A DNA stretch of 64,000 nt, taken from contig JAJEKV010000030.1 in NCBI GenBank assembly GCA_021234155.1, forward strand, positions 4,384,050-4,448,049. The letters are read 5' to 3'. The notes below the pieces were generated by a model. The model had not been told where the DNA came from. It did no database searches and saw only the letters and a list, made by a program, of their open reading frames with translations. This stretch comes from Isoetes taiwanensis. Taxonomy: Eukaryota; Streptophyta; Lycopodiopsida; Isoetales; Isoetaceae. Position 1 is the stretch's first letter; every line of letters begins with the position of its first letter. Shown piece by piece: positions 1 to 64,000 of the stretch. Made by a program: the position numbers and the translations under genes.

Positions 1-44
1 GTATAAGACAAAATCCATGATTGTCTATACGCCTCTTCAATAAT
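1..44 (-). other. candidate exon at window edge, unidentified gene
   Basis: Read on the minus strand, an AG acceptor (ACTAAACAG) at 45-46 precedes an open stretch reading IIEEAYRQSW and onward to the window edge. With the candidate exon at 714-797 it suggests a minus-strand gene running off the left edge. The family is not recognised. The evidence is only splice-site shape and an open frame over a short stretch, so this is weak. Confidence 0.22.
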
Positions 45-713
45 CTGTTTAGTAACAGATCACAATTTCAAAAATTTTGTGTGCATCACTATTTACCAGT
101 TTATTGAGTTGACCCGCAATAGAGATCTTTATCAAAGTTGGCTCTTCGGGCCGGCATTATTGGACCAGCACCGGCAAATTTCCTACTTCAAAAGCGCAAT
201 GTTGATAAAGTAAAATCTGTCATTTCGTCGGTAATGTGCTTAGTTTGGTTTGATGCTTTTATGATTTGGATTATGGGTTTCCATGGTAATATTTTGGTAT
301 TGAGACTAAACCAGTAAATAACAAAATGTTTGAGATGGCTTTTTAAAAGCTAATATCAAGGCATGCGGTACCAACCTGACAAAATGATGACAGGGAAAGG
401 AGAATAATGGAAAGGAGAATAATTCTACTTTGCAGAAGTGCAGATATTGTGTCTTTCTTTTGAAGATTCAACACTAAATGCAAATCTTGTGTCTTTCTTT
501 TCAGCATTGGCCCATATACCTAATGTTAAATCAAACTAATTAATTAACAAAGATAAAAAGTCTTCCATTTGTTTTCACTTGCCTTGAGTGTAGCAAGTGA
601 GCATTCTAAGTTTATGGTATGCTAAGGCAAGTGCCTGAGATCAAGAAGCACCCAGATTATGATTTTTCCATCAACATAGACCATACACCAAATGTAGGTT
701 TCAAGTATCTTAC

Positions 714-797
714 CTCCCACAATTTAGCATCAGAAGAATAACTTTCAAGGGCATGTTGGATGCTTTTCACAACATCTTGCCATTCTTTACTGTATTT
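714..797 (-). other. candidate internal exon of unidentified minus-strand gene
   Basis: On the minus strand this 84-nt stretch is preceded by a good acceptor (TTGTTTTCAG) and followed by a good donor (GAG then GTAAGA). Only one of three frames is open. It gives 28 residues, starting KYSKEWQDVVKSIQ and rich in charged and helical residues. I do not recognise the family. The neighbouring candidate exon upstream does not join it in frame without an adjustment, so the gene model is uncertain or the gene is broken. Confidence 0.3.
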
Positions 798-944
798 CTG
801 AAAACAATCCTTCACAAATTAGAGCCAAAACCCCATGAAAAGGAAGGACGAAGCATTCCAATTTTCAATGTTATTACCTGCATAAAACGAAGGCGGCACC
901 ACGCCAAGAATGCACGAGGAGACTTCTGAGCACCTACCTTCTTG

Positions 945-959
945 ACAAATGCTAGTTTT
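945..959. repeat. target-site duplication, left copy of L1-1
   Basis: The 15-bp sequence acaaatgctagtttt is repeated exactly at 7801-7815, immediately after the poly-A tail. It marks both ends of the L1-1 insertion. Confidence 0.95.
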
Positions 960-992
960 GAACAGGGCCTTGGTACGGACGACAGGGACGAC

Positions 993-3465
993 ATGGATTG
1001 TAACGAGAAAGAGGGGCAGACTGGTAATAGAAATAGGAAACTTGGGACTCGAACAGAGGGTCCAGAAGTGGGACCTATGCAGGGTATACAGGGAACAGTA
1101 TGTACGGATGGAAAAGATAATGGAAAGGATAATGACGCAAGGGCAGAATTGGCAGGGCAAGGTACTAGGGGCACAGGGAATGAAAATCTAGGGCCTGTTA
1201 TGAATGAACTTTTTCGAGAGATGTCAAATCCCATGCAAGGCCAATTAGTGGAAATGATAAAGACTTTGACAGGGAAAGGAGTGCAGAGAAACGAAAAGCC
1301 ATTCTTTATCTGTGGAGACTGGCTAATTCCTACCATGGCGGAGAGCTCAGCAAGAAGAACTAGATCTCAAACCATGTCTCCGATTCAAATGCAAAGCCAA
1401 CTGGTGCAGCCCATTCTGGATGAAGTTAACCGGGAACAGAGAAGAATGTTGCAGAAGCAGGAGCACAGAATCAAGCCGGAATTTAGAGGTATTCCTTCCC
1501 TCAAGCATGATTTTGTTCCTAACAGATTAAAGGACCTTCAATCGAGAGGAGTGATCGGGTGCATTAGGCATGAAGGTGTCAAACTCTGTGATATCAGAAT
1601 GGAACTAATTAAGATGGGAAAGCATGTGAGTATTACAAGTATGTACTGGCTTGATTTTCCCTTCTTTGTAGTTGAATCACGGTGACACACCTGCACGGTT
1701 CAATTCTTACTAAAAAAGGGGACCATATTCAAAGCCAACACCCAATTCTACTTTCAAAAGTGGAATGCAAAATTTGACCCAAACGACCTTAAAGAGTTAT
1801 TTCATCCAGCATCATGTTCGGTACAGGGTCTGAGTCCTATATACTGGCACGAGGACATATTTAAGAATCTGTTCTCTGGGATAGGGAATATATAGGATGG
1901 GAGGCAATCCCTAAAAGGGCCCCGAGAATATGGGTTCAACTGGATATCCTCAAGGATATCCCCAAAGAGCTGAATTACAAAGACTATTATGAGGAAGAAA
2001 AGGTGTTAAAACTACAATGGTCTGGTCTGCCCATTCCATGTGGAATTTGTGGATTGAGATTACATGGAGGGGGAGTATGTCGGGGGCAAAGAGTTTACAA
2101 ACCTGAAGATATCCCTGGGGAAATACAGCAACAGAAACAAAATGTCTCGGTAATTCCTAAGGAAAATTGGATTCCATCAACAGGGAGGAAAAAAAAGAAT
2201 GGCAGTGCATACAAAAAAGCAAGAAAACAAAGAGCCAAACAACTAAGAGAGGAATTGGAAAAAGGAAAAATGGAAACAAGCAAATTCAAAAAAGAGTGGA
2301 AAAAGAAAAAGGCTAATGACAAAATGGCAGCAAAAGTCAAGGTCTTGGTCAAAAGTGGGAACAGTGATGAACTGAAAGGAAAAGACCCGGTCCAACCAGG
2401 TTCTTTATGTATTACCCCTGCACATCTTATGAGGGGTAATACCTTAACTATAGCTGAGCCCACTGCTCCACCCATAAATGCCTACCCTGAATCTTCTCGA
2501 TTGAGATATCACTGGGGGACCCTTTTGAAGGGGAGACTGTTCGAGGTGAGCATATTAATCCAGTCAATTTGAATCTTTCTTCCCCAAAACAGCCACAAGA
2601 TGATAAAGATCTTCATGAGGTGTTGCTGGAGCTAATGGAGAAACAAGAGGATATGGATAAGGAAGTAGTGCCAAATACTCCCATGAATATGACTCTCATG
2701 ACCTCTCTTATTAATGAAGAACATGAAGGTAAATTTAAATTTTTTACCAAATCCCCGATGGAATTTGATAACAGTCAGGAGGTAAGCATAGACAAGGGAA
2801 CTGAGGAAATCAAGTTTTCCTCAAGTGAGACCACGGATCCTATAAGTCCCATGGGCCAGGAGGTGGTTAACAACAGTCAGCCAGAAGAAATGCAGTCTAA
2901 TGGCCTGGAAATTGACCTTGTCAATAGGCCAATAAGCCCATTAGAATACAAGGATGTTGATGGGAATAGAGGAGACAATGAAGAGGATTTCTTTACACCA
3001 AGGAAAGGGGACATAACAGCCCCAGGAGGCCTGGGAATTGTTGACACTCGACCATTAAGCCCATCTAAATTAGATGGCCTGGAAAGTGTGAACAATAGAC
3101 CAATAAGTCCAACTGAGAAAAGTTTGACTGCAGTAACTGAAAATCAGAAGACCAAGGACAGGGATGATGATAAATATTTCACACCAAGAAGGGGGGACAT
3201 TGATTCATCAGGGGGTCAGGTCAAAACAAACAGACCTCTAGATGGCCTGGTAACTGTTCCAGAAATGGAAGGTAGGCCAATAAGTCCATCTAGTAGGGAT
3301 ATATTATCTGAGTTAAATGGTAACCAATTAAGTATTGGAAAAGTGGGGGAAAAGTTTTTTACCCCACATACAAAGAAGAAAAGTGCTAAGGTTGTCCATT
3401 TCTCTGATAACAGCCCTGCCTTGAATTTGAGAAGTCAAGGTAGAAAGAAATCTGCAGATCAATGA
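993..3465 (+). pseudogene. L1-1 ORF1, RNA-binding gag-like protein, interrupted
   Basis: ORF1 of plant L1 elements binds the element RNA and forms the ribonucleoprotein. The first in-frame ATG is at 993. After the stop at 1683-1685 the same frame continues with a DUF4283-like stretch (FYFQKWNAKFDP, then YWHEDIFKNLF). A frameshift near 1893 leads into the typical WVQLDILKDIP segment and a perfect CX2CX4HX4C zinc knuckle at 2039-2080. A Lys/Glu-rich helical stretch follows. A second frameshift (2488-2520) leads into an acidic tail (to 3465) with four R-P-[I/L]-S-P motifs (2923, 3049, 3094, 3271) and three FFTP/YFTP motifs. The ORF1 stop overlaps the ORF2 start as ATGA at 3462-3465. Confidence 0.85.
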
Positions 3466-6400
3466 AAGTTGTTACCTGGAATTTGAGAGGAATCAAAGGT
3501 CCTCTCAAAAGGAAAAGGGTGCTTATTGCACTAAAGGAGATGAAAGCAGACATTGTTTTGGTACAGGAACACAGGTTACCAGAATTTGAGGCATCAAATT
3601 TGGGACACTGGATTATACCAAATGGAGACTCGGTGTGGACCCCTGCAGATGGCACTAAGGGAGGTATTAGTATGGTATGGAGAGGATTCAAATGCGAGGA
3701 AAAATACAAAGATAGTAGTGGAAGATGGACTGTTGCTATTCTAAAGAAAGGGAAGAATGAAATGGGAATTATAAATGTATATGCCTCAACTGATCCAGCA
3801 GAGAGAGAACAGCAGTGGATACAAATGGACAATTGGTTACAAGCACACCAAAACAATAATTGGCTACTGGCTGGAGATTTCAACAACACACCAAGTTGGG
3901 ATCAAAAACTTGGTAAGCATTTAAATATGACCAAAGGAGAAAAAAGAGCATGGGATGGATTAATGGAAAATTTCATATATATTCCTCCATCCTCCTCTCA
4001 TCAATATTCTTGGAGTAACAAAAGAAAAGGAGAGCATAGAACCTTCTGTTTGCTTGACAGGTTTTATATAAGCAATAATGATCTAGAAGACTGGGATAAT
4101 ATGATTACCTCTTGTGATGTTGGTAATTCTATATCAGATCATTTTCCTCAGTTTCTAGAGAGTATGGCCACTCCACAAAAGGGTGGATTTAATACACCTT
4201 TCAAATTCAACACAGGGATGTTGGACAACAAAAAGTTCTGTGAAGACTTCACAACCTTCTATAATCAGCTCCCCAGGGTCACCCTTACTGAATCAATGAA
4301 TGCTTTTGTGCAAAATCTTAAGAAAATAAAAGAATGGGTCAAAGTTTGGGGAAGGGAGTGGAATAAGAAAAGGAAAAAAGAGAAGCAGGAAGTCTATGAG
4401 GCCATGAGAGAAACCAGACAGATTCTATTCCAAGACAAAAACAATAGAAAGTGGCAAGAAAAGGAGACAGAATTGGAGATCAAGGTCAAGAAGATTGAAG
4501 AGGATGAAGCCAAAAGCTTGGCTATTAGAAGCAAATGCAAATATTTGAATGAGATGGATGATGCTGGATCAGCTTTCTTCTTTAGGACAGCCAAGAGTCG
4601 TATATTGAATAATGGAATAGTAGAGGTGGTGGATGAACAAGGGAAGTCCCTGGAGTCCCAATCAGAGATTCAGAACTATTTCCACAAAGAGTACCAGGAT
4701 CTTTTCAGCAAGTATGAAGTAGAGAGTAAGGTAATTGAGGACTTCTTCAAGGACTTGCCCAAGGGACCTGAAATTGTAGACAAGGATATGCTGGAAACTC
4801 CAGGAGAGAAGGAGATAACCGAGACGTTAAGGTCAATGGCACATGGAAAAAGCCCGGGTCCAGATGGACTTCAACCAGAATTCTATGTTGAGTTCTGGAA
4901 AATCATGAAAGATGACTTCATAAAGTTTATACAGGGAGCATGGCAAGCCAGGTTTCTACACCCAACAATAAATGCTGGTCAGATTACTTTGATTCCTAAA
5001 GTAGGTTGTCCAATAAGCATAGCTGATTGGAGGCCAATCTCCCTGACAAATACCACTTATAAGGTATTAGCCAAGATCCTTGCTAATAGGTTAAAGGCTT
5101 GCCTCATAAATGTCATAAATCCATGTCAGTCTGCTTTCCTCCCCCAAAGACATATTCTTGACAACTACATTGGGGCTGCTGAAGGCCTACATTGGAACAA
5201 GCTGTCCAAGCAGGAATGCCTATTGCTCAAGTTGGACTTCAAAAGAGCATATGATACTATAAGCTGGCAGTTCTTGGAGAAAGCCATGGCCCACCTGGGA
5301 TTATCAAAAAAGGTGTACCAAAAAGTCTTGGGTTTCAACTCAACAGCAACATCAGCTTTAATTGTCAATGGTGCAGCTACTGATAAATTTCAGTGTAGGA
5401 GAGGGGTAAGGCAAGGCTGCCCTTTAGCCCCTTACCTTTTTTTGATTGTTGCAGAAGTGCTCACCAAATTAGTGCTACAAATGCAAGACAAAGGAGATAT
5501 TCAATCATTACAACTACCAAAAGGGGAAGGTACTTTTTCCATAATGCAATATGCTGATGACACCTTTGTCTTTTTGAAGAAGGAAGGGGAAAGCCTCCAG
5601 AAATTTCTTGCAGCTATGGAAAGGTTTGGTCTGGTTTCTGGAGTTTGCTTGAACAAAAGTAAAAGTGCCATTATACTAGATTCTGAAGAGAAAACCATGC
5701 AAGGGATTAAAGTGTTAAGCAAAGATGCAGGTACAGTCATATTAGGTATTCCTTTGGCACTAAACTCTACTTTGAAAGGCCTTTGGGATCCAATTGTGAC
5801 TAGGATCAAGAAGAAGTTGGGATCATATTCCTCCTATCTGTCCCTGGCAGGGAGAATTCAAATAGCAAATGCTGTTATAGGTAGTACTCATGTATATTTC
5901 TCCTCGGCTGTAATAGGAGATAAAGCATCATACAGTAAGATTGAAGCAGTCATCAGGAAATTCATCTGGCAGGGGGTTCATAAAGTTGCATGGAATGATC
6001 TAACTAAGCCCAAGAAAGAGGGGGGGATGGGATGCAAAGATTTATTTCTACAGGCACAAGCTCTGGCAGCTAAGATGATTTGGAGAGCCATACAAAATAA
6101 TTCCCCATCCCCTGCCCAAAAATTGGTTAGGTACTGGATCTCTGAATCTTACCCTGTTGGTAGCCATAGCCTCAAACATCAATTACCTGATTCTGCTTTC
6201 TTTCAATTTAATCCTTGCCCTAATACCTCCTCTATCCTTAGGAGAATGTTTCAAGCTTGGAATATGGCCTCTCTGTGCTACAAGCCTCCAATTATTGACA
6301 CAAAAGTCAAAGAGATTAATTTCTTTTGGCATCCAGAAATTGCTGACAGTGAAAATAATTGTCTAGCACTTATGCATCCTCAGAAATACATACAGTGGAA

Positions 6401-7234
6401 TCAGGTTGGCTTGGGAAAGATTGGAGATCTCTGGGATGAAGTACATGGATGGAAATCATGGGAAATAATAGCTGGATTAACCAAAGGATCAAATCTAGAT
6501 AAATGGATATAAAATACATGATGGACAAAATCAAACATGTGGATGAATTATTGAGTACTACCAATCAGTGGAGTTTAAAAGGTAAGGAAATATACTCAGT
6601 AAGTCTGATATACAAAGCTCTAATCAGTCACAAACCTTCCAAGGCAACATTACTTTGGGATTGTGAAGAAAAGATATTGGCAGATGTATGCAAAAAGGGA
6701 TGGAAAAGCTACAATGCCAACAAAATTAAAACCTTTGGGTGGCTGATCTTACACCAAGGGCTAACAGCTAACTCCAAGAGACACAAAATAGATGCTAACA
6801 TTTCAGATCAGTGTCCATTGGGGTGTGGGGAAATAGAAACATCCAACCATGTGTTCCAATGTAACAGGATAATGGAATTCTGGAACTGGTCAGCTCAAGT
6901 TCATAAAGGTACAATTGGTGATCGAGGGCTTATTGAGTTCCTCAACACAGATAATAGAATTCTTGGTACAACAAGATTACTAGGTTGCTGGTCAGTATGG
7001 AAACACAGGAACAGGGTGGCTATGGAAAACAAAAATCCAAACATTATATGGCTAAAACAAACATTCTTGGCAGAATTAGCTATAACAGCAGTGGCACATA
7101 AGTCCTTGAAGGGAAAGAATTATGACACAGGATGGAATGCCTTTGGTAGATTTCAGGGTAATTATGATTTCTTTGTTCTTGCTCTAACTGTTGGTGATGA
7201 CATGTTACACAGATGCCATGAGGAGACTGAATAG
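3462..7234 (+). pseudogene. L1-1 ORF2, endonuclease-reverse transcriptase, one frameshift
   Basis: This protein nicks target DNA and reverse transcribes the element RNA at the nick. The N-terminal apurinic-type endonuclease has TWNLRG, QEHRL, GDFNNT and the final SDHFP motif. The RT follows: SPGPDGLQPEF, LIPKV, DWRPISLTN, LDFKRAYDTISW, GVRQGCPLAPYLF and the catalytic YADD at 5550-5561. The main frame stops at 6512; the protein continues in another frame from about 6503 to 7234 and ends with a CPLGC...H...C zinc finger common in plant L1 ORF2. A two-base gain or one-base loss near 6505 explains the break. The start ATG overlaps the ORF1 stop. Confidence 0.93.
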
Positions 7235-7583
7235 ATGGGGTGCTGCTGACAGGGGGATGGGAGTAGCACATGACTCGGATGAGGAAGACACAAATCTGGG
7301 TGACATTGAAGAAGAGGAGATCTTCATCCAGCTAAAACAGGAAATGATACATGCAGCTGCTCTTAAGAGAATTCTCAAGAGGTCGGAAACTTGGAGACAC
7401 AATAACCTTAGGCCGTTTTTTATGAACCTGTTTCATAAATGGCAGCAGAAGAGAGAGGGCCATGTCCTCTTACTCCTGGACTTCACTAATTACCCGGTGG
7501 TAAAGCTGGATGAGGTTCTGAATATCCTGGGCCGAAACAGAGTGCAGGATCTGACCATGCAGGACTTAATAGATGCACAATGA
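7197..7583 (+). CDS. possible third ORF of L1-1, function unknown
   Basis: An ATG-started frame of about 129 codons overlaps the end of ORF2 (7234) by 38 bp and runs to 7583, about 190 bp before the poly-A. Later in-frame ATGs are at 7218 and 7257. The product has an acidic run (DSDEEDTNLGDIEEEE) followed by a Leu/Arg-rich, predicted helical half (LKRILKRSETWRHNNLRPFF, then HVLLLLDFTNYPVVKLDEVL). No known domain is recognised. It could be a real accessory ORF, an extension of ORF2 in a related element, captured host sequence, or a chance open frame. Confidence 0.35.
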   Translation: MTCYTDAMRRLNRWGAADRGMGVAHDSDEEDTNLGDIEEEEIFIQLKQEMIHAAALKRILKRSETWRHNNLRPFFMNLFHKWQQKREGHVLLLLDFTNYPVVKLDEVLNILGRNRVQDLTMQDLIDAQ

Positions 7584-7800
7584 GAACTTATTACTGAAGC
7601 TTCCAAACTGTTTATGATTATGATATCTTGATAAGTTTTCAACATCTGACTTTGATCAGAATTTTGACACTATTCCTAACACTAGGAATGTGTTTTTTTC
7701 TACTTATATACCTTCCATGGTATATTTCCTATTTATGTAATCTTTAAGTATGAATAGAAGTCACACCTTGCCTCCAAAAAAAAAAAAAAAAAAAAAAAAA

Positions 7801-7815
7801 ACAAATGCTAGTTTT
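7801..7815. repeat. target-site duplication, right copy of L1-1
   Basis: Exact copy of 945-959, directly abutting the poly-A tail. Confidence 0.95.
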
Positions 7816-7859
7816 CAAAGCTTCTTGATCTTCACAATCCAAGATATCGTGTAAACTCT

Positions 7860-9235
7860 CTTAAAATAGAATTAAATATGTTCATTCAGATTCCAAACCA
7901 AGGTATATTCTTTTCAGTTCCATTGTAGTTTTACATTACAGTTTTACAATGCAGGTCAAAAGAAATGTGGCAAATAATACCTCAGCAATTTCATTGTCAG
8001 AATCTAAAGCAAACGCTTTTTGTTAGCATCGAACAGCTTGACGAATGTCTTTATAGGGCTTTCTGTAATAGTCCCCAATGCAAACAAAGACTTCAAACCT
8101 CGTTGGTCAAGTCTTGCTCTGTTCTATGTTGAGTGCGGGGTCGTTGCTCTGGCCTTTCCAAGAGCAACGAGCTCCCAAAAAAATTCTACTGAGTTGCTTC
8201 TTCCTAAGATTAAACATAAAAAATTACAGTATGGAATATCAATTCTCAGCCTTGTGGATGCAACCTAAAGTTTCTTTCGCTATTGCTATTAACCATGGTA
8301 TCTTGCCTATGGCTGGTTCTGTTTAAAATTTTCCAATTTTTAACACCTTTCTTGTGCCCTTTTTTGCACCTCAAACCCGTTCCATTCTGTTCAAAGTTTT
8401 AACTGATTCTAACTAACGCAGGCTATGTCGAAGGCTTAGGCTTAAATGCCTGCTCAATTTCATCCTCTGCTCTTCAATATCATAGCCTAGTTGTGATCCA
8501 TGGCAGTCACTTGGCCGGAAAGCAATGCAGCAGTAGAGAAGAAGCATGGAGTTCTCAACAAATTTTATTATTTTTGTGTTTTTTGGCAACCAAAGATTTG
8601 AGGACTTGTTTTTCATTAAAATTCTTCTGACTGATTAAACCCATTTGGTAAAAGCATTTGGTAAATGCGACAGACCCGACTAAATCCTTCTGCACAGGCA
8701 TGAACAATGTGCACAGATTTTGTTAGACCTCTCTGCAGAGAGACAGGAAAAGGAAAAGTCATAAAATGGTTCACCTTTAAATGTTTAGAGTAGGATGGCT
8801 CTGCTCGTGAATAAGATTGCTATTACCCTGTAAGCAGACCTGTAGGCCATAGCTAGAGCTAAGAGCTCCAAGAGCTATAAATGTTTTACCTTTTTTTATT
8901 GCGATGCAAGACTTATTTTTATCTGGATTTCTATCGGGATGGCTATGTACTCTGGAAAAATGGGATTTCTATCGGGATTACCTGTCTGGAGTCGCCGGAG
9001 CTGGATTTCCGCACCACCTACATGCTCTTCCTTCAAGGACCTTCACGGTTTAGAAAAATTGTAGAAGAAAAACATAGTAGAAAAACAAAGATCATGCCAA
9101 AACCCTTATGTGCTAATGTGCAAAAAGCAACAAAGCCTAATTTTGGCAAAGCCATAGCCATAGCTCCAATGATGCAGAGGCATGTCCGCGGGATCTCATA
9201 ACATTGCCTTACACTGTGAAGAGCTGCTCAAACAA
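7860..9235. other. no clear gene
   Basis: No complete gene is supported. On the minus strand a short stretch at 7981-8003 has an acceptor-like (TTTGCTTTAG) and a donor-like (GAG then GTATTA) boundary and reads DSDNEIAE. It could be a small exon of the same unidentified minus-strand gene, but this is only a possibility. The rest is AT-rich. Confidence 0.3.
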
Positions 9236-9260
9236 ATAGGTTGCCAAACAGAAAAAGAAA

Positions 9261-10030
9261 AGAATAGAATAGAATAGAATAGAATAGAATAGAATAGAAT
9301 AGAATAGGATTTTTATCGTCCACAGAGACCAATTCGCCTGTGGATCCAAACAGGAGGCGCAGTAGGCGTATTACTGTCCGGGTTAAAAAACCCCTCCCGC
9401 CCTAAAGGGTTGTTTAGGGAAAAAAACGTGACCGGAATAGGTCTGCTGTCAAACTGTACAAATACAAATATAGACAGGAATATGTACATGTATCAAGTAA
9501 ATGCCCGAGGACCGAGCTGATCTCGGTGATCCATGATCTTTTGGATGTATGAGACCAACCTCCGTACCGAGCTCGTGCTCAGCATCTCATGCAGGGGCTG
9601 GCCGGGACGGACCAGCTCAGCATAGCGTATCCGAATGCCATCATATGCCGGACAACTTTGAAGGGTGTGGCATTCGTCTTCCACAGCTCCAACCTGGCAG
9701 CGTTGACAAAGCCTCTCTTGACGCAGCTCCTTAACCCATCTCCCTGTCTCAATTCAGAGATGGTGTGCACCTGTGCGGATAGAGGCAATGGATCTCCGCT
9801 TTTTCATGGGTAGATGAGTGCGCAGGTAGCATTGCGAGCCCCACCCCAACATGAAATTTATGTGTCGTCTTGACCTGTTCAAGGGTGCTGGCATCCCATA
9901 GCTTACTGAGGAAGCATGCATCAAGCAACTGCCTGAGGCTGCGGCAATCTGCCTCCGTTTGCACTTGGATGCACCTGTGCTCCTGCACATTCCATCTGGC
10001 CAGCCACTGAGCTCTCTTTTCTCTTTTCAT
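9261..10030 (-). mobile_element. LINE-B copy A, 5'-truncated, (TATTC)n tail
   Basis: On the minus strand this is the 3' end of the second LINE family in the window. It encodes a degenerate C-terminal zinc-finger region (EDECHTLQSCPAYDGIRIRY at 9493-9684) after a frameshifted upstream part (DACFLSKLWDASTLEQVK). A conserved non-coding 3' end follows, with a GC-rich hairpin, then GTCTCTGTGGACGATAAAAATC. It ends in nine units of the pentamer seen on the plus strand as AGAAT (9261-9305). There is no poly-A tail. The 5' boundary near 10030 is approximate. Confidence 0.75.
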
Positions 10031-11156
10031 TAGATATGAGTGATAGATAATAACAATATTTTCTACTTTGTCTATTTTAACCTTGTTGCGTCCTTGTCTT
10101 TTCTTTTCTTTCTTGACTAGCCTCTTGACCTCATCTCAACCTGCCTTATTGTGATACATGTTTTCGAGGTGCTTGGTGTGTTTGCTTATAAATTGGGAAT
10201 TCTTATACTTGATGTGCACATTTGAACCTTGATGTTGAGGGAGGAGTTTTAGAATAGCTCTTTCTAAAGTCGAACTTATGGCAAGGTCTATGTTTGTCTA
10301 TAGTATCTAATCAAGTTTTAGACCTTCAACATTACAATTGCAATTTTGACCCTTTTATGCAACTCTACCTTAGCCGATACTACTTTAAATGCAACTTCAA
10401 GACGAGCCTTCATATATGACATGTTGATGTCAAATTTGAAGGTTTTGAGATCTTGTGCACTTTTAAGGAATCATGAGTACCTTTTGGTATGTGTCACAGG
10501 CATCTCTAGATCTCATTTTGTTCATTCTTATCTTAAAGAAATCATAGGTACCTTAGCTGTGTTTATATTTGCTTATGGTATTTCAAGTCTATGTTTGTAT
10601 AGTGATATGCCCTAGTTGGTACCAAATATTTGCCTAACTCCTGGTCCTTAGTCTGGTTTGAGATTCATGAGAGTCTTTAATACTAGAAGAGTCAGACTTA
10701 TAACTCTTACATTAAATTTCACCATGGGCCATTTTGCTGCTTTAATGTCACTATTTCTGTTGAGTGTGGGTTTTAACTTTGTCATTATTTTGAACAAGAA
10801 CATTTAGGTTGGAAACTAAAGGATTTGAGCCACGATGTCTTCTATTCACCAATATATGTTCTATTGCATTTTCAATATTATTCGGTGTCCACGGGTTCAT
10901 ATGGTTTTACATTTGTGGAGTAATTGGTAGTTGTGAGTTCCTAGGCTGTATATGGTTTATGATGTTGGTTTTTGGCTCTCCTACTAAATATCTTGTCTCC
11001 ACTTGCTACCTTGGACTATATTGCCTCTATCCAATGTGACTAGTTTCTCTAATGTTCTTGAGAGTTTCAATTACTTATTACATGAGTTTTATTGTTGTTG
11101 GAAAATATTTTGGTTCAGATCTATGAAATCCTTTGAATAGTGACATTGATTGCTTG
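10031..11156. other. no gene seen
   Basis: AT-rich DNA with only short chance frames. No domain, splice pattern or repeat is recognised. Confidence 0.5.
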
Positions 11157-12280
11157 AATTGAAAAGGAGTGATGCCGTTAGGTTCTTGGCGGAGCGCCTG
11201 CGCCTGCAGCTAGGGCGGCAACAGGGGGAGGAGGCCGCCCTCTTTCTCCTCTGACCGGCACTGCTACAGCCATCCTTGCAGACCCGAATCCCTAATCTGA
11301 TGCTAGTGGGGTTTGCCAATGGCCATGGGGTTTCTTTCTTGAAAGAATTTGCAGATTTCGACTCAGAAGCAGCTTCAAGGCGGTCTTTCTGGTTTGTGTT
11401 GGTAAGCCACTAACGTGGCCTTTTGCTCTCAGTCTTTTAACAAGAATGATGATTTTCTTTAAGCAAATCACACTGAAAGGGCGTGGAGCCTATAAGGTGA
11501 AGCGATTTAGCGGGGAATTAGAAAGAAAGCAGTTTGGTCTTCTTAGGCGCCTTTTTAGATGGATCCTCCGATCGATGGTTTTCTTCCCCTCCTCTTGCTC
11601 TTTCTTGCTAGCGGGAAGATTTAGGGATGTTTTCTTGGAAAGAGCCGATTAAGTTCTTGGTCACAATTTTACGGTTTTAAAACAGATGTCGATTGTTTGA
11701 TATTGCCGAAGCTAGGGAGTCGATGGTGTCCGGAAGACGCCTTCCATATCAAGACCCGGATATCATGAGCCAAACTTTAGGGGAGTTTTGGTGGTCGGTG
11801 TGTCTAGCCTATTGCGGGGTTGGCCGACCGGCACTTCCGACAATGCAAAGATCTCCTTTCAATCTCACATTTGGTAGCAAAACCGAATTGGATCATAGTT
11901 CAAAGCATATTAGCTTCTCGGCGAAAGCGGCTTGAGATTGTACAAAGTTACCCTTTGTCTCTTTTCTCTTCATTTCTAAATTTGCAAGAGGTTCTTGAAG
12001 CATTCAAGATTTGTCTACAACTTGTGGAAAATGCGGATTTAACTCCTGTAGTATTCTATTTAGCTAAGAAGATGTTCATACTGTAGTATTAGTTGGATAG
12101 AAGAAGAGGTTGAGAGAGCCGTATGAGTACTATAGCTGCAGACATGATTCAGATCCATGAGGGATCCTTTGTACTTTATTCATATCTGATCCATGAGGGA
12201 TCTTTGTATTGTAATTCTTCCAATGTGTTCAATACAAAAAATTCTTACCTTCAAAAAAAATAAAAAAATTGAAAAGGAGT
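11157..12280 (+). mobile_element. retroposed sequence with 14-bp target duplication
   Basis: The 14-bp sequence aattgaaaaggagt occurs at 11157-11170 and 12267-12280. It brackets about 1.1 kb ending in an A-rich tail (CTTACCTTC then A-rich, 12245-12266). That 3' end matches the style of L1-1 (CTTGCCTCC-An) and L1-4 (CTTACCCT-An), so the insertion was probably made by the L1 machinery. The body starts GC-rich (11171-11280). It contains no recognised ORF2 domain; its frames are short and unfamiliar. It may be a non-autonomous LINE derivative or a processed copy of an unknown transcript. Confidence 0.7.
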
Positions 12281-13010
12281 TTTTGATAGTTTTGGAGTTG
12301 TAGAGATTTGATATTAATTGTGGTGTTATTAGCATGCTTGGCCTTATTGAATTGCTCCATTTTAGCCTAGTTGTTGAGGGTTCTAACGTAAGCCTTTACA
12401 TATTTTTGCCATTCCAATCCGCCACCTATGTCATTACCAATATTTCTTCTCTTGGTTTTTTTCACTATTGTTGGATATCCACTACATATAGAGCATACTT
12501 TAGTCGACTTCCCCTGATATATGCTTAGAAACTTGTCCATCCCTATGTTTACAACAAAAATAACCTATCCTTTTGTATATGGTCGCACTTTGGACTTTAC
12601 TTCTTGTCAGTCCCCCTTCGTACTGTCATGAGATATAATTACCCATCAACAGCAATGTTGGTTTCTCGTTCATTCACTTGGGACCTTTTGATGGTAGCTC
12701 CATGGAACTTCTATTGGCCTGCTCCTCCCGCATCACTAACACTTAGTTTTTGCTGCCTCTATTCTTCAGCATTGTATTCTGGTTATTGGTTTAGTGGAGA
12801 TGCCCGGATGTGGCTTTTCTTTTAGTTTGTATCCTCTTTCCCCTCTCCATATGTGCAGCATATCTGGTTTTGACAATTGAATTTATCTTCGTATAATGAT
12901 AAAAAGATAAATATATTTGTAAAAAACCAGTGCCATTTAGTTAGTTAGGTATCTGTTAACAACATTTAGAGATTGTTGGCACTTATTAACAAATCATCCC
13001 CCCCCCCCTC
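12281..13010. other. no gene seen
   Basis: AT-rich spacer. It ends in a C-rich homopolymer-like run (about 12990-13021) next to the poly-T of the following LINE remnant. Confidence 0.5.
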
Positions 13011-13020
13011 CCCCCTCCCC

Positions 13021-13640
13021 CTTTTTTTGGAAGGATGCCAAACTTTAATAAAAAGAAATCATAAACATAGATGCCTCCATCTTGCAACGTGCAATATCTA
13101 AATGAGTCATGCATAAGTATGAATTTGAAGACTTGAAGATAGTGCTCCAATCCCGAATACGACTCTTCACTTCAATGTCCATTGAGCATCAGTGCATTGC
13201 TTAGCTTCAATAAGCATCACGACATCTATTGCCCTTGAAATTGAAGAGATTTCTACTCTTTTCAATTTGACCAAATAATCTATGCTGAAGTCAAATAAAA
13301 TGCTCTCTTTACTAGACATGTCCTAGGAACTTGGATACAACCAATAACACCGATTGACAATTCAGATTGCGATTGAAGAGATCCCAAAGCCACAATCAAG
13401 CCAGTCTAGCATGCGGACACAAGAAGAAACAATGCTCAATTGTCTCATCCCTCTTAACCTATAAATGACATATTGCAGACATGAGGACAAATTTGTGGGC
13501 CAAAACATTGACGCACACACATCTATGGATGATCACCAAAATACTGACAACATGTGTTTAACCTGTAGTCCAAGTGCATCATGTCATAGATGGTTGGGTT
13601 CAGAATCTTAAAATTTCCTCTACATTGAAGTTTTTTTTCC
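13021..13640 (-). mobile_element. degenerate L1-type LINE 3' end
   Basis: On the minus strand the segment ends in ATTAAAGTTTGGCATCCTTCC followed by A7, a typical plant LINE 3' end. Upstream lies a stop-ridden frame resembling the cysteine-rich zinc-finger tail of L1 ORF2 (spaced C residues, then ACxTG). The coding part is too decayed to define. Boundaries are approximate. Confidence 0.35.
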
Positions 13641-16600
13641 AAGGCCAATTCAATGATGGAGGGTGAATTGGCAGTTCTCTTGTTTTTTATTTATTTATGA
13701 GAAATGGCACATTTATATTCTTGACTTTTTCGATTCCTATTGTAAAGAAAATGATTACATCAAATTTTATCAAACATTTTGAATAAATGAAACGAAGATC
13801 ACATCTATCAAATGGCATGAATAGTTAGACGAGTGTATTGTTGTAACACATTAAATGCAATTACATCACGATGAATCTACCAAAAACTATATATTTGAGC
13901 CTTATTATATACTTTGCTTCCAGATTTGCAATTTCAAAGCAAAGAGAACTTGTACGCGAAGCATGGTATTGTTATGTGGACACAATTTCTTGGATTATTT
14001 TAGTGCCTATTCATTTGAAACAATAAATACTTCAACATATCTAGAATGTTGTGTCTTAAAGAACAATAAACATGGCATGAAAAGGAAGGGGGGTAGAGAC
14101 GTTTTGGTATTGGAATTGAGGATGCACACGCAACTAGCTGACATTGCACAAGAGGGCATAGAATAAACTTCAATGTATATTTAAGGCCTGGGAGGAGGAC
14201 TAATGTCCATAAAGACAATCTACATGATCCTATACAAAGAAGGCATGTGAAGTAGCATCGTCTAGGAATTATGTTATACTTTGATGACAGATGCATGGCT
14301 TTGAAATAAAAAAATTTAATTGTAAGTGCGAGTGCAAGTGAATCATGCCTAAATTGATGAAGCTCTAATTTTAACATCATGTTCACTTTATTTTTTAATG
14401 TGCACATGTATAATGGCATCGCCACATTTCAAAGCAACCTATCATGAAAATAATTGCTCTCTTATCACTGAGAAATCTTTATTCTTCCTTGGGATTCCGC
14501 CCAACATTTCCACACGAGTACCTTGTAACAAGATCCTAACAAAAAATGATATATTCCACCAATCACCAAAAGAAGAAAAGTTCATGAACCACTTTCTCCA
14601 TACATTTGGTTCCAAATAGGTTATTCGTTCCTTTTTAAGGAAGTAACACAAGAACCTATCCACCCTTTGGACCAAAAAAGGAAAGGAAAAAGGGGAGAAA
14701 GAAAGGGAAAAAAAATATTGCCATCCTAATCCTGTGCATATCCCAAGGTACTGCATTGGAAAAACAATGGAAATTCTCATGTATCATCCATTGACGTTAA
14801 AATCAAAAGTGAATAAAATGAATACTTTATGGCTCTAATGTTATGATAATTGGATGATCATACAATGTTGCATGTCCTGTACTCAAAGTTATTAAATTAA
14901 TTCCATTTCTAGGTGAAGAAAAATACCAAACGTCGATCATAGAGCAAGTAAATGAGGCATGTTGATCAAGCAATATCATTCACTCCCTCCATTTTGTAAT
15001 CACACTTTTCTATTCTATTCTTATATGCTATCTTGCATTCCCTTCACATGGAAGTAGATGCTAGCAATGTCATTTACTTTTCACATTATATAGTATTGGT
15101 AAGTCCTAAGTCTACCACCCTAAGATCTGCCACCGAATTGTCTTGAAAATCAAACATCATCCTACCTTCCTAACAACAGAATACCATTCAATTGAAGAAG
15201 GTACGGTGTTTTAACTAATTACTTATTGCAAATCACTTTCCTTAGTTTGGATAAGACATACAATACAAATTTTGAAATGAATTTAGCGCTAAGTTAGCTA
15301 AAGTCGTTATGGCTAATAAAAACTAAGAGATTAATCATGTATTCCTCATTTTCAAGATTTGTAAAATTTCCAAAACGATAACAAAGATCTTGTAATTTAT
15401 ATCAAATATCTACCAACATGATTGCAAAGTGACCGCCATATCATATCTCTCTTCCTGAGTTTTGGACTCAGATGTTCTTTGGCTTGGAAAGCTTAGATAG
15501 TGAGCTTTCCGTTGATGTATGCCTTTAGGCAGTATGACATCAGCTTCTATGCCATATTTGAGGTGGTTCATTTCAGTTTTGATATCTAACTTTGGTATGC
15601 CCTCTTCTAGTGGTGTTTCTTCCTTTGCAATTCACGAGTTGCAAGAAACTCTATGTCCATGGCCTCTTGGACTGCCATTTGATTCACGCCTTAATCCTAC
15701 TGCCTTTGATGCTTTACATTCCGTACAAGATATGCAACAATTGCCACTACTTTTTGCTACCAAATATGTGATTGTTGCTTCTTTAGTGTGTCCTAATTTG
15801 CATGTGTTTTGTTGCCTTCGAAGCCTGCCTCTTTGCCTTCTTCATCAGCTGGTCTTTTTCCTTCGCTCTCCTCCTTGCCTTCTTCATCAAATACTCTTTT
15901 GCCTTCTTATCTTCTAATTTCTTCTTCTCCTTCTTTTTTGCTGGGCTTATGCCTCGTCTTGCTCCTTGGACTTTGTGGATATTGTTGCTCGTATTTCACA
16001 TGCATGCTTTAGCAATTGGATTAAATGTGACATGGCATCTATTCTGTACTCTGCTCCTGCCGCAGCAGTGAACATTATGATGGAGAATAATAGAAAAGAG
16101 GTTTCGGCATATTTGAAGAAGTTGTAAATTGCTGAAGACTAGATGGACATTCGACTTCCTCAAGAAAATGCTTTTTATGAGGCACAGGAGTGTTCTAATG
16201 CTTTTGCTCAAGCTAGAGTTTCAATTGTCAAAATCGATCATGATGCACATTTGTAGTATATCCAATTTCTCTTGTGTTATTGTCTGTCACTTCACTGATC
16301 AATTTCTCAATTTCAAAAGGATGGCTTTTTGGCTAAAATAGCATCTTTATAAATTGTGATTACTCAACATGAGTCTTTGAAGATTCTTTCAAAGCATCAT
16401 AATTATTTCTTAGTCATTTTTTATTCAGCTGTAGCAGTTGATAAGTTGGTAGAGTACAGAATAGATCCTTTGTGGTGGCATTCTCTTCTCTATAATGTAT
16501 ATACTTCTGACAAATCTGGTGCACTCCAAATGCCATGTTGGTTCCCACTAGAGGGTTTTCCTATTGGATTGCAAGTTTCCAACTCAATTATTGCTATTGC

Positions 16601-17277
16601 TAATGGTTTGGGTCTGTATCCGACTAATCAATTGTCAATGGTGCATGTGTTTGTGTGTCTCGTCCTGCTGATGCATCTCTTCCAAAAATCTATTGTTGTT
16701 CAAACGGACTCTCTTTTTGGTCGAATATAAACTATTTGTGGTTATGGTCCCAGCTTGTTCATACTTTTCCTAATGTAGATGCATTCGCTCCATTACATTA
16801 AGCAGCATTCTTCGTCTATTCTCATAGTTTTATATATCCCAGACCATGTGCCATCCTTCATCTATTTCTGTCGACTTCTGTGTATCTTGCACCTTCTATT
16901 CATAGCATTGTGTCTCCTACCTCAGCTCCCGTAGTTCCCCCTCCTCCATCTCCCACCATCACATTTTCTATCAGTTTTTTCTATTGAACAACATGAGAGA
17001 CTGGCAGATATTTCATGTAAATCAGAATAGTTGAAGGTTTCATTGGCAGATTGGTCCATCCCCCATGAGAAGAGTTGTTATCGGAGGAATAACTACGCAT
17101 TACCACCATCCACCTCCGAGTTATCCATCTTGCTAAGTATGCAGCATTCACTGTTGTTATAACACTTCTTGTGACATGAAGGCAGCACTAAGCAGATCAA
17201 GAAGAAAATGGATTCCATGCTCATGTTGATTCTATGGATTTGACCAAGGCTTATGACAATGAGGATTGTGTTCTTCA
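13641..17277. other. no gene recognised
   Basis: Long AT-rich spacer. Frames around 15.5-15.9 kb and 16.4-16.7 kb are pyrimidine-rich or unfamiliar and show no domain I can name. There is no clear splice pattern. Decayed transposon sequence is likely but not demonstrated. Confidence 0.4.
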
Positions 17278-17280
17278 GAA

Positions 17281-18220
17281 TTGAATTGAATTGAATGGAT
17301 TTTTATCGTCCATGGAGATCAATAGGCTTGCTCCAGGTCATTCTAAGTAGCAAGAGATATGACCGGGCCCCAGGTTTTAATGCCGTATACAAGAATGGGT
17401 TCCACCAAAACCCTGAATAAGTGTGATAGATGGGCCCAGTCATACAATTCTGCCTTTTAACTGTTGTTCTTTGTTGCATACAGTGCCTTCTAGCCTGCTA
17501 TCATTTGTAATCGGATGGAAGTATCCCAGTATGTGGTAGTCGAAAACTTTACGCCCAAGTATTTAGGTTGGTGCTACCTCCACATTTTGCCCTAATAAGC
17601 GAAGGAGAAAAGTTTTAGCTAGCGCGAAGATGAGACGAGCAGTAACTTAGTCTTGGCCAAATTGACATACATTTCCAATGGCTCGACAAAGAGTATGCAG
17701 GGCATGTAGGTGGCGCAAGTTGACAAGGGTGTAGGCTAAAAGGTCCACATCATTGGCATATATGAGCTGCCTAAGCACAAGCTGAGCTTTGTCAAAACCC
17801 TTGCCATTGATCAATATAGATGCCAAGCAATGTTGGGAGAGCGCTGGCAGACCCCAATACTACTGTTGACAAGTTGTCCAGATGATGTCAGTCATGCCTC
17901 ATATGACATGTATATTGCATTTTGGAGCACCCAACTACTCAATCTTTCGCACAATTTTTTCCAAGACACAGTGTCAAAAGCTTTTACAAAGTTGGTGAAG
18001 CAACAGTAGAGATTTTGTCGATGGTTCCGGCTATCAACAGTAGAGGTCTTGTCGATGGTTCCGGCTATCCTCAACCAAGGTCCGTAATGTAAAAATACGA
18101 TCAATGTTAGAGCCTAAATCTTGTCTTGTGAGGGCTCGCATCTCTACCTTCTCCACCTACATCGTCGACTGTTGCTCAAGAATGCTGGCCATCAATTTTG
18201 CAAAGAGTAAAATGACCATG
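17281..18220 (-). mobile_element. LINE-B copy B with (ATTCA)n tail
   Basis: The minus strand carries a degenerate RT block reading FVKAFDTVSWKKL (within 17892-18104), the palm-A region. Near 18175-18200 is the ATTCTTGAGCAA stretch also seen in copy C at 20810-20822. The 3' end is marked by the family-specific GGACGATAAAAATCC followed by short ATTCA-type repeats (17278-17296 on the plus strand). Several frame breaks are present. Confidence 0.65.
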
Positions 18221-19300
18221 ATTATGTTGTTGAAATCAAATCAATAGTAGATTTTCTCGATGGGCTAAGATATCAAGCAAGTAGGACCCCAAGCGAGCTG
18301 GAAATGAAGTATTCAACAATGTATCGATTGAAATTCCTTGTACTATGAGGAAAGAGAAATCAACCAACCATTAGGAATATACAGAGGAGTGAGGACTTGT
18401 GTAACATGGGGAGTGAGGATTCTAGGAAGGGTGGCATAACATGTGAAAACATGTAGATTACAAATTTGAATTCCCATATTTATGATGGAATCAAGTATTA
18501 ATTTAAACTGGGACATGGCTCTTTAGATTCTATATTGTGACCATACTTGAGGGCATGGATAAATCAATGATCCACTGCAATTGGTAGGCTATAAATTTAG
18601 ATTCTACACTCTACAATCCTCAATTCCAAATGAGAAGAACTGAAGGAAAAAACTACACATTATAGATATGGGATCAATAACATGACGTCATTCACATAAA
18701 ATTGGCACTGCTTTGGTTCTTGTTCTTGATCATATGTTCAGATAAATACATTGCCACTCCTCTGACTCCATCAGATTGAATCAAATTCTCATAAATTCGA
18801 TGTCTCTAGGCTTTAATTTCCTGACAAAGATGTAATTTGAACATTATTCATATTGATAACACATGTTGCACCAATAAGATCAATAACTTTGTTTGGTAGA
18901 AAATGGCTCCAAATCCACATAAACTGACAATCCAAACGAAAACCACTCCCCCCTCCTTTGTGGGAACAACAAAATCAGAGTATCAGAGCCATATTTTTTG
19001 TCTGCAAAGGTTGCCAGAAACGTTCTGATTGCCTTCAACAATCTTCATTATCTTCACAATGTCCTACCTAGCACAATAAAATAATTGTTAGAGCACTGTG
19101 AGCTTTTCTCCATCTATAATCACTAAATTCTTGGTGAACTGGAAAAGTATGCAATCTAATACATGAAAATAACCTAGAATTATGTAATATCCTCTTATTA
19201 ATTATGGAAATCCATTCAAGGAACAAGTCGAGAATGCCACAATGATCATCATCACCATTGTTACTGCTAAATAAAGCTTCCTCTATATTGCTACCTTATT
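18221..19300. other. no gene recognised
   Basis: AT-rich DNA without a supported coding region or repeat. Confidence 0.45.
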
Positions 19301-19348
19301 TTTGTGTTAAGCACTAGCCCCTCTAGTGCCAATCGGCAAGCCAAAAGG

Positions 19349-19556
19349 GTGGATCCTTATTGGACCCTAACCTCTTCAAGGTTTTTATCTCCTACTTGCT
19401 ACGTTCATAACATTCCTCCCCCTCCCAGAGGATGCTTGCCCTCAAGCATGTGGTCGCCCCAAACCACGAGGAAAACATGTATACCTGCCGATGGATCCTT
19501 ATTCAGCCTTAACCTCTCCAAGATTTTTATCCCCTATCCTGCTATATTCATAACAA
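19349..19556 (-). repeat. direct repeats, possible gypsy pol-end/LTR remnant
   Basis: Two related segments of about 64 bp (19349-19412 and 19490-19555) lie in the same orientation; each begins, on the minus strand, TGTTATGAA. Between them the minus strand reads LEGKHPLGGGG just before TGTTATG. That resembles the end of a Ty3/gypsy pol frame running into an LTR. The piece is small and the assignment is tentative. Confidence 0.3.
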
Positions 19557-19799
19557 TTTATGTGATTAATCTTGCATGTGCAGAATGGCTTTAGTGCTAG
19601 AATAAAGTATGTTGTTGGATTATCTAGAGATTTGCAGATAAAGTCATCAATGTAGAATGCCATCTCACTTTTTGAATCCTTTTCTATAGCATCTGGCATC
19701 TTTGTTAGGTGGCAGAAGTGTACTTTATTTAAGACCTTGAATACTCTAGTTCCACCACGTTACTACCTTCCCTTAAAATGCCCTTTGTGTGTTTTTACA

Positions 19800-20029
19800 T
19801 TTCGTATATTGGAACAGTTTGTCAGCAGGCTGATTGCTGCCACGGTTTTTCCCTTGAAAACCCTCCGGGGCGGGTTTTTTTTAATCCGGGTAGTAATACG
19901 CTTGCTGCGCTTTTGTATTGGGTCCCATAGACCGATTGGTCTCCGTGGACGATAAAAATACCTTCCTTCCTTCCTTCCTTCCTTCCTTCCTTCCTTCCTT
20001 CCTTCCTTCCTTCCTTCCTTCCTTCCTTG
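19800..20029 (+). mobile_element. LINE-B copy F, 3' end only, (CTTC)n tail
   Basis: This short copy has only the conserved 3' non-coding end: GTTTTTCCCTTGAAAACCCT and its GC-rich hairpin, AGTAATACGC, GGTCCCATAGACCGATTGG, then CTCCGTGGACGATAAAAATA. It runs directly into about 17 units of the tetramer CTTC (19961-20029). The match to copies A, B, D and E ends exactly where the repeat begins. Confidence 0.8.
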
Positions 20030-20770
20030 CCCATGGTAAAGTGATCAAACTTTATCCATCTGGATGTTCATATTTCATCTGGAGATGCATAGGATACTAT
20101 TATTAAGGGTTTGAAAACACACTTGTTCTGGCCGTCCATAGCCAAATTGTCACTGGCAGACCGAATTACAGTAGCCAAATCAGTTTTGAGTGGCACACAT
20201 GTACATATGACTTTAATTTCATTGGCACCACAAATGAAGATATAGCTTATCATTAAAAAATTTATTTGGATAAAAGAAAGGTCGATGTCAAGGTTAGTTG
20301 GGCGAAGTGCACTTTGTCAAAACATTGTGAAGGGCTTCAGATGGTTCACTTTTTTCTACAAAGCAAAGTATTGATCTCCACGGTCACCTGGAGCTGCAAG
20401 CAAAACTTTCACAAAGGAAGAAAGGCTTAATTTCTCAGTGCTAGAATGGCAAAGCTTGTATTAGCTCCAAGGAACTAGGATTGGCTCTCACGATTGGTCG
20501 ATTATACTCAGAGCAACCACAAAAAACCCAACAAGTACTATCTTCAAAATATGATTATGTATAAAGGGAGCCCAAAAACGTAGTCCAAATACCATAAGCT
20601 TTTGCCTTCCAAAAATAGCAACCTCAACAAGCTATATGCTCCAAATAATTGGAAAACTAGAGCTGATTCCAACTTCACACGTTCTAAAAAAAAATTTGTG
20701 TTTTTTTAATTATGATGTTTATAAATGTTCCCAAATTAATGTTAAAAAGTGGTTAGTCTTATGATTGCAC
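20030..20770. other. no gene seen
   Basis: AT-rich spacer with no supported feature. Confidence 0.5.
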
Positions 20771-22245
20771 CATCGTGGTCAGTCTGCTCTTTGCAAAACT
20801 GCTGGCTGACATTCTTGAGCAAGAATTGATGCTATGGATAGAGGAAGCAAGGGTATGGGCTCTTACGCAAGCAGAATTCTAGCCTCGGTAAGACCTGTAC
20901 TGTTGCTTTATTCATTTTGCAAAAGCTTTTGATACTGTACCTCAAGACAAGTTGTGGGACTGATTGAGGCAATTGGGGCCCCCTATAGATTTCCAAAATG
21001 TGACATACAGGTTGTATGAGGCGTGTTTAGGCCGACTGACACCATCAGAACAACCTGTTGACGACAGTATTGGAGTCTGCCAGGGATGCCAACTCTCCCC
21101 AACGTTGTTTGGCCTATATATTGATCAATTGGAAGGTTGGCTAGCCAAACATGGGGGAGTGGGAGTTCAACTCGTGCACCACATAATTAGGCAGCTCATA
21201 TTCATCGACAATGTGAACCTTGCCTATATCCTAAATGACATGCAATGCCATTTGGATGCTTTGATACTTTTTGCTGGTTCAATGGCATGCAGGTTAACTT
21301 GACCAAGACTAAGGCGTTGCTCCTGTCATCCTTGCGATAGCTAAGGTCACCGTCCTTCACTTACCAGACCCAAAATGTGGAGGTGGCACCCATCTAGAAG
21401 TGCTTGGGAGTGGAGTTTTCTTCTACCACATACTGGGACACTTCCATCCATCAGCGTGGCACAACGAGCTAGAAGGCACTGTATGCCATGAAGAACAATG
21501 GTTACAAAGTAGAGCTATATGTCTGAGCTCATTAGTCGCACTTGTTCAGGGCCTTAGTAGAGCCTGTTCTACGATGGAGATTTGGGGCTTGGTAATATCC
21601 CTTGCCACCTGGAATGACATGGAGCAGGTGCAGAAAGCCTTCCTAACTCCAATACTTGGGGTGAAGTTCCTCTATATAAAAACATTCTCATTCTCATTCT
21701 ATATAAAAAACATGTTTCTTGCCCTTCAAAGGGTCGCACTAAACTGCCATATCATCTACTTTCAAAAGGCGGTTGATATGGGCGATCCTCATTGCTCGTC
21801 TCACCAAGCTTGCTTATGCCGTGACACTGGATCCGCAACATCTTGAAGCCTGCTGGAAGGAAAAATGAGCTCAGTGGTTCTCCTAATGGAGTGTGCAGAG
21901 CACAGGTGCATATAAATCCAAACTGAAAAAGATAACTATCCCTTGAGGCAGTACCTTCATCCTTACTTCCTTAGCAAACTCTAGGATGGAGGTGACATGG
22001 AACATGTTAAAACGACACACTACCAACAACAGATCAATCCCACGCTCACATGAGCTCCATAACACTATCTGCATACACATTTGACTATGAAAAAGTGCAA
22101 GCTGATAACTTCCATTTGCGTAAATGCACATTGCTTCTGCATTAAGATGTGCAGAGGCATGTGAGGACATACCTTATTAGTGTTGCCAACAGAGATCCAT
22201 CAAAGATGAATGCCATACCCTTCAGAATTATGCCCAACAAAAAGA
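20771..22245 (+). mobile_element. LINE-B copy C, RT and C-terminal region, degenerate
   Basis: The longest LINE-B copy. Its RT core contains AKAFDTVPQDKLWD (near 20920-20960), the fingers/palm stretch VTYRLYEACLGRL, GVCQGCQLSPTLFGLYIDQL, and a mutated catalytic box (FIDN in place of the usual [F/Y]xDD). Stops and frameshifts break the frame. The 21890-22245 part closely resembles 24113-24450 of copy D and covers the region just before the zinc finger. The 3' end with the tandem-repeat tail is missing here. It looks like a non-L1 LINE; the clade was not resolved. Confidence 0.75.
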
Positions 22246-22284
22246 TGGCCCGTCCCCTTGGCCATATGCTCCAATGATTCATCA

Positions 22285-22410
22285 CGAATACACGAAGGGT
22301 TTAAGGAGTTCTTCAACTCAGAGGGGTTTAGAAAGTAACCCAACTCAAATAAGGAATTTTAAGGAGTACCAATCTCCGAGGGGTTTAAGGAGTACCTCAA
22401 CGCAAAATAT
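22285..22410. repeat. degenerate short tandem repeats
   Basis: About three to four imperfect units related to GGGGTTTAAGGAGTACCTCAAC lie in a row, followed by a 14-T run near 22418-22432. No coding role is seen. Confidence 0.5.
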
Positions 22411-22640
22411 AATAGTTTTTTTTTTTTTTTTTCAAAAGAAGACGAAGTTAGGATATTCTGAGCATATGAACCAAGGAACAAAGTACGAAATTCTACCTAA
22501 CAAAAATGCATTTTGCCCAACAATGCATTTGAAGAGACAATATATAAGCACTCGGGCCAATGGTCTCAGGTTTGGGCTTCGAATAAAAGCACTCAATTCT
22601 AACTGAATGGCAAAATAATGGTCTAATGTGTTTAGGGTTA

Positions 22641-22990
22641 GGGTGCATCCCCATTAGGCCGAAAACTGGCCGATACCTGTGATACCTTGCAAGTTACAAG
22701 CACCGGAGTAGTGTTTCCATTCATCATCTGGACTTTGATTTTGCTGATATGGCACGGGCTTGGAACTCCAATTCAAATGGATTTAAAAGCTTCTGAATTC
22801 TAAAAATCAGAACTGGGTTTGTCCTATAGCAAGATTTAGTTTGTCATTTTCCTGATTTCGTTTGTCCTCTTCTTGGTTTTTGCCAGAACTGCTAAAACAT
22901 GATCGTAGGTGCCATAGGAACGGCGGTCTTGGAAACCGGTAAATTGGACCTGCTTGAAATTACCGGTGCTGGGTTAATGGGGATACACCC
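22641..22990. mobile_element. PIF/Harbinger (Tourist-like) MITE
   Basis: The 16-bp ends are inverted: gggtgcatccccatta at 22641-22656 and taatggggatacaccc at 22975-22990, one mismatch. Both sides carry TTA (22638-22640 and 22991-22993), the three-base target duplication typical of PIF/Harbinger elements. The 350-bp interior has no coding capacity, so this is a non-autonomous miniature element. Confidence 0.75.
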
Positions 22991-22993
22991 TTA

Positions 22994-24110
22994 GGGCACA
23001 AATAGAGAGCTGGGAGCAACACCAATGAGTTTTCGGCTGTTCAAGACAGATCGAGTAGGGCAGCAAGAAAATAGCAGGCCACGGTTATTCTGGCAAAGAT
23101 TTAGATGCAGAGCTCATTGTGGCAGATTTGCTGTAGCATAAGATTAGGGTAAGGTTATGGAGGTGTTGCTGCAGACCCGACAAAGCGCTGCAGACCCGAC
23201 AAAGCTGCACCTTTCATATGAAAATGGAAAGAAGTTACTATTTTGTGCATAGAGCTTAACTGTAAATGCATAACCACATAGAATGTTGGCAGGCAAAAGA
23301 AGTCAAATGGGATATTACCCTTTTTTGCAATAATAGAGCTATGAAGCGAGTACCAGAGAAAGTTAGAGCAGAAATGGGCAGAATCAAGCACAAGATTAGC
23401 AGAGGTCGACACATCTTCTAGTATACTTTTAGCACATATATTTCCATGAGAAGAAACATGAGCGAAAAAGCACAAAAATAAACTCTATATTTTTAGATAG
23501 GTAGCCGTTGGTTCTACAAGTTGGTTCTTCAAGAGGACTCTCTGCTGCATCCCTTAACTCACGAAATTGATGATGAATTCTTTAGAAATTAATTTTGCTG
23601 CAATTGCTCCATTATTAAAGCTTGAATTTTTCTTCAACCATAGCTCATTGGGGAAGAAAACTGATCTAAAGACCAGGTCCCACCTGGAGTGCCGTAATAT
23701 TGAACCTGGTTTCCTAGCCAGGCCAACACCCAATTCAAAGCGAAATCATCCTGCAGAAATCACAAACCTAGAATTCGAATTTTCAAAGGAGGAGATAACA
23801 TATAATGAACAAAAAGAACCAAATCTTTATAGAAAAAGATGACAAATTATAAGTGAAAAAGGTGAAAGGATGAGGAGGACAAAGTTTCTCCTCAAAATAT
23901 TTAATCTTTACACCTCTTGATCCTCACCATTTATTTTTCACCTCTTCATCACAACCATCAACTCTGTCTCTTTATCTCAACCCTACACATCTCCGCCTCT
24001 TAATCTTACCATTTATTGATTTTTACTATGGTCTTAACATACATGCTTCAAAAATGCCCCTAAAATATGTCAATAGTCTATCTTGAAGTACGAGACCAAT
24101 TGTGGTTCAA
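22994..24110. other. no gene recognised
   Basis: AT-rich spacer. A short direct repeat (gctgcagacccgacaaag) occurs at about 23168-23206. No supported coding region. Confidence 0.45.
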
Positions 24111-24112
24111 CA

Positions 24113-24820
24113 AGTATGCAGAGCACAGGTACATACAAATCCAAACAAAAAAAGATAACTATCACTTGAGGCAGTACCTTCATGCTTACTTCCTTAGCAA
24201 CCTCTAGGATGGAGGTGTCCCGGAAACATGTTAAAATGATACACTACAGCAACAGATCAATCCCACGCTCACATGAGATCCATAACACTATCTGCATACA
24301 CATTTGACGATGAAGAAGTGCAAGCTGATAGCTACCATTCGCACAAATGCGCATCGCCTCTGCATTGAGACATACAGATGGATTCGGGAGGCATGCGAGG
24401 ACAGACCTTATAGTGTTGCCAACAGAGAGCCATTAGAGATGAATGCCATGCCCTTCAGAATTGTCTGGCATTCGACCATATCCGAGTACATTATGTTGAG
24501 TTAGTCACCCCTAACCAGCTGCTACATATGCTGTTAGACACGGCCTAAGTGGGCTTACTGGGAGCATGTCTTCAAAAGATCATGGATATGCACACTCAGC
24601 TATGTCCTCCTGCACAACACTAATATGTACCCTAATATGAGATATTATTGCACAGTTTGTTATTATGCTTATTACTGCCAAGGTTTTTTTGCTCGAAAAC
24701 CCTTCGGGATGGAGCTTTTTTAATCCTGGCATTAATACACTTATTATTATTTGTTTGGGTCCCATAGGTCAATTGGTCTCCGTGGACGATAAAAGTACAT
24801 TCTTTCATTCATTCATTATA
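24113..24820 (+). mobile_element. LINE-B copy D with (TTCA)n tail
   Basis: A 5'-truncated copy. The coding remnant reads KKCKLIATIRTNAHRLCIET, then a decayed zinc-finger segment where the Cys residues are largely lost (24304-24504). The conserved 3' end follows (GAAAACCCTTCGGGATGGAG, GGTCCCATAGGTCAATTGG, CTCCGTGGACGATAAAAGTA). The copy ends in a short ATTC/TTCA repeat (about 24800-24820). The 24113-24450 part is nearly the same sequence as the end of copy C. Confidence 0.8.
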
Positions 24821-27800
24821 ATAGATTAATAATACAATGTGCTTATTGTTCATGGCATGGAAAATACATGTTCAGCATACTTGGGGGTTTTAACCGATAC
24901 AAAGACAGTAAAGAGAAATGTTCGCGGCAGCCTTGGCCGCCGCGATAGATTTCTCGTATTATAAATTGCTATTAGGTTTGGGTCTATTGTTGGTTTGGAA
25001 CAAGCAAATCTATGCATGCATGCATGAGCCGGTGTGCATGTACGGATCCATGTGTAGATGTTATTATGCATGGGAAAATAAAATCACTTGGTAACCATGT
25101 CAATAAAATATTGCATGTTATGGCTGCCACATCATGACCGTGGGTTTGAATCTTGATGTGGTCCTCTATATTCTGTTTATTGTAACTAGGTAACTACGTA
25201 GTCCCTACCCCGAAGCAGAGAAGCCTATTGTTCACCAAGTATTTATCAAAAGAAAATAGGAATAATGTATTGCACTATGAGATATAAAATATGCATATAA
25301 ACTCTTTCATTTCATTACATAATAAGGCAGGTACTGCGTAGGATCATATATACAAAATACTTATATGTCTATGCGTACTTTCACTTGTAGATATGATATC
25401 ATTCTTATTCTTACCAATTGTATGTCGTTAGTGCAACATCAATCTCATATTCCTTTTGTTCCTGAAAATTTATAAAATACTATTAAAAATCTTAACTGAA
25501 GAGACGTTTAGATACTTCTTCTTAGTTGGAGTCAAGCATTCAATGTTCTTTGACACATCCCAATGGAATCGAATTACATAAGTGGCTCCGAAACAATAGA
25601 AACACCGTCTTAGGCAATACTATTTTATATGCATCATGGGATTATGGACTTAATACCCCATATTGTAGCCAGCCTATGTAGTGTTATAAAAATGACATCA
25701 CATCATGTGTTTTCCTCATCATATAGCCCATATAATTGACCATATTCGAACAAGACGATAATATATTTGACATATTCAAGTGCACAACCACTAGATTTTT
25801 GCGTTCATTAATTGCTGCGGTGGAAATGGTAAACTGAGTAAGAAAAAGAATGAATTTGGAAGTGATATTTTATGACAACATGTAAATAGATTAGAGATGA
25901 GCATGATCTTGCTTATGAAGTCAAAGGTTTATATGATTGGCAAATCACATGATTACTATGTTCTAAGACAATAATATATAGAAACAAAATAAATTTATAT
26001 GTGTATGCGGATAACATGTCTAATGCCAAGCTAGCATGCTATCATGTATCGTCGTTGCATCCTCTTAACTGTAGTCAAGTGTTAAATTATCAAGAAAAAA
26101 AATCAAGTCAATGCTCGCTGGTATTCAATCACATGTATCCCATTAAGTCCTAGATGCTACTACATGCCTAATAAAGTATGAATTATAATTAATTAGTTGT
26201 AACTAACATATGATGATCTGACCCAATGATTATGATATTTCATTACGTAGGATCCAAAATCTTTGGGTGTTAAGTCTTTCAATTAATGTCTTATCTAGAA
26301 TAAGTGCCACAGTGTTTGCAACTCCATATCTTATACTACTCACTTAAGTGCTTACAAGGTATGTTGAAGAACTTATCTTGTCATCCTTCTTCACATTGAG
26401 CTTATCACCCTAAGAACACATATTAGAATATGTGGCAAAATGATAGAATAGGATAGAAAATAAAATAAAATAAAAAATAATTAGAAAGTAGGAAAATAGA
26501 ATAGAATATAGCTGCAAAAGGATATTCTTATTCTTCTTCAAGAGGTACTTACAACAAGGTTAAAATCTCACAGCTAATACACATGTGCATGTTCATCTTT
26601 GTGGCTTACTTATGTTCATCTAAGCTTCATATGTTGTTCCTTTTGGTATCATGCATTTTACTATAAGACACTGCTTGCTGCTATTATTTCCAACTATATA
26701 TATGTTCAATGTGGAAAACATGCCTTACTAGATGTCATCAAATGTCCTTATTTCTTAGATCAACTGACCAACTGTAGTGTGCCCGATGCCTTGTGCTATA
26801 GTCTTGCTATACTATGATGGGAAGTGAGTTGGTACATGTAATACATTAAAATATTTAAATATTAAAGATGAACTAATTTGTCATTACTGCATAAGAGAAA
26901 ATTTCAATCATAGAGCTCGATTAGCGAGAGTGAGGACAGGGAACGCAAAATACAAGTAAAAAGAAGAAAAAGAAAAACAAATTAATTTTGCTACAAATAT
27001 GCAATTTCGCCCTAGGTCAAGTAGACTAGTTCAATAATGCAAAATTCAAAGACATGCACAGTGTGATCCTAATCTCTTTAAGGAGTCGGTTGGTCATGGG
27101 GCATTTATATTTGCTGGCCAAAAAGTCTTCAGAAGGCCACTCTACCTAGAGCCATAAAGGATCACCATATAAAACATGGAGGCCATATGAACTCAAGTTT
27201 GGACTAAAATATAGAAGTTGGCAAAAGCCCATAATGGAAGAGAGATGGCATGTTGGATACACAAGTATGAGCAAGTTAGGCACACATAAAAGCACCTTGT
27301 ATTTGGGTCAAACAAGATGTAAGATACAAAGAAGAGATGGAGACTAAGATGATAGAACAGAAGAGGAGAAGAGGCTTGCGATACAACCGAGCAGAAAATG
27401 ATAGAGGAAAGTTCGACAGGGGGGCATGGAGGACGACGACAGACGCTCGTGCAAGCGCGGGAAGGTCAGAAAGAGGATACATACACTAGTGCAGTGCATG
27501 CTGGTGTATGTATCCTCTTTCGCGCCAGAAATGAATGGCATTGTGTCGAATTATATGCGACTGAGGAGCAAGATTGAGTTAAAGACATGGCAAAGACAAG
27601 GAACATCACAACAGTATGGGCCAGACAAAGGAGGACCACAATCAGAGGACTAAGCTGTAGTGTTGACACGGTCGATCACGAAGGTGGTGCGGACGGACAG
27701 GATGCAGCCATGTAAGGGGCGGATGAAGGGTTAGACATGTGGCTTCAATGGCCTTGATGGGATCCAGAGATTGGCCTTGATGGGATCCAAAGGGATGGGA

Positions 27801-28180
27801 TTAATTTTTAATGAGCAAAAGATGTGGGATTAATTTACAAGCATAAATACTATTCACAAAAGAAGGCAACAGCTGTAGTGCTGGATGGAGAATGGAGGGT
27901 GCAGATGAGGCCACGTAGATGCCAGGAAGGTGTGGATGGAGAGGCGCACATGTGGCATGGAAAGAGAGGATGTGATCCAAGAAAATGGGAGTAAATCCTA
28001 GCCGTCCGATGGCGCATGAAAAAGAAAAGCAGGGCGCAGCTCACGTAAAGCTGGCCGAATGGCTGGCCGACAAACGTGGCCAGCCAGTAGACGGCCGTAA
28101 CTACGACGGTAGCATCGGATGACTACGCAGTCTACGGCAGTCGCAGTCACAGTCACCCCGCCGTAACTACGGTGCCCAAG
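24821..28180. other. AT-rich spacer, no gene recognised
   Basis: No domain or convincing exon pattern is seen. A short GCAT tandem run lies near 25012-25026. GC content rises from about 27.9 kb toward the TTL gene, as expected when nearing a promoter. Confidence 0.5.
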
Positions 28181-28299
28181 CCGGTCGTCGTCGCAGTAGA
28201 CGAGCCCAGCGCAGTTGCGCCAGCTCAGCCATGCCGGATGCGTCGGGTGCGGAAATCTCATGTGCGCCTCGACCGTCAGACGTCCGGCAGCCGCATCCG

Positions 28300-28696
28300 G
28301 CAGAGGCCGTCTCTTCTCCTCTCCTTCTTCTTCTTCTCGTCCCTATTTCCTTTGTAGCCATAGCCAGGCCGCCGGAATGAGCCCAATCTATGTTCCCATT
28401 TCCTATTTCTCTCCTTTCCCCTGGTCCAGTTCTTCGCATTCTTTCCCTCCTCGCTTGGCCATGGCAATGCGGGATCGATTCTTGGCCCCATTCATCCGGA
28501 TTTGCATTTTCTGCGTTTTAGGTGGTTGAGCAAATCAACCTTCTCTTTGATTCTTCCTTCCCTCTCCCCGATCCGATTCTTGGGTTGTTGATTTCTGCCC
28601 AAAGCTTTGATCTTGAGGATTTCAGGCTTGGAAAACAACTTCCGTTGGTTCGCGCATCGGCAGATCGTTGTGGAGAGTCTTGTGGTGGGATTTGCA
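28300..28696 (+). promoter_or_regulatory. probable 5' leader of the TTL gene
   Basis: The stretch is CT-rich (notably 28310-28360 and 28545-28570), as plant 5' leaders often are, and lies just before the TTL start at 28697. It holds several ATGs (for example at 28377 and 28459) in other frames that could act as upstream ORFs if the transcript starts this far out. No clear TATA box was identified and the transcription start cannot be placed. Confidence 0.35.
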
Positions 28697-31600
28697 ATGG
28701 CACAGTGTTATACAGAAACCAAACCCTTCGGGGGGACCTTTGATATGTATGGTGGGGCTTTTACTGGGAGGCTTTATTTTTCTAACTGCGGTGGAAATAA
28801 GCAGTTTCATCAGGCCTACTCACAATATAGCAGCAACAATAATGCTCCTTCTCCTTCTTCTGCCCCCGTTTCTTCTTGTTCTGCACCCCCTGCTGCAACA
28901 ACTCCGGCACCCAAAGCTGCTTCTATGCCAAATGGTTCCAACCGCATTGTAAATCCTTTGCCAGCCCATGACAGCAGAGCTAATTTCAATACCGTCCCTG
29001 TTTCCAAGTCTGGAAATGGTGGGGAGAGTTTGCTTGAATCAAAGGTTGGCAAACAATTGGTTGCAAAGGAGGTCATAAAGAAGAATGGCGAAGTTGGTAT
29101 TGTTGACGAAGAGGTGATTCCTATGGAAGGAGCAATCACGATCTATAAGCCTCAAGCAGATCAACACAAAGATGTGCCTAACCTTGGTGCTGGAGTTACT
29201 CAAGGTAATGGATCTGCGAATGCTTCAAATGCAGCTTCCTTTCAAAATGGTTCGAGCATTCAATGGTTGAATTCTGAATTCCCTTGTAATTTGGATTCTG
29301 AGCCCCACAGTGGGAGATTCAAAACTGATGTTGCATCAAAACTGGGGGACAGTCCTGCTAAGGGGAACCCAGATTTGGGTATGTCATCCCCAGGATTGGA
29401 CTCTACTGGAAGAAAAAATGCAAGTGTCTCTGGAGTGGAGAAACCTGTTCTTCCCAGTTCAGTGTATAACGGTGGAGGTAAATTTACAACTAGAAGCCCT
29501 CCTACTTCAGGAAATCTTAAGCCAGGTTTGTCAAAGGTGGATGCTTCTAACCAAAGCTGGCCTAGCAGTCCAGCCAATTTTAGATCTACACCAAGAACCA
29601 GGAACTTGAGTGAGGGTTCTTTTAGTATGATATTTCCTGAAGATAATTTAAACAGAGGTTCTAAATCCAATGCAGGCAGTCCTAACAGAGGCAGCAAAGG
29701 CTCTAGCCCTGGAACAGCTAGTCCAAATCATGGAACAGGTCTGAACTATGGTGGTCAGACTAATAGAGGGAGAATTCCTTCTGGAGAACGAGGGATCTAT
29801 AGTGGAGCACATTCTGGTCCAATTTTAAGTTCAAAACAATATGCTGCTGTTGTTGGAAAAGTTAGCTCTTTGGATTCTAGTAGCCCAGTAATTGATCGAC
29901 TCAGTGCTGTAGGTTCCAAGTCTGATCCAAAGGAGGTAAGAAGATTAGATAATGCAAGTGAAATTAAGTCTATGCATGTTAGAAATCCAACATGGGGATC
30001 ATCTGGGCAAGGTGATGCTCCAGCTTCTAGACACATGAGATCTTATTCGAATGTCGAAGCCGTGGAGGATAGAAGAGCAAGTTGGGGTAGCCCTAGATCT
30101 AATTTGCAAGGGGAGGGGTCTGCTGCTCCAAAAAGTGCAGGTAAACCCCTAGTTAGTGGTATTAAATCTTCCAATGATGGGAACTCTAAAGATGGATCTG
30201 TTCTCGGAGGGAATGGGATTAAGGTCCCAAATACAGGAGCTGCTCCAGTTCCTGGAAATGTCAAGGACATGGCAAATGGCAGGAATTCAAAAGATGCTTA
30301 TGTGAATGGTGGAATTATGACTGGAGGTAGCTTTACAAGAACTGCAAAGCCGAAGCCAAGTAGCCCCCCTAAAAAGTGTGTCTCTGACAATGCAATATCA
30401 GGTTATGGAACTATAAATAGAGGCCTGAGCAATGGAAATGTACTAGGGAGTGGATCACTGAATTCCAATTCTAGCAATGGAAATGGCATTTCAGGCACCC
30501 CACCAATATCAAATGAGGGATACAGAAACAATACTAAGAAATCTTTGCCAGAGACATATGGTACAGGCAATGTATATTTGATGGGCGAAAGTTTATTGGT
30601 TAAAAAAGCTCTTTCCAGCAGAGATGCTGAAGATGTAAAAAATGTAGGCAATGATCAGTATAAGAAGGGCCATTATGCAGAAGCCCTAACTTTATATGAC
30701 CGAGCAATTTCTTTGTCACCAAATCAATCGTCTTACCATGGCAATAGGGCTGCTGCTTTGGCAGGATTGGGACGGTTGCCAGAGGCCATCCAGGCATGTC
30801 AAGAAGCAATCCGGCTGGATCCCTCATACGGCCGGGCTCATCAACGACTAGGCTCACTATATATCAGGCAAGTTATCTAGTAAAATAGTGTCAATAACTA
30901 TTCAACATATGCAACAATTATGTAGTGATCTAATCGTGGAAGTTTGCGTGATGTTATAGATTGGGAAGAATTGAAGATGCACGAAAGCACTTCAAAGCTG
31001 CTGGTCAATTAGACATGGGAGAGATCCACCGTCTTGAGGAGGTTGAGAAACATTTGATGAAATGTCATGAGGCAAGGAAAGCTATGAACTGGCACTTGGT
31101 CATGAGAGAGAGTGATGCGGCAGTAGTGGCTGGCGCCGATTCATCTGCACAGGTATGTTCATACAACTTAGCGTGCGATCTATATGTAAATGTTATTAAC
31201 ATAGTGGGAATTCACTGTGCAGGCTTTTGCGTTTAAGGCAGAGGCTTTATTAAAGCTCCACAGGATAGATGATGCAGAAAAGGTTATATCGGCTGCCCAA
31301 AAATTACAAACGTCCTCGATTAGGCCGTTAGAGACTGTTGTCTTTATTGTTCAGGCACAAATTGACCTAGCACATGGAAGGTAATTTGGGAGTTGACTTG
31401 GTCCTCAGAGCTTGGATCTAAATTATTGTAGATGCTGATGTGCATATCAATTTCCCAGGTTTGAAGAAGCTGTCATTGCTGCAGAGAAAGCAGCACATGA
31501 AGATCCAAAAAATGCAGAAATTCTGAATTTGCTTAGAACAACGCGTGCAGTTTCAAAGGCTCGGGCCAATGGCAATCAAATGTTCAAAACTGGGAAATAT

Positions 31601-32463
31601 TATGAGGCTTCAGTAGCATATGGCGAAGGCTTGGAACGTGATCCAACTAATTCCATTCTGCTTTGCAACAGAGCTGCATGCAGAGCCAAATTAGGGTTAT
31701 GGGAGAAGACTATAGAAGACTGCAATGCTGCCCTTGATTCTCAACCAAATTACACAAAAGCCCTTCTTAGACGTGCACAATCATATTCACAGGTTGGATT
31801 TCTTATAGCACAGACAATTTCTCAAGTTTTGTAGTTTCTCATTTGTATATTATACATGCAGCTTGAACGCTGGGCAGAAGCGTTAAGGGACTATGAGACA
31901 TTAAGAAGGAAACTGCCAGGAGATGTTGAAATTGCTAAGTCCCTTTTTGATGCCCAGATTGCTTTTAAGAGAGCCCGTGGAGAGCAGATATATAAAATGA
32001 CTTTTGGTGGAGAAGTAGAAGAAGTACTGAGCACAGATCATTTTAGAGAAGCAATCAGTTCACCAGGTCTGAAAACATATATTGCTGAAGATGACATTGT
32101 CTTGAAGCTGGAGACTGATGATTTGTTTATTACAGGATTGGCTGTTGTGCATTTCATTACAAGATGGAGTGAGAGATGTAGGCAAATTGCACCGGTTATT
32201 GATCAATTATGCAAACGCTACCCAGCTGTCAGTTTCATTAAGGTACCATTCTCACTCATTTGCATCACATTTTAAGTAACATGTTTTAAGTTTGTACTTT
32301 TGGTCTGAAGGTGGATGTGGAGGATAATCCATACTTAGCAAAGACAGAGAGTGTTGGCACTGTGCCTACTTTCAAGATGTACAAGAATGGCCTAAAAGTC
32401 AAGGAATTTCTAGGCCCAAACCAGCAGGCATTGGAAGTTGCTGTGCAGCATTTTATTCTATAG
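28697..32463 (+). CDS. TTL: TPR repeat-containing thioredoxin-like (TTL) protein
   Basis: Exons: 28697-30867, 30960-31152, 31223-31380, 31459-31792, 31862-32242 and 32311-32463. Phases agree throughout and give 1129 residues. The first ~640 residues are low-complexity Ser/Gly/Asn/Pro-rich and probably disordered. A first TPR block spans the end of exon 1 into exon 2 (NDQYKKGHYAEALTLYDRAI, then YHGNRAAALAGLGRLPEAI). A second lies in exons 4-5 (ANGNQMFKTGKYYEASVAYG, then LLCNRAACRAKLG). The last ~100 residues are a thioredoxin fold (PTFKMYKNGLKVKEFLG). The WCGPC position reads WSERC, so the redox pair is absent, as in known TTLs. The family acts as scaffolds in stress and brassinosteroid signalling. 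At 1129 residues it is much longer than Arabidopsis TTL1 (about 700), mostly from the N-terminus. The start chosen is the first ATG of the long frame (MAQCYTETKPFG); 28745 is an alternative. Confidence 0.93.
30868..30959 (+). other. GC-AG intron 1 of the TTL gene
   Basis: The exon ends ATCAG and the intron begins GCAAGT. This is the classic strong GC donor context, with an AG acceptor at 30958-30959. Only this junction keeps the Arg codon (AG then A) and the TPR helix frame (IR then LGRIEDA). The other four introns (70, 78, 69 and 68 bp) are ordinary GT-AG. Confidence 0.85.
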
Positions 32464-32808
32464 GCAAGGTGGAATAATGCAATACTAATTATTCCACATG
32501 CAAAATAATGACGTCTGGATGTGCGGCATAGGTGCATGCAATTTCTGATAACCAAATAAATGTGGAAATCAGCCGATCCATTCTATATTTTGCCACAGCA
32601 AGAGAGCAACCCAGGCATCGACTATTAGAACTGCTACTAAAGGTTGTAAAGGAGACAATGTAAGGTGTAGCTTCACCAGTCCCAATTTTCAAGAAAGATG
32701 GCCATGGAAGTAGCCACAAGGTGTTGTGGTTATACTTGGTCATTATTGTAAATGGATTATATTTCCCAACAATTTTTCATTTAAATTGCTGCTGGACAAG
32801 CAATTGAA

Positions 32809-32814
32809 AATAAA
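32809..32814 (+). terminator. possible TTL polyadenylation signal
   Basis: An AATAAA hexamer lies about 350 bp after the TTL stop codon, in AT-rich sequence. No transcript evidence is available here. Confidence 0.35.
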
Positions 32815-32819
32815 ATGAA

Positions 32820-35800
32820 TCAACAGACATTTTTTTCTGGCAATGGCATGTGTTATTGTGTTATTGAACTGAGTCTTGGTTGGTTTGCATATCTATCTTG
32901 CCTGTCATTCCACTCAATAGTATTAAGATAATGTTGTAGAACACCAGTGAGATGTCATGCATATCCAAAACAACTTATATTTTTTGTTGGTATATGAGAG
33001 AGCGACGGATACTTATGCTGTGTGCAGACGAATACTTATGCTGTGCAGCATAGGCCGAGCGAGAATCTGTATGCTGTGCAAGCAGAATTTAGGGTGAGAA
33101 TCACGTCTTTGATGAGGAAAGCTCACAGGATGGGGTCCTCTCATAAACTGATAATTGTGGTAATATGTTTGTTAATGAATTGTTAGTGCATTTCCCAATG
33201 TAGTGAGTAGAGAAGTGATCATGAGTTTTATCTGGCAAATGACAATTGTTTAGTCTGTCAAATCTCTTTTTTTTCTTGCAATACTATCTTTAGATGCATT
33301 AATCAGCCTCATCCTGTTATCGTTTTCTATGATGCAAGTTGACATTAAGCATATACTACCGTTATTCCAAATGTGATCAGATCAAAAAATCAAAAACAGG
33401 TAAGCAACCACTTTGAAGAAGGATGACTTTAATTGTATGGAAGGATGAAGTTGACTCAGCTTCTGACTTTAGCCACGTTTTCCCATTTGCAGGGAGGCTA
33501 ATCATCATCTTGATGCTGAAGAAAAAAATAAATAAATAAAGAAAAGAAAAGAAACCGAAAGGTGCTATATGCTATGCTTATGCTGAAGATGAAGAAAAGG
33601 TCACAGTTGTCTTTGTTCCATTTCACTCTTTGGTACCCGTGAATTTTCTGGCAAGTGCCAAAGTCATGTTTCCCACCAAACATATTACACTATAAAAGAG
33701 AACTGAGATCTGAAGACTTTTGCATTCAAGAAGCGTGATTCGATATGAAGGCAAGCATAAAAAAATTGGTAAAATATTTGCTTACTTGAGCTGGAGTTTT
33801 GTGCAGGGATTTGGCCAGACTGATGGACCCTCGTGTCCCCAAGAGTCTGTACCAAAGAGAAAAAAAAACACTGCCCTTTTTCCTGCCCTTTTTTTTCCAT
33901 GTTTCAAGTGGGAGGTTATGTTAGAGTTCGATCCTCACGAGTACGCTTAAGGCCTCCCTGTCAAATCTGCCATTCAAAAATCTGCTCCCATGTGGCCTCT
34001 ACCCAAGTGGGCTCATGGATTCCATTCCCTCCTGACTGGAATTTGTTTGCTGAATTGTGCCGGAACAGTCCTTGGTTCTTGAGATGTCGATTGTCTTGGC
34101 TGGACATGGCTGAACCATGCCAAAATGTGGCCTTAATTTAGAGCTTTTAAGCTTTATATTCTGTCACTACTCCTCCATTCCGGTCTGTGCTTAATATTTT
34201 TTTGTGGGTTCTTTGTGGGCGGTTAGTGGGAGGGATTTGTTTAAGTTTTCCCTAGTGTCGGGTGGTTTTATTTTCTCGTTTTTTTTGGCACAGGTGTGCG
34301 AGAATGATGCAGCCCTTCTGATGCAGGCCCTGCATTGCAATTATTGTGGTTATAATTGTTAAAGCGGCTGCTTGGGTAGCTGTAACTGCCATGTTCCCAC
34401 TGTTTTATCCATAGAAAAAAAAAGGGGCAAATTGCTCTGTTTTTTTGCTGCAGCGGCCACTTTTTACTTGCCACTCGTGTGCATCTTGTTTCTTCATATC
34501 TGCCAGATCAATGCACTACAACACGGATTTCTACTTAATTCTTCACTGCCCAATTCATGGAACCGCCCAAAATCACGCTTTTAATCGCCGGGATCATGGA
34601 TTCCTCATCAAACCCAGATCTAAAAACAGCATCCGAGGCTGCCAAATTTCCCACAAGTATTTATTTTATGTGAAGGCTTCATTCATTTCCGGCAAATCTT
34701 TAACCAACCCACATTTTGCAGATGATGTGAAGGCATGCATCAGCATCAGGGCACCACATGCCGTGTCTGCAAGCTTCATGCCTTAAATTCTTTGCAGCCT
34801 TCCTTGCCTTAGACCGCACTTCTTTTACGCCCATAAACGGCTATTATCGCCTCCAATCTACTTGGAATACATCGCAGCCCTTCATCCTCCAGCCCCCTTA
34901 AATCTTGCCACCTGGCAACCTCTTTAAGGATGCCTTTGTATTATTTTTCCAGTTGGGTTGTCCCCTTAAGGGGGTGTCTTTGGGACCATTGTTGTTACAT
35001 TATCGAATCGGACGGTTGAGATTGCGCCTCGTAACCTTGCAATACTAGATCGGGCGGTTGAGATTGTGCTTTGTAACCTCTCAATGCCGATCCTCATTCT
35101 GAATGCCTCTGTACAAATTTGGTCTTTTGGACAATTGGTTGCAAATTATCCCATCCGACGGCCCAGATTGCATCGTCTCATGCCACTAGATTGTCAGCAT
35201 GTCTGAATTGTTTCAGCCTTCTAGACAATTGGTCGTTGTATTACCCATCAAACCGCCTTGAAGGTGCCTTGCATTATATGAAAACTCATCCTCATCTCAC
35301 CAACTTGTGGACAACTCTGCACACGTTGTACTTCTTCTTCACTGCCATTTGGCCTTATGTCTATCAAGAATGCCATATCATATACTGCACTGTTGGCTCC
35401 TGCTCACGCAACATGTTGGTACAACAACTTTCAAAACAACCCTGAACTCCTGCTTTCCTTCGAATCTAAAGTTTACGTGGCATACTGAACGCGACATCTA
35501 TGCTACCCCTCATTGGCGCCTCGAACAGTTGTCGTGCTCTTTCAATTCAAGGACAAAAATGTTTGGACCCTTTTAAAGCACCATCTTGACAAATTGTCAT
35601 GTGAACCTAATAGCGTATTTAGATTTATCGACAACAAGTTGGTGTTCACACATTCAAACGTCTTCTTCTCCCTTCAACTCTCAGAACGTGTCATACTTGG
35701 AGGACATCTAACTTCAAAATGCAATAACATGAAAATGACAACTCTTTGACTATCTACTAGACAATTTTACATCGGAATATAACAAAATCACTAAGACAAA

Positions 35801-35960
35801 ATGGTTTCAAATGAAGAGCACCTTACACTGTTGACTCCTTGATATATCATAAATTCTAAGAATCAACGAGAAAGCAAAAGAAAATTTAATTTTAATGTCT
35901 CTTAGCCTATCACTTATCTTAACGAAACTATGAATGGTATCTTGCTTAGGCCAATATTAT
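32820..35960. other. spacer downstream of TTL, no gene recognised
   Basis: AT-rich, with short chance frames. Two related copies of a unit of about 45 bp built on CGGTTGAGATTG followed by GTAACC lie at about 35005-35095. Several T-runs occur. No coding region is supported. Confidence 0.45.
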
Positions 35961-36152
35961 TATTACTAGTAATGGTGCCCAGCGTTGCTGGGCATAAATT
36001 GGGAATTTTTGTGGACTTCTTTTTATAAATCTAACATAATAGAAACCAAGCCCAACATTGTTAGTTTTAAGAGGTCATTTATGGTATTCTATGAACCTTA
36101 TCCTCTTCCATTTGCCTTTTGTTCTATCTCGAGTTTTCCTTTTTCCTTTTTT

Positions 36153-38183
36153 GGGTTTAAGAAAGAATTTTAATGGCCATCCTGACACCTTCTTTTTGCC
36201 TTTGAAACCTTTTTTTTTACCCCTTCTCCTTTCTCATTCCCTTTCCCCTTTCCCAACAATCGCGATTTTCCCTTCCCTTTTTTCTGACAAACTTTTTCCC
36301 TTTCGTTTTCATCCTTTCCCCGCCCTTCACATTTTTCCCTTTCTTTTTCCCTTCCCCTTCCTTTTCCTTTTCCGTCCCTTTTTCCCCCTTTTTTTTTCTT
36401 TTTTTCTTTTTTCCCCTCCTTTTATGTGCCCCTTTTCTTCCTTTCCCCATCCTCTTCCTCTTTATCCTTTGCTCTTTTCCGCTTATATTTTTCCATTTCC
36501 CTCCCATTTTTCCTTCCCATCCCTTCCCTTTCCCCCTTTCCGCCTTCTTTTTCCTTTTCCTTTTTCCCTTCCATTACAAATTTTGCTACCCTTTCTAACT
36601 TTTTCCCCGGTTTCCATTTTATGCTTTTTAATTTCTTTTCCCTCTTCTTTTTGATTTTTTCTTTCTCTATGCCTCTTTCTATTCCCTTTTCTCTACCTTT
36701 TTTATGTCCCTTTTCCTCCTTTCCCCACCCTCTCCCCCTTTTCCTTTTCCACTTTCCCCTTTCCTCTTTTTCTTTTCTCATGCTCTTTTTCCCCATTCCT
36801 CACCCTTGCCGTCTTCCCTTTTTCGTGCCCTTTCCCCTTCCTCTTTCTCTTTTCCAATTCCTTGCTCCTCACCCCTCTCCTGTTCCCCTTTTCCCCCTTC
36901 CTTTTCCTCCTTTTCTGACCCTTTCCCTCTTTTCTTTTTCTCGGCCTTTTTCCCTTTCCCTTTTCCTGATGGATTTTTTCCTTTCCGTTTTCCTCCTTTC
37001 TCAATCCTTTCCCTCTTCCTCTTTTATACGTGCCTTTTTCCCTTTTCTTCACCTTTTCTCGCTTCCTTTCCTTTTTCTATACCCTCCACATTTTTCCTCT
37101 TTCTTTCTTTTCTATGCCCGTTTTTCTCTTTTCCCCTACCCTTTCTCTCTTCCCCCTTTCTTTTTCCCATGTCTTTTCTTTGCTTCCTTTTTACCCTTTC
37201 TTCACCATTTTCCTCTTCCATTTTTTCTCGTTCCCTTTCCTCCTCCCCTTTTCTCATTTCCCTCTTCCCTTTTTTCTAATGCCCTTTTTCCAGGTTCCAT
37301 TTCCTCCTTTGTCCCTCCCTTTTTCTATCTCCTTGCGCTTTTCCTTTTTCTATGCCCTTTTTCCTTTCCCTTCTTCCCATCCTTTTCTTGTTCCCCCTTC
37401 TCCCTGCCCTTTTCCTCGTTTTCCCAACCTTTCACTTTTTTTCTTTTCTCGGTGACCCTTTTCCCTCCCCTTTCCCTCTCTCTTTTCCTTTCACATGCCA
37501 TTTCTCCCTTCCCTTTTCTTCTTTCCTCACCCTTTCCCTTTTTATTCTTTTCCTCATGCTCTTTTTTCCTTTCCTTTTCCAATGCTCCTTTTTTTCCTTC
37601 CTTTTCCCATTCTTCACCCTTTTTCCCCCTCTTTCCCTTTTTCCTTTACCTCTTCCCCTTTTCTTTATGCCTTTTTCTCAAGTTCCCTTCTCCCCTCCCT
37701 TTTGATTTTTTCTTTCCCTTTCCCTTTTCCCATGCGTCTTTCTCTTCTCTTATCCCCAACCCTTTTCCCTTTCTCTTTTTCCCTTTTTTCCATGCCTTTT
37801 TTCCCCTTCACGTTCTCTCTTTCCTCCTCCCTTTTGCTTTCTCCCCTTTTTCCTTTACATTTTCCCCATAAGAGATCAAAACATGACCAATCACGGTGGT
37901 AGGAAGTTGTGCGAGAAATCTCGGCCTTTGGATGCACCTCGATGATCTCGGCCATTCAAATTAGGGCTTGATCCAATCCAAGACTTACGGTATAACATTA
38001 TAATATAAGATTATTTTTTTAATTCTAAGAACAATAAAAACGAAAACAAAAGAAAACTTAATAGTACAAAAATGGTGTTAGTGTTTCATATCATTTATGT
38101 TAACTATGAACCTTATCTTTCTTAGGCCAATGTTGAGTTTTCGTTTATCAAAAAGTTGGGTTTAAGAAAGAATTTTTAATGGC
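36153..38183. repeat. direct repeats flanking the pyrimidine tract
   Basis: A stretch of about 25 bp beginning GGGTTTAAGAAAGAATTTT occurs at 36153-36177 and 38158-38183, with a one-base length difference. Preceding sequence (about 35850-35955 and 38020-38140) is also related, including the shared phrase CTTAGGCCAAT. The tract therefore sits inside an old direct duplication. Confidence 0.65.
36186..37869. repeat. 1.7-kb pyrimidine tract, degenerate tandem array
   Basis: Nearly every base on the plus strand is C or T. Purines recur mainly in a marker resembling ATGCCCTTTTTCC (for example at 36669, 36779, 37112, 37278, 37352, 37494, 37668, 37731 and 37792), often about 60-75 bp apart. This suggests a decayed minisatellite. 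Long Phe/Ser/Pro-rich or Lys/Glu-rich frames on both strands are by-products of composition. Such DNA can in principle form triplex (H-DNA). Confidence 0.85.
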
Positions 38184-38776
38184 TAACTGTGCCATGGGAC
38201 ACACATACAACACCAATATAATGCTCTCTTGAACTGTTCTATGTCGGCAACTTGAGTTCCTCATTCAAATCTGATAAAAACAATATTGGATTGAATTCAT
38301 GATAAATTGTAACATATTGCTTGTGTATTAGCATATGGAGTTCTTAGGTCCACGGTTCATTTAGGTTGACATAAACCTTGATGATGAATAATATTCATGG
38401 AAGAAGTAAGGGACCGTATCTGGATTCAGTATCTTCAAACTAATTCTTATCATTAGTCTCCCCGGAGTAAGTACCTAATGCTTCATGCTCATGTTTCAAA
38501 AGCATTTTCTTGTGCTTAGACAACTAGATGAGATATGGACATGGACATCTTGTAATATCTACTGATAATAAACTTTCTTTTCAGTGGATCATGATTATCC
38601 TCTGAAATTTTATTCCCGCCTCTGCATCTGTATCTGGCTTTTGGCTTGGTGTTTCAATAAAGTTTGTCTTTCTTCCCAAAAAAAACTTTTTTTTTTCTTC
38701 ACCAAAAAAAAAAAAAAAAAAAACCCCTAAAACCATTACAAATAAACATGTGAAACATCTTATATTATAATGTTAT
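37992..38776. repeat. perfect 20-bp inverted repeat, 0.75 kb apart
   Basis: ATAACATTATAATATAAGAT at 37992-38011 is the exact reverse complement of 38757-38776. The spacer contains an A-rich retroposon-like tail (38685-38722). The pairing does not extend outward. Confidence 0.6.
38400..38722 (+). mobile_element. possible LINE 3' end with poly-A
   Basis: GGTGTTTCAATAAAGTTTG, then TCTTTCTTCCC and an A8 run, followed by a T-rich bridge and a second long A run (38704-38722). This is the style of plant LINE 3' ends. No coding part is recognised and the left boundary is not defined. Confidence 0.3.
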
Positions 38777-38846
38777 GTAATGGACCACGCCCTAAAATGG
38801 ACGGATCATATTAGTCGATGCCACATGGCATCATCTTGCCCTCTTT

Positions 38847-40970
38847 TTGAACTTTTCTTTCTTTAGGGTTTTTCAACGGGAACAGTTTTTGTTGCCAGTC
38901 GAGCTTACGGTAGCAGAGCCCAAAGAACAGGTCGGCGAGGCTAATGCTTCCGCTAACGAATTGCGGCAAGCTTTAGCTCTAAGTTTCCATTTTAGAATCT
39001 TGCTCCCTCTTTGCGGCGATGGAGTTCCAGCAATTTTTTTGGCGACAGAAGATGCTCTAATAGCAAAAAATTTGCATCTGGAATTGCATGATGCAAAGGC
39101 TGGTTGAGAAGAAGAATAGTTGATGGAAGTAGAAGCAGGGATAACGAAGACTGGCTTTGTCGATATAGCAATGGAGGCAATCGTAAATGACTGGGATTTT
39201 AGGGTTCTTCATTTTCATGTCTTTTATACCTTTGGATAAAGCTCGGCCTGCCATAGCCAAAGCTAGGGCCTTCATCCATCTGTAAGATTTGATTTTAGGC
39301 ACTGTGGAAGCACAAGTGAAGATAGCTGGATTGGATTTCTGATATTGGGTTGTATTTTTTTTGTATGTTTCTAGCAGTGTAGAGGAGCAGAGAAATGGTG
39401 CTCCCAACCCCGAATGAGCGCCATAGCCAGGCTATGGGTTCGTTCTTCATGCCCTTTTTTGTTTCTATGTTTTCTGCTTCCTACGTTACAAATTGCTTGA
39501 GTCTATGTTAAATCTTAGGCTTTAAGGAAAGATCGAGGGCTCCTTGTAACTGGAGCTTTGGCTTTGTCTTTTAACGACAGACTTCAATTGCTACATTCTC
39601 ACATGTTGCCCAGAACCTTACAAGATATGCTTCTCTTTATTATGCAGGAATAGTTGGTCTATAGGCTTACAACAGCTGCCAATCTGCCATGATGGAGGTA
39701 AAGAAACCATACAATGTGTGTCATCTTAGAGGCAAATCCACAACTTACCAACTGGGGCAAAAAAAATCTCTCTCTTACCAGGTATGTAGTAGTTCTACAA
39801 TTAATCTATTATTCCTTCTCTTTATTAAGTCTTTTTGTGTGATTCCAGACCTGGAATCACCTCGGTTATCAGTATTCAGTCCTTTGCTTGCTTTAATCAG
39901 AGACTGAAGGAAACTCTAATTGAGCTTTCGTATTGAAAGGCACCCAGCAGTCAAACCCCCTTGAACTTTCACAACAAAAATCTACACCATTCTCAGGTCA
40001 GTTGTGCTTTTGAATTAATAGCACTTCTACTCAAGCAGATGGTGCTCCTTTTATTTCTGAAAGAAATGAAGCGATTAGAAACAAATTCATGGAAAATTAT
40101 TTTAATCATTAGATAGCATGTATTATGTGTTACCAACATATATTCTGATAAATTTAGGTTACAACTGTATTAAAAGCGCTTGCTTCCAAGGATGTAATGT
40201 TGCTGCATCGACCCCCTGGACTGGCAAGGCTACAACAGAATGGTTTGCATGTCACATTGCTTGCCCTGTCCATTTGAATGGTGTGTTTTCACGTTTTGTA
40301 ATATATACAGTATCAAATTGGTTTGATTAGGCCATCTAGACTGCCAGATAGCAGTTGCACTAGGACCATTGCCATTCACTCTGATGTAGTATGTGAATAA
40401 AAGTGGCATTTGGAACAAATTTATGAAACTACAAGTTAGGATTGGCTGCATTTCTTAGCAGAGGATAATTCTGAAATGCTTTATATTACAAAAACATGTA
40501 TGTTATTAGGGAGCATCAAAATGGTACTATAAATCCATGTATTTGAATGGAAATTTCAAGCAAAGTTTATGGTCATATTCAAGTGCATTATTAAATTGAT
40601 AAAAGATTCAATTGGCGATATGATATGGCTGGAAATGGTTGGAAAGAAAAAATTAAAGAACAATAGTAAGGGCATTATTTTAAATGTCGTTTCTCATCAT
40701 CTATCTAATAAGGTAGATAGATCCATCATCTATCTATTTTAATAAGAGTGTCAACTTGATGTTGACATGTTGCATAAATGGGTTTGTGCAGTAACTACAC
40801 AGGTTCAAACTTGCAAGTCAATTTGCACTTGCAATGATAATCTTGAAACAGGACTTAAAGATAAAAATGACACTAAAACTCAAGTTTGAGATTCATATAA
40901 TGTTTTTTCCTTAAAGTTATTTATTTCAACTTGATATTAGAATGTGAAGTGACTTAAGCTAGCGTATAGT
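38847..40970. other. no gene recognised
   Basis: An open frame at 38847-39107 (86 codons) and others show no known domain. A small hairpin (ATCTATCTA, spacer, TAGATAGAT) is near 40700-40724. Otherwise AT-rich interior of the hairpin-ended element. Confidence 0.4.
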
Positions 40971-40983
40971 GTTACATTAAGAT

Positions 40984-41135
40984 GGTTCCACAAGTACAAG
41001 CATCTCAACAATACTGCCATTGAGAAAATTCTACAAATATAAGCATCTCAACATCGTACAGTTCCACAAGTACAAGTATCTCAACTATACTGCAATTGAG
41101 AAATTTCTACAAATATAAACATCTCAACGTCGCCG
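40984..41135. repeat. two tandem copies of a 76-bp unit
   Basis: The unit begins GTTCCACAAGTACAAG and contains ATCTCAAC twice. The second copy starts 76 bp after the first and is roughly 85-90% alike by eye. Confidence 0.75.
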
Positions 41136-41601
41136 TGCATTATAAATTGGAACTTGAAACAAATGCTACATAGTGATAGAGGCCTATAATTTTTTGTATA
41201 TAGTTGTAAATGTGTGAGATGTTATGAATGCTATGCCGTTGATTCGATTTGATGTCTGCCATGAATGTACAAAATGCTATTGGTAATATATTAGCCCATC
41301 AAATAGCAAACATCAGCTTGACGTTCCAACTTATTCCCAACAACAATTGTTTTATTGAGACTTGAACTACTTCAATAATCTAAACGTATGGTGCATTGGA
41401 TGTATTCAATTGTACACAATGGATGTCACAAGTTAAAGATATTTAAAATTATCGATACCCAAGAAGTTAAATTCAGGTCCAATCCTACAAATGTCAGGAC
41501 ACCAACCACCACAATGCAACCTTATTATTTCTAGGTCTCCAACATTACCAGTTCCAACCTGTGCCCAGCAATGCTGGGCACCCTAACTAGTCTAACATAA
41601 T

Positions 41602-44296
41602 TTTTTTTTTTTTTTTTTTTGAGAGAATGAGATATTTTTTTTCATTAATTAAAGATCAGGAGATACATCGATGGCAACAGAGTGTTGCTATAATTACTAG
41701 ATGTAGCTATTATGGCAATAGCTAGTAAAGCAATTTAATAAAAACCAAAAGCAGCCAAAAGTTTAAGTGCTTGGCTATTTTAATTTTGGATGCAGTTAAC
41801 ATCAGCAAAATTAAGAGTTCAGTTCTCTTTTTGAAGTCTTCTACAACTGCTCCAAACAGCGGCTTCCGGATCCGGGTTGGATTACCCCGGAAAACACAAT
41901 TGAGCCAAAATATGTAAGAAAAGCGGATGGATTCAAAGATTGATATTTTCGGTGGTCCAGAAAGTGAAGTGGTCTCACGGAAGGCCGGTTGAAGAATGTG
42001 GTTGGTATTAGTTCCCCAAATCAAAAGCTTCCGGAAGATCATTCACACAAGAGGTAGCCATGATGAGCGTAAGATTTCCATGTGCATCGCCTTGCCCCTA
42101 TGATAATAGTAACACTCTCTAGAACTCGAATTGGTCATCTCATCATCCGCCTTTGTTGGGATTTCTAAGAACCACCAAAGAATGTTCATCTGATAGGTGC
42201 TTCTGCAGAATTCATAAGCCCATTGGATTTCCCTTACTGGAAATTCATGGAGCCTGGGAAAAATCCTGTCTGGAATTTTGGATTTCCAATCAAAGTCTGC
42301 ATAAGCATTGACCTGAGTGTCAAATTTGCTTAAGTTCCTCTCACTTGGCCAAAAACTTGTATCCATTAGGGCGGTCCGCGAGAACATCAGGTACTCTAGC
42401 ATTAAGATCAGAAAATAGGTTAGTATGCGCCTGGTAGCAGTGTAATTTAAATAACTTATAATGACCACAAAAAGAACCAATTGAATTCCACTTTTTGTCA
42501 TAGTTGTCCCCTTCAATTTGAATCCTGTGAGCAGTAGCTGAGGTTTGTAGATCATGCATAACATTAATTTTAATCCAACAGACAGAAGTAGCATAACCAC
42601 CATGAATGCATCTGTTCCTGTGTTTCCATATATTCCATATAACAGTAAAGAGTAAGGTGTTAACATATTTATCATTATTCATTAAGACATCAACCAAATT
42701 ACTTGGCTTGCTGATGGATAATATGTTTTGGCACCATGTCCATAAGGGTTCTAATTTTGGGCAGTTAAATATATGAACCAAAGATTCAGGGCAATTGCAC
42801 CCAAGAGGACAATTCACAGAAATAGGACTAAGACCATTCTTCAGTCTAGATGGATTATAATGCTTAGCAATGCTCTCTAGATTGGATAAGCTTTTGTTGG
42901 CTAGCAACCAGATAAAATATGACACTTTTGGAGGACAGTAAGAAAACCAAGTGTTTCTGTGAACTTTATCAGTTTCCTGATCATTTAGATTCCAATAGGT
43001 TTTGGCTTTTGAAGGAGCATTGTTGTCGGCTAGCAACTTATAGATCATGGAGACTTTATAGGTATATTTCCCTTTGCATGACCAATCAGGATTGGGATTC
43101 ACATTGCTAATGTTGAGGGGGAAAAGTTTGGCCTTGAAGTGTTTGAATATGCACCTATCTGAAGAGGTACCAGCAATTCTATTCTTGAGAGCAGTCCACG
43201 AGATCCAACTACCATTTGATCTGAGATCTCCAATTGAAGAAATTCCCTGTAGAGACCATTTCTTATAGATCCTGGGATGATTGATAGCAAGAGGTATGTC
43301 ATTCCGTTTAGATAAGAAAGGATTCCAGAATAAAGATGTAGATGATTGAAATAAGTCTGAACTGTTATGAGACATTAGCTTAGAAATCCTGTTCCAAGCA
43401 AGAACTAAATTTCTCATTAGAGGGGAGATATTTTTAGCAGGATTGATGTCAAAGAATATAGATGAGGGAAGTTGATGCCTGATGGAAGGATGACCTTCAA
43501 TTCCACATTTTTGGAACCAGAACTTAATAAATACTGAAGCTAGATTTTCTTTATTGAAGATAGCTCTCCAGACATGCTTCCCAGCTAAGGCCACACCCTG
43601 CAAAAATAAATTCTTACAGCCAATACCCCCCTGGGATTTTGGTCTCGTGATGTGATTCCAGCCAATCATATGATTTTCCCCCCAAATGAAGTTCCTGATA
43701 ATTCTTTCTAGCTGGAGGTAGACACTTTTAGGTGCAAGCAAAGCAGAAGAAAAGTATATATGAGAACTGGCAATCACTGCATTTGCTATAATGGACCTGC
43801 CAGCCAAAGATAAACAGTTGCCATAGGTATTTAGCTTTCTTTTGATCCGAGAAATGATAGGGGACCAGAGACCCTTGATATTAGAATCTAGAGACAAGGG
43901 CATTCCCAACAAATTGATGGCTTGAGTATTCTTGAAGCATTTAATCCCCAGAATAGACTGATTGTTTGTGTCCCCCATAATGGAACATTTATCCAAATTC
44001 AGATTAATGCCTGAGGCAGCTCCAAAGCAATTAATAATATTAAGATAATTTCCAATGTTGAGAGGATCATTCTTCAGAAAACTGAAAGAATCATCAGCAT
44101 ATTGAAGAATATTCATATCAGAAGTGTTGTCAGGTAGAATTAAGCCCTTAATATTTCCAATTTGTTGCTGGTGATTGATAACTCTGGTCAATATTTCAGT
44201 AACTGCAATGAATATGTAAGGGGCTAAAGGACAGCCTTGTCTCACTCCTCTGGCAAGGGGAAAGAAAGATCCTGGGGAACCATTAATAAGGACAGC
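41602..44296 (-). mobile_element. L1 copy L1-2, 5'-truncated, young
   Basis: Minus-strand L1 with a poly-A tail (T run at 41601-41622 on the plus strand) and a 13-bp duplication agtctaacataat at 41589-41601 and 44297-44309. The 5' end is cut within the RT, just before the GVRQGCPLAPY motif. The 3' untranslated part is about 0.7 kb. It inserted across the right end of the hairpin-ended element. Its zinc-finger tail matches the L1-1 subfamily. Confidence 0.95.
42341..44296 (-). pseudogene. L1-2 ORF2 C-terminal two thirds, open frame
   Basis: A continuous frame of about 650 codons runs from the truncation point (AVLINGSPGSFF) to a stop at 42341. It contains RQGCPLAPYIF, the catalytic YADD (QYADDSFSFL), the post-RT segment GRSIIANAVIASSHIYFSS and the CPLGC...H...C zinc finger (NCPLGCNCPESLVHIFNCPK). 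No stops or shifts were found, which fits a recent insertion. The endonuclease and the first part of the RT are missing, so it cannot be active. Confidence 0.93.
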
Positions 44297-44309
44297 AGTC
44301 TAACATAAT

Positions 44310-45350
44310 AACAATGGGTTTCCTTTGTAATTTTGTATGCTTTTCAATATGTTTTTACTATCATTTGATGATGTATTGAGTGGATGTACTAATGCATACA
44401 TCTAGAGTGCACACCGTATTCCCATGTTTTTAGTGTCACATTTGCTACGATTATTTATGTTTCACTATAGTTGGGCCTTATATCTCTTTTTATAGTTTGT
44501 ATTTTCATTTTTTTTGTTGGGGATCTACATGCAACTATCGAGCCCCTGTACTTTAGGGTTAAATTTGTTAGATGAGGTTTTTTGAGGTCACGATGCAATA
44601 CGAATTGCTCTTGGCATGTCGAATCAGGTCATCATGCTATAGGTTTGCACATTCTGATGCTGAAATAACTTGGAAGACACCTGAGAACAGGCAAGAGGTG
44701 AGTTTGTCATTGGAAAGAACCTCGAGGGGAGGCTTCTGCATTTATGGAAAAACCTCTTTAGCCTTTTCAAGATACAAAGGAACTAGATTTGAAAGAGTCT
44801 TTTCGTTGTCAGCGAAATGGGTCTGGTTATGCACCTTGTGTTGCTTCTGTTTTATAGAAAAATATCTTCGACCTTTTCAAGCCACAAAGGGGCCGTTGAG
44901 TCACAAAACAGATGATGTTGCTCCATCGATTTCATAAAATAAAGTTTCTTTCATGAGTATAATTTTTGTCAAGTCTTCTATCTCTTGCAGATAGAAAGCT
45001 CAATGATATTGTAAGCAACCACTGTTAGATTATTGTTTTGGAGTATTCCCATCATCACATATGTTCCACAATATGGTAGCAGGCCCTTCTGGATTCGTTC
45101 AAAGTCTGGAATATTCATGATGTCCTAAGAACTAATCCTCTTTTTGATTAAACATTTTTGGCCATCAGTGTTACAAAGGCCATGGTACCGGTATTCCAAT
45201 TACTACTTTATTCCGAACACGTTCAAGAGCATCCCACGTTCCAAAAACTTCCTATTTATGTTCACGGTAGAGTCTAAGTTTTATTTGGCCATTATCCTTG
45301 GCTATATAAACTTGAAAACAGATTAATCAATCTATGTGAACAACAGATCC
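44310..45350. other. no gene recognised
   Basis: AT-rich spacer; a 121-codon frame at 44572-44937 shows no known domain. Confidence 0.4.
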
Positions 45351-45361
45351 TTTATCAAAAT

Positions 45362-47382
45362 TTATTTTTTTCCAAAATTAGATGTTCCAATCTCAGATTT
45401 GGTTTTTGGAGTGCCACTCTGGGCAACCATCCAAAGCAAAAGATCAACCAACTTTTGATATAACGAATGCACAAGACGTTGTGCATTGACAATTTGGGGA
45501 CCAGTCCAAATAGGCACATCAACTGATTGTGAAGGAGCATTTGGCAGAATGTCAGCCAGCCTTTGCCACAGAGCTCTGTCCCATCGAGATAGCATACACT
45601 TAGTCTGAAAAGCATCCCAAGTCAACAAGTGCCCTGCCTCATGCCAAACACCAACTGTGAGAATACCAGCACACCTCCAATGCCTCTGAGTCAATGGATG
45701 TACAATAGCACACAGAGGCATGTGATTATCCAGAGGAATCCATCAATACAGAGAACCTACCTGTGGACACACACCTGGATTAATCTTAAATACCACATGA
45801 ACTGTCTCCCAAGAAGCAAGCAGTCCCTTCAAGAAGGGGGAAGCATTTGGATATGGACGAAGCTGATAAAAGAGACACCGAGAAAGAACTGCCCTAAGTG
45901 CCAGTTTTCCAAAAGGAATAGACTGCCCAAGTGCTTGCGCAACCAATCTCATTCCAAGCAAATGTACCATACCCACCAAGTAGTGACAAATGAACTTAGA
46001 TATCATAATTTTACTCTGTAAATGAAAGTCAATCATACCTACACCTCCAGCAAATTTTGGTTTGATACATGTGGACCAAGCGACCTTCACAACTACACCT
46101 GTCTCAGTACCTGCCCAAATGAAGTTACAGACAATTGCGACAACCTCTTGAAACTTTATTTGTGAGGCAAGCCCAGCAGATGCCATATACACATGAGTGT
46201 TGCTGAGAACATGCTTAGCAACTACTATCTGCCCTGCCAGAGAAAGCTTAGCTGTATTCCACCAAAAAAGATGCTTACGCAGGCCTTCCACTATAACATC
46301 CCATGCATCTGAAGTAGAGACATGTATACCTACAGGAATGCCCAAGAGTTTAGTGGCCTTTTCTTGAGGAGATACTCGTAAACACAGGGAGGAACATCCA
46401 CATCCAAAGTCCATAAAGCAGAGCACTTTAGCCACCCAACAAGAACCCCTGATGCCATCTTAGCAAAGATCTTGTACACCGTAGATAACAAAGTTATAGG
46501 GCGCCAATCCGAGATAGTTTTAGGCTCTTTGCACTTAGGAATAAGGGAAATGCAACCAGTGTTGATGATCTTATCCAAGCTCCTGAACTGCCGAATCTCA
46601 GAGAAAGCATTGAAGACGTCATCACCAAGCCAATTCCAATAAGCTTGGAAAAACTCTGTAGGAAAACCATCCAAGCCTGGGCACTTATTCTTCTTTAAAG
46701 TGTCTACAGCAAAATGCAAATCATCGACCGTAATACGCTGCTGTGGAAAAATAATAGGATGGATCTTAGATAAAACTGCCTCCTGCATGTCCTCTTGGAA
46801 GGGTAGAGACTGATCAGTAAAAAAAGCAAAAAAATTATCAAAAAGAAACTGCTTTAACTGTGCAGCATCAGAAATTTCAGAGCCATCAGGTAGAAGTAGC
46901 GAAGATATGGAGCTTGACACACGTCTTCTCCTTGCCGCTCTAAAGAAGAAGTGAGAGCACCTATCTCCCAATTTAAACCAATCCAAACCGGCCTTAACGT
47001 GAGCTTGAGTTGCCTGTATAGACTCAATGTTTCTTATTTCTGCCAATAACTCTTTCTCTCGAATACCTGATGAAGGGGCTTGTGAATGACATATTTGAAG
47101 CTCCATATACAAAGCTAGTAGCCGACCTCTAGTTGCCTGCACCTTCCTATGTCCCCATTGCTTAGCAAAGGATTTAACTGCTGCCAAAGTGTCAACAACC
47201 CCAAACATACCATGAAGACGAGAAAATGTAGAGGACCAGGCATGCCTGCAGCCATCAGTAAACTCTGGGTCTGACAAATATCGAGTGTTAAGCTTGAAAT
47301 AGGTTCTTGTAGCTCGTCTACGCACTGGCGCTGTAATCGAAAGCCAATGTGGATTGTGATCAGATATGGAACTATCCAACAT
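45362..47382 (-). pseudogene. L1 copy L1-3, ORF2 with RT core deleted
   Basis: Minus-strand ORF2 of a different L1 subfamily. It begins at the last endonuclease motif (SDHNPHW), then the linker and RT fingers (KCPGLDGFPTEFFQAYW, CISLIPKCKEPKTISDWRPI). It then jumps near 46390-46430 from KIFAKMASGVLVGWL to a segment leading into KATKLLGIPVG and the AGQIVVAKHVLSNTHVYMAS region. The palm motifs, including [Y/F]xDD, are absent, so an internal deletion is inferred. Frame breaks occur near 46400 and 45730. The C-terminal part (HWRCAGILTVG) continues to about 45362. No poly-A or target duplication was defined. Confidence 0.85.
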
Positions 47383-47546
47383 ATTTGTCCTTTACCCAGT
47401 AAGCCAGCAGCTATTACATTATAATACCCACGATCATGCTGATCTACTTTTGCATCTTCATTCTTGCATGAGCTCCATATATATTTCTATTCATGCTTTT
47501 CTGTTTTGTGCTTTTTGTATAAAAATGTTACATACATTTTAAAACT

Positions 47547-47624
47547 TATACGCAATTTTCCAAGCCAAAGCCGTGCTAAAAAATGTATACGCAATTTTCC
47601 AGCCCAAAACCGTGCTAAAAAAAT
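47547..47624. repeat. two tandem copies of a 39-bp unit
   Basis: TATACGCAATTTTCCA is repeated 39 bp later, with CCGTGCTAAAAAA at the end of each unit. Confidence 0.8.
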
Positions 47625-47633
47625 AAAACTGCA

Positions 47634-47762
47634 TATATCGAGTTTGATATACGTCGTATAGCCAACTCGATATATGCTATATATATCGTATATCGAACTT
47701 GATATAAGCTGTAGATATCATATATCAAACTCGATATACAACGGATAGCTAAGTCGATATAT
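47634..47762. repeat. palindromic TATATCGA-type array
   Basis: A perfect 18-bp inverted repeat, TATATCGAGTTTGATATA at 47634-47651 and its reverse complement at 47721-47738, brackets a third variant copy (47689-47706). Direct copies of GATAGCxAAxTCGATATATG-type sequence lie at 47656-47676 and 47742-47762, so inverted and direct repeats alternate. It could form a cruciform. Confidence 0.7.
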
Positions 47763-47769
47763 GATTGGT

Positions 47770-48880
47770 TTTGAATGTATAGTTAGGGTGCCAATAGTAG
47801 CACCAGATGAAGACAACTGATGTTTAATTAGGCTATTGACATTGCTAGATGATTGTAAGTACATGGTTTGTTGATTTGCAAGCTGCTTGGGATCATTTCA
47901 GGAACCGTTATTTGAAGTTTCTGAACACTCTTCTACAAATTGAGATTTATGGCCCAACAAATCACATAATGGTTTGTCTTCTGGCATTTGGTGAGTGAAT
48001 GTCTGTTTGCAACAATCTTAACAAAATCAAAGTGAAGGAAAACAAATATGAAAACACCAAATACTATTGTCGATGGACAAATTATAGGTATGTACAAATG
48101 CTCTGTTTATTATTTCCTACTACAAGATGTTGTAGAAGCACATAATGCTGCAAATTCTATTCATAGAGTATTTAGTCATGGATATTTCTATTATCTTTGA
48201 TGGATATGTTTGTGATAGGCTTAGATACCTATAAGCTAGTGTTAAAGCATATTTGATTTGTGTTTGTTTGATGCGGCATCCCGTCATGCTAATGCACATC
48301 ATTGTATTTCAAAACGCTTGTATTTTCAAGCAACGATCGCATCTTCAAAAAATGTTCGCTACATTTTACATCTTTAAAGAAACGATAGTATTTTAATAGT
48401 AATAGGGGATGAAAAATAGGTAGATGAGGATAGGAGTACAGAGGGTGAAAAGCAGTTTTTCGGGCCAGAGAGGGCCATGGTTGTAACCAGGCTACAGGAG
48501 GAAGAGAGTGGTTTGTTGATGAAGAGAGCGTTAGCGCAAGACATTGTGGACAAGATAAATGCTATTCAAAAGGGCGTGCTCGGAAACTTCACGAAGAAAA
48601 TACATGACCGAGTTCTAGGACTGCAAGCACAAGCTAGAAAAGGTTGGGGACATCAACAGTCCCATGGGAAAGGAGGAATTAGAGGGATACTTGCTGAAGC
48701 TCAAGAAGGAAGTGATCTGGGCATTGTATTGGAGCAAATCCTAAGGAAACGGGAGGTCTGGAGGGCCAATGGGTAAAAACACGCCATTATCACTCAATTT
48801 GACGCCATATTTTTGTACACTTTCTGTAGTATAATTGGGTGGCTGCATAGCAATGCAGAGATTGTGGGAGTGCAGTATAA
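47770..48880. other. no gene recognised, one unknown ORF
   Basis: A 99-codon frame at 48477-48776 (VTRLQEEESGLLMKRALAQD onward) is lysine/glutamine-rich and looks helical but matches no family I know. It lies shortly before LINE-B copy E; a link is possible but unproven. Confidence 0.3.
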
Positions 48881-48883
48881 TGA

Positions 48884-49597
48884 TTGTCGATTATTTCGAA
48901 TTTTATACCACGTCATTGCCCCTCTTTCCAAATTAGGAAAGGAATCATATGCCTTCTATCGCCTCCGCACAAGCTGCAGATGCTCTGGGATGCAGATGCT
49001 CTGACGCACGTTAAGCTGGCACACTATCAGCAGCAAGTCAATCCTAGGCTCACGAGAGGCCCACAACAGTACTTGTACACCCAGCTGCCCATGAAGAAGC
49101 GCAGACTTATAGCTTCCATTCGCACGGGTGCACATCGCCTCCGCATTGAAACAAGGCGTTGGGCTCGGGAAGCACGAGAGCAAAGGCTTTGCCAGTGTTG
49201 CCACCAGGGCGCCATTGAGGATGAATGTCATGCCCTCCAGATCTGCCCAGCATTTGCCCATATCCGAGAGCGATATGTTCGATTACTAGTGCCTGGCCAG
49301 CAGTTGCATCAGTTATTGACTACGGCGTCAGTGGGTTTGTTGGGGTCATACCTCCAGGAGGTTATGGATGCACGGACTTAGTTGTGCCCTGTGGAACGGT
49401 ATTGAACTGTCCTATACAATTGTACAGCGTGCCAGCATACTTATTACTGCTAAGGTTTTTCCCTCGAAAACCCTTCGGGGCGGGGGTTTTTTAATCATGT
49501 CAGTAATACGCTTGTTGTTCTCTTTTTTGTTTAGGTCCCATAGGCCAATTGGTCTCCGTGGACGATAAAAATCTATTCTATTCTATTATATTTTTTT
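48884..49597 (+). mobile_element. LINE-B copy E, best-preserved 3' part, (TATTC)n tail
   Basis: An open frame to 49381 keeps the C-terminal zinc finger: LCQCCHQGAIEDECHALQIC, i.e. C-x2-C, then H-x4-C, followed by PAFAHIRERYVRLLVPG. The region before it reads PMKKRRLIASIRTGAHRLRI. The conserved 3' end follows: TTATTACTGC, the AAAACCC-TTCG-GGG hairpin, CAGTAATACGC, GGTCCCATAGGCCAATTGG and CTCCGTGGACGATAAAAATC. It ends in a short TATTC repeat (49571-49590). Confidence 0.85.
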
Positions 49598-49599
49598 GC

Positions 49600-49692
49600 C
49601 GCTTCTTTTTTATTGAACCCTAATGAATTCAGAGTTGAATACCACTAGATACACGATGAAAGAAGCTTTCGTCCTTCAAAAAAAAAAAAAGG
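49600..49692 (+). mobile_element. possible L1 3' end with poly-A
   Basis: TTCGTCCTTC followed by A14 (49679-49692) resembles L1 3' ends in the window. It immediately follows LINE-B copy E. Too short for assignment. Confidence 0.25.
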
Positions 49693-50316
49693 AGCTTTGG
49701 GACAAATAAATCTAGCTACAGATATTTTCTCCCAAATGTTTCTTCAAGACTGAAAACTTAAGGCGTGTCTTTTATTGTAGAGGTTGAAGAATCTGAGCAA
49801 TGAATAATATAAGGAGTTTATGCAAATTTACAAAAGAATTACAGGAAAGCCACACACGTGGGATGGAATGGCTCCTAGAACTTAGGCAGTGGCTTATTAT
49901 CTGCATATAAAAGGGGAGGCTATTAATTGGAAGAGCTTTTTGGATTATTACAATGAAAAAGCAGAGGCCAACTCTTCTAGACCCAAGAGAAAGTATAGGC
50001 AAATCCAACCTGAGCAGGAAGAATGAAAGTGACAGAGATGACGAAGATGATGGGGAAGAAACCAAGTTAGGTTTACCTAGACGGCATATTCAATCTGAAT
50101 TCGCAATCAAAATAGAGCAATGTTTTTGTGACACTCCCCGAATCTATACGATGCTTCTATCATACAAATATGGGAAATTCCTCTCCCATAACGACTCCAT
50201 CACCACGAAACAGCCCTTCATATAACTCGGACTACTTGTGATGGCCAAGTGACCGGTTGAAGGACACGGCGGTGTCATTCGTCCCATGCCTTCTATGGGA
50301 ATCCTATATAGCGGAA
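49693..50316. other. no gene recognised
   Basis: A 90-codon frame (49953-50225) with an acidic stretch shows no known domain. No repeat recognised. Confidence 0.35.
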
Positions 50317-50325
50317 GCGTACATA

Positions 50326-50327
<2 letters not shown>

Positions 50328-50410
<83 letters not shown>

Positions 50411-50537
50411 ATTGAAGGCGTGGTTGGTGGGACTTGCACCCACCCACGTCTCCCACTCGATGGTAGCCAGTGGGTTTTGAACCCTGGTGGGGATCACCCC
50501 AATCCAAGGCCTTATCACTAGACCACCACCGCGATGG
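50328..50537 (-). mobile_element. tRNA-derived SINE with (GA)n tail
   Basis: Flanked by an 11-bp duplication gcgtacataca at 50317-50327 and 50538-50548. On the minus strand it has a pol III A-box-like TGGTCTAGTGATAAGG (50509-50524) and a B-box-like GGTTCAAAACCC (around 50472-50483), the internal promoter of tRNA-derived SINEs. A short unique body follows, then TTCAATAAAAAA and about 39 GA units (plus-strand CT run 50328-50405). Tails of plain A, or of mixed repeats, are usual for plant SINEs; the long GA run is probably an expansion. Confidence 0.8.
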
Positions 50538-50548
50538 GCGTACATACA

Positions 50549-52325
50549 TGTTAGCACCTGGCAACAATACAAATAAATAATATGCTACCACGAAGGGTGG
50601 CTCATCCAACATCAATGTGTACGGCAATCTAACACCAACATAACATCGGAAATGCATCATAAATGAGGATTCTACCCCGGGCTCAGACTCAAGGGGGTTG
50701 ATTGATGGTCAGGGCCTCTAGATAACAACAGAGAAAAGCATAACATGGCATTGGCTGGCATAGAACAATGGCTAGGGTAGTCCACTCCATCCGCCCCTCC
50801 TGTGCCACTTTGCAGACATGCTGAAACATGCTATGGCGTGATTGTAGTCTTCTGGAGACGCAATCTCATGGAATCACCCTATGGGACTACTTCAGATTAC
50901 ATCTCCCGGCCCGATGAGACAGGTTAGGAAGTCGTCCCCTCCCCGGGCACAATCGATCCTTGGGTGTGCTAAAGGACACGTGCCACATCAACAACCCATC
51001 CATCCATACCCGACTTACTCCCCTAAATCTAAAGGCTGGCTCACCATGCTCGTTCGAGTTAAGGATGCTCAAATAGCCATATCCTGTATCCCAGGGAGTG
51101 TCAGACCCATATCCAGCCCCTTCAGTGACCGACTATAATCCTAGCACACTATAGGAATCCTGTAGCCATGCTAGGCAAGATCCCAGCCCCATTTCACCAT
51201 CATACCCATTATCTGGTGCTGAATCACAACATAGCATCCACAGCCAGGTGGGCTCTTGTGCACAGGATGCATCTAATGGGATTTAAGGGGTTCTAGCTAG
51301 GAGCATATCTAATCCTATATGGCCTTTAGGCCTCTACCCTCCGAAATAGAACATTCATATCCGATACATCGATTGTAATCTCATCTAGAACATAAAATAG
51401 AGAGACTAATCATCCATCTAACAAGCAAGGGTTAGTTCCTAACTAGAATCTCAAGCTAACTAAGCCTACTAACCGGTATTCGAGCTAGATCTCCAATCTC
51501 TCAAGTTCTCCATGCCCTGCTGGTTGAATAAGCTCCTCCCCCTTCTCCAATTGCCCCCAGTTCGAATTGGGAGAAATTGGTGTGAAAGCCCCAATTTGGA
51601 TGTCCCAAAGTTAGCAGGTCTGCCTTGCCCAATCGATTTAGGCCAGGTGGCAATTCTAGATTGGTTATCATTAATTAATTTCATATTTTAGCCTTTTTAA
51701 TATTAGGTCAAGCCCTACATTCGAATTAGGGTTTAGGGTTGGGTTTCCACCTTAATAATTAATGAGTTAACATAGCTAACCTTAGCTTATGAATAATGAA
51801 TGCACCATTAATTATTCCTAGTGATGTGTCATATATTTATACCTAAAAAGGCATATAAATACGTGGAACATTACATCCCCTCCCCCCCCCAGCATCTAGA
51901 CAAGTCTATAAGAAATACGGGTTAGGCCGTGGCAACACATCACATATTACAAGGAAAAGTCTCCCCTCCTTAAGGAAGGCAACACAGGACCGAACGATAC
52001 GGGATAGTTTTAGAATTCAAATAACTTGGAAGGAATTAGCAAAATGCTTAACAAATTGCTAAAAGATGTTATTGAAAATCCAATGCACAGAGATTATAAG
52101 TTGCACAGAGATTATCATCTTCAAGGTGATCAAAGTTGAAAATGATGTGAAAGGTGCAATTCATAAGTCTGAGAGGATTCATGACTGTTAGTGAGCTATT
52201 AATGTTATTAATATCAAAAGACTCTTAAAAAGATGACACATGTTGCGTAGCAACCCTTTTTCATGCATGGGAGTAGCCAGTATTGTAATGTGGATTGACT
52301 CGAGTAAATTGCATTGTTAGAAAAT
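50549..52325. other. no coding gene; possible LTR-like DNA
   Basis: No ORF of note. Composition is richer in GC at 50.7-51.6 kb. Near 51873, on the minus strand, a G-rich run leads into TGTAATGTTCCACG. That resembles the junction of a gypsy pol end or purine tract with an LTR start, but no second LTR is seen. Recorded only as a possibility. Confidence 0.25.
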
Positions 52326-52340
52326 AAAAGTCCTGGGTTT

Positions 52341-53404
52341 TAAGTTCAAAGTCTATTTGAACCTATGGATACACCTAGGGAGGCTGGTAAGCTAAGCATT
52401 TTTTGGAACATACAGATCTGGTCCAGAAATAGACTCCCCCCTAGCTCTTCTACACCCTCGCATTTTCACTAAATGGAGGCAGTCTGGATTTACCAGAGTG
52501 GGGCATCTATGGGATGGTATGAGGTGGCTCTCTTGGTCCCGTTTCAAGAACATGATACGTAATGCAGGGGAGGGAGACAGGAAGATCTTCTCTGAAATTC
52601 GCGCCACCTTGGATATCCTCTCAGGTAAGGATGGCCCGAGTGACCGTTGGAGCTGTAAGGGGGAAGAGAAATATGTTGTTAGTACTCTCTACCGCCTTCT
52701 CTGTGCAGGCTCCCCACAAAAAGCAGCTGATAGGTTGGATGTTAGTGTTGCTCAAGCTACACAACTCTTAGGTGGTTCATCGGCAACCCTTTGCTCAAAA
52801 CGTTTGCAAGTCTTTAGATGGGTGGCTTTACAGGGGGGCCTCAACACTATGGTGAGACTTTATCAAATGGGGATCTGCCCTACTGACTAGTGCCCACTTG
52901 GCTGTAGTACTGCAGAATCCCTTACACATCTATTTTTCTGTCCCAAGCTGTTAGACTTCTGGGGATGGGTGAGCCCCATCATTGGTGTTAATGCGCTACA
53001 ATGGCCTGAAATAGTAGTGGTATCAAATGGAGATATACTTTCAGCGTCTCTTGTTAACATTGTTCTATGGGCAATTTGGAAACATCGATGCGGAATTGCC
53101 TTGGGTGGGCAAAAATTTTCTTTGGTTAAGTTGAAAAATATTTTCAATTTGGAGGTGGCCCTTATGGCATTAGCTCATCATCGAAAGTTTGGACGTAATT
53201 ACAACAAAGTTCTAGACAGGATTGGCAAAGTTCAAGGATTCTACTTGTTTTTCAAGTGTCACTGGTTATCTGCGGATAATCAGGATCAGGATTTGCAGAG
53301 GTTACTCCATGATTGATTCGGTAGTAGGGTTTCTTCCCTTTATAATCCCATATAAGGGATACTTGTATAATATTTACTATTAATTAATATATCATACTCT
53401 TACC

Positions 53405-53432
<28 letters not shown>
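52341..53432 (+). mobile_element. L1 copy L1-4, 5'-truncated, 1.1 kb
   Basis: Flanked by aaaagtcctgggttt at 52326-52340 and 53433-53447. The exact edge within the A run is ambiguous. It ends in a ~30-A tail preceded by CTTACCCT. It contains only the ORF2 C-terminus and a short 3' untranslated region, and belongs to the L1-1/L1-2 subfamily by its zinc finger. Confidence 0.93.
52498..53316 (+). pseudogene. L1-4 ORF2 C-terminus with one stop
   Basis: The frame reads through the typical RWSCKGEEKYVVSTLYRLL segment to a TAG at 52888-52890. It then continues in the same frame with the zinc finger CPLGCSTAESLTHLFFC, IVLWAIWKHRCGIALGGQKF and a terminal stretch to 53316. The single stop sits immediately before the zinc finger. 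A non-coding relic. Confidence 0.88.
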
Positions 53433-53440
<8 letters not shown>

Positions 53441-53447
53441 TGGGTTT

Positions 53448-55410
53448 GCGGAAACAAGGTACATTGTATAAAACAATGAGTCCCTGAGGTTTTAGTTTAG
53501 GTGTGAATTAAGCATGACCTATGGAAAAGCAAGAACGGTGGGGGCAGTCATACGACTACTCCTAGGAAGCTGAGCTAGGTAAAGTTTGACTAGAGGGTGA
53601 TGACTAAGTGGAATATTAAATATCCGATGAGTACATAGGGAATGTCAAGACGACATTGTTACAAGAAGGAAAACTATTTTGTAATCCTTGAGCAGCTAAG
53701 TGACCCCATAATCATGTGGAATATATATGAGAGCTCGGGTAGAAGTGCTAAACGTTGGAAATAAGGAGTGGTAAGGTATCCTTATTTTGGATCCATACCC
53801 GAGAGAATTGCTTGCACGATGTTTGTGATCCCATTAAATCACTGGAAGTTAAGCGACCCATAATGGTATACTTAATAATGACGAGGATTAATTTGTCATG
53901 TGGCAGATATATTGCTGTTCAACGTAAAAGGATAGTGGATATAGCACCATGTAATTGAGGAAGAAGTGATGTATGATTATCTGCCATAGAACATGTTAGA
54001 GAGGTACTATACTAATGTGGAAACTGGATTATAAATATTCAGCTTATAAAAGGGAGATCACTGTAGATGTGTAGGTTTCAACAATGGTAGTCAAGGTATA
54101 AAATGTTTATGCTATAGAAGCTAGAAGATTAATGGCGTATAACGACACAGATCCATAAACTATAGATTATAAAATTACGCATAAGTTGCATTTCGTAAGT
54201 ATGCATGAGTAAGACGAGAATGTAGTCACGTGGATAAGGTTAATGATGTTGATCAAATGCATGGCCATCATGCATGGTACAAGTTAAGGGCATGGACACA
54301 TCATGTCTCCGCTGGGAGCAAAGGGGCGCCGACTAGAAGACTGGACAATAGTGTGGAACGTAGTTTCTACACAAGGTCAAGAGAATCGAGGTCGAATTGA
54401 GTGAAGGCAAGAATAAGCGTTCTATAAGACCGTTGGAATGGGAAATGACAATTGCTAGCATATGGCGCAATCGTCTGAAAGTATAGGTGTGCTGGAGCTT
54501 TGGTGAATGATAATGTGCCCAATGAACATCTCACCAAAGAGAATGTGCTCTGGACTTCGTACTATGTATATCTCGAGGAGTAACTCCTTGTTGGTATATG
54601 CGTACTAGGTCGATTTAATGGTGAAGCATAACAACAAAAAGAAAGGGTGTATAATAGAACTTTTAGTTCACAGTCCGTATACTGTACGAAAATAATGAAG
54701 ATAAGAGTTCTTATACTAGACGTCTCTCACTGTGGAATTTGTGACTAGAGCTTGAGGATGAAGTCGAACTAGGGTTGGAGAGTCTAAAAAGTGTGTTGTC
54801 AAAACCACAACATGTATATGGTACAAGATAAACGAGTTGAGAAAATATGTTTGAGGCAGCAGAAAGTTGATTTTTTTTTTCTTAGTAATTTGAAGGAATA
54901 TACCTAAGTTGAATAATCCAGACTATTGAAACTTTAGCTGGGTTACCTTGGTGAAAAACTAACAAACAAAGGGATCCCCATAAAATCCATAGGGTAAACT
55001 ATTGTGGACTTAACTTTATTTCCTAAAACCTAGAAGAGGAAATGAGACCGTCAAGAGTTAAGTCGAAGTTTAAGGGCAAGTTGCTGTTACGAAGAGGATG
55101 CTGCTACTGTCATGCTGCACTGCTGCCAGCATGTAAGAGCAACTTCACAAGAAAACACAAAAAGATCAAAACACATTTGCAAAGCATTTCTATTTGGAGC
55201 TCATTGTTTAGGTATGAAGACAAATCTTTACACCAATTTGAAGACCAATGGAGAACGTTCAAAGGAGCATTCAAGTTAGCAAAAGTAAGCAAGACTTGAG
55301 TCAAAGGTTGGAAAGGAAGTAAAAAAGAGAAGACCCCTAGTCAAAGATTGGAAGACCCCAAAAGAAGTATGTTGTCTTGCCAACTTTTGAGATTTTCACA
55401 CTACCTTAGG
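53448..55410. other. no gene recognised
   Basis: No open frame of note and no family recognised. It may be decayed LTR-retrotransposon sequence, but no motif proves it. Confidence 0.35.
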
Positions 55411-55511
55411 GATATTGGCTAAAAGAGGCATTGCTCACATCTATACTCATCCTTCATGCCCATTCCTCATTTCATTCATCACATTTCCATGGCTCAAAGT
55501 TTTTTCTCTAG

Positions 55512-56351
55512 GGCAAAATCTCACACACCACATATTTCATACATATGCACCATGTACATCACACACACACATCATGATCCATGACCATGCACTTGACAAG
55601 TCATTAGAAGCACACTCTCTCTCTAAAAAAGAGAAAGAAAGAGGAGAGAAGCTCCACTAGTCCATTACATGACCAATTCAAGACCAAAGGATGGGCCAAA
55701 AATCAAATCCCAAAGGTCCAAAGTTGACTAGTCGAAAGAAATCAATATCTAGTGCCACCTCACCTTCAAAAGTCATGCACACATCATCCACATCATCACC
55801 AACTCACCCAACACGTGTCACCCACACCTTGTCACACTTCATCAAGATTTTACCTAGGGAAAATTTCTTTGACACCTTGCCTTCCACCTCACCATGCCAC
55901 ATTATCAGCATTTGCCTAGTCATCTCTTTTTTCCCTTGGGCAAAATCTCACACACCACATATTTCATACATATGCACCATGTACATCACACACACACATC
56001 ATGATCCATGACCATGCACTTGACAAGTCATTAGAAGCACATTCTCTCTCTAAGAAGGAGAAAGAAAGAGGAGAGAAGCTCCACTAGTCCATTACATGAC
56101 CAATTCAAGACCAAAGTATGGGTGAAAAATCAAATCCCAAAGGCCCAAAGTTGACTAGTTGAAAGAAATCAATATCTAGTGCCACCTCACCTTCAAAAGT
56201 CATGCACACATCATCCACATCATCACCAACTCACCCAATACGTGTCACCCACACCTTGTCACACTTCATCAAGATTTTACCTAGGGAAAATTTCTTTGAC
56301 ACCTTGCCTTCCACCTCACCATGCCACATTATCAGCATTTGCCTAGTCATC
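55512..56351. repeat. 426-bp tandem duplication
   Basis: Two adjacent copies, starting at 55512 and 55938 (GGGCAAAATCTCACACACC), differ at only a few positions. They are rich in CA and TCAC and each contains a purine-rich stretch (AAAGAGAAAGAAAGAGGAG in the first). The high identity points to a recent duplication. It probably lies in the 5' LTR or leader of the gypsy element that follows. Confidence 0.92.
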
Positions 56352-57198
56352 CCTTCATGAAAAATCATGCAAAATGGTGGTCAAAGATTCTCATTTTGAC
56401 CACATCTAGCCCTAGTTTTAGTGGTTCTCGGGATGCGCGCCCTACCCTAGTTGTGCTAACATTTGGCTTAAACTACCCCCCAAAAATCCATGTCACACCC
56501 CAACCAACTATATTCAGCCGCATGGAACCAAGCCTATTTTTCGCCAAATGCCTGTGGGATATATCCGTTTTTGTGAAGAACCCTAGAATCATGGCAAGAT
56601 CCGAAAAATTAGCCCAACCAACTGGCAAATCATGATTAAACAGGCCGGATTTAGCCCTTTGATGCCAAGAATCTCGCTAAAAATTGTTAAAAACTCATTT
56701 ATTAATGTTAGACAAGAGCAAGGCCACGATAAAGGGGATTATTCGAAAAGGGGGCTTCACTTTGAGGAAGAAATCATGATTACTACACCACAACCGATTG
56801 ACTTGCAAATCAAGAAGTTATTTACAGGCGGAAGAGGCAAAAACTGATCTGCCTTATCAAGAACTGACCGGAAATTGTTAAATTTAAGAGGTCATTGAGG
56901 TTTCAGAATTTTTTCGAGCACCCCAGCGCCTTGAGTGATCCAATCCTGCATGCTACTGTTGGGAATGACCTCTGCTTGCCCTGTACTGCCTCCTTGTGTC
57001 AGATTTCTTGAAGATCTGGTGCAATAAAGTCCTTTAATATATTACCTTTGTTTCTTTCATTCTATGAATTTCTCCATGTCAAATTACTGGGAAATTTTCT
57101 CATTGTAATTCTTGAAGGCTCCTTTGAATGAAAATTTAAAGTTGATGAAGATCATGTTTGCTATTCCTGAATATCAAATCTTGCTAATTCAATTGGTG
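56352..57198 (+). repeat. probable 5' LTR end or leader of the gypsy element
   Basis: The stretch ends with an AATAAA-containing segment (GTGCAATAAAGTCC near 57020), then AT-rich sequence ending TTGCTAATTCA, and runs into a possible primer-binding site. That is how plant gypsy LTRs end. The left edge of the LTR was not found, and no matching 3' LTR is visible in the window. Confidence 0.3.
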
Positions 57199-57199
57199 C

Positions 57200-57217
57200 T
57201 ATAGCAGTGTCTGAATC
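57200..57217 (+). other. weak candidate primer-binding site
   Basis: TTGGTGCTATAGCAGTGT follows the CA-ended putative LTR. It weakly resembles the TTGGCGCCGTTGCC-type site used by Athila/Tat-like elements (roughly 10 of 18 positions). Not decisive. Confidence 0.2.
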
Positions 57218-58003
57218 TCAACAAGAAGCGCAACTATGGTTTGTATAAGTTGTTCTTTAGCAAAAATCTCAGCCTGAAGTGTTTGTTCAATACTACATCA
57301 TTAGGCCAGTCATAAACTCCTCAAAAAACCAAAAAAAAAAAGTCGAGTCAAATAGTGTTTTATACTAGATTTTAATCATCTAGAGCTTGTTTTTCATCTC
57401 TTGTAGGCCATCTCCATCATTCAAAAGCTAAAAAGTCGTGTAAAGCCACAATCCAAAACATCTTCTTCAACTCTGTCACAGACTGTTACAAAAAATCCAT
57501 AAAAATGGCATTTGTACACATTACTGCATATTTTCTGTTGTCTCTACATGATGCACATGTCCTCTAGGTTAGGTTGAAAGTGTCAAAGAAAGAAACAAAA
57601 AATATGCTCATAAATTCTCATCTATAAATTTTAGCTCTCTGACAGGGTTATTGACTCAAAATTGACCCAGTCAGGAAGCTGTTTTTCACCTAGCTCTGGT
57701 CAACCATTTGCCTCTGACTTTTATAAGTATCTTCTGGACTCCTTGAGCATCGATTGCAGCTGTTCCCAACAAAAACCAATCATCCCACTTCATTTGGCAA
57801 ATAATTTTTGGCAAACAGTTTTTTCTTGTTTAGGGACAGGTTGTTCACAAGCTAGTTTGAGTTGATTTGTGCAGGGATTTGGCCACAGGTTGGTTGCCTT
57901 AAGCAACCTGGAGGTTCTCAACCACTAAGTTGAAGGTTTGCCAGGTACACCTTCAACATTTTGGAGGTTCCACCGAGATCACATCACCTGGATCTTGGAA
58001 CTC

Positions 58004-59297
58004 ATGGCTCCCAGGAGAATTGTTGATGCTGCTGAACATACTGAATTACCAGAAAACCTTGAATCATCATCAATACCACATGTCACACTGCCAAATGGTT
58101 CAGGCATGCCCTGCACATATTTCGAGCTGAATATTCCTACTCATGTCCCCACTTTTGATCCAAGCATCAATGCCAATAACTTTCTGAGTGGCTATAAGAA
58201 AGGGAGTAAGTTTGCTGAATTTAAGAAATGCTTCAAGAATGAGGAAGTTAGAGCTTGGTTAGAGTATGTGATTAGTGATGGTGGTAACACTTGAGAGGAA
58301 ATTGTCAGGAAATTCTTGGCCAGGTTTGGAAAGCTTCTTGAGCCACAAGATCTAGTCTTTGAGCTGTAGAACTTTCACATCAAAAATGGTGAAACAATTC
58401 ACCAATACGTTGAGAGGTTTAATTGCTACCTCACCAAGTGCCAAGTGCACAAGGTACCTAACCACACTTTACATTTGGTTGCCTCTTTTATCAGGGGATT
58501 AAGCAGCAGACCTCGAAGTCTCTGAAAAATCTTTGAAGGCTGCGGAGGCAAGAAGGTTTTGACACCATACACAAAGCTTTCACGAGATCCATTGAAGCAT
58601 CTGAAATGTTGGCCTACCTCCCGATGACACGCAAAGCTTCAAATGGCCCTTTTTCCACGATTATGATCAATAATATATAGGATGCGCCCCCGCATTACTG
58701 TCTATGCCATTCAAAAGGAGAAAAAAAACTAAGGCCCGATGATGCAAGGCTGTGCGAGTCGGACATGAGAGCGGATCTCAACAAAGTCACTCAGGCCTTG
58801 ACTGAGGGACCAAACAACTCATGGAAATGAAGGCCAGCCAACTAGAAAGGAGAGTTTACCCAGCATGTGCTTACTGCACCAGAAACACCCATTCTTCAGA
58901 TTATTGCTGGTATAGGACATGTCTAAAATGTGGTAAGAAAGGGCATTATGGTAAGGAATGCCCTCTTTGTACTTTCTGCAAAGCTATAGGACACTATGAA
59001 GATAAATGTAGTGTTAAAGAAAATTTTGCTAGACAAGAGAAGGCTAAGGCTATTGAGCCAAGTGCATCTGTCAAGTTTTTGCAGGATGAAAGATGTTTTC
59101 CAAGACCTGAGCCTAGTGCTTCCATCAGATATTTGCAGGAAGAAAGCAATTCATTGCACTTTGAGGGTGAAAGCTTTCAAAAAGAAGAGGAGATCATGGC
59201 TGTGCACACAAGGGGAGCCCTAAATGCCAAAGGCAAAGAAGCAGAGTTTGAGTCTCATGGACAAGAGGTGCAGAAACTAAAGCAAGTTGATAATTAG
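58004..59297 (+). pseudogene. gypsy gag, capsid and three zinc knuckles
   Basis: Starts ATG at 58004 (MAPRRIVDAAEHTELPENLE). The retrotransposon-gag core (FLARFGKLLEPQDLVFEL, then NFHIKNGETIHQYVERFNCY) is broken by stops at 58292, 58367 and 58523 in one frame. After a shift, the frame at 58821-59297 carries three CX2CX4HX4C zinc knuckles in a row (residues 16-29, 34-47 and 50-63 of that frame: CAYCTRNTHSSDYC, CLKCGKKGHYGKEC, CTFCKAIGHYEDKC). The knuckles bind the element RNA during packaging. An acidic tail follows. Confidence 0.85.
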
Positions 59298-59389
59298 GTT
59301 GTATCTCCTCCTCCTCACCAAAAATTTCTAAAAAAGGATAGTGATGAGTTTGAATATCTGCTCAAAAATGCCAAAGTAAGTGTAGACTG

Positions 59390-59995
59390 TTGACTTTGCT
59401 AAGAATTGCTCCTTCTTATAGAGAAAAGGTTGTAGATATGTCCAAAGAAGAGCAGGTAAACCTCACCAGAGAAGAGCAAGTGGTTTTTACTAACCATATA
59501 GCTGAGCAAATGCTAAGACAAGAAGAGCATGATTCTGGTGCCTTCACCTGCACAGCAAAAGTTGGTAATCAGACCCTAAACAAGGTATTATTAGATGGGG
59601 GATCACCTTTGAATGTCATGCCACATCATATTATGAAACTAAGTGGGTTGGAGGTGGACAAAAAAGCCCCTCTGGTCCTGAAATCTTTCTCCAACTCAAG
59701 AATCAATCCTGTAGGCATGGTAAGTGATGTAACAATTGATATTGAAGGAATCAAGGTAGCTGCTAATTTTGTTGTGGTAGCATTTGAGGGAGCTAATGAA
59801 AGGTCAGAAATTTATGACTTATTATTAGAAAGAAGATGGCTATCAACTGTGGATGCAAGGCCAGTTTGGTCAAAAGGAGAGTGCACCATCTCGGATGGTA
59901 GAAGGACTGTTACACTTTTCAACAAACTGGGTGAGTACGAGTCTTACCACTTCATTCAAGAGGAGATGTTAATTCCCAGGCAAATTGGAGAGTAG
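59390..59995 (+). pseudogene. gypsy aspartic protease
   Basis: Retropepsin domain that would process the polyprotein. The active-site segment reads VLLDGGSPLNVMPHHIMKLS, with D-G-G in place of the more common D-S/T-G; this variant occurs in Tat/Athila-type plant elements. The flap and second half (VSDVTIDIEGIKVAANFVVV, then YDLLLERRWLSTVDA) are present. The frame ends at a TAG (59993-59995) and continues in the same frame toward the RNase H, so one base change separates them. Confidence 0.85.
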
Positions 59996-60064
59996 TTTAT
60001 TGAGACTAGAGGAGGAGATGCACCTTATAACCTACAAGTAAATCTTGTAAAAGAAAATCTGCCC

Positions 60065-60991
60065 TTGGAAGTACACAAAGGTATGCTTAAGGAAGTAAGT
60101 GCTTACATGTGGTTTGATGGGGGTGTATTAAAAAGGCTAAGCATTGCTTCATCTGCTGCAATCATAAAAGACAAAGACAACAGGTTGCTAGCCAAAGTAG
60201 GGAGGATCTATCAGAATCTAACTTCAAACATGGCAGAATATAAGGCACTAATTGCAGGTCTTCAAGAAGCTAACCATTTGGGTGTTACTAACCTTGTTAT
60301 CCTTGGAGATTTACAACTCATATGCAGGCAGATTGAAGGGAAATATCAGGCAAAGCATGAAGAAATGGTGAAGCTCAAAGATCAAGCATTGGAGGCACTA
60401 GCAAAGTTCACAACCTGGGAACTGCAGCACATACCTAGAGAGCTTAACTCTGAGGCAGATTCCCTATGCAGAGATGTACTAATGGAGCATCTGCCTGAGG
60501 AAGCTATCAAGGAGGAAGATCTGGAAGATGAGGAGCTTCAGCAACTCTATCCAATCTTAGTAATCAATGCCAGCTCTGAAAAAGAGGTAAAGGAAATCAA
60601 GATAAGAAAAAACAATGAAGATAGAGTCTTATATGTAGGAGACATGTTCAAAGAAGAGGAAAGGGAAGCATTTGTAAGTTTCTTTAAAACTTGGAATGAT
60701 GTTTTTGCTTGGGATTATAAGGAACTGTTAGGAGTTAATAAGAGTGTTTGTGAGTTTAAGATCAAGATAAAAGAAAAATCAAAACCAGTTGTGCAAAAAC
60801 TTAGAAGAGAACTCTTCAAAATGAAAGATGCTGGAGTTATAAAGGAGATAATTAACCCTGACTGGCTGTCTTGCATTCTACCAGTTGAAAAGAAGAACAA
60901 AACCATAAGGATATGCATTGATTACAGGGATTTGAACAAGGCAACAATAAAGGACTGCTATCCTCTACCTTTTCTTGAGGAAGTATTGTAG
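60065..60991 (+). pseudogene. gypsy RNase H domain fused upstream of RT
   Basis: One open frame holds two domains. The first is an archaeal/plant-type RNase H. Counting from 60065, the likely catalytic acids are D18 (WFDGG, 60116-60118), E58 (NMAEYKAL), D82 (ILGDLQLI) and D132 (NSEADSLC), all present, with the expected HIPRELNSEAD context. RNase H would remove RNA from the RNA-DNA hybrid. The second is the N-terminal RT (FFKTWNDVFAWDYKEL, KDAGVIKEIINPDWLSCILP, IRICIDYRDLNKATIKDCYP). A TAG at 60989-60991 interrupts the RT. Continuity of the two domains in one frame argues against a chance rearrangement. Confidence 0.87.
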
Positions 60992-62825
60992 GCAGTTGCA
61001 GGAAAGGAGGTATACTCATTTTTGGATGGTTTCTCAGGTTTTAACCAGATTAGTATCAAGGAAAGATCAAGCCAAGACATCTTTTGTCACACCATGGGGA
61101 ACTTTTGCCATGAAGAGAATGCCCTTTGGGCTTATGAATGCATCTGCCACATTTCAAAGAGCAATGGACACCATTTTCAAGGATATGGATCCTAAGTTTT
61201 TCAGAGCTTATGTGGATGATCTTTGTGTCAATGCCAAGCTAGAAGATCACATGACTTATCTCACACAACTCTGTTCTTTGTGCAGGAAAGGAGGAGTGAG
61301 TTTAAACCCTAAGAAATGCGTCTTCTTTTGCTCAAAGGGGAATCTACTTGGACATGAGATCTCAAATCAGGGGATTCAGGTGGCAGAAAGCAAGATCCAA
61401 GCTCTCAGAAACTTAACACCACCCAAGACTATCAAAAAAGTTAAGAGCTTTTTAGGAATGACAAGCTTCTTAAGGATGTATGTGCCACATTTCTCTCACA
61501 CAGTTCATCCCATTACAAACTTGACGAAGGGAAAGAAGTTCTCAAAAAAGGAAAGCAAGTTCATACCTATAGAGTGGACAGAAGCATGCCAAGCTTCCTT
61601 TGAAGCAATCATTGAGGCCATTTGCAAATCAACCTTGCTTAAGCCACCAAACATGTCTGAGCCCTTCCAAGCCTACCTGAGTGTAACCAAAAAGGCTGTA
61701 GGCCTTGCCTTAATGCAGGGGGATGACATTGTAACTTTCTCCAGCAAAATATGGTCTGATATTGAAATGAGGTATGCTAGGCTTGAGAAGAGTGCAACAG
61801 CTTTGATGTATTTATTTGATAAACAGGGACACCTGATCCAAAGTAGCAAGACTCAAGTGTACATGAAGCAAAATCCACTGCCCCTACTCTTTGCAAAGAA
61901 GCTACAAAAAGCCAAGCTGTGCAGGTGGGCTTGCAGAGTGCAAGATTATGATATAGACATTCATGTAACTCTCAAATCTAAGGATCCTAGTTCTTATCTT
62001 AAATATATTTTGTTTAAGTATGAAGACTTGGAGGATCTAGATGGCACTCACATGGAGGCTACAATTAACCTACTTGAGGAGGAGAACTGGCAACATGCAA
62101 TTAGGGAGTACCTTGAAAAAGGAGAGCTGCCAAAGAATCAGAGCCCGAGCCAAAACAGGAGATTCAAGGACAAGGTCAAGAAATTTAGGCTAATTGGTGA
62201 TGTTTTATGCAGGGTAAACAGAGAAGGTGTCTTACTAAGGTGTGTGGACAAGTTTGAGGTAGAATTGGTGTTAAAGGCTTGCCATGAGGGTGTATGTGGA
62301 GGTCACTTTGCTGCAGACACAACTGCTAAAAAGATACTCAGGTCAGGTTACTATTGGTCTTCAATCTTCAAAGACTGCTTTGAAAACATTAGAAGTTGCC
62401 ACAAATGCCAGATCTTTGGAAAGAGAATCCTCCAGCCTGCTCCACTGACAGCCATAATGTCTCCAGGACCCTTTCAAGTCTGGGGATTGGATTTTATGGG
62501 GCCTATAGATCCTCCTTCTTCTGATCAGCATGAGTTTATACTGGTAGCCACAGATTATTTCACAAAATGGGCAGAAGCAGTGCCATTGAGACAAGCAAAT
62601 GCCCTAACAACAGCCAGATTCCTTCATGAAAATATCTGTGCCAGATTTGGGTTCCCCTTGAAGCTAATATCAGATAGAGGTTCACAATTTGTTTATGAAG
62701 TGATTGAGCAGCTACTCTGCACCCTCAAGATCAAACACACAAAGAGTTCAACATATTATCCCCAAGGAAATGGTCAGGCAGGTCAACAAACAAGGTACTT
62801 AAGTCAATTCTGCAAAAAACAGTAA
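60992..62825 (+). pseudogene. gypsy RT, dead RNase H, integrase
   Basis: RT motifs continue: SFLDGFSGFNQI, a frameshift near 61060, FVTPWGTFAMKRMPFGLMNA, and the catalytic YVDD at 61209-61220. The C-terminal RNase H (about 61650-61890) lacks the catalytic acids: the usual Y-T-D-A-S site reads YLSVT, and the usual T-D-H site reads MKQN. The integrase has an HHCC zinc domain (KACHEGVCGGHFAADTTAKK onward to SCHKC) and two core acids (GLDFMGPI, ISDRGSQF). A one-base loss at 62781-62782 falls where the third catalytic acid should be encoded, and the frame stops at 62823. Confidence 0.87.
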
Positions 62826-63362
62826 GCATATCCAAGAAAGACTGGCATTTGAGATTAACTGATGCATTATGGGCCTACAGAACTAATATAAAGCATGCCA
62901 CCAAGCATACCCCATTTAGTTTGGTTTATGGCATTGAAGCTGTCTTACCTAAAGAATTAGAGTTGCCTTCTTTAAGAATGGCACATATTATTAACCTCAA
63001 AATGGAAGATGCTCTGCAAGACAGGTTTATTAGGTTGATGCAACTTGAGGAGCACAGGTATGATGTTGAAAATGCAGTCTTGCCGAAAAAAGGCTAAGGA
63101 TGTGGCAGCATTCAAAGCTGCTCATAGATTACAAGGTACCATGAAGATAGGAGAACTCGTGCTGAAATGGAACAAGGCCAGAGAGAAAGTTGCAGGGAAG
63201 TTTGAGAATTTGTGGGAAAGACCCTATGAAATCATTGGTGAGGCTGGCAAGGAGTCTTATTAGCTCAAGGATCTCACTGATGGCCCAGGAACTGCCAAAT
63301 CCTTTCAATATCCTTCACTTAAAGAGGTACTGGCAACAGCATGTTGCCTTAAGCCTATTTGA
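62783..63362 (+). pseudogene. gypsy integrase C-terminal part
   Basis: After the shift, another frame continues the integrase core (ALWAYRTNIKHATKHTPFSL, VYGIEAVLPKELELPS) to about 63085. A second shift leads to the C-terminal segment (GELVLKWNKAREKVAGKFEN, LWERPYEIIGE). A TAG (63261-63263) lies within the usual end motif. No chromodomain is seen. Confidence 0.8.
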
Positions 63363-63523
63363 ATAGTCCTGCGTGCAGAAACTAGGTAGTTGTAGGTTAG
63401 ATCAGATTTAACTAGGCCTAGACTTACTTTTTTATGCAAACAACACTTTCCTTACTTCCTAATCATGTTTACTTCTCAGCAAAAGCAGCAAAAGGAGCTC
63501 CAAACATGCTTAAACCAATGCCA

Positions 63524-63551
63524 CGGTTCTATTGCGATAGCAATAGAACCG
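63524..63551. repeat. perfect 12-bp hairpin with 4-base loop
   Basis: CGGTTCTATTGC, loop GATA, then its exact complement. It lies between the end of the gypsy pol and a gene-like CT-rich region. It could be the end of a small transposon or a transcribed hairpin. Confidence 0.75.
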
Positions 63552-64000
63552 ACATTCCTTGGATGGGGACGCCCTACCTTGCATTTCCTATTTATATCGC
63601 CTTCTTCCTCTTTTCTCGTCATCGGCGTTCTCTTGAGTTCCTTTCCATTCTCCTCATTTCTGGCTCCACAAGTCTCTCCTCAACCTCTTCCTACTATCCT
63701 ACTAGCCCCCGTTGTTTCTTTCCCCTACTAAATTTTTGGATCCAGCCTCAGGTTCGTTCCTTCTCCTTCTTGTCATCTCATTGAATTCGTGTTATCTTTG
63801 CCCCTGTTCTATGGATTATCAATCATCCCTCGCCAAGAACCTGCAGCTTCTGCTCCTTTGATTGGTTGGACACTTCGATCTATGAGTAGCAGTGGAGGTC
63901 GTTTGGTCCAACATGGAAATAGTGGAATACCGTTTGATACATTTTGTTTTTGTCTATCACTCCATATGTTCCTTCTAATCACTTAGTCTTGCAGATTTAT
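63552..64000 (+). other. possible promoter and leader of a gene beyond the window
   Basis: A TATA-like TTTATATCGCC near 63589 is followed by a CT-rich stretch (63600-63780), the look of a plant 5' leader. The last bases have an acceptor-like CTTGCAG. No known protein is recognised, so this is a weak suggestion. Confidence 0.2.

Follow-up and report, generated by a model that had tools for sequence, protein, structure and literature searches.

A decayed Ty3/gypsy retrotransposon, very probably of the Tat lineage, with an additional RNase H upstream of reverse transcriptase

We analysed a stretch of 64,000 nucleotides (the window) and found on its + strand, at 58806-63363, the remains of a Ty3/gypsy element: from 5' to 3' a zinc knuckle, a protease-like ORF, an RNase H, reverse transcriptase (RT), a second, degraded RNase H and integrase. 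Since this domain order and the matches of both the additional RNase H (aRH) and the RNase H after RT (native RH) agree with the TatI/TatII layout, as far as the excerpted text of Neumann et al. 2019 (PMC6317226) describes it, the element is very probably a decayed Tat-lineage LTR retrotransposon with the layout PROT-aRH-RT-RH-INT (TatI/TatII; structure #2) residing in a land plant. This layout is already known. The first-pass annotation of this DNA was therefore right in what it observed and mistaken in regarding the arrangement as unusual.

Results

Layout of the element

The order of the domains can be read directly from the positions collected in the table below. The single ORF 60951-62825 carries RVT_1, RT_RNaseH/RT_RNaseH_2, Integrase_H2C2 and rve in the Ty3/gypsy pol order (Pfam), and the best solved match of a query spanning RT and native RH was the Ty3 RT. 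In the gag piece Pfam also detects the first knuckle, as a single zf-CCHC stretch whose 19.2 bits (E 0.0013) narrowly miss the cut-off of 20.8; the second is recognised by its motif. The protease-like ORF matched Peptidase_A2B (E 0.033) and Asp_protease_2 (E 0.077), both below cut-off, and no solved protease in the PDB at E <= 1; its position and DGGS motif hint at a protease. A Pfam scan of two of the three C-terminal pol pieces gave no relevant match and no chromodomain.

Features of the element at 58806-63363
Feature	Position	Strand	Evidence or remarks
gag C-terminal piece	58806-59297	+	two CCHC knuckle motifs, 58920-58961 and 58968-59009
protease-like ORF	59354-59995	+	DGGS motif (LLDGGS from 59588); terminates in the aRH frame
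additional RNase H (aRH)	60113-60475	+	RVT_3 E 1.3e-23; D, E, D, D and arginine present
aRH catalytic motifs	FDGG 60113, AEYK 60233, GDLQ 60305, PREL 60434, EADS 60452	+	
RT, N-terminal part	60794-60991	+	aRH frame; Ty3 RT 4ol8 E 9.8e-8 over 60794-60985
RT, remaining part with YVDD (within 61206-61223)	61062-61361	+	different frame; RVT_1 E 6.5e-15, Ty3 RT E 1.9e-28
native RNase H, tether-like, catalytic acids probably lost	61575-61949	+	RT_RNaseH_2 1.9e-15, RT_RNaseH 1.3e-13 (Pfam)
integrase zinc-binding domain and core	62247-62762	+	Integrase_H2C2 1.7e-10, rve 9.4e-12
C-terminal pol pieces, several frames	62708-63366	+	ORFs 62708-63097, 63039-63263 and 63166-63366; placed by position

Chance was rejected as the source of the long reading frames. 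In 200 mononucleotide shuffles of 57401-63400 the longest stop-free frame on the + strand was 162 codons (median 91), compared with 331 and 624 codons here.

The upstream RNase H keeps its catalytic residues

Both the aRH and the N-terminal part of RT lie in one stop-free frame of 331 codons, 59996-60991. The RVT_3 match of the aRH scored 83.6 bits (cut-off 21.6). When 60056-60535 was compared with the PDB by phmmer, six distinct sequences were retrieved at E <= 0.01, four of them named ribonuclease H. The other two bear the locus names Rv2228c (the best match, 6.5e-16) and ST0753; we take these to be type I RNases H and the matched group to be archaeal-type. In the alignment with Rv2228c the residues D, E, D, R and D are identical in the aRH, so that its catalytic residues are seen to be intact. 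Judged from the arginine together with the solved RNase H matches, the aRH would be of archaeal type, an arginine at the aligned place being described as the mark of archaeal-type RNase H in the excerpted text of PMC5348765. Structure prediction from the single sequence was poor (mean pLDDT 40.4).

The first-pass annotation had placed a complete RNase H with D, E, D and D between protease and RT, in one frame with the RT N-terminus, and the RVT_3 match, the Rv2228c alignment and the ORF 59996-60991 bear this out. The profile search that it suggested (Pfam) likewise located RVT_3 upstream of RT, with RVT_1 and RT_RNaseH/RT_RNaseH_2 downstream.

The RNase H after RT is degraded

The region at 61575-61949 is by sequence similarity clearly a homologue of the LTR-element RNase H; we identify it as such because of its Pfam matches and because the longer RT-RH query matched Ty3 RT. 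When the native RH piece alone (61548-61985) was searched against the PDB by phmmer, no RNase H was retrieved at E <= 10, and the three matches obtained were unrelated. This lack of a solved match fits strong divergence and is the weakest point of the identification. The structure predicted from the single sequence was again poor (mean pLDDT 37.4). A Pfam scan of 60951-62822 (E <= 0.1) detected only RT_RNaseH/RT_RNaseH_2 and no RVT_3 between RT and integrase.

In the alignment with Ty3 RT we observed that the first catalytic aspartate of the native RH is replaced by S. Canonical Gypsy RNases H carry the motifs EKE and TDH and a final aspartate in an ADALSR-like motif. At the corresponding positions the native RH has EKS for EKE and MKQ for TDH, and the ADALSR-like final aspartate is missing. 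Going by position in these motifs, the loss probably extends beyond the first aspartate to all four catalytic acids. The earlier description of a dead RNase H lacking both aspartates was thus correct and, if anything, slightly understated.

The copy is decayed

The element is interrupted by stops and frame breaks. A stop at 59993 separates the protease-like ORF from the aRH, which otherwise share one frame; the frame breaks near 60991 and at about 62.8 kb. Both gag and the end of pol are scattered over short frames.

No LTR pair was seen within the 64-kb window, which ends about 640 bases past pol. Direct repeats of at least 40 bases in 48000-64000 formed one family, a tandem duplication with 427-base spacing, and none of the nine repeat pairs of at least 80 bases found by self-BLAST of the whole window flanks pol. 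When 63361-64000 was compared with 45001-59000 at high sensitivity, the six matches obtained (14-23 bases, E 3.7-9.9) were weaker than the best one of the reversed control (E 0.51). The best site for a plant initiator-Met primer-binding motif in about 52-59 kb, at 53018, had mismatches at three of 12 positions. The majority of OTA elements contain extensive non-coding regions, according to the excerpted text of PMC6317226, so that the 3' LTR may be situated past position 64000.

Two further observations concern the 5' side. By eye, a TGG-starting stretch at 57194-57207, behind a possible polyadenylation signal (about 57023), is a candidate PBS following a 5' LTR. A 427-base unit is duplicated in direct tandem at 55500-56355 (97% identity), about 2.5 kb 5' of the gag knuckles; this tandem unit possibly belongs to the 5' region of the element.

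Further copies were sought in the window and among viral contigs. In the window all five pol queries, which stop at 62822, matched only themselves by tblastn (E <= 0.01). Among the viral contigs there were nine pattern matches for the aRH and three for integrase, none of which was confirmed by tblastn, and no pattern match for RT.

Other features of the window

Within 28592-32275 lie gene fragments that carry TPR repeats and a terminal thioredoxin region (E 0.00025, below cut-off); we take them to resemble plant TTL proteins. L1-type non-LTR elements lie at 3444-7231 (+) and 42344-44299 (-). RVT_1 and zf-RVT are present in both, and an endonuclease domain was found only in the former. One strand of 36001-38000 is very rich in pyrimidines (GC skew -0.70, AT skew -0.67; about 84% C+T by the skews). 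It contains numerous short, degenerate C/T-rich repeats and leaves long stop-free frames, of which the one scanned with Pfam, 36288-37868, gave no match.

Discussion

The position of the aRH had been called unusual in the first-pass annotation. It is, however, a published one: in the excerpted text of Neumann et al. (PMC6317226) the order PROT-aRH-RT is characteristic of TatI, from clubmosses, and TatII, from gymnosperms, whereas the aRH follows integrase in TatIII and lies between RH and integrase in Ogre/Retand. Biryukov and Ustyantsev (2023, PMC10508981) analysed 92 green plant species and described five aRH-bearing layouts from 43 genomes. Their structure #2, which places the aRH ahead of RT, ranks second in frequency among the Tat layouts and was found in three clubmoss species and in all gymnosperm genomes studied; degradation of the native RH is common to every Tat structure that bears an aRH. 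The statement that plant dual-RNase H elements carry the added domain between RNase H and integrase therefore holds for Ogre/Retand (structure #1) but not for TatI/TatII or structure #2. Nor does the position give support to an independent acquisition of the domain, as had been suggested. The 2023 study favours a single aRH acquisition followed by recombination between elements and rejects as unlikely the multiple independent acquisitions that the same authors had proposed before, though the aRH tree is poorly resolved (PMC10508981).

We considered whether the aRH segment could be a nested insertion or chimera private to this one copy, the element normally having its aRH elsewhere or none at all. 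The copy is decayed, and neither tblastn of five pol pieces against the window (E <= 0.01) nor the search of viral contigs revealed a second one, which would leave room for such an event. Yet one stop-free frame runs through the aRH into the N-terminal part of RT, this frame extends upstream through the protease-like ORF but for a single stop, and the layout in PMC10508981 and the excerpted text of PMC6317226 has the identical order together with a degraded native RH. We regard a private insertion as extremely improbable. It is also very unlikely that a Gypsy lineage other than Tat, whether similar to the oomycete elements Chronos and Archon or of a new kind, gained an aRH upstream of RT independently. 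As described in the excerpted text of PMC5348765, the aRH of Archon adjoins the native RH and Chronos combines the dual RNH with a chromodomain, a domain that Pfam did not detect in the two pol-end pieces scanned here. Genes and elements elsewhere in the window are plant-like, and every aRH-bearing LTR element of the 92-species survey fell in Tat (PMC10508981).

These points favour the Tat assignment, and within Tat the subclade is most likely TatII, with a gymnosperm as host. We place the element in a land plant because of the TPR-thioredoxin gene pieces, the L1-type element with zf-RVT, and the presence of Tat in land plants and its absence from the 40 algal species surveyed (PMC10508981). 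There is a slim chance that the host lies outside the gymnosperms and clubmosses, for example in an angiosperm or a fern; if true, this would widen the known range of PROT-aRH-RT.

In a working element, the archaeal-type aRH would cleave the template RNA as reverse transcription proceeds, and the degraded native RH may remain as a tether that no longer cuts but helps to hold the RNA/DNA hybrid. Such a division of labour between aRH and native RH has been argued for Tat in the cited papers by analogy with retroviruses. The layout bears on the question why retroelements have time and again acquired a second RNase H while the first becomes inactive. Both the question and the layout are already in print (PMC10508981 and the excerpted text of PMC6317226), and one decayed copy adds nothing decisive.

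Compared with known systems, the element is closest to TatI/TatII and structure #2. It shares with TatI and TatII the aRH between PROT and RT and the degenerated catalytic core of the post-RT RNase H; no difference in layout is visible in the excerpted text of PMC6317226, and this copy differs by its stops and frame breaks. The structure #2 clusters Tat E and J (gymnosperms) and F and G (clubmosses) have the same aRH position upstream of RT and a degraded native RH, and the full DEDD of the aRH here is also found in the aRH of dual-RH lineages (PMC10508981). The element agrees with structure #2 in every layout feature that could be tested, and no layout difference was seen. Ogre/Retand likewise combine an aRH with a degraded native RH but differ in the place of the aRH, which is that of structure #1 (PMC6317226, excerpted text). 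The oomycete elements Archon and Chronos also have a dual RNase H with an archaeal-type aRH and a degraded native RH, according to the excerpted text of PMC5348765; unlike in Archon, the aRH of the element described here is separated from its native RH by RT.
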